Virus record (IMG/VR): IMGVR_UViG_3300044568_000314
Coordinates: 1 to 24,301 of that record
Reading direction: 5' to 3' (one strand)
From: a virus
DNA length: 24,301 nucleotides
Shown piece by piece: positions 1 through 24,301 of this stretch (its first letter is position 1; the number at the start of each line of letters is the position of its first letter). Made by a program: the position numbers and the translations under genes. The notes under the pieces were generated by a model. It had not been told where the DNA came from. It searched no databases and saw nothing but the letters and a program-made list of their open reading frames with translations.

Positions 1-587
1 GAAGTTGTGATGTAGATGTAACCATCATCAGTTAAAACTCTACCCATGTTTTTTAAGAATGTGAGTTGATCGTAGTTGTGAGCAAAGGCATTCTGACAGA
101 TTACAACATCATTCTGACTTTGATGAACATTTGCATATGCAGTATCAAAATATCCAGGATAAACATGGTGGTTCTTTGAACTAATCTTAAAAAGATTTTC
201 TGCTGGATCCACGCCAAAAGTTAATACACCATACTTCTTGAATGCATCAAGTTGTGATCCGTCATTGCAACCGATATCAAGGACTCTGAATGGTTTACTA
301 TTTTCAGAAACAAACTTGGCAAACCAATCAAAGTATTCTAGTTGCGTCTTTGTGGTACCAGACACATACAGATAGTTCTTGAACAGAAGATCAGGATTGA
401 CCTTATGTGTCAATTGAACATGATGACAATGCTTACAGTAATTTGTTGCCAGCATAAAGCTTTCTTCAGGATCATCAGGATCCTTCAAGAAAGAATTTGC
501 TAAAGGCTGAATGCCAAGATTAATTACTGTTTCAAGATTAGTGCCGCCACAAGCAATACACTCTTTGATTTCTACACACTTTTCCAT
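1..587 (-). CDS. Sugar C-methyltransferase-like SAM enzyme (3' end outside window)
   Basis: Read on the minus strand from an ATG at 587, the frame stays open to the window edge, giving the first 195 residues of a protein whose family is usually about 400 long. The N-terminus has two zinc-type cysteine pairs (CIAC near residue 10, CKHCHH near 52), as in the Methyltransf_13 domain. A class I SAM site follows: VLDIGCNDGSQLDAF near residue 100, then GVDPAENL. This order is typical of C-methyltransferases acting on nucleotide-linked keto-deoxysugars (TylC3/NovU type), so the likely role is methylating a sugar made by the dehydratases upstream. The start codon follows the previous gene's stop by one base, so it is probably translated with it. 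The exact substrate cannot be told, and the C-terminal catalytic half is not visible. Confidence 0.82.
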   Translation of the reverse strand, partial: MEKCVEIKECIACGGTNLETVINLGIQPLANSFLKDPDDPEESFMLATNYCKHCHHVQLTHKVNPDLLFKNYLYVSGTTKTQLEYFDWFAKFVSENSKPFRVLDIGCNDGSQLDAFKKYGVLTFGVDPAENLFKISSKNHHVYPGYFDTAYANVHQSQNDVVICQNAFAHNYDQLTFLKNMGRVLTDDGYIYITT

Positions 588-588
588 A

Positions 589-1146
589 TTAATCCTTAAT
601 CCATGTCCAATTGTCTTGACGCATAAACTGAATTTTTTTGTTTACTTCTTTAGCAAACTCATCCACTGCTTTACGAACTTCTGCAATTGTTCCATAATCA
701 TGTCCGCAGAACAAACCATTCTTCTTCAATTTTGGATAATAGTTTTTACAATCTAAAAGAACCTGATCGTATGTGTGTAGTCCGTCAATGAAGATAAAGT
801 CTAAAGACTCGTCTTCAAAATTACTAACTGCGTTATCGGAAGTCATACGATAATGGACATGTCTATCACCATAACGAGAGATGCTATGCATAAAGTTTTT
901 ATATGCATCTTCTCTTTCGTTAAGATTCATGTTGTTCCAATCAATGTAGTTGATGTATGGATCAACGCCATAAAGTTTTAGTCTTGGTATCGTATCAAGA
1001 AGATACCGAGTGCTAATTCCTGTGTCAGTACCTATTTCTAATCCGACAATCGGTTCTGTTCTTTCTCTAAAGACTCTACCTAAATCCTCAGCAGGAAGCC
1101 ATTCATGAACTTGATTATCAGAAGCTTCTACTATGTTATATCTCAT
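589..1146 (-). CDS. Class I SAM-dependent methyltransferase (Methyltransf_24-like)
   Basis: The protein has about 185 residues, and almost all of it is one Rossmann-type methyltransferase domain. Visible motifs are VGLEIGTDTGISTRYLL (SAM-binding motif I), YGVDPY (acidic end of strand 2) and LDFIFIDGLHTYDQVLLD with the IDG-H-Y signature of the Methyltransf_24/MdmC-like group, then GLFCGHDY. Such enzymes are usually O-methyltransferases and often occur in polysaccharide clusters, so methylation of a sugar or glycan is the best guess. I chose the ATG at 1146 because it makes an ATGA overlap with the preceding stop and has GGA about 8 bases upstream; an ATG at 1158 would add four residues. The next gene follows after one base. 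Confidence 0.75.
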   Translation of the reverse strand: MRYNIVEASDNQVHEWLPAEDLGRVFRERTEPIVGLEIGTDTGISTRYLLDTIPRLKLYGVDPYINYIDWNNMNLNEREDAYKNFMHSISRYGDRHVHYRMTSDNAVSNFEDESLDFIFIDGLHTYDQVLLDCKNYYPKLKKNGLFCGHDYGTIAEVRKAVDEFAKEVNKKIQFMRQDNWTWIKD

Positions 1147-2183
1147 AGATTGATCCATTCTTGATTAGCGATTGACCAGTCAACCACTTCTTTAATTCTA
1201 TCTTGCAATGTATACTGTGGTTCCCAACCAAGATCGCGCATGAAATCTCCAGACAGAGCATAGCGAAGATCGTGACCAGGTCTAGAAGTATGGAAGTCAA
1301 TCATTTCATACTTAAGTTCTTTGTTCTGAACTTGTGCGATATACTTTGCGAGTTGAAGATTATCAATCTCTTCTTTACCCACAACATTGAACTTCGGACA
1401 CTTTGCGCCACCATAATCAGGCTCATAAATTTTTTCCATCTGCTGAGAATTGAGATTGAGCAAGAAGTGAATGGCATCGGCAACATCAGCGCCGTGAATG
1501 TAGAAGCGAGAACCAGGAATAGTGCGAGTGTGATCTGAGTGAATAAACACAGTTTCATTATCGCGCACTTTTCGAATGCACATAGGAATATACTTCTCAG
1601 GATGCTGACGCTGGCCAAATACGTTCATCGTGTGAGTAATGAAGATTGGCAACTTGTATGTGTTTTCAAAAGCGACAGCAAGTTCTTCACCACCAGCCTT
1701 AGTTGCTGAATATGGATTAGAAGAGTTGTAGCGTTCCTTCTCAGAGTAGTTTACACCTTTAGGCGCTGGACCAAACACTTCATCAGTTGAGAAGTAAATG
1801 AACCGCTCAAGATTGTTCTGAGTTCTTGCAAAATTTAAAATGTTGCAAGTACCGACAACATTATCTAGAACAAATTCCATAGGATGTGAAATTGATCTGT
1901 CAACATGACTTGATGCGGCCAAATGAATGATATGATCAACCTTACCAATCAAGTTTGATGTTAGAGAATTGATTTCAGCTTTAAGATCATGAAAGACAAC
2001 CTTAACACGCTTCTGCTCGGACTTAGGATAAACAGAAACTACAGAATCAAGTCTGTTGAGATTGCCCGAATAGTCAAGACGATCTAGCGATACGATTTCC
2101 CAATCAGTTTTAGAAAGAAACATATCAACTACGTGATGGCCGATAAATCCTGCGCCGCCAGTTATTAGAACACGTTTAGTCAT
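1143..2183 (-). CDS. NAD-dependent nucleotide-sugar 4,6-dehydratase (RmlB-like extended SDR)
   Basis: The 346-residue product is an extended short-chain dehydrogenase. It has the N-terminal NAD motif GGAGFIGHH (residues 9-17), HLAASSHVDRS near 88-97, the active-site STDEVFG (132-138) and YSATK (158-162). The adjacent Asp134-Glu135 pair plus Tyr158 and Lys162 match the dTDP-glucose 4,6-dehydratase (RmlB) catalytic set, and the Asp-Glu pair is what drives water elimination, so this is more likely a dehydratase than a simple epimerase. The nucleotide (dTDP, UDP or CDP) cannot be read from sequence. The start has a strong ribosome site, GAGGT, shortly upstream. Together with GMD at 7128-8129 the island encodes two separate 4,6-dehydratases. 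The keto-sugar product could feed the two downstream methyltransferases. Confidence 0.82.
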   Translation of the reverse strand: MTKRVLITGGAGFIGHHVVDMFLSKTDWEIVSLDRLDYSGNLNRLDSVVSVYPKSEQKRVKVVFHDLKAEINSLTSNLIGKVDHIIHLAASSHVDRSISHPMEFVLDNVVGTCNILNFARTQNNLERFIYFSTDEVFGPAPKGVNYSEKERYNSSNPYSATKAGGEELAVAFENTYKLPIFITHTMNVFGQRQHPEKYIPMCIRKVRDNETVFIHSDHTRTIPGSRFYIHGADVADAIHFLLNLNSQQMEKIYEPDYGGAKCPKFNVVGKEEIDNLQLAKYIAQVQNKELKYEMIDFHTSRPGHDLRYALSGDFMRDLGWEPQYTLQDRIKEVVDWSIANQEWINL

Positions 2184-2198
2184 TATTACCTCATTATA

Positions 2199-2930
2199 TT
2201 AAGATTGTTTTTGCCAAGCCCGATATGTAACTTGAGAATCGTCATACTGATAATCAATATTGAACTTTTCTCTCATGTATTTAGGAAAGAAATCTCGCAT
2301 TAAATAGTCCATCTCTTTGAAACCATCTTCCTTGCTATACCAACTCTCATCACGCATATGCTTGATTGTTGTGTCGTGGACAACATGTGCTGTACATTGT
2401 AGCAGGTAACATAGCACTTTGTCAATACCCCATTCAGAAACTTTGTAATCATAATCACGAAGGAACTGAAGAAACTTCTTGAATATGTCGTTTCTGAAAA
2501 ATGGAACGCCAGACTCAATAAAGTTTGTCTCTGAGAATATCCATTCTGGATTATGTCTCAAGCATGGAAATGTATTGAAAGATGTTACTGCTTGCTGAAA
2601 TAATCTGAAATCGTGTCGTCTTGCAAGTTCAAGCGATCTATTTACAGACTGAATATCAGTGCAATAATCATCATCCCACGTTCCTATATAGTCATAGTTT
2701 TCCCACTTTATCATATCGCAAACTTGAGGAATGAGTTTATATTTCAATCCTTTCTTTCGAATAATCATATCATATGTTCCAGGTTCAGGCTCAAAATCTT
2801 CCTTAAACACAACAACACACACATCATATGTTCTTTCTGGCTTTCTCATACGCCAGTGATTGTTGCGATCATACGCATCATCAAAGAACATGTTTGTTCC
2901 AGTTGGAGTTATAATCAACGCTCTATTCAC
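2199..2930 (-). CDS. Putative glycosyltransferase, DUF707-like
   Basis: This 243-residue protein starts at a GTG (2930) that forms a GTGA overlap with the preceding stop and is preceded by AAAGGAG, a near-perfect ribosome site. Residues 80-90 read DYIGTWDDDYC, a DxD-like metal/sugar-nucleotide motif after a hydrophobic strand, followed by SLELARRHDFRLFQQAVTS. This layout resembles the DUF707 family, whose members are thought to be GT-A-fold glycosyltransferases. There is no signal peptide or membrane segment, so it should act in the cytoplasm. The function is inferred from the DxD-like motif and from being embedded in a sugar cluster; the acceptor and donor are unknown. Confidence 0.55.
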   Translation of the reverse strand: MNRALIITPTGTNMFFDDAYDRNNHWRMRKPERTYDVCVVVFKEDFEPEPGTYDMIIRKKGLKYKLIPQVCDMIKWENYDYIGTWDDDYCTDIQSVNRSLELARRHDFRLFQQAVTSFNTFPCLRHNPEWIFSETNFIESGVPFFRNDIFKKFLQFLRDYDYKVSEWGIDKVLCYLLQCTAHVVHDTTIKHMRDESWYSKEDGFKEMDYLMRDFFPKYMREKFNIDYQYDDSQVTYRAWQKQS

Positions 2931-3787
2931 TTAATCACTCCTTTATAAACATTCTTTCTAAACCAATAAACAAACTTGTCAAGATCCATAAACTTATTTG
3001 GTTTGTTGTCTGCATACATTGGTTGCATATACATTTCACGATATGCGTCTTCATCTTGATCAATACGCTTGATTGCTTGTAAGAACAGATCGTCATCTTG
3101 ATAATCATGCCAGCTTAGAAAAGCTTTTGGATTGAAATCTAGAGCAATCGTTGGACTACCCCAATATATAGGCACTGTCTTGCAGCGCAAAGCCTCATAT
3201 AATTTTTCTGTAGCATATCCAGGATAGCTAGAATTTTCAAAACACATATTGAACTTATACTGATTTAGAAAATCGTGCTTTGCTTCAACTCCAGTATCTC
3301 CTCTTGGGAGAACATATCCGATATTATTGAATAGCGGACCACCAGCATCTACTATTTTATACGATGACAACTTATAGAAAAAGTTATTTCTCATGTTAGA
3401 TGCACCATTCTGCACTACGAAGCTACAAAACTTACGATTCAATCTTGAATCTAACGCTTTTCTTTCTGATAGTAGATGCTTTCTCTGATAATCATATATG
3501 ACATACAAAGGCAGTCTATAGTATCTGTCTGTATCAAAATGATCAAACGTTATGGCGTAGTGTGCTTGATAATCCCAAGGTCTTTGATTTTCACCAGTGA
3601 AGAAAATCTTTATGCAGCGACCATTGAACTTCAAATTGTTCTCGCCAAAATTTTTATCACCAAAAATTAAATAATCAGGATCAATATCATCTCTGTTTAT
3701 TTGGAAATGTTTGGATAACGTCTCAACAAAGAAATTGGCAATTGGCTCTACCGTATCGGTAAATCCTAGTCTAAGAACTTCTTTCAT
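2927..3787 (-). CDS. GT10-family alpha-1,3-fucosyltransferase-like enzyme
   Basis: The 286-residue product carries the GT10 C-terminal signature clearly: CFENSSYPGYATEKLYEAL (residues 182-200), VPIYWGSP (205-212) and DFNPKAFLSWHDY (217-229). These closely resemble bacterial fucosyltransferases such as those of Helicobacter pylori. An N-terminal acceptor-side motif, IFFTGENQRPWDYQAHYAI, with the matching FD-x-D-RY-RLPLY, is also present. GT10 enzymes use GDP-L-fucose, and the island encodes GMD and a fucose-synthase homologue, so donor supply and transferase are linked. GDP-colitose, differing from GDP-fucose only by loss of the 3-hydroxyl, is an alternative donor given the ColD-like neighbour. 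The gene overlaps the preceding one by 17 bases and has no membrane anchor. Confidence 0.88.
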   Translation of the reverse strand: MKEVLRLGFTDTVEPIANFFVETLSKHFQINRDDIDPDYLIFGDKNFGENNLKFNGRCIKIFFTGENQRPWDYQAHYAITFDHFDTDRYYRLPLYVIYDYQRKHLLSERKALDSRLNRKFCSFVVQNGASNMRNNFFYKLSSYKIVDAGGPLFNNIGYVLPRGDTGVEAKHDFLNQYKFNMCFENSSYPGYATEKLYEALRCKTVPIYWGSPTIALDFNPKAFLSWHDYQDDDLFLQAIKRIDQDEDAYREMYMQPMYADNKPNKFMDLDKFVYWFRKNVYKGVIK

Positions 3788-4685
3788 TTTCTTCTTTCAC
3801 AAGATCATTAATAATTTGATATAAAGTTTCTGGTCTTTTGTATGGATGAAAGTGAAAACGACACTTAGCATCTTCTATATCTACATAGAAAGAATCTAGT
3901 TCTCTCTTACCAAATGTGAAAAACTTTTTTCCTTCTGTTAGGACATTATCTTTTGTTGTCGTAAAACAGAATGGTCCAGAATTTCTGCCAATAATCAGAT
4001 TACAGAACGTAGAGATATATGAAATCTCATTTAAGTCTGGCCGTTCTGATTTGATAATATCGGAAGTAAAGATGACATTCTTCTTGCTACTATTATACTT
4101 ATGTGTTGCATAAAAGTCAATAGCTGGATAAGAATCTGCAACAAATTCTATGATCTCTGAAAGATTACCAGTATAATCGCATTGCCCAGAATGAACTGGT
4201 CCATTAGAAAATAGAACGTTCTTCTTAATCTTATCTATGCTTATGTTTTGACACGCAGGAAACTTGCTATAGTCAATTACAGGAAATAACTTGACCACTT
4301 CTGAAGTAGTAGGATAATCAATTTTTTTGCCTATCCAATTTCCTAGTATATCATATATCTTTTCATACATATAATAATTGAAACGAAAGTTTGTTTCGCC
4401 CTTATATGGCAATATCGCATTTGTGTCATCAAACCATGCGCCGACCCAAGTGTTGATAAAGAGTGAATCTGACGATTCTAACAGTTGAGTATATTTGTGT
4501 AGCTGATTACTTATTGGAAGAACCTGTCTATATTCACATCTCATATCTTGAAGAAGTTTTGGCCCCCAAGGATGATGATACCAAAACTTAGTATCAGGAA
4601 AATAGTCCATTAAGAATTGTACAAATCCTCTACTATGAAAAATATCGCCATTATGAAAATGATTGAAGAATACGATATCTTTCAT
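3771..4685 (-). CDS. Putative GT-B-like glycosyltransferase of unknown family
   Basis: The 304-residue product opens with DIVFFNHFHNGDIFHSRGF, like the first strand and GD-x-x loop of GT9/GT-B glycosyltransferases. A C-terminal nucleotide-binding-like segment reads LIIGRNSGPFCFTTTKDN. These two halves suggest a two-Rossmann GT-B fold, but I cannot place it in a named family. The ATG at 4685 forms a TGATG junction with the preceding stop, so translation is probably coupled; a GTG one codon upstream is possible. Its position between a DUF4254-like protein and a fucosyltransferase supports a glycan role. No transmembrane segment is evident. Confidence 0.5.
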   Translation of the reverse strand: MKDIVFFNHFHNGDIFHSRGFVQFLMDYFPDTKFWYHHPWGPKLLQDMRCEYRQVLPISNQLHKYTQLLESSDSLFINTWVGAWFDDTNAILPYKGETNFRFNYYMYEKIYDILGNWIGKKIDYPTTSEVVKLFPVIDYSKFPACQNISIDKIKKNVLFSNGPVHSGQCDYTGNLSEIIEFVADSYPAIDFYATHKYNSSKKNVIFTSDIIKSERPDLNEISYISTFCNLIIGRNSGPFCFTTTKDNVLTEGKKFFTFGKRELDSFYVDIEDAKCRFHFHPYKRPETLYQIINDLVKEENERSS

Positions 4686-5047
4686 CACTCTTTTACACCC
4701 TTATACAACTTGACCGAATCTTCACGAAGAGACTTTGCATTCACAATAGCATCATCAATGATAGCATTCAATGCAGCCACAAGCTTTGGCCTCTTGATTT
4801 TGAAGCAAATATCAACCTTGCGCTTAAGTTCTGCAAGTTCTTCATCAGACTTAGCTGCCTGCATAGCATCTTCAAGATGCCACGTGCGAATGTGAAGAAT
4901 AGCCAGTTTCTCTAACACTTCACCAATGCTATCTGATGCAGCGTACTCAGAAGACTCAACACCCCACATAGACTTCATATCTAATTTTTCGTTCACATAT
5001 TGCTTGATTATAATATCAAGCATCTCTGCAATAATCTTATTGCTCAT
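4685..5047 (-). CDS. DUF4254-like small helical protein
   Basis: This 120-residue, mostly helical protein contains LAILHIRTWHLEDAMQAA followed by LKRKVDICFKIKRPKLVAAL. It matches the pattern of the DUF4254 family (a W-x-x-ED segment, then K-x-x-ID and R). Members often sit beside glycosyltransferase genes in bacteria and phages, and their biochemical role is not established. The ATG at 5047 has AGGAG at good spacing and forms a TGATG junction with the ColD-like gene's stop. The end overlaps the next start by one base, so the three genes are likely translated as a unit. No catalytic claim is made. Confidence 0.55.
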   Translation of the reverse strand: MSNKIIAEMLDIIIKQYVNEKLDMKSMWGVESSEYAASDSIGEVLEKLAILHIRTWHLEDAMQAAKSDEELAELKRKVDICFKIKRPKLVAALNAIIDDAIVNAKSLREDSVKLYKGVKE

Positions 5048-6213
5048 CACAAACTCCTAATAATTTCATCAAGTATATTCATTTCACGATTACCAACAAA
5101 CTGGTTATTACCTATGTATATACCGTTCTCATGAACGATATCTACATTGTATGGTCCTTTCTTGCAAGCAATCACATGCCCACTCATATATGGCTGACGC
5201 AATAGATTGCCACCAACAACTGGGCGATACTCAATAAAGCTATTCTTCAATCTTCTGAGAAGGCAATCTTTATTCAGTTTATCTCTTGCAATGAACGGGA
5301 AGCAGAATGAACTGTTACCTTCATCATTAGATGGTAAATGAAACTTATGCTGATACTGAGACATAATGCCCATATAGCGATCAAAGTTCTTTCTTCGTGT
5401 CTCAATGAAACCATCTAGCTTCTTCAATTGAGAAAGCCCAAGTACAGCACCAAGTTCAGTATTGCGAAAGTTATAACCAGCAGTGACAAATAAAAACTGA
5501 GGATCAATTTCAGGATGAGTCTCAGCATAATCTTCTGGAACAACAGACACACGCGACATGCCATGTGATCTCTTCATTCGCATTAGATCATACAGATCAA
5601 CATTATTGGTACAGATCATACCACCTTCAACTGTAGACATATGATGCCCGAAGTAAAAGCTGAATGTTGATCCAGTAGTATTTGATCCAGCCTTACATCC
5701 TAATATGTCTTTAGCGCCATGAGATTCACATACATCTTCAAGCATGATTGCATTAGGAAAAATACTGCGAAGAGCATATGTGTTAGCAGGTAAACCAAGA
5801 AGATGTGTCGTGAACACAATGTCAATCTTATGCTTCTTTGCGATAGCAGCAGCATTTTCTAAATCAAAACTGTAGTTATCAAGATTGATATCACAGAACA
5901 CAGGTTCCATACCAAGCTGCATGACTGGATTGATATTGGTTACCCACGTACATGCGGGTACGAGAACCTTGATCTTCTTTTTGTTCTTGAAATACATTTC
6001 TTTGACTGCATCAAGCAATAAGAAGTTTGCTGTGCTACCAGATGTAACAAACAATGAATGATCTACACCTAGCCACTTAGACCAAGCCTCTTCAAACTGT
6101 TCTACTTTCTTGCCTTGAGTGAAACGATTTGCAGTCATTACAAACTTCGCTAACTTGAAGCGATCATTCCAAGTTAGTGTATCCTTCATCAGCGGCCAAT
6201 CATACTCTATCAT
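5047..6213 (-). CDS. ColD-like GDP-4-keto-6-deoxymannose 3-dehydratase (PLP, DegT/DnrJ fold)
   Basis: The 388-residue length and layout match the DegT/DnrJ/EryC1/StrS aminotransferase fold: TSGSTANFLLL (58-68), VPACTW (85-90), LEDVCESHGA (158-167) with the PLP-binding Asp160, and SFYFGHHMSTVEGGM (185-199). In sugar aminotransferases the residue before the S/T-x-EGG loop is the PLP lysine; here it is His191, as in ColD and in the E1/AscC dehydrases. E1 enzymes also need a cysteine-rich iron-sulfur site, which is absent, so ColD is the better fit. ColD removes the 3-hydroxyl of GDP-4-keto-6-deoxymannose, the product of GMD two genes upstream. RPVVGGN near residue 333 also fits the family. Start ATG has AGGAAA upstream. 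A histidine-bearing enzyme with another GDP- or dTDP-sugar substrate remains possible. Confidence 0.78.
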   Translation of the reverse strand: MIEYDWPLMKDTLTWNDRFKLAKFVMTANRFTQGKKVEQFEEAWSKWLGVDHSLFVTSGSTANFLLLDAVKEMYFKNKKKIKVLVPACTWVTNINPVMQLGMEPVFCDINLDNYSFDLENAAAIAKKHKIDIVFTTHLLGLPANTYALRSIFPNAIMLEDVCESHGAKDILGCKAGSNTTGSTFSFYFGHHMSTVEGGMICTNNVDLYDLMRMKRSHGMSRVSVVPEDYAETHPEIDPQFLFVTAGYNFRNTELGAVLGLSQLKKLDGFIETRRKNFDRYMGIMSQYQHKFHLPSNDEGNSSFCFPFIARDKLNKDCLLRRLKNSFIEYRPVVGGNLLRQPYMSGHVIACKKGPYNVDIVHENGIYIGNNQFVGNREMNILDEIIRSL

Positions 6214-7144
6214 ATATTTTCCTATTTTCTAAGAACCAATCAATCGTAGTCTTCAATCCATCTTCAAGTGAAGTCTTGGCTTTCCAGCCGAGTGCATCCA
6301 TCTTGCTAGTATCTAGTGCGCGTCTTGGTGTACCGTTAGGCTGTGCAGTATCCCAGATGATATTACCTGTATAACCAACAAGCGATGCAATCAATTCTGA
6401 TAAGTATCTAATAGACACTTCACGATTTGGTCCAATGTTGATTGGCTTAGGATCATCATAGTTGTTCATCAAGAAAATTAGTCCGTCAGCCAAATCATCG
6501 GCAAAAAGAAACTCTCGCGTAGGTGTACCGTCACCAAAGCACATTACTTGCGACAAACCCTTTTCTTTCGCGTCGATAAACCGATTGATGAATGCAGGTA
6601 TTACATGACACTCATTCAGTCTGAAGTTATCGAAAATGCCATAGAGATTATTTGGCATGACGGAAACAGTTTGCATACCATATTGCTCAGTATACTTCTG
6701 ACACATGGTAAGACCAGCAATCTTCGCTAGAGCATAACCAATGTTAGTCTCTTCAAGCGGACCAGTCATCAAGTATTCTTCTTTGATCGGCACAGGCGCA
6801 TGTTTTGGATAGATACATGCTGTGCCTAGAAACATTAGCTTCTTACAATCATGCAAACGAGCCGAATCAATAACGTTTGTCTGTATTAATAAGTTATCGC
6901 GAATAAAGTCCGCAGGATATGCCTTGTTAAATCCAATACCACCAACTTTTGCAGCAGCTAGAAACACATACTCAGGCTTCTCATAGTAAAAAAATTCATT
7001 AACTTCTTTTTGATTTCTCAGATCAAGACTGCCCGATGTTGTTATATAATCATAACCCTGCGCTTTTAATCTGCGAATGAGTGCAGAGCCAACAAGTCCT
7101 TTATGGCCTGCAATATAGATTTTACTATTACTGTCCATGAACAC
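6200..7144 (-). CDS. fcl: GDP-L-fucose synthase / GDP-colitose synthase-type epimerase-reductase
   Basis: The 314-residue extended SDR has the cofactor motif GHKGLVG (13-19) and the GFS block [17 protein letters not shown] (107-123). All residues expected for GDP-fucose synthase are present: Thr108 (Ser/Thr), Tyr137, Lys141, and the two epimerisation acids Cys110 and His180. It should epimerise C3/C5 and reduce C4 of GDP-4-keto-6-deoxymannose using NADPH to give GDP-L-fucose. The homologue ColC carries out the parallel C5 epimerisation and reduction to GDP-colitose, and with a ColD-like gene directly downstream that role is equally plausible. I chose the GTG at 7144 because GAGG lies 6 bases upstream; the ATG at 7138 is too far from it. 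It overlaps gmd by 17 bases. Confidence 0.88.
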
Positions 7145-8129
7145 ACATATCCTCTACAAGCTTTTCAAATGTAAACTGTGGGCGCCAACCAAGCTTTCTC
7201 TTAGCCTTCTCAGGATTACCCAACAGCGTTTCAACTTCAGCAGGACGGAAGTAACGCTCATTGACACGAATGCGAACTTCACCTGTTTGATCAATGCCAA
7301 CTTCATTTAAACCTTTGCCTTCCCAACGCATACGCATACCAAAGTAAGGAGCAGCGGCATCAACAAACTGACGAACTGAATACTGTTCACCAGTTGCTAT
7401 CACATAGTCATCTGGTTCTGGTTCTTGTAACATTAGCCACATAGCGTGAACGAAGTCTTTAGCATGACCCCAATCGCGTTTTGCATTTAGATTGCCAAGT
7501 TCAAGTACCTTCTGTCCACCCATACTGATACGAGAAAGTCCCTGTACAATCTTACGTGTCACAAATGTTTCGCCTCGACGAGGACTTTCGTGATTGAAGA
7601 GAATGCCTGATGAACAATGCATGCCATATGCTTCACGATAATTCTTCACAATCCAATAACCATACATCTTTGCAACACCATATGGTGAGCGAGGATAGAA
7701 TGGTGTTGTTTCACTCTGAGGTGTTTCTTGCACAAGTCCATAAAGTTCAGACGTTGAAGCTTGATAGATACGAACATCTTTTTCCATGCCAAGTAGACGC
7801 ACGGCCTCAAGAATGCGAAGAGTGCCTAGTGCGTCTACTTGTCCGGTGTATTCAGGAATTTCAAATGACACCTTCACATGTGACTGTGCCCCAAGATTAT
7901 AAATCTCGGTTGGTCTGATCTCCTGAATTAGGCGAATGAGTGATGATCCGTCTGTCAAGTCTCCATAGTGCAGTTTAAGATCAGGATAGATATGATCAAT
8001 GCGATCGGTGTTGATAGAAGAAGATCGGCGAATAATGCCGTGTACTTCATAACCTTTCTGTAGTAGTAACTCAGCAAGATAGGATCCGTCTTGTCCAGTA
8101 ATACCTGTAATCAGTGCTACAAATCTCAT
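7128..8129 (-). CDS. gmd: GDP-mannose 4,6-dehydratase
   Basis: The 333-residue protein begins with [18 protein letters not shown], the NADP(H)-binding motif of GMD, followed by the [15 protein letters not shown] loop specific to this family. The catalytic residues are visible in STSELYG (125-131) and YGVAK (150-154), and [17 protein letters not shown] (177-193) is the GMD hallmark that binds GDP-sugar. It converts GDP-D-mannose to GDP-4-keto-6-deoxymannose, the branch point for fucose, colitose, rhamnose or perosamine. GDP-mannose itself must come from the host, as no mannose-activating gene is in the window. The start forms a TAATG junction with the preceding stop. Confidence 0.95.
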
Positions 8130-9043
8130 TATCTATACTTCCTCTCAATCTTATCCTTCAGTCCATTTATACGATCATATTGATGAATGATATAATATGG
8201 TTCGTTGTTTTTGTTGCACACAACATCATCATTTATAATCACATCATCATATAGAGCAACATTTCTGAACTTATCTAGTGTTGATGGATCTCGCAAGTAG
8301 TGTTGACCAATTTCTCCTGCACCAGACTTAACAGCAGACAACGTTGTTCCAAGATGACAGCACCAAGCTGTTTCTGGTGTTTCATATTGCGTTATGATAT
8401 TCCACGCATGAGTAGATAATAAAACATTCAATGCTGCTTGATCTGGACCACCACCACCTGGCGTCAATGCTGCTGTTCCTCTACATAGCATAAAGATGCT
8501 CAAGAAAAGATCAAGAATAACTTCTTTACGACCAGCAATAACACCAGCACAATAGATAGGTCTGTCCATAACTTTCTGATATACAGATGGACCAAATGCA
8601 CAATTCATATTATTAACGTTCCACGGTTCATCTTTATATAAGAAGTTTTCAGATGCGACAATAATGTCAGACTTGCTAGATACGATAAGATCGTCAATAT
8701 AGTCTGAAGGATTCTTCTGAAAGATAACATCACGAACATCCGTAGCGATGATGTGATCGATCTCATTTTCTAACTGACTTATAAAATACCACATATGAGC
8801 GAAACGTTCTACGACAATACTGAAATTTTCTCTATTATAAACGTAATTGCCTTTCTCATCTTTCTCAAAAGCGAAGATTGTAAAGTTCTTCTCTTGCAAC
8901 TTTTCAATCACATCAGCTTTACAGTTATATGCAATAATGGCTTTTATGCCAGAAAATCCCGATTTCTCAATAGAATTTATCCAAGGTTCAATCTGATTGT
9001 ATGTATAGTTTGAGATTGAACCGATAATTAAATCTTGAGCCAT
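8129..9043 (-). CDS. Putative GT-A-type glycosyltransferase
   Basis: The 304-residue protein has the motif [15 protein letters not shown] (98-112). This is the D-x-R-D variant of a GT-A metal-binding motif, as seen in several nucleotide-sugar transferase families of plants and bacteria. It starts with a short beta strand, [14 protein letters not shown], and lacks a signal peptide or membrane segment. A glycine-rich loop, [16 protein letters not shown], in the second half resembles acceptor-side D-Q motifs of such transferases. The ATG at 9043 has AAAGGA upstream. The gene overlaps the preceding GT2 gene by 16 bases and ends in a TAATG junction with gmd. I cannot assign donor or acceptor. Confidence 0.5.
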
Positions 9044-9786
9044 GGTAACTGTCCTTTATAATGATTGAGTTGTTGTTTGTTGCCTTCAATGAAGAAGTTT
9101 CCATTAACAGATTGTGGATTGTTGTCTACACGATAACATAAAGTATGCTTACCATTCGTGTCCCATTTGCTCATCTCTCTAATCTTATAGAGATATCTGC
9201 GATCTTCACCCCAAGCACCAGAATGCCAGAGATGACAAGTCAATTGAATAAACTCGCGCTTGAAAGCAAAAGCAGATGTATCTACAAGATACTGGGGATT
9301 GTCGTGAGTGAAGTAAATAGGCCAGCGACCCAAGCTCTCACAGTTATCATCGGCAATGTGTTGCTTGTCTGAAGTATAAATCTTGCGAAGCGAATACGCC
9401 CAATCAAGATTGTTCTTTTCAATTGTTTCAACAAGAGTTGACACATGATTAGGTTCATACCAGTTATCTTCATCAAGAAAGAATATATAATCTGAATTAA
9501 TGAGATGCGGAAAAGAAGCGTAGATGCGTTGACCATTAAAACCGTTTGCGCCAGTATTAAAAGGTATTGTTGTTACTATTATGTTATCATACTTTTTATC
9601 TTCATAATCAAGTGTTACTGGAAGACAGTCAAAAACATTTTTCCAATATTCAACTCCATCAACCACAATCAAATGTTTGATGTTAGAATATGTTTGTTCC
9701 TGCACAGAGCGAATGGCGTCAGCTAATTTAGAAGAGCCAATTGTCGGAGTAACAACAATAACAGATTTTTCAATATTGAGTTTCAT
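9028..9786 (-). CDS. GT2-family glycosyltransferase
   Basis: The 252-residue product starts IEKSVIVVTPTIGSSKLADA and continues VQEQTYSNIKHLIVVDG, the standard GT2 N-terminus. YIFFLDEDNWYEPNHV follows, carrying the D-x-D that binds the metal and sugar nucleotide. It is therefore an inverting GT-A glycosyltransferase, probably acting in the cytoplasm since no membrane segment is seen. I placed the start at the ATG at 9786, which has a TAGG ribosome site. An in-frame extension upstream to 9843 would run through the hairpin and promoter and is unlikely. It is the first gene of the glycan island, directly behind a strong promoter. Confidence 0.82.
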   Translation of the reverse strand: MKLNIEKSVIVVTPTIGSSKLADAIRSVQEQTYSNIKHLIVVDGVEYWKNVFDCLPVTLDYEDKKYDNIIVTTIPFNTGANGFNGQRIYASFPHLINSDYIFFLDEDNWYEPNHVSTLVETIEKNNLDWAYSLRKIYTSDKQHIADDNCESLGRWPIYFTHDNPQYLVDTSAFAFKREFIQLTCHLWHSGAWGEDRRYLYKIREMSKWDTNGKHTLCYRVDNNPQSVNGNFFIEGNKQQLNHYKGQLPWLKI

Positions 9787-9805
9787 GATATACCTATTAG
9801 AATGA

Positions 9806-9830
9806 GAGGATGCTAGTATATAGCATCCTC
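9806..9830 (-). terminator. Perfect hairpin between pstS and the glycan island
   Basis: A perfect 10-bp stem (9806-9815 with 9821-9830) closes a 5-base loop. No U-run follows on the minus strand, so it is at best a weak intrinsic terminator or an RNA processing/stability element for pstS transcripts reading through. A transcript starting from the overlapping promoter would contain only its last arm and could not form it. Confidence 0.5.
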
Positions 9831-9843
9831 CGCATAGTGTCAA
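9815..9843 (-). promoter_or_regulatory. Sigma70-type promoter of the glycan island
   Basis: On the minus strand TTGACA (9843-9838), a 17-base spacer and TATACT (9820-9815) form a near-consensus promoter. It starts 4 bases after the pstS stop and points into the glycan genes. The predicted transcript start is near 9808. The -10 box lies in the second part of a hairpin (9806-9830). Confidence 0.8.
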
Positions 9844-9846
9844 GTT

Positions 9847-10815
9847 TTAGTTAAGAGAGATAAGGCCCTTTTCAGTCAAGTAACCTTCTTCACCGATAGC
9901 ATCTTCACTCTTGTATGCTTCCATAAATTCCTTAAGATTAGGAATAACATCAAAGTGTTCGTTCTTGAAATACACAAACAATGGGCGAGAGATAGGATAC
10001 TTACCTGCCTTGATTGCATCATATTCAGGAGCAATACCGTCAACAGTCGCACCCTTTACAGTAGATGCACTTTCTTCAAGGAATGAGTAGCCGAAGATAC
10101 CAAGTGCATTCGGGTTATTCTGTAGCTTCTGAATGATTAGAGTATCATTCTCACCAGCTTCAATGAATGCACCATCTTCACGCATAGACTTACACATAGA
10201 CTTTTCTTCATCTTCTGTAACAGTCAATTCATTGGCCTTGATGGCAGCCTTACATGCCTTTTCCATCACAAGTTCTACAAACGAGTCGCGTGTACCAGAA
10301 GTAGGAGGAGGACCAAGCACTTCAATCTTCCTATCAGGCAGTGCAGGATTTACGTCCTTCCAAGTCTTGTAAGGGTTCTCAACAACTTCACCATCAATGA
10401 TCACAAACTTGGCTAATGCACGATAGATATCATCCTTAGTCAAGTTCATGTCTTCGTGTTCTTTTGCCATAGCAATAACGATGGCATCATAACCAATCTT
10501 GACTTCGGTTGCAGTTACACCGTTTGCCTTACAAGTTTCAGCTTCACTGTCCTTCATTGGGCGAGAAGCGTTCACTGCGTCAGGATGTTCGTCGCCAACA
10601 CCAGCACAGAATAACTTGATGCCACCGCCTGTGCCTGTTGATTCAACAACAGGAGTTGGTGCTCCAGATGTCTTACCAAACTGTTCTGCTACTGCGGTTG
10701 TAAAGGGATAAACTGTGGAAGAACCCACAATGCGAATAGTGTCACGGGACGCATATGCTGTGCTAGTGCCAAAAGCAAATAGAGCAGCAGCCAAAATAAT
10801 CATCTTACTCTTCAT
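9847..10815 (-). CDS. pstS: PstS-like periplasmic phosphate-binding protein
   Basis: With the start at 10815 the product is 322 residues. It has a textbook signal peptide (MKSKMIILAAALFAFGTSTA, then YA before the cleavage point). Mature-protein motifs are IVGSSTVYPF (29-38), ESTGTGGG (58-65), NASRPMKDSE and GPPPTSGTRDSF (169-180), the phosphate-contacting segments of PstS. It would be exported and deliver phosphate to the host's PstCAB transporter; no transporter genes are seen here. The style resembles alphaproteobacterial PstS. I chose the ATG at 10815 because GGAAA lies at proper spacing and the signal peptide begins there; longer in-frame starts at 10827 or 10911 run into a terminator. 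No clear Pho box was found upstream. Confidence 0.9.
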   Translation of the reverse strand: MKSKMIILAAALFAFGTSTAYASRDTIRIVGSSTVYPFTTAVAEQFGKTSGAPTPVVESTGTGGGIKLFCAGVGDEHPDAVNASRPMKDSEAETCKANGVTATEVKIGYDAIVIAMAKEHEDMNLTKDDIYRALAKFVIIDGEVVENPYKTWKDVNPALPDRKIEVLGPPPTSGTRDSFVELVMEKACKAAIKANELTVTEDEEKSMCKSMREDGAFIEAGENDTLIIQKLQNNPNALGIFGYSFLEESASTVKGATVDGIAPEYDAIKAGKYPISRPLFVYFKNEHFDVIPNLKEFMEAYKSEDAIGEEGYLTEKGLISLN

Positions 10816-10830
10816 ACATTTTTCCATAGT

Positions 10831-10860
10831 AAAAATTGAGGGAGACCATTCCCCCTCAAT
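10831..10860 (-). terminator. Intrinsic terminator upstream of pstS
   Basis: On the minus strand an 8-bp perfect stem (10860-10853 with 10842-10835), extendable to 10 bp with one G-U pair, closes a 6-base loop and is followed by a run of five T (10835-10831). It lies between the 49-residue gene and the pstS start, only 4 bases before a potential ATG, so pstS expression depends on readthrough or on release of this hairpin. Confidence 0.78.
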
Positions 10861-10871
10861 ATGTAGTTTAG

Positions 10872-11021
10872 TTACCAGTTGCTTCTTTGTGCATGAGACA
10901 TACGGTCCCATTCACGCTGAAGGTATTCAAGATGAACTTGATCCGTAGCCTGACTTAGAAAGTCGTGCATACGTTCTTGTTGAGTGCGAACAGAAAACAG
11001 TTTCTTTAGGTATGAAACCAT
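10872..11021 (-). CDS. 49-residue DUF3563-like protein
   Basis: A short gene begins at the ATG at 11021, overlapping the Hsp20 stop by one base (TAATG), and ends at 10872. The 49-residue product has MHDFLSQATDQVHLEYLQRE followed by WDR, close to the pattern of DUF3563 (YL-x-x-A-D-x-x-x-LE-x-R-x-RE-x-DR), small proteins of unknown function common in proteobacteria. The N-terminus is basic (YLKKLF). The tight coupling to the chaperone gene and the terminator just after it argue that it is a real, co-translated gene. Confidence 0.6.
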   Translation of the reverse strand: MVSYLKKLFSVRTQQERMHDFLSQATDQVHLEYLQREWDRMSHAQRSNW

Positions 11022-11515
11022 TACTTGTCGCCATATTTTTCAGATAGAAACTGCTTTGTCGCTTCGCCAATATGATTGTCTGATTTTTCACCGATATTAA
11101 TTTTCTTCGGTTTCTTCTCTTCAGGAATAAAGCGTTCGAGCCAAATTTTCAACATACCATTGATAAGGTCTGCATTCTTGATTTCAACAGTATCAGCAAG
11201 TGTGAACTGACGGGTAAATGCACGTTCAGCAATACCCTTATAGATATAGTCGGCATCATCAGTGATAATATTACCTTTTACGGTAAGGATACCTTCCTGC
11301 AATTCAAGTTCAAGGTCTTGCTTGCCAAAACCAGCAACTGCCATTTCAATGACATACTTGTTTTCATCAACCTTCTTGATATTGTAGGGAGGATATGTAG
11401 GAATTTTAGGCATAGATTCAGTCATCTCTGTCAATCGCTTGATGATATGATCAAAACCAATTGTAGTATTAAGTTGTTTGGAAAAAGAGAAAGGATCGTA
11501 ATTGAGCTTGTGCAT
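11021..11515 (-). CDS. ibpA: Hsp20/IbpA-type small heat-shock chaperone
   Basis: The 164-residue protein is a small heat-shock protein of the bacterial class A (IbpA) type. The N-terminus contains TTIGFDHIIKRL, and the alpha-crystallin domain starts at YPPYNIKKVDENKYVIEMAV and includes AGFGKQDLELELQEGILTVK, YKGIAERAFTRQFTL, and the terminal NGMLKIWLERFIPEEKKPKK. The KKINI near the end supplies an I-x-I-like tail for oligomerisation. It would hold unfolded proteins, host or virion, during infection. The ATG at 11515 has AGGAG at 8 bases. It has its own strong promoter and a structured 5' leader. Hsp20 genes are known in T4-like phages of marine bacteria. Confidence 0.92.
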   Translation of the reverse strand: MHKLNYDPFSFSKQLNTTIGFDHIIKRLTEMTESMPKIPTYPPYNIKKVDENKYVIEMAVAGFGKQDLELELQEGILTVKGNIITDDADYIYKGIAERAFTRQFTLADTVEIKNADLINGMLKIWLERFIPEEKKPKKINIGEKSDNHIGEATKQFLSEKYGDK

Positions 11516-11518
11516 AGG

Positions 11519-11594
11519 TAACTCCTGTTTAGCAAGTTATATTTTAATGTCTCTTTCCATTAGGCAAAGAGAATGTGAGGCTTTTGCCTCACAT
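11519..11594 (-). promoter_or_regulatory. Structured 5' leader of the Hsp20 gene, possible RNA thermometer
   Basis: The leader holds three stems on the minus strand. First is a perfect 9-bp stem with a TTTT/AAAA loop (11594-11586 with 11581-11573), at the predicted transcript start. Second is a 7-bp stem (11572-11566 with 11556-11550). Third is a weak stem pairing TAACTT (11539-11534) with GAGTTA (11524-11519), which covers part of the ribosome site. The third is the thermometer candidate. Confidence 0.45.
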
Positions 11595-11599
11595 CACTA

Positions 11600-11628
11600 T
11601 ATATAATACTTCTCAGTTAAAATGTCAA
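11600..11628 (-). promoter_or_regulatory. Sigma70-type promoter of the Hsp20 unit
   Basis: TTGACA (11628-11623), a 17-base spacer and TATATA (11605-11600) on the minus strand. The dUTPase stop codon TGA (11627-11625) lies inside the -35 box. The predicted start is near 11593, right at the first base pairs of the leader hairpin. Confidence 0.78.
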
Positions 11629-12323
11629 GATGAGATAACATTTATTTTTGGTTTATTTGGCGCACCTTTAGGTCTTCCGCGTCCTCTCTTAATCTCTTCA
11701 TTCGTGCTTTCAGATAGCACTTCCAATTTCGGAGAAAAAGTAGAAACTGGTGCTGTAGGAATAGTTGCAGGAATAACTGTTGGAGTTGATCCGTATGTTA
11801 TAACACTATCTTGCGATATACCAGTAGAACCCATTCCGCCAATGCGATCTGACTTTCTAAGCGGCCTTGACAGAGATTCCCAAACTACATATTCTTCCAA
11901 CTTAGTCATTTCACCTTGTGCAATTCTATCGCCATCATTGATCATATACTTATTATCAGAAGCATTGAACATTAGTAAATAGAGTTCATCAGTGTAATCT
12001 GAGTCGATGATGCCTTCGCCATTGATGAGAATGAGACCCTGCTTCAATGATGTGCCTGATCGAGGATGAACACGAACAGAATATCCTTCAGGAATATCTA
12101 AAATGTATCCAGTTGGTACCATGATACGATCACCAGGATTAATGCAAATCTGAGTGCCATTGTTATGAAATTGTCTGGTAAATTCTTTGTTTTGCGTGTT
12201 GTAACCTTTATATTGATACTTGCCAGCAAACTGTGCTGCAACATCAAAACAGGCAGACTGCTTTGTTGAAAATTTTGGTAAAAAAACTTTTGGATGTGTC
12301 TTAAAAAATCCCAATCTATTCAT
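11625..12323 (-). CDS. dut: dUTPase with a basic C-terminal tail
   Basis: The 232-residue product has all five motifs of trimeric dUTPase in order: SACFDVAA (1), HPRSGTSLKQGL (2), GEGIIDSDYTDELYLLMFN (3), GDRIAQGEM (4) and RIGGMGSTG (5). It would hydrolyse dUTP to dUMP, protecting phage DNA from uracil and feeding dTMP synthesis. After motif 5 a long extension of about 60 residues ends in KRGRGRPKGAPNKPK (about 212-226), like an AT-hook DNA-binding motif; ordinary dUTPases stop soon after motif 5. I chose the ATG at 12323 because GGAG lies 6 bases upstream; upstream in-frame ATGs lack a site. Its stop overlaps the Hsp20 promoter. Confidence 0.92.
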   Translation of the reverse strand: MNRLGFFKTHPKVFLPKFSTKQSACFDVAAQFAGKYQYKGYNTQNKEFTRQFHNNGTQICINPGDRIMVPTGYILDIPEGYSVRVHPRSGTSLKQGLILINGEGIIDSDYTDELYLLMFNASDNKYMINDGDRIAQGEMTKLEEYVVWESLSRPLRKSDRIGGMGSTGISQDSVITYGSTPTVIPATIPTAPVSTFSPKLEVLSESTNEEIKRGRGRPKGAPNKPKINVISS

Positions 12324-12343
12324 TATATACTCCATTGTCATTA

Positions 12344-13660
12344 TTATCTTGAAATTTCTTCCCAATCCATAGATCCATGAACTTCTAAACCATCAGTCAC
12401 TCCTGTAACTGAGAGAGTTAGAGGATAACCAGCTGTACCGTTCAAAGAATCTCTTTCTAACTGGAACTTAAATAGTGCTTCTTTTAGAATATCGGTCGGC
12501 ACGGAACTCTGAGTATCTGATGCCATATATCCTTGAGCCATTACTATACCACCAGTTACAACATTGTTTGCTACCATGTTATATTCAACAGCCGAATCTA
12601 CACCAGCAGATGTAAACGTGTTATTAGCTAATGTTGCGTTACGAATGACTTTCCATAAAAACTTACCGTTATTACCAATACCCATTACCGACAGTGCAGT
12701 AAGAATGACTATAGCATCTTTTCTAGCATCTTTCAATCGTATTGATGCGACAACATAATCTGTACCAGCAACAGGCAAGTTTCTAGGTACTTTTATTTCT
12801 GTGCCGATAGACTGCTGGAATCCTCTGAGTTCATAACCACCTTCTGAAATGACAGTGGAACATACCTGCTTCAATGTGCTATTATTACCTGTAGCACCAA
12901 CATTCTTAATCTCATATCTCAAAGGTAGAGATGCAGTAGTCATATATGTAGAAGTGACGCGGTTAGCATGATGGAAAGAGTGGCAGTGTATTAGCTGTCC
13001 ATCGATTACAAATCCACAACGAACTGTACCAAGACCTAACCATTCAATATCTGTAAAGAGAATTTGTGCTTTACTCAGGTCTAGAGTTCTCTGAGACGGG
13101 CTACCCTCTACTGCACCAAGAAGTGTGTCTATATTCCAATCTACTTGTGCAACTCTATTTTCAGTCACCGCGCCAGATGATAAACTTCTTTCAACAAAAT
13201 AGATATCGCTGTTGGCCTGTTCTAGATAGATACCGTTATTTGCACCGTAATACCCAACTCTCTGTATCAAATTTGTCTGAGCATTAGCCATTACAAATGT
13301 ATTCATCACCTGTAATGATTTGCCTGGCTGATATGAGAAGACTTTGGTTGTTTCACGGATAATCTGATGACTACTAGTCGTACCAATAGAAAGATTGATT
13401 AGACCTTCATTGGGAGAAAATGTAATTGTGGTGCCAGAACTATTAGACTGTACCCAAAGTCCGTTGTCTCTGTACCTGTGAGATGAATCGAATAGAGTTA
13501 ATGGCATAGAAACTCTGGATCTACCAAATGCGTCTACGGACATACCAGACGGATTAGCTGGACCAACAAGATTGCCGTATTGATCGGCTAACATCATGAC
13601 TTCAAAGATTGTAGTCTCTTGTGGTAGATACTTGTGCGTATCTTTACGGAACTGTGCCAT
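12344..13660 (-). CDS. Putative virion structural protein
   Basis: The 438-residue protein begins MAQFRKDTHKYL and soon has SVDAFGRSRVSMPLTLFDSS followed by HRY. This phrase recurs in structural proteins of marine T4-like phages, where the rest is beta-rich and low in charged residues, as here. Many Thr, Ser, Asn and Gly residues and the lack of catalytic motifs fit a tail, fibre or capsid-decoration protein. The start has AAGGAAG upstream and lies only one base after the regA stop. A structural gene inside a replication operon is unusual; I see no late-type promoter in front of it. The precise virion position is unknown. Confidence 0.6.
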   Translation of the reverse strand: MAQFRKDTHKYLPQETTIFEVMMLADQYGNLVGPANPSGMSVDAFGRSRVSMPLTLFDSSHRYRDNGLWVQSNSSGTTITFSPNEGLINLSIGTTSSHQIIRETTKVFSYQPGKSLQVMNTFVMANAQTNLIQRVGYYGANNGIYLEQANSDIYFVERSLSSGAVTENRVAQVDWNIDTLLGAVEGSPSQRTLDLSKAQILFTDIEWLGLGTVRCGFVIDGQLIHCHSFHHANRVTSTYMTTASLPLRYEIKNVGATGNNSTLKQVCSTVISEGGYELRGFQQSIGTEIKVPRNLPVAGTDYVVASIRLKDARKDAIVILTALSVMGIGNNGKFLWKVIRNATLANNTFTSAGVDSAVEYNMVANNVVTGGIVMAQGYMASDTQSSVPTDILKEALFKFQLERDSLNGTAGYPLTLSVTGVTDGLEVHGSMDWEEISR

Positions 13661-13661
13661 A

Positions 13662-14066
13662 CTATTCTTCCTTGCGCTTCTTGCCTATGTTATATTTAGC
13701 TACAAGGTTCCATTCATTCTTTTCTTTATGTGAAATGATCTTGATTTGAGACAATGGAGCAACAGGATCAGAACTTTTCTGAACGTCTACTAATTCTACT
13801 AATTCCCATTCATCTAACAGATTGGCAATAGAATTAAGACGGGCACGGTCGTCTTCAGTGAAGTCCGACTGTTTCCCGTCTAATAAGAACAACTGTTTGA
13901 AATGTACGATATAGTATTTACCCTGCTTGTGTAGTATATGACAAGATTGATACAGGGTCTTATCTTTCTTTGAGGCTACTCCAATACGTGAAAGTGTCTC
14001 ACGAACCTTTAAAAAGTTGTCAGGATTTGGTAGTGTTACCTCCACCAGTTCTCTTATGTCTAACAT
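13662..14066 (-). CDS. regA: RegA translational repressor
   Basis: The 134-residue product aligns by eye with T4 RegA along its length: NFLKVRETLSRIGVASKKDK, TLYQSCHILHKQGKYYIVHF, then DEWELVELVD and ISHKEKNEWNLVAKYNIG. RegA binds the start regions of many early phage mRNAs, including those of the 45-44-62 clamp genes, and blocks their translation. The ATG at 14066 is preceded by AAAGGTGG, so I keep it although it overlaps gene 62 by 47 bases. T4 RegA starts at the equivalent of the valine at residue 8 (GTG at 14045), a possible alternative. The 62-regA order is as in T4. Confidence 0.93.
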   Translation of the reverse strand: MLDIRELVEVTLPNPDNFLKVRETLSRIGVASKKDKTLYQSCHILHKQGKYYIVHFKQLFLLDGKQSDFTEDDRARLNSIANLLDEWELVELVDVQKSSDPVAPLSQIKIISHKEKNEWNLVAKYNIGKKRKEE

Positions 14067-14445
14067 TCAAACCACCTTTGTTTAAATTCTTTTTGATCTG
14101 TTCGATCTGTTTGTCAGACAAAATGGAAATTGCTTCTTTGGCCTTTTCGTTGGAATAGCCAAAGTATTCCTTCACTGCTTCCAAGTCCTCAACAATCTCA
14201 CGCTTTTGCCATTTCTGAAAAGGGCGCTTATACCCTCTCACAGTATTTAGCATATAGTGGTATTGTAGAAGGGGATCTAGGCTTGACTGCTTGTTCATCT
14301 CGTTTGCGAACATGATAACGTCATGATGAAACGACAATGCACGATTGGTAATGAACGGGACATAATCCCGTTCATTCTCTTGTGTTACGACTACCTTCTT
14401 AGTTTGAAGAATAGACGGTATGATATCCTTGAAAAGATCAGCCAT
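14020..14445 (-). CDS. 62: Clamp-loader small subunit gp62
   Basis: The 141-residue protein matches the T4 gp62 type: an N-terminal segment PFITNRALSFHHDVIMFANE followed by MNKQSSLDPLLQYHYMLNTV and RPFQKWQK. gp62 joins four gp44 ATPase subunits to load the gp45 clamp on primer-template junctions. It is shorter than T4 gp62 (187 residues), as in many marine T4-like phages. Its C-terminal basic tail overlaps the regA start. In T4 gene 44 directly precedes 62, but here a ParB-like gene separates them. Confidence 0.85.
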   Translation of the reverse strand: MADLFKDIIPSILQTKKVVVTQENERDYVPFITNRALSFHHDVIMFANEMNKQSSLDPLLQYHYMLNTVRGYKRPFQKWQKREIVEDLEAVKEYFGYSNEKAKEAISILSDKQIEQIKKNLNKGGLNVRHKRTGGGNTTKS

Positions 14446-14454
14446 ATTGTTATT

Positions 14455-15819
14455 TTATATGATTATGTTTGTTCTGTAAACAGCATTCTTCATCTCTTTA
14501 CCTTCAGCATCAACAATAGATGTTTCCATAAAGTCGCCGCCATTTGTCTTTCGCTGAGGCATAAAGCCGTTAAATTGCCATGGAAGATTTTCTTTAAGCT
14601 TTTCTACAACTTCCTTCTTGTTCTTCTCTGCAAAAAATTCAGGATATGCAGCAGAGACAGTGTGATACATAGCTTCAACAGCTTCAGTCATCTTGTTACT
14701 GAATGCATTTTCCATCTCACGGCGCTTGGCAGTTAGAGTCTTATTGCCTAGTTTTGTGATATCAACAAAAAGAGTTACAGGAATCTTCTGCTTTGGATCA
14801 CTTGGAATTTTATCAAGATGATCACGCCATAGATTTTCTGCGCGGGGATCCTTCACAATACAACCAAAGGGAACTTGATCTGGTGCAGGAATGTTAAATT
14901 TATCTGCAACAAAATAGATACTACGAGGATCTCTCTTAGGTGTTTTCTTTGTATCTGAATCTAGAAGAACAACGTTACCACCAGAACTGTCTTTAACAGA
15001 AGTTACAGCTAGAAATCTCTTCTTTAGAGAAACAATCGTCTTGGGATCAAATGCATCAAATCCATAAACGTCAATGAACTCGTCAAAAGATTCTTCATCC
15101 TTTGTGTAGATGCCAGTATCTAGCGCATTATCCCAAGCTTTAGCAACATCTTCCTTAGTAACTGAAAGCTTTGGTGCCTTATTCTTATTCAATCGAGAAG
15201 CCCAAATCTTAAGTGCTTCAACGTTCTCATAAGAATAGATATCAGAAATGATGCAATCAAGATCAAGTGTCTTGAAAGAGAAGATACGATGATGACCTGT
15301 GATAACACCATATTTCTTTTTAGAGTTTGGATCAGCTTTACGAATGAGTGCTAATTCTTCATCCGAAAGTTCATAGAGAATGATAGGAGTTTCGCTGTGA
15401 ATCCATCCATGATTATAAAGACTGCCTTCGATTGCAGCAGAATGTGATGCATCAATAGAAATAAATCGTGCCCACTGCACAGTCATATCAACATGAATTT
15501 CTTCCAGAGAAACAACGGCTCTCTTAACATGTTTCATACCAAGAGTCTTGCAACCCATGATCTTATACTTCTTCTTTCTCTCTTTAGAAAGAGGAGCAAA
15601 CCGCTTCAGTTCTTTTTCAAGATGCTTTTGCTTGATAGCATCATCATTAAGAAGATCAAAAAGATCCAAAGGCGGACTCTTCTCAAGAGATAACGGAATG
15701 TTAAATTCAATCTTAAGACCATTCTTATTACTTTTTGCAACAAAAACAGATTTCGCGCGAGTAATACCACTCATCATATTCTTTGGAAGTATATTTAAAG
15801 CTTCGTCTAGTTTTTCCAT
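14455..15819 (-). CDS. ParB-like domain protein inserted between clamp-loader genes
   Basis: The 454-residue protein has a ParB/sulfiredoxin-like core: ETPIILYELSDEEL, then KKKYGVITGHHRIFSF with GHHR at about 175-178, matching the G-x-HR signature of ParB-type CTPase/nuclease folds. A predicted helical region follows, and the last third, rich in lysine and aromatic residues, has no domain I recognise. The family includes DNA-segregation CTPases, nucleases and small-molecule kinases, so activity cannot be stated. I chose the ATG at 15819 because GAGGT lies about 7 bases upstream; the GTG at 15843 lacks a site. Its place between 44 and 62 suggests a DNA replication role. Confidence 0.6.
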   Translation of the reverse strand: MEKLDEALNILPKNMMSGITRAKSVFVAKSNKNGLKIEFNIPLSLEKSPPLDLFDLLNDDAIKQKHLEKELKRFAPLSKERKKKYKIMGCKTLGMKHVKRAVVSLEEIHVDMTVQWARFISIDASHSAAIEGSLYNHGWIHSETPIILYELSDEELALIRKADPNSKKKYGVITGHHRIFSFKTLDLDCIISDIYSYENVEALKIWASRLNKNKAPKLSVTKEDVAKAWDNALDTGIYTKDEESFDEFIDVYGFDAFDPKTIVSLKKRFLAVTSVKDSSGGNVVLLDSDTKKTPKRDPRSIYFVADKFNIPAPDQVPFGCIVKDPRAENLWRDHLDKIPSDPKQKIPVTLFVDITKLGNKTLTAKRREMENAFSNKMTEAVEAMYHTVSAAYPEFFAEKNKKEVVEKLKENLPWQFNGFMPQRKTNGGDFMETSIVDAEGKEMKNAVYRTNIII

Positions 15820-15829
15820 TTTACTTACC

Positions 15830-16777
15830 TCAGTTATATTCACATTCTACCATAAGTTCAGTCAGACATGCAACCAAATTTATTTCTTGATCCGCAACAA
15901 ACGCAGACTGGTACTGATACTTACCGATAGTCACAACAGCTTGCGGAATGCTGTGTGGCTTCATATACTCATACAGACCATCATAAATCTTGCGATAGAT
16001 CCGTGCAGGTTCAATGTCAGAATTTGCTACACACCACTTTCGCATCTCACCAAAACTCTTGTCCTTCAGGTGCTTAACCAAGTCGCCAATCTTACGAACA
16101 TCGGACAGTTGTGCAACAATTCCTGCATCAAGAGAACCAGAAGAACTGTAACGCTGTAACTCATTAAGAGTACGGCGATAGTCGGGAAAGAACTTCTCAA
16201 TGATCTTGGCTAGAACTGTCTTGTCGTATGTCACACTTTCCTGTGTAAGAATGTTTTCCATACGCTTCATCAATTGTGAAGCCATCTTAGCCTTCTCATC
16301 ATTCTTCAATGCAAAGTCAATGACAGAACACCGAGAATGAATAGCTTCAATCAGCTTGGACTTGAAGTTACAAGTGAAGATGAAAGTACAATTCGCAGCA
16401 AACTCTTCAATTGCACCACGCATAGCAGCCTGTGCGTCTGGAGTCATATAGTCTGCTTCGTCTAGGATAATAACCTTCTTACCACCAGTCAGAGATACGG
16501 TTGAAGCATAGTTGCGAATGGTGGTTCTCAGCACATCAATACCACGATTTTCAGAAGCATTGATGTACAAATGATTGATACCAATCTCATCACACATGGC
16601 CTTTGCAACAGTTGTCTTACCGACACCTGCTGTACCAGTCAGCATGAGATTAGGAATCTCTTTGTTTTTTACATACTCTTGAAACGGTTTCTTCAGCCGA
16701 TCAGGAAGAATACAGTCAGTGATCGTTGAGGGGCGGTACTTTTCTACCCATAGGAAGGATTCGGTCATCAATTTCAT
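15830..16777 (-). CDS. 44: Clamp-loader ATPase subunit gp44
   Basis: The 315-residue AAA+ protein begins LWVEKYRPSTITDCILPDRL, the standard clamp-loader N-terminus. It has Walker A GTAGVGKT (48-55), Walker B VIILDEAD (102-108 plus D) and the SRC motif (148-150) that supplies the arginine finger to the neighbouring subunit. This is the T4 gp44/RFC-type loader, which with gp62 uses ATP to place the gp45 clamp on DNA. The start could be the ATG at 16777 or at 16768, three codons later; neither has a strong ribosome site, and both lie inside the 85-residue gene, which it overlaps by about 60 bases, suggesting coupled translation. Confidence 0.95.
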   Translation of the reverse strand: MKLMTESFLWVEKYRPSTITDCILPDRLKKPFQEYVKNKEIPNLMLTGTAGVGKTTVAKAMCDEIGINHLYINASENRGIDVLRTTIRNYASTVSLTGGKKVIILDEADYMTPDAQAAMRGAIEEFAANCTFIFTCNFKSKLIEAIHSRCSVIDFALKNDEKAKMASQLMKRMENILTQESVTYDKTVLAKIIEKFFPDYRRTLNELQRYSSSGSLDAGIVAQLSDVRKIGDLVKHLKDKSFGEMRKWCVANSDIEPARIYRKIYDGLYEYMKPHSIPQAVVTIGKYQYQSAFVADQEINLVACLTELMVECEYN

Positions 16778-16973
16778 CTACCATTCTTTGAAGGAGTTCT
16801 TTGGTGCCAGCACCGCCAAGATTCTGAACATAGATCATCTTGGCGGTAACCAGCATGTTGGAAGCTAACATTAGTACATCTTCAACATTATCGCACATCA
16901 TGATCTGCCTGTCAATAGGCCTCATGAGTTCTTCCATACGTTGAATAACACCTTGCTTGTCCTTCTTTGTCAC
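16716..16973 (-). CDS. Small conserved-looking phage protein of unknown function
   Basis: This 85-residue protein is mainly helical (VIQRMEELMRPIDRQIMMCD, then LMLASNMLVTAKMIYVQNLG) with an acidic C-terminal part. I recognise no domain. It starts at a GTG in a GTGA overlap with the dsbA-like stop and ends about 60 bases inside gene 44. Such a long overlap of two readable frames argues that both genes are real. In T4 the gene after dsbA is 33, a late-transcription coactivator, but I see no sequence likeness to gp33. Confidence 0.6.
   Translation of the reverse strand: MTKKDKQGVIQRMEELMRPIDRQIMMCDNVEDVLMLASNMLVTAKMIYVQNLGGAGTKELLQRMVDEIDDRILPMGRKVPPLNDH
16887..16915 (-). promoter_or_regulatory. 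Possible internal sigma70-type promoter ahead of gene 44
   Basis: TTGACA (16915-16910), a 17-base spacer and GATAAT (16892-16887) occur on the minus strand inside the 85-residue gene. The match is 11 of 12 consensus bases, so it could drive 44, the ParB-like gene, 62 and regA. Unlike the other promoters it lies inside a coding region, and chance cannot be excluded. Confidence 0.45.
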
Positions 16974-17254
16974 TTCATGACACCATCATAGAAGTCTTCA
17001 AACTGACGATTGTCTTCCTGCTCTTGAGCGTAGTTAGCCCGGAAGTAAACCTTAGCCATACGACGGATGATCTTCTTATCAACACCAGTCTTGTCAGAGA
17101 TTGCATTGATAGAGTCCTTCTGATAATCCCGTTCTGAAGCCACGCGCGTGAGGCTATCATTCAACTGAACAATAGCTTCCTTGAGTTCCTTCTTCTGAGA
17201 ATCGGAAAGAGAATTGATGCTAACGAAGTTCTGATTATGCCCGATCATGCTCAT
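16970..17254 (-). CDS. dsbA: DsbA-like double-stranded DNA-binding protein (late transcription)
   Basis: The 94-residue product is helical and charged. The segment LNDSLTRVASERDYQKDSIN, followed by the helix-turn TGVDKKIIRRMAKVYFRANY and the end FEDFYDGVM, matches the T4 DsbA pattern. T4 DsbA is a dsDNA-binding protein that binds near late promoters and helps late transcription; it is unrelated to disulfide-bond DsbA. The start ATG at 17254 follows the gene 45 stop by one base, with GGAGAG upstream. Being next to the clamp gene makes sense because gp45 is also the activator of T4 late transcription. Confidence 0.72.
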   Translation of the reverse strand: MSMIGHNQNFVSINSLSDSQKKELKEAIVQLNDSLTRVASERDYQKDSINAISDKTGVDKKIIRRMAKVYFRANYAQEQEDNRQFEDFYDGVMK

Positions 17255-17255
17255 A

Positions 17256-17921
17256 TTACTTGCTCTCCAGTGCGATGAAATACTTGATCTTGTCTTTGAA
17301 AACGCCGCTGATTGCTGTGAACTTGGCGAATGCACCAAGCTGAATTTCAACATCATAGTCACCAGGAATCAGCTTGATGTTGTCAACCTTGAACGATGCA
17401 GAAAAGTCTTCACCAGAATAATCGTTCAACTTGAATGACGCATGATTGGAAGTGTCGTTAGCCTTTTCATGTGTCTGCAAACGAATCTCACCATCTTTAC
17501 CAACAACAGAAAGATGCGTCAGATTGTTCATGGCGGCAAGACGAAGGAGCTTTGTTAGAACGATATTTGTGAGACTGAAGCTAACATCAGTCTGCTTCAG
17601 TTTAAGTTCCTTATCAGGCGGCGACACAATCAGATTGATTGAACAAGAATAGTAATTGAACTTGATCTCACCATCATTCATGATCACGGCACTGTCCGAG
17701 AACGTAAGCTCTGGGCTATTCAATGTGCTGATATTGCCAAGAAACTGGTTCAGATCATAGATGCCGAACTGTTCTGGCAATGAGTCTTCAAGTTCCACCT
17801 CTACGAGAATGGACTTCTCAGGCGAGATGGTCTTTTGAATGTTACCCTTCTGAAGAACAATTCCAGAATTGATTGAGGAAAAGTTCTTCAGAACACTCAG
17901 GGTGTTGTCACTAAGCTTCAT
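17256..17921 (-). CDS. 45: Sliding clamp gp45
   Basis: The 221-residue protein opens MKLSDNTLSVLKNFSSINSG, nearly the same as T4 gp45, followed by IYDLNQFLGNISTLNSPEL. Its C-terminal end, IPGDYDVEIQLGAFAKF and KYFIALESK, also matches the clamp. gp45 forms a trimeric ring that tethers the phage DNA polymerase and in T4 serves as mobile activator of late transcription. The ATG at 17921 has TTGGAG upstream. The order 45, dsbA-like, orf85, 44 differs from T4 by two inserted genes. Confidence 0.95.
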   Translation of the reverse strand: MKLSDNTLSVLKNFSSINSGIVLQKGNIQKTISPEKSILVEVELEDSLPEQFGIYDLNQFLGNISTLNSPELTFSDSAVIMNDGEIKFNYYSCSINLIVSPPDKELKLKQTDVSFSLTNIVLTKLLRLAAMNNLTHLSVVGKDGEIRLQTHEKANDTSNHASFKLNDYSGEDFSASFKVDNIKLIPGDYDVEIQLGAFAKFTAISGVFKDKIKYFIALESK

Positions 17922-17946
17922 AATATAATCTCCAAGTTGTTTTAGT

Positions 17947-18603
17947 TTAGGCAGCTATTGTAGCAGGGTTTTTCGGTCCTGTAAAGACCTTTAGCATGTG
18001 AGTTACATCTGCTTCCAACATACTAAGTGCGCCTTCGTTTACCAGATGATAGTCCATGATTGAACCAATCCACGCCCATTCAGAGTAGTGAACGGAAGGA
18101 TAGTAAATGGACATTTGCGACACTGGTGGATCAAATCTATTTACATTATCTGACTGTGCAGTATCATACCACTCAGGGTCAGGGCCACGTTTGACGCGAA
18201 CAACAAAACCACCCTTAGACTGAATGAACTTGATTTCGTTAGGAAAGCGAACGTCGGCGATAACAACATTAGGATAAAGTTCAAGTCTTCGCTCAAGTGA
18301 GTAGACCCAAATATTTGGATCAATCATATCACGACCAACTTCAGTGCCCATCAGCTGTAGCATGTTTCGTGGAGTGATATGCTTGCCAGTCTTTTCAGAC
18401 CACCACTCATCCTTCTCTTCACGCCACGCACGGCTTTCAGCAGTCTCACCCTCAAGAAGGTGTCGCGGCCATCCGAAGATGGCCGCTGTAGCATCCTTCA
18501 CTGTATCAGCAAAAGACAGTTTTGTGAAGTTATGTTTCTGGACAAGAATGTCAGCGACAGTTCCCTTGCCCGTGCCGATAAATCCAACAACACCAATGAT
18601 CAT
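17947..18603 (-). CDS. 1: Deoxynucleoside monophosphate kinase (gp1-like)
   Basis: The 218-residue P-loop kinase has GFIGTGKGT (7-15), then LSFADTVKDATAAIFGW, LMGTEVGRDMIDPNIWVY, and VVIADVRFPNEI, the typical order of T4 gp1-type dNMP kinase. Its job is to phosphorylate dNMPs from degraded host DNA, possibly including modified dCMP, to dNDPs. In T4 it handles hydroxymethyl-dCMP, which is worth noting because this phage also carries a TAGT-family protein linked to hydroxymethylated bases. The start ATG has AGGAAA upstream, and one base separates its start from the preceding stop. Confidence 0.85.
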   Translation of the reverse strand: MIIGVVGFIGTGKGTVADILVQKHNFTKLSFADTVKDATAAIFGWPRHLLEGETAESRAWREEKDEWWSEKTGKHITPRNMLQLMGTEVGRDMIDPNIWVYSLERRLELYPNVVIADVRFPNEIKFIQSKGGFVVRVKRGPDPEWYDTAQSDNVNRFDPPVSQMSIYYPSVHYSEWAWIGSIMDYHLVNEGALSMLEADVTHMLKVFTGPKNPATIAA

Positions 18604-18604
18604 A

Positions 18605-19498
18605 TTATAGATTTCCTGTTAAAGCCGCAATTCTATTCATATCACCACTAAAGGCATAAGTACCGATGTGCTGAGTCTTCATCCAAGGACATAGCCAAAC
18701 TGATCCGCCGATCTTGCGCCAGTATTGACAGAACATATAATCTTCGGAAAGATATCGATGAGATGCATTCTTCTCAATCTCAAGAAGTTCATTAGCTCTC
18801 TTAGAGACATCTACTCCCTTTGCAGCATCTTCCATGAGACGATGCATGTCATCAAAAGTATAGTTCAAATCAATTACGGTGTCAAAGTATGCGTGAATAT
18901 ACCGAGAACCATCAAAGTTTGCCTGACCGACATGATCTGGCTTATAGTTAAGTTTAGGATATGCTTCCTTAAACTTATCGAACACATGTCGCTTGACCAA
19001 CATGAATCCTGTGCCAATTTCCATTACTTCTAGAGGATCTGAAACATTGAACTGTTTTGTTCCAGGAACTGGATTGAAAACATAATCGCCAACAAGTCCT
19101 TCAAGTTCCATCGGATTGATTGCAGGATTGTTGCCAGCTGCTCTAGCAATATTACCCCAATTGATGGACTTCTTTGGATATGGTGCGCCGATTACGTCTT
19201 TGTCAAGAGCAATGAGCGCAAGAATATCTTGAGGATCGTAATGAATATCAGAGTCGATGAATAGAAGATGGGTAAAACCTGATCGTAAAAATTCATCTAC
19301 AAGATAGTTTCGTGCGCGAGTGATTAAAGATTCGTTGAAAAGAAAAGAGAAGCGACATTCAATACCATATTGCATACACATGGCTTGAAGATCAAGAGAT
19401 GCCTTCATATAAAGACCATGATTGTTACCGCCATACATTGGCGTAGCAACAAACAGCTTACACTTTCTCAAATCTTCAACTTTAATTGATAATTCCAT
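18605..19498 (-). CDS. GT-A glycosyltransferase in the replication operon
   Basis: The 297-residue protein opens KLFVATPMYGGNNHGLYMKA and has THLLFIDSDIHYDPQDI (76-92) with a D-x-D metal motif, then YPKKSINW and a C-terminal CPWMKTQHIGTYAFSG. This is a GT2-like family seen in T4-like phages. Unlike the glycan island, it is the first gene of the replication operon next to a dNMP kinase, so a role in glycosylating modified DNA bases is possible but unproven. The start has GGAG 7 bases upstream. Its promoter is interleaved with a terminator. Confidence 0.72.
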   Translation of the reverse strand: MELSIKVEDLRKCKLFVATPMYGGNNHGLYMKASLDLQAMCMQYGIECRFSFLFNESLITRARNYLVDEFLRSGFTHLLFIDSDIHYDPQDILALIALDKDVIGAPYPKKSINWGNIARAAGNNPAINPMELEGLVGDYVFNPVPGTKQFNVSDPLEVMEIGTGFMLVKRHVFDKFKEAYPKLNYKPDHVGQANFDGSRYIHAYFDTVIDLNYTFDDMHRLMEDAAKGVDVSKRANELLEIEKNASHRYLSEDYMFCQYWRKIGGSVWLCPWMKTQHIGTYAFSGDMNRIAALTGNL

Positions 19499-19503
19499 TT
19501 TTG

Positions 19504-19517
19504 AACTCCATAATAAA
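19504..19517 (-). repeat. 14-bp ribosome-site repeat, copy 1 (copy 2 at 19788-19801)
   Basis: The 14 bases TTTATTATGGAGTT (minus strand) occur here before the glycosyltransferase and again at 19788-19801 before the HTH gene. Each supplies the GGAG ribosome site of the gene behind it. Two neighbouring genes with the same start region suggest a duplicated expression module. Confidence 0.6.
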
Positions 19518-19552
19518 AAAGGATGCTACAGAACTATATAGCATCCTTTTTT
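19515..19552. terminator. Bidirectional intrinsic terminator after the HTH gene
   Basis: An 8-bp stem GGATGCTA/TAGCATCC (19521-19528 with 19539-19546) is flanked by six A on the left and six T on the right, extending it to 14 pairs and giving a U-tail on either strand, with a 10-base loop. It ends the HTH transcript. The downstream promoter overlaps it: the -10 box covers the loop edge and the first arm is in the spacer. Confidence 0.85.
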
Positions 19553-19563
19553 GAACATGTCAA
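19535..19563 (-). promoter_or_regulatory. Sigma70-type promoter of the replication operon, overlapping a terminator
   Basis: TTGACA (19563-19558), a 17-base spacer and TATATA (19540-19535) on the minus strand. The predicted start near 19528 is just within the second arm of the terminator, so transcripts made here escape it while readthrough from the HTH gene does not. It would drive the glycosyltransferase, dNMP kinase, 45 and following genes. Confidence 0.75.
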
Positions 19564-19569
19564 TAAAAA

Positions 19570-19782
19570 TTAAGCTGCAAAACGGTAATACATCTTGCGC
19601 TTGCCGTTTACCTTGCGGTAATTGCTGTAAATCTTATGACCTTCCATGGTGCGGAGATCATAGACACGCTTGCTTACGCTAGTCTTTGGCACTCCAGTCA
19701 GACGAGCAATCTGAGCAACAGTGATACCTGCGCCCTTGTTATTCTGACGAAGAACCTTAGCAACCTTACGAATCTGAGACAT
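19570..19782 (-). CDS. Small winged-helix DNA-binding protein
   Basis: The 70-residue basic protein has a helix-turn-helix in ITVAQIARLTGVPKTSVSKR followed by VYDLRTMEGHKIYSNYRK and a short beta wing, KRKMYYRF. It is a minimal winged-helix fold, a type often seen in marine T4-like phages. It has its own consensus promoter and a strong terminator, so it is a one-gene unit expected to be highly expressed early. A regulator of phage or host promoters is the likely role, but no operator can be named. The start has GGAG upstream. Confidence 0.8.
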   Translation of the reverse strand: MSQIRKVAKVLRQNNKGAGITVAQIARLTGVPKTSVSKRVYDLRTMEGHKIYSNYRKVNGKRKMYYRFAA

Positions 19783-19826
19783 TCAAAAACTCCATAATAA
19801 ATGAGTCACTGTTTACGTAGATAATG

Positions 19827-19854
19827 GGACGGTGTGCGACTCTTACCACCATCC
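19827..19854 (-). promoter_or_regulatory. 5' leader stem-loop of the HTH gene
   Basis: On the minus strand GGATGGTG (19854-19847) pairs with CACCGTCC (19834-19827), 8 bp with one G-U and a 12-base loop. It begins at about the predicted transcript start (near 19852), like the first hairpin of the Hsp20 leader, and may protect the 5' end of the RNA. Confidence 0.45.
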
Positions 19855-19858
19855 TATT

Positions 19859-19887
19859 ATTATAGTGGGACTAAGTCCCTATGTCAA
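19859..19887 (-). promoter_or_regulatory. Perfect-consensus sigma70 promoter of the HTH gene
   Basis: TTGACA (19887-19882), a 17-base spacer and TATAAT (19864-19859) on the minus strand, all twelve bases consensus. The -35 box directly follows the TAA stop of the CobS-like gene. The spacer contains a 5-bp hairpin, GGGAC/GTCCC with a 3-base loop (19867-19879). Confidence 0.88.
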
Positions 19888-21129
19888 TTAGAAAGCAATT
19901 TCAGGGTCATCAATCTTAGCTTCGGCCGCAGCCTCAGCAGGCTTCGGATTGACAGTCTCGTCCAGCTTCATGTAGAGATCCATAAAGCCGTTCTTAGTAT
20001 CAACATCAAAACGGTTCAGACAAAGCTTGACTGCCTTCTCACGGTCGCGACCGAAGATCGCAAAGGCTTCGCAAATGTGAACCAGACGGCGAGTGGAGAT
20101 GATATCGGAAACCGCACCATCGTAGAATGCCTTACGGATCATGTCAGCCCAATTGACAAGCTTGTCAGCAAAGTCCTTGTCTTCAATGCCAGAGGCCTGA
20201 AGAACATTGTTCAGGATCTTTGCTTCAATCTTAACAGAAGGATATTCCTGCTCAAACGTGATGGAGAAACGCTCAAGGAACGCTTCGTTCATAACGTTGG
20301 TGCCGATGAAGCGACCATCGTCAGAACCCTTACCCTTGGTGTTAGCCGTAGCCAGAATGTTGAATCCAGCAGCAGGCGTAATCACGCGGTTGATCTTCTT
20401 AAGATAGATCGGCTTGCCTTCGAGGACAGGCTGGAGACACATAAGCTTGGCATCACCAAGATCAACTTCGTCCAGAAGCAGGATAGCACCACGTTCCATG
20501 GCCACGATAACAGGACCGTTCTGCCAAACAGTCTTACCGTCAATGAGACGGAAGCCACCGATCAGATCATCCTCATCCGTTTCCTTGGTGATGTTAGCCC
20601 GAACCAGTTCACGACCTTCCTGGGCGCAAATCTGTTCAATCATCATGGTCTTACCGTTGCCAGAGAGACCAGTCACATAAGTCGGATAGAACTTACCAGA
20701 CTTGATGATCATCCGAACGTCAGAGAAGTGACCAAACGGCACGTAGCCCTTAGCCTTAGACGGTACCAGAGTAATAGCTTCGGACGTATGAAGAGCAGCC
20801 ATATTCAGATCCTCTTGATTGGCCACAGCAATAGCCATGTTTGGTGCAACGGGAACTTCCGAAGCAATCTCGGAAGCGGCGATAACATTCTTAGTTCGCT
20901 TCACACCCTTAGCAGTTTTAGCCACAGGCTGGACGGTAACGCTAGAGTCATCAAGAGAGTAGACACCGCGACCAACACGGCGCGAGTCGTCCTTGACGAG
21001 CCACGTCGGATACGAAACATCGCAGTTCTCATAGAGATGAACCAACTGCTGGCGAGAGATGGTCTTGATATCACCATACTCAGCCTTGACAGCGGCGAAG
21101 AATGCACTCTTATCAACGGACTTAGCCAT
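19888..21129 (-). CDS. cobS: CobS-like (MoxR-type) AAA+ ATPase
   Basis: The 413-residue protein has a variable N-terminal part (about 1-125) and an AAA+ core with Walker A GLSGNGKT (154-161), Walker B ILLLDEVD (216-223), and ILATANTKGKGSDDGRFIGT with a sensor-like asparagine. This core resembles CobS, the ATPase of aerobic cobaltochelatase, and MoxR ATPases. Because no CobN chelatase is present and the partner next door is a VWA protein, it is more likely part of a phage MoxR-VWA remodelling pair than a vitamin B12 enzyme. cobS-like genes are widespread in T4-like cyanophages. It has a perfect-consensus promoter and AAGGAAA as ribosome site. Base composition is clearly richer in G+C than in the glycan island. 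Confidence 0.85.
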   Translation of the reverse strand: MAKSVDKSAFFAAVKAEYGDIKTISRQQLVHLYENCDVSYPTWLVKDDSRRVGRGVYSLDDSSVTVQPVAKTAKGVKRTKNVIAASEIASEVPVAPNMAIAVANQEDLNMAALHTSEAITLVPSKAKGYVPFGHFSDVRMIIKSGKFYPTYVTGLSGNGKTMMIEQICAQEGRELVRANITKETDEDDLIGGFRLIDGKTVWQNGPVIVAMERGAILLLDEVDLGDAKLMCLQPVLEGKPIYLKKINRVITPAAGFNILATANTKGKGSDDGRFIGTNVMNEAFLERFSITFEQEYPSVKIEAKILNNVLQASGIEDKDFADKLVNWADMIRKAFYDGAVSDIISTRRLVHICEAFAIFGRDREKAVKLCLNRFDVDTKNGFMDLYMKLDETVNPKPAEAAAEAKIDDPEIAF

Positions 21130-21167
21130 TAGAAACTTTCCTTGTGTGTGTTTTGGATTATGTATAT

Positions 21168-21196
21168 ATTATAGTCCAGGAAGAGGTGGTTGTCAA
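21168..21196 (-). promoter_or_regulatory. Perfect-consensus sigma70 promoter of the CobS-like gene
   Basis: TTGACA (21196-21191), a 17-base spacer and TATAAT (21173-21168) on the minus strand. The upstream gene's TGA stop (21195-21193) lies inside the -35 box. No hairpin is evident in the short leader. Confidence 0.88.
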
Positions 21197-23412
21197 GCGG
21201 CAATTCGCTTGACAAACCGAGAGAGTAGTACGCGGGACACAGCCTTCTTTTCCGAAAACTTGATGAATTCCGATGCAATCTTTTTCTTAGACATATCGGA
21301 ACTAATAGCAAGTTTTCCAGAAGAAACATCAAACGACTTATGGTTGATGATGTAGTATTCATCATACCCAGAGGTTGTTGCACCAAAGAACCCGCTGTTT
21401 TTCCAATCAGTTGATGCCTTCTTGTAAGCTTCGCCAGACTGCCCGTTGACACGGCCATAAGCCTGACTGAAGCCATAAGAAGTGATGTAGAAGCCGATTA
21501 GATTACAGCCAGTACGATCCTTGAGAACACGGAGAAGCAAACCAGTCATAGCCTTATCAGAATAAGGATCCCGATGATAATATGAATGTGTGTTCTCAGA
21601 CCGAATATCATAGGACTTCTTGGTAATTTCATCCTGAAGAATATACTTGCGCGTTTTCCAAGACGAAGGAAGCCCATGAATGTGAGAAATCGGATCGGAC
21701 TCGCCGTCAGTCAGGAAGACTGTGTTAACAATCTGAACCCGAGACTTAGCTTTGAACCGATTGATGATCAAGTCAGCCACACCGATGCATTCATTCAGAG
21801 GCGTTGAAGTCATGCTATCACAGTGAAGATTTCCGTTGCATGCCATCACATACAGATGGAACATTGCATCATTGAATTCTGCAACATTCATCCGCGATGA
21901 AAGCAGATTACGGGCCACGAAGTTGTCAAAGTCCAGTTCGTTCTGGTTCCTAGTGAATGACCGAACACTGACACGGCCACTATCAACATCAAAACCAGTG
22001 GTGCTACGGAACGAATAGACTTCAAACGGGATCTGCACTCGCTTACAGAACATGGTCAGCGAAAGCAACTGCTTGACAGTCTTCTTTAGATGAAGATCCA
22101 TAGAGCCAGACCAGTCAACGAACATGACGAAGCCATGATTCTTACCAGACGCAACCGTGGTAATACGACGGAACAGGTCATCATTGTACCGATAAGAATG
22201 AAGCTTATTAGTATCAATCACGCCAGTCTTAGCCACGCTGGTACGCGAGTGTTCATCGGCTGACTTCCGCATTTCAAACTCCTTGACCATGAAGGAGATT
22301 GACGCATTTTCTTCCGACTTGAACTTCTGGAGTTCCTGGCGAACAGTCTTGAGCCAATCTTGATTCCAGAAACCAGCAATACACTTGCGCTGATCAGCAA
22401 GAACAATCTTGTAATCATTGACAACCTGTTCATACTTGACAGGGCGAGGTATCTTGACGTAGACATATTCCTCGTCGGACTTGATTACCAAGTCTTCCTG
22501 ATTTTTCTGCCAAGCCTTTTCAGTTTCAGACTCGGGAATGTCATCATCAGACTTTGCACCAACGTTCAGTGGGTCATCAGAGTCGCGCTTGTCATCGCCA
22601 TCACCAGCTTCGGTATCGTCCGAATCAGACTCATCGTCATCCTCGTCCTCATCATCAGAGTCATCCCCGCGACCAGATGAATAGTTTTCATCATCATCGC
22701 CGAAATCTTCATCATCAGATTCGTCCGAGAAATCATAATCGTCCTCGTCGGACATGCCGCCCTTAGCCCGCATATCGTCCATGTCAGTCTCAGGCTCGTC
22801 CTGTTCCTGCTTAGACTTAGACCAACCGAAGATTTCTTCCGTGAGAGCCATGACCTCATCAAAAGTCTCAGCCGCGTCAACCCGATCAACCATGATCTTT
22901 TCTTCGGCCGAGAACTTGATGCCCGACATTGCACCACCCTTAAAGTAGATATTCAGGCGATCAATGAAAGACATAGAGTTAACGTCCTTGGTCTTGGTAC
23001 CAAAGAAGTCCTTTTCAATTAGTTCAGCATAGCCCTTAACATAGTTCCGACGAGCACCAGGGAAGCGGCGCTTCTGGCGCTTGTCAATGCGGGCGTCTTC
23101 AATAACGTTAAGGAAGCCCTTGACCGCAGCCAGAGCCTTGTTAGAAGCCGAGCCAGTCACACGGGTAGCAATGTCTTTGAGTGCATCCATCCAGCCGTCA
23201 GCGGGTGTGTCAAGAGCATGACCAACCTCGTGAACGACCAGCATGTCATACAGGTCATTAGACATTTCGCGCCACACGGGAAGAATAAGGACACGGTTCT
23301 TAACGTCAAACATGGCCGTCTTAGCGGCGGCGCTATGCTGTACCGTAATGTTTTCCGTAGCCAGCAGCTTGGCTAGCTGGGACTTGGCGTTATGATTGTG
23401 TGTTACTTCCAT
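21193..23412 (-). CDS. CobT-like protein: HEXXH metallopeptidase-like domain, acidic linker, VWA domain
   Basis: The 739-residue protein has three parts. The N-terminal region carries HEVGH (61-65), a zinc-metallopeptidase-like motif, followed by NVIEDARID (102-110), whose Glu105 could be the third ligand and which resembles the corresponding part of CobT. Residues about 205-290 are extremely rich in Asp, Glu and Ser, as in the linker of CobT. The C-terminal von Willebrand A domain has the MIDAS motif DWSGS (433-437), a Thr near 537 and FLTDGESD (566-573). VWA proteins of this kind work with MoxR/CobS ATPases, and the CobS-like gene is directly downstream. Whether the peptidase site is active, and on what, is unknown. 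Confidence 0.8.
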   Translation of the reverse strand: MEVTHNHNAKSQLAKLLATENITVQHSAAAKTAMFDVKNRVLILPVWREMSNDLYDMLVVHEVGHALDTPADGWMDALKDIATRVTGSASNKALAAVKGFLNVIEDARIDKRQKRRFPGARRNYVKGYAELIEKDFFGTKTKDVNSMSFIDRLNIYFKGGAMSGIKFSAEEKIMVDRVDAAETFDEVMALTEEIFGWSKSKQEQDEPETDMDDMRAKGGMSDEDDYDFSDESDDEDFGDDDENYSSGRGDDSDDEDEDDDESDSDDTEAGDGDDKRDSDDPLNVGAKSDDDIPESETEKAWQKNQEDLVIKSDEEYVYVKIPRPVKYEQVVNDYKIVLADQRKCIAGFWNQDWLKTVRQELQKFKSEENASISFMVKEFEMRKSADEHSRTSVAKTGVIDTNKLHSYRYNDDLFRRITTVASGKNHGFVMFVDWSGSMDLHLKKTVKQLLSLTMFCKRVQIPFEVYSFRSTTGFDVDSGRVSVRSFTRNQNELDFDNFVARNLLSSRMNVAEFNDAMFHLYVMACNGNLHCDSMTSTPLNECIGVADLIINRFKAKSRVQIVNTVFLTDGESDPISHIHGLPSSWKTRKYILQDEITKKSYDIRSENTHSYYHRDPYSDKAMTGLLLRVLKDRTGCNLIGFYITSYGFSQAYGRVNGQSGEAYKKASTDWKNSGFFGATTSGYDEYYIINHKSFDVSSGKLAISSDMSKKKIASEFIKFSEKKAVSRVLLSRFVKRIAA

Positions 23413-23435
23413 AGTGTCCTCTTGATTATGGACAT

Positions 23436-23464
23436 ATCTTAAACTGAATCGTGGGTGGTGTCAA
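23436..23464 (-). promoter_or_regulatory. Sigma70-type promoter of the metallopeptidase/VWA gene
   Basis: TTGACA (23464-23459), a 17-base spacer and TAAGAT (23441-23436; 4 of 6 consensus) on the minus strand. The preceding gene's TGA stop (23463-23461) is nested in the -35 box, as with two other promoters here. Confidence 0.65.
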
Positions 23465-23700
23465 TAGACATATAGAATCAGCGGGCTGTCAATCTGTTGA
23501 TACTGTGCTGCAAGCTGATGGTCATCAGGATCGGGCATAGTGATATCAACAAAAACGAAAGGCTTTTCATTTCCAAGTAGAGTCGGAATTTCATCAGGGA
23601 ACGGAGCGACATTGATATGAAACGCATCGGCATCAATGTGGAACACGTTCGGTTCAGACTCATATGCGAGGAAAGAGTCAATGTGGGACTGGTCAATCAT
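23461..23700 (-). CDS. Small acidic protein of unknown function
   Basis: This 79-residue acidic protein (MIDQSHIDSFLAYESEPNVF at its start) has no domain that I recognise. It contains several short beta-like stretches (KPFVFVDITM, SPLILYVY) and aspartates, with no signal peptide or membrane segment. I chose the ATG at 23700 because GGAG lies 6 bases upstream; in-frame ATGs at 23706, 23718 and 23724 lack such a site. Its stop codon overlaps the next gene's promoter. It sits between a terminator and the VWA gene, so it may be transcribed alone. Confidence 0.6.
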   Translation of the reverse strand: MIDQSHIDSFLAYESEPNVFHIDADAFHINVAPFPDEIPTLLGNEKPFVFVDITMPDPDDHQLAAQYQQIDSPLILYVY

Positions 23701-23774
23701 AAGCATCTCCGTTGTCATTGTCATATACTATAGATGGGGTTGGCAAGTCGGTTTTTCAAGTGGTCAAAATGCAT

Positions 23775-23803
23775 ACCAGCTATGCGGAGGCCACATAGCT
23801 GGT
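23775..23803 (-). terminator. Hairpin terminator after the TAGT gene
   Basis: A perfect 10-bp stem, ACCAGCTATG with CATAGCTGGT (23803-23794 and 23784-23775 on the minus strand), closes a 9-base loop and is followed within several bases by TTTT. It lies 30 bases after the stop of the upstream gene. The rest of the 23701-23832 gap holds a possible -10 (TATAGT near 23728) but no convincing -35. Confidence 0.65.
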
Positions 23804-23832
23804 TGCTAAATCATTGATTTTATTTGAGTCGG

Positions 23833-24301
23833 CTAAGTCTTTGATATCTTTCGCAGAACCATACCATAATTGTTGACCTTAGGGAAACTCTTCAAATCAA
23901 TTCCAGGTTTCAATCTCAACTTATTATCTTCTGGTCCCAAACCAAGCTTCTTTCTCAACGGATGATTGAGATTCTGGAATGGCTCATAGTTCACATAATG
24001 ATGCCAGCGTCCATACTTCCATGCGATTCTAGCCACGTCTGGATGCATGTCTACAAGCATTTGAGACTTATTGATTGTGCCTGTTGCATTCAATTGCCCA
24101 TCACGCCACTTGCTCTTATCTAGATCACCTTCAGCATGATAGAACTCTGCTGTATTGCCACCCTTGACTGTTTGGGTTGCAGCTTTGCCTTGCAGAAAGT
24201 TATTGAACTGAATGGTACAATCACCATCTTTCAGAACACGGAGACAAATGTCAGTGTCTTCATTGTATCGGCCACGCCAGCGATGCTTGCAATGAAGACA
24301 C
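23833..24301 (-). CDS. TET/JBP-associated glycosyltransferase (TAGT) family, C-terminal part
   Basis: The frame is open from the window edge to the stop at 23833, giving the last 155 residues. A TTG or other start inside this stretch is not needed, because the visible part begins within the domain. It reads CKHRWRGRYNEDTDICLRVL, then CTIQFNNFLQGKAATQTVKG and GNTAEFYH, KSQMLVDMHPDVARIAWKYG, RWHHYVNYEPF and a final NNYGMVL. NEDTD, KGGNT and the RW-x-H-x-V-x-Y block are those I know from TAGT, proposed to glycosylate hydroxymethylcytosine or thymine made by phage TET/JBP dioxygenases. The N-terminal sugar-nucleotide part is outside the window. Confidence 0.75.
   Translation of the reverse strand, partial: CLHCKHRWRGRYNEDTDICLRVLKDGDCTIQFNNFLQGKAATQTVKGGNTAEFYHAEGDLDKSKWRDGQLNATGTINKSQMLVDMHPDVARIAWKYGRWHHYVNYEPFQNLNHPLRKKLGLGPEDNKLRLKPGIDLKSFPKVNNYGMVLRKISKT

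Follow-up and report, generated by a model that had tools for sequence, protein, structure and literature searches.

A CobS-like ATPase and its CobT-like gluzincin–VWA partner in T4-like cyanophages: a candidate replication-stage machine that questions a vitamin B12 label

The window, i.e. the whole stretch of 24,301 nucleotides that was analysed, comes from an uncultured T4-like phage, of which it represents a 24.3-kb fragment. On its minus strand, an ORF encoding a 739-aa protein is followed, after a spacer of 63 bp, by an ORF encoding a 413-aa ATPase. The original prediction described this pair as a CobS-like ATPase next to a protein joining an HEVGH motif, an acidic linker and a VWA domain with an intact metal ion-dependent adhesion site (MIDAS), and this layout was confirmed, with exact ORF coordinates. 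The features discussed below are as follows:

21193..23412, minus strand: gluzincin–VWA protein, 739 aa; CobT-like; phrog_459 'peptidase'; counterpart of T4-GC146
22795..23412, minus strand: N-terminal domain, residues 1–206; minigluzincin-like by predicted fold, homologue of the N-terminal domain of CobT
23218..23232, minus strand: HEVGH motif, residues 61–65; HEXXH invariant in all covering relatives
23086..23109, minus strand: NVIEDARI motif, residues 102–109; E105 invariant, predicted third metal ligand
22549..22794, minus strand: acidic linker, residues 207–288; disordered, pLDDT <50, net charge −34
21478..22137, minus strand: VWA domain with MIDAS, residues about 426–645; MIDAS invariant, Foldseek match to the NorD VWA domain
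19888..21129, minus strand: CobS/MoxR-type AAA+ ATPase, 413 aa; phrog_249; counterpart of T4-GC150
20647..20661, minus strand: Walker A motif GNGKT, ATPase residues 157–161
23436..23464, minus strand: sigma70-like promoter of the VWA gene, TTGACA-17-TAAGAT
21168..21196, minus strand: sigma70-like promoter of cobS, TTGACA-17-TATAAT
17256..17921, minus strand: gp45 sliding clamp; phrog_223; conserved downstream neighbour of the pair
15830..16777, minus strand: gp44 clamp loader; phrog_168; conserved downstream neighbour of the pair

Comparison with known phage protein families revealed that the pair is already known. The 739-aa protein matched phrog_459 ('peptidase') over residues 6–738 with E = 5e-201 and the ATPase matched phrog_249 ('cobS', 'porphyrin biosynthesis') with E = 3e-115, both of which are core in T4-like cyanophages. 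A tblastn search with the 739-aa protein returned matches in 463 phage records, almost throughout from cyanophages, with protein identities of about 31–40% to cyanophage isolates and 34–100% to relatives in viral contigs; the set of relatives was enlarged by 80 viral-contig loci and by 13 genome-assembly loci with, for the most part, phage neighbours. The two proteins are homologous over their full length to the T4-like cyanophage core pair T4-GC146 ('peptidase') and T4-GC150 (cobS), and agree in order and neighbours with S-PM2 and P-HM2, while differing from the isolate pairs in their uncultured lineage and in a sugar/base-modification island and a TAGT glycosyltransferase upstream. The window pair is the freshwater version of a pair present in nearly all T4-like cyanobacterial viruses, and a further member of a known, under-described family; the suggestion of a new architecture had to be given up, as both this cyanophage pair and a described jumbo-phage pair match it.

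The family is usually classed under vitamin B12 synthesis. In the literature, cobS is listed as a cyanophage core gene (PMC3037559), and Liu et al. 2021 treat cobST as cyanophage core and cobT as 'mistakenly annotated as a peptidase' (PMC8651126). A literature search for cobS, cyanophage and MoxR together returned no paper, and the main text of a cyanophage transcriptome study (PMC5082946) contains no statement on cobS or the peptidase. A plasmid search with the 739-aa window protein gave no match, and the CobT of Vibrio phage ICP2, used as query, led to phage-plasmids and IncHI2 plasmids. PADLOC gave no match, and a reading as a defence system was dropped.

Direct Pfam and PDB sequence searches with the 739-aa protein returned nothing useful, and its N-terminal domain was characterized by conservation and structure prediction. 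Since HEXXH occurs by chance in 2.1% of composition-shuffled copies of the protein, the motif on its own is weak evidence. Conservation of the motif had been named as a check of the original prediction, and HEXXH proved invariant together with E105: H61, E62, H65 and E105 are kept in every relative covering the site (51–52 sequences after 90% identity reduction). The site was also assessed by structure prediction. An AlphaFold2 model of the domain alone reached pLDDT 88 (residues 5–206), and the full model of the protein pLDDT 74 with a disordered linker; in the latter, HEXXH is predicted to lie on helix 52–68 and E105 on the following long helix 91–116. The top ten PDB structures retrieved by Foldseek for the N-terminal domain were all minigluzincins (jannalysin, abylysin, selecase) or of the ArdC metallopeptidase fold, with E-values of 0.1–0.7 that fall short of conventional significance and probabilities of 0.95–1.00 in eight of the ten; thereafter unrelated folds followed, with probabilities below 0.1 (the next being 0.05).

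In zincins, the Glu of HEXXH serves as the general base of the peptidase and is itself no metal ligand, so the invariant E62 argues for catalysis. Judged by residue conservation, the metal-binding and catalytic residues of the N-terminal gluzincin domain are intact, the domain is probably active, and the label 'peptidase' may be right, given the conserved HEXXH and Glu. HEXXH has been lost in two T5-like phages and one phage-plasmid that nevertheless keep the CobT-like gene, so part of the wider family can do without catalysis.

The remaining parts of the pair carry the hallmarks of a MoxR-type machine. The 82-aa linker contains 31 Asp and 9 Glu residues and leads towards a VWA domain with a complete MIDAS (D433, S435, S437, T537 and D569), all five residues of which are kept in 55 of 55 non-redundant relatives; the best PDB match of the full model was the NorD VWA domain in the NorQD complex (Foldseek, E = 1.7e-4). 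The ATPase matched AAA_5 (E = 3.8e-17) and passed the CbbQ_C cut-off (21.5 against 20.6 bits), and its PDB sequence matches were the AAA+ domains of Midasin (top), CobS, CbbQ and NorQ. Walker A and B, sensor 1 and arginine finger are intact and near-invariant across 87 relatives. Intact MoxR-like ATPase motifs and an adjoining VWA gene with a complete MIDAS, by which MoxR AAA+/VWA pairs are recognized, are therefore both found here.

The HEXXH domain had been regarded as an addition to a CobT-like protein. Direct profile comparison between the T4-like proteins and cellular CobT aligned the VWA region alone, and linking the two therefore needed T5-like intermediates. The T4-like N-terminal domain aligned with the T5-like phage CobT set (hhalign, probability 99.1, E = 1.3e-18) with HEVGH on HEVAH, and the T5-like set aligned with cellular CobT almost from end to end (probability 100, E = 1.3e-40); one T5-like phage protein, L085, combines HEVAH with clear Pfam CobT matches (PF06213, E = 9e-27; PF11775, E = 8e-82). 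Because of this chain from T4-like via T5-like proteins to cellular CobT, we conclude from profile homology that the domain is no addition, but the N-terminal domain of CobT, in which the metal-binding residues have been kept. None of 31 cellular CobTs contains HEXXH, the aligned position reading as in RGHADSMALRLACHD, and a handful of additional cellular CobTs likewise lack it at this position; the E(Q/T)AR-E motif, by contrast, keeps its Glu in nearly all of the 31. Cellular CobT hence looks like a gluzincin that has lost its site, the direction of this change being inferred. An exception is L142, a CobT-like protein encoded in a bacterial genome, which keeps HECGH; its gene adjoins a primase-like gene and looks mobile-element-borne.

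The surroundings of the pair are likewise conserved. S-PM2 and P-HM2 both have the gene series gp47, gp46, peptidase (T4-GC146), cobS (T4-GC150), gp45 and gp44, later followed by gp62, regA and hsp20, and the window shows the same downstream order (gp45, gp44, gp62, regA, Hsp20), but with inserted genes. The window itself covers the downstream half of this synteny (gp45, gp44), whereas both sides are seen in relatives: of the 65 loci with sufficient sequence, 62 have gp46 upstream of the pair, while downstream gp45 is present in 54 and gp44 in 53 of 55 loci. The cobS ORF directly follows the VWA gene in viral contigs that are long enough, apart from one outlier with a 468-bp gap (L084); several genome-assembly loci have wider gaps or cobS at other positions. 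The nearest structural-protein gene is found at 12344–13660, past regA. Outside the T4-like phages, carriers of pair-type genes again adjoin replication-type genes, namely a DNA polymerase III alpha gene in T5-like phages, primase/helicase/polymerase genes in ICP2 and a toprim gene in an IncHI2 plasmid.

As far as the sequence goes, the claim of a separate strong promoter for each gene is borne out, the −35 box ahead of cobS overlapping the stop codon of the VWA gene. Sites with at least 10 of 12 matches were counted among distinct relatives and among shuffles. Ahead of cobS, 82% of relatives and 1.5% of shuffles have such a site; ahead of the VWA gene, the figures are 51% and 2.8%, so that both predicted promoters are conserved well above shuffles. 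Taken together, the replication-gene neighbours in unrelated carriers and the sigma70-like promoters favour a role at the replication/recombination stage over virion assembly, on what is circumstantial evidence.

Known systems of similar build provide a frame for the possible mode of action. The AAA+ domains of Midasin (Rea1/MDN1) resemble the ATPase, and Midasin also uses a MIDAS VWA domain, but it is a single huge chain that acts on pre-60S ribosomes; to our knowledge, it has no gluzincin partner. Viral CobST and CobNST share with the window pair the CobS-like ATPase and a CobT-like arrangement of N-terminal domain, acidic linker and MIDAS VWA domain, from which the pair departs by its retained HEXXH, the lack of a detectable CobN and scores below the equivalog cut-offs. 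NorQ/NorD (and CbbQ/CbbO) likewise combine a MoxR AAA+ protein with a VWA partner that has an N-terminal domain and a long disordered linker; NorQD, however, matures nitric oxide reductase, and no peptidase motif of NorD is mentioned in PMC13036017 or PMC9976466. Iyer et al. 2021 (PMC7824862) describe, for jumbo phages of group 2.2, a MoxR ATPase with a vWA partner carrying an N-terminal metallopeptidase; this is the same architecture by description, and they propose a role in virion assembly without mention of CobS/CobT. The jumbo-phage proteins named there were not found in three phage records tried, and our profile A1 gave no match in the jumbo phages Atu_ph07 and SCTP-2.

For NorQD, a finger-in-pore and twisting mechanism has been proposed for a partner composed of N-terminal domain, unresolved linker and VWA domain (PMC13036017). 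In our working model, expression of the pair would fall early in infection. By analogy with NorQD, the CobS-like ATPase would form a ring, and the VWA domain of the CobT-like partner would plug into this ring, its MIDAS metal holding a client while the N-terminal gluzincin domain sits at the end of the 80-residue acidic tether. ATP hydrolysis might then turn or pull the VWA part against the tethered domain and remodel the client, which the metallopeptidase, provided that it binds zinc, would probably cut. The likely client would be a protein of the replication/recombination stage rather than a corrin ring. We give such an early MoxR-type AAA+/VWA machine with a tethered gluzincin about an even chance of being right. 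The original prediction of an ATP-driven remodelling or processing machine without a chelatase subunit fits the data, while the gene order points to replication/recombination more than to virion assembly, one of the two stages that it named. The broader proposal that the 'cobS'/'peptidase' pair as such is an active ATP-driven replication metallopeptidase machine, of which phages and plasmids keep the catalytic form and from which CobT derives as a dead gluzincin, is put forward tentatively and with some doubt.

The conventional explanation regards the two as auxiliary metabolic genes, whose CobS and CobT products would join a CobN-type subunit of the host and raise cobalamin, e.g. for ribonucleotide reductase; this has been proposed for viral CobST as a hijack of host CobN (PMC8651126), and a metabolic role of this kind was discussed for cobS (PMC2984593). 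It is in line with the true CobT homology reached through T5-like proteins, with a weak match of the ATPase to the CobS equivalog TIGR01650 (96.9 bits) and with the control genome of Synechococcus elongatus, where a CobN-Mg_chel match shows that a host-like genome can have such a subunit. However, the CobS score lies below the cut-off of 558.55, the 739-aa protein reached 13.7 bits (E = 0.019) against the CobT equivalog TIGR01651 (cut-off 759.05), and it matched no Pfam family, including CobT (PF06213). CobN (PF02514) was detected in none of 16 phage records, six of which are possibly incomplete, compared with 12 of the 15 genomes in which a cellular CobT-family match had been found, in agreement with the previously noted CobT-like layout without a chelatase subunit. 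The HEXXH motif, absent from cellular CobT but invariantly kept here, also speaks against the explanation, as does the place of a core gene among replication genes; its reported abundance of about one copy for each myo-cyanophage, which does not change with depth (PMC9983427), is unlike that of a niche-dependent metabolic gene. As hosts may supply CobN, a small chance is left to the hijack; overall, cobalt chelation by the pair is disfavoured and we consider this explanation improbable.

A machine for virion assembly or maturation, acting on structural proteins by remodelling and processing in the way suggested for the jumbo-phage pair, would suit a protease domain and finds a precedent in a MoxR-vWA system needed for archaeal-virus tail assembly, as cited in PMC7824862. 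Yet the neighbours are gp46/gp47 and gp45/gp44/gp62 instead of head or tail genes, also in T5-like and ICP2 carriers the genes adjoin polymerase genes, and sigma70-like promoters are expected of early or middle rather than late genes, all of which make such a role unlikely. It is similarly conceivable, though we attach rather little probability to it, that HEXXH and Glu form a metal-delivery or structural site, whose metal is inserted into or stabilises a partner in a NorD/CobT-like maturation without peptide cleavage. The best studied MoxR–VWA pairs do mature metalloproteins (PMC13036017, PMC9976466), and the three relatives without HEXXH would be compatible with this, whereas the invariance of E62, a general base and no ligand, speaks for catalysis.

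The pair is of interest mainly because it casts doubt on the B12 label that an abundant core gene of marine viruses carries: cobS serves as a marker gene for one of the ocean's most abundant virus groups, for which it is also cited as an auxiliary gene of B12 synthesis. If the pair works in replication, with a catalytically active metallopeptidase as one partner, the B12 annotation of cobS should change. The origin of CobT from a protease-type ancestor would then become a concrete hypothesis, and the function of a core gene would be testable by one point mutation, E62Q.

The window also carries a sugar/base-modification island and two genes of accessory type:

1-10911, 17947-18603 and 23833-24300, sugar/base-modification island
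9847-10911 and 11021-11515, PstS-like phosphate-binding protein and Hsp20

Three nucleotide-sugar epimerases, one aminotransferase and two methyltransferase-like ORFs are encoded in the island. It also holds genes for a TET-associated glycosyltransferase (TAGT) and for a dNMP kinase, and this gene content suggests that the phage DNA is glycosylated or hypermodified. The PstS-like protein and Hsp20 genes are accessory genes of typical cyanophage type.

Analysis of the promoter regions revealed that the TTGACA -35 boxes before cobS (window 21196) and the VWA gene (window 23464) each share bases with the preceding gene's stop codon.

CobT-like VWA proteins with the HEXXH motif were also found on an IncHI2 plasmid (L154 2693-4693) and in a bacterial genome (L142 4588-6783), in both cases close to toprim/primase genes. 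In Pseudoalteromonas phage vB_Psh_XG4 (L004 5884-8126; record marked unverified), the HEXXH and VWA domains are two separate ORFs in swapped order. At three further loci (L086, L090 and L152), belonging to T5-like phages and an Acinetobacter phage-plasmid, the CobT-like gene is kept without HEXXH, and these loci represent natural losses of the predicted catalytic site that are of use for comparison.
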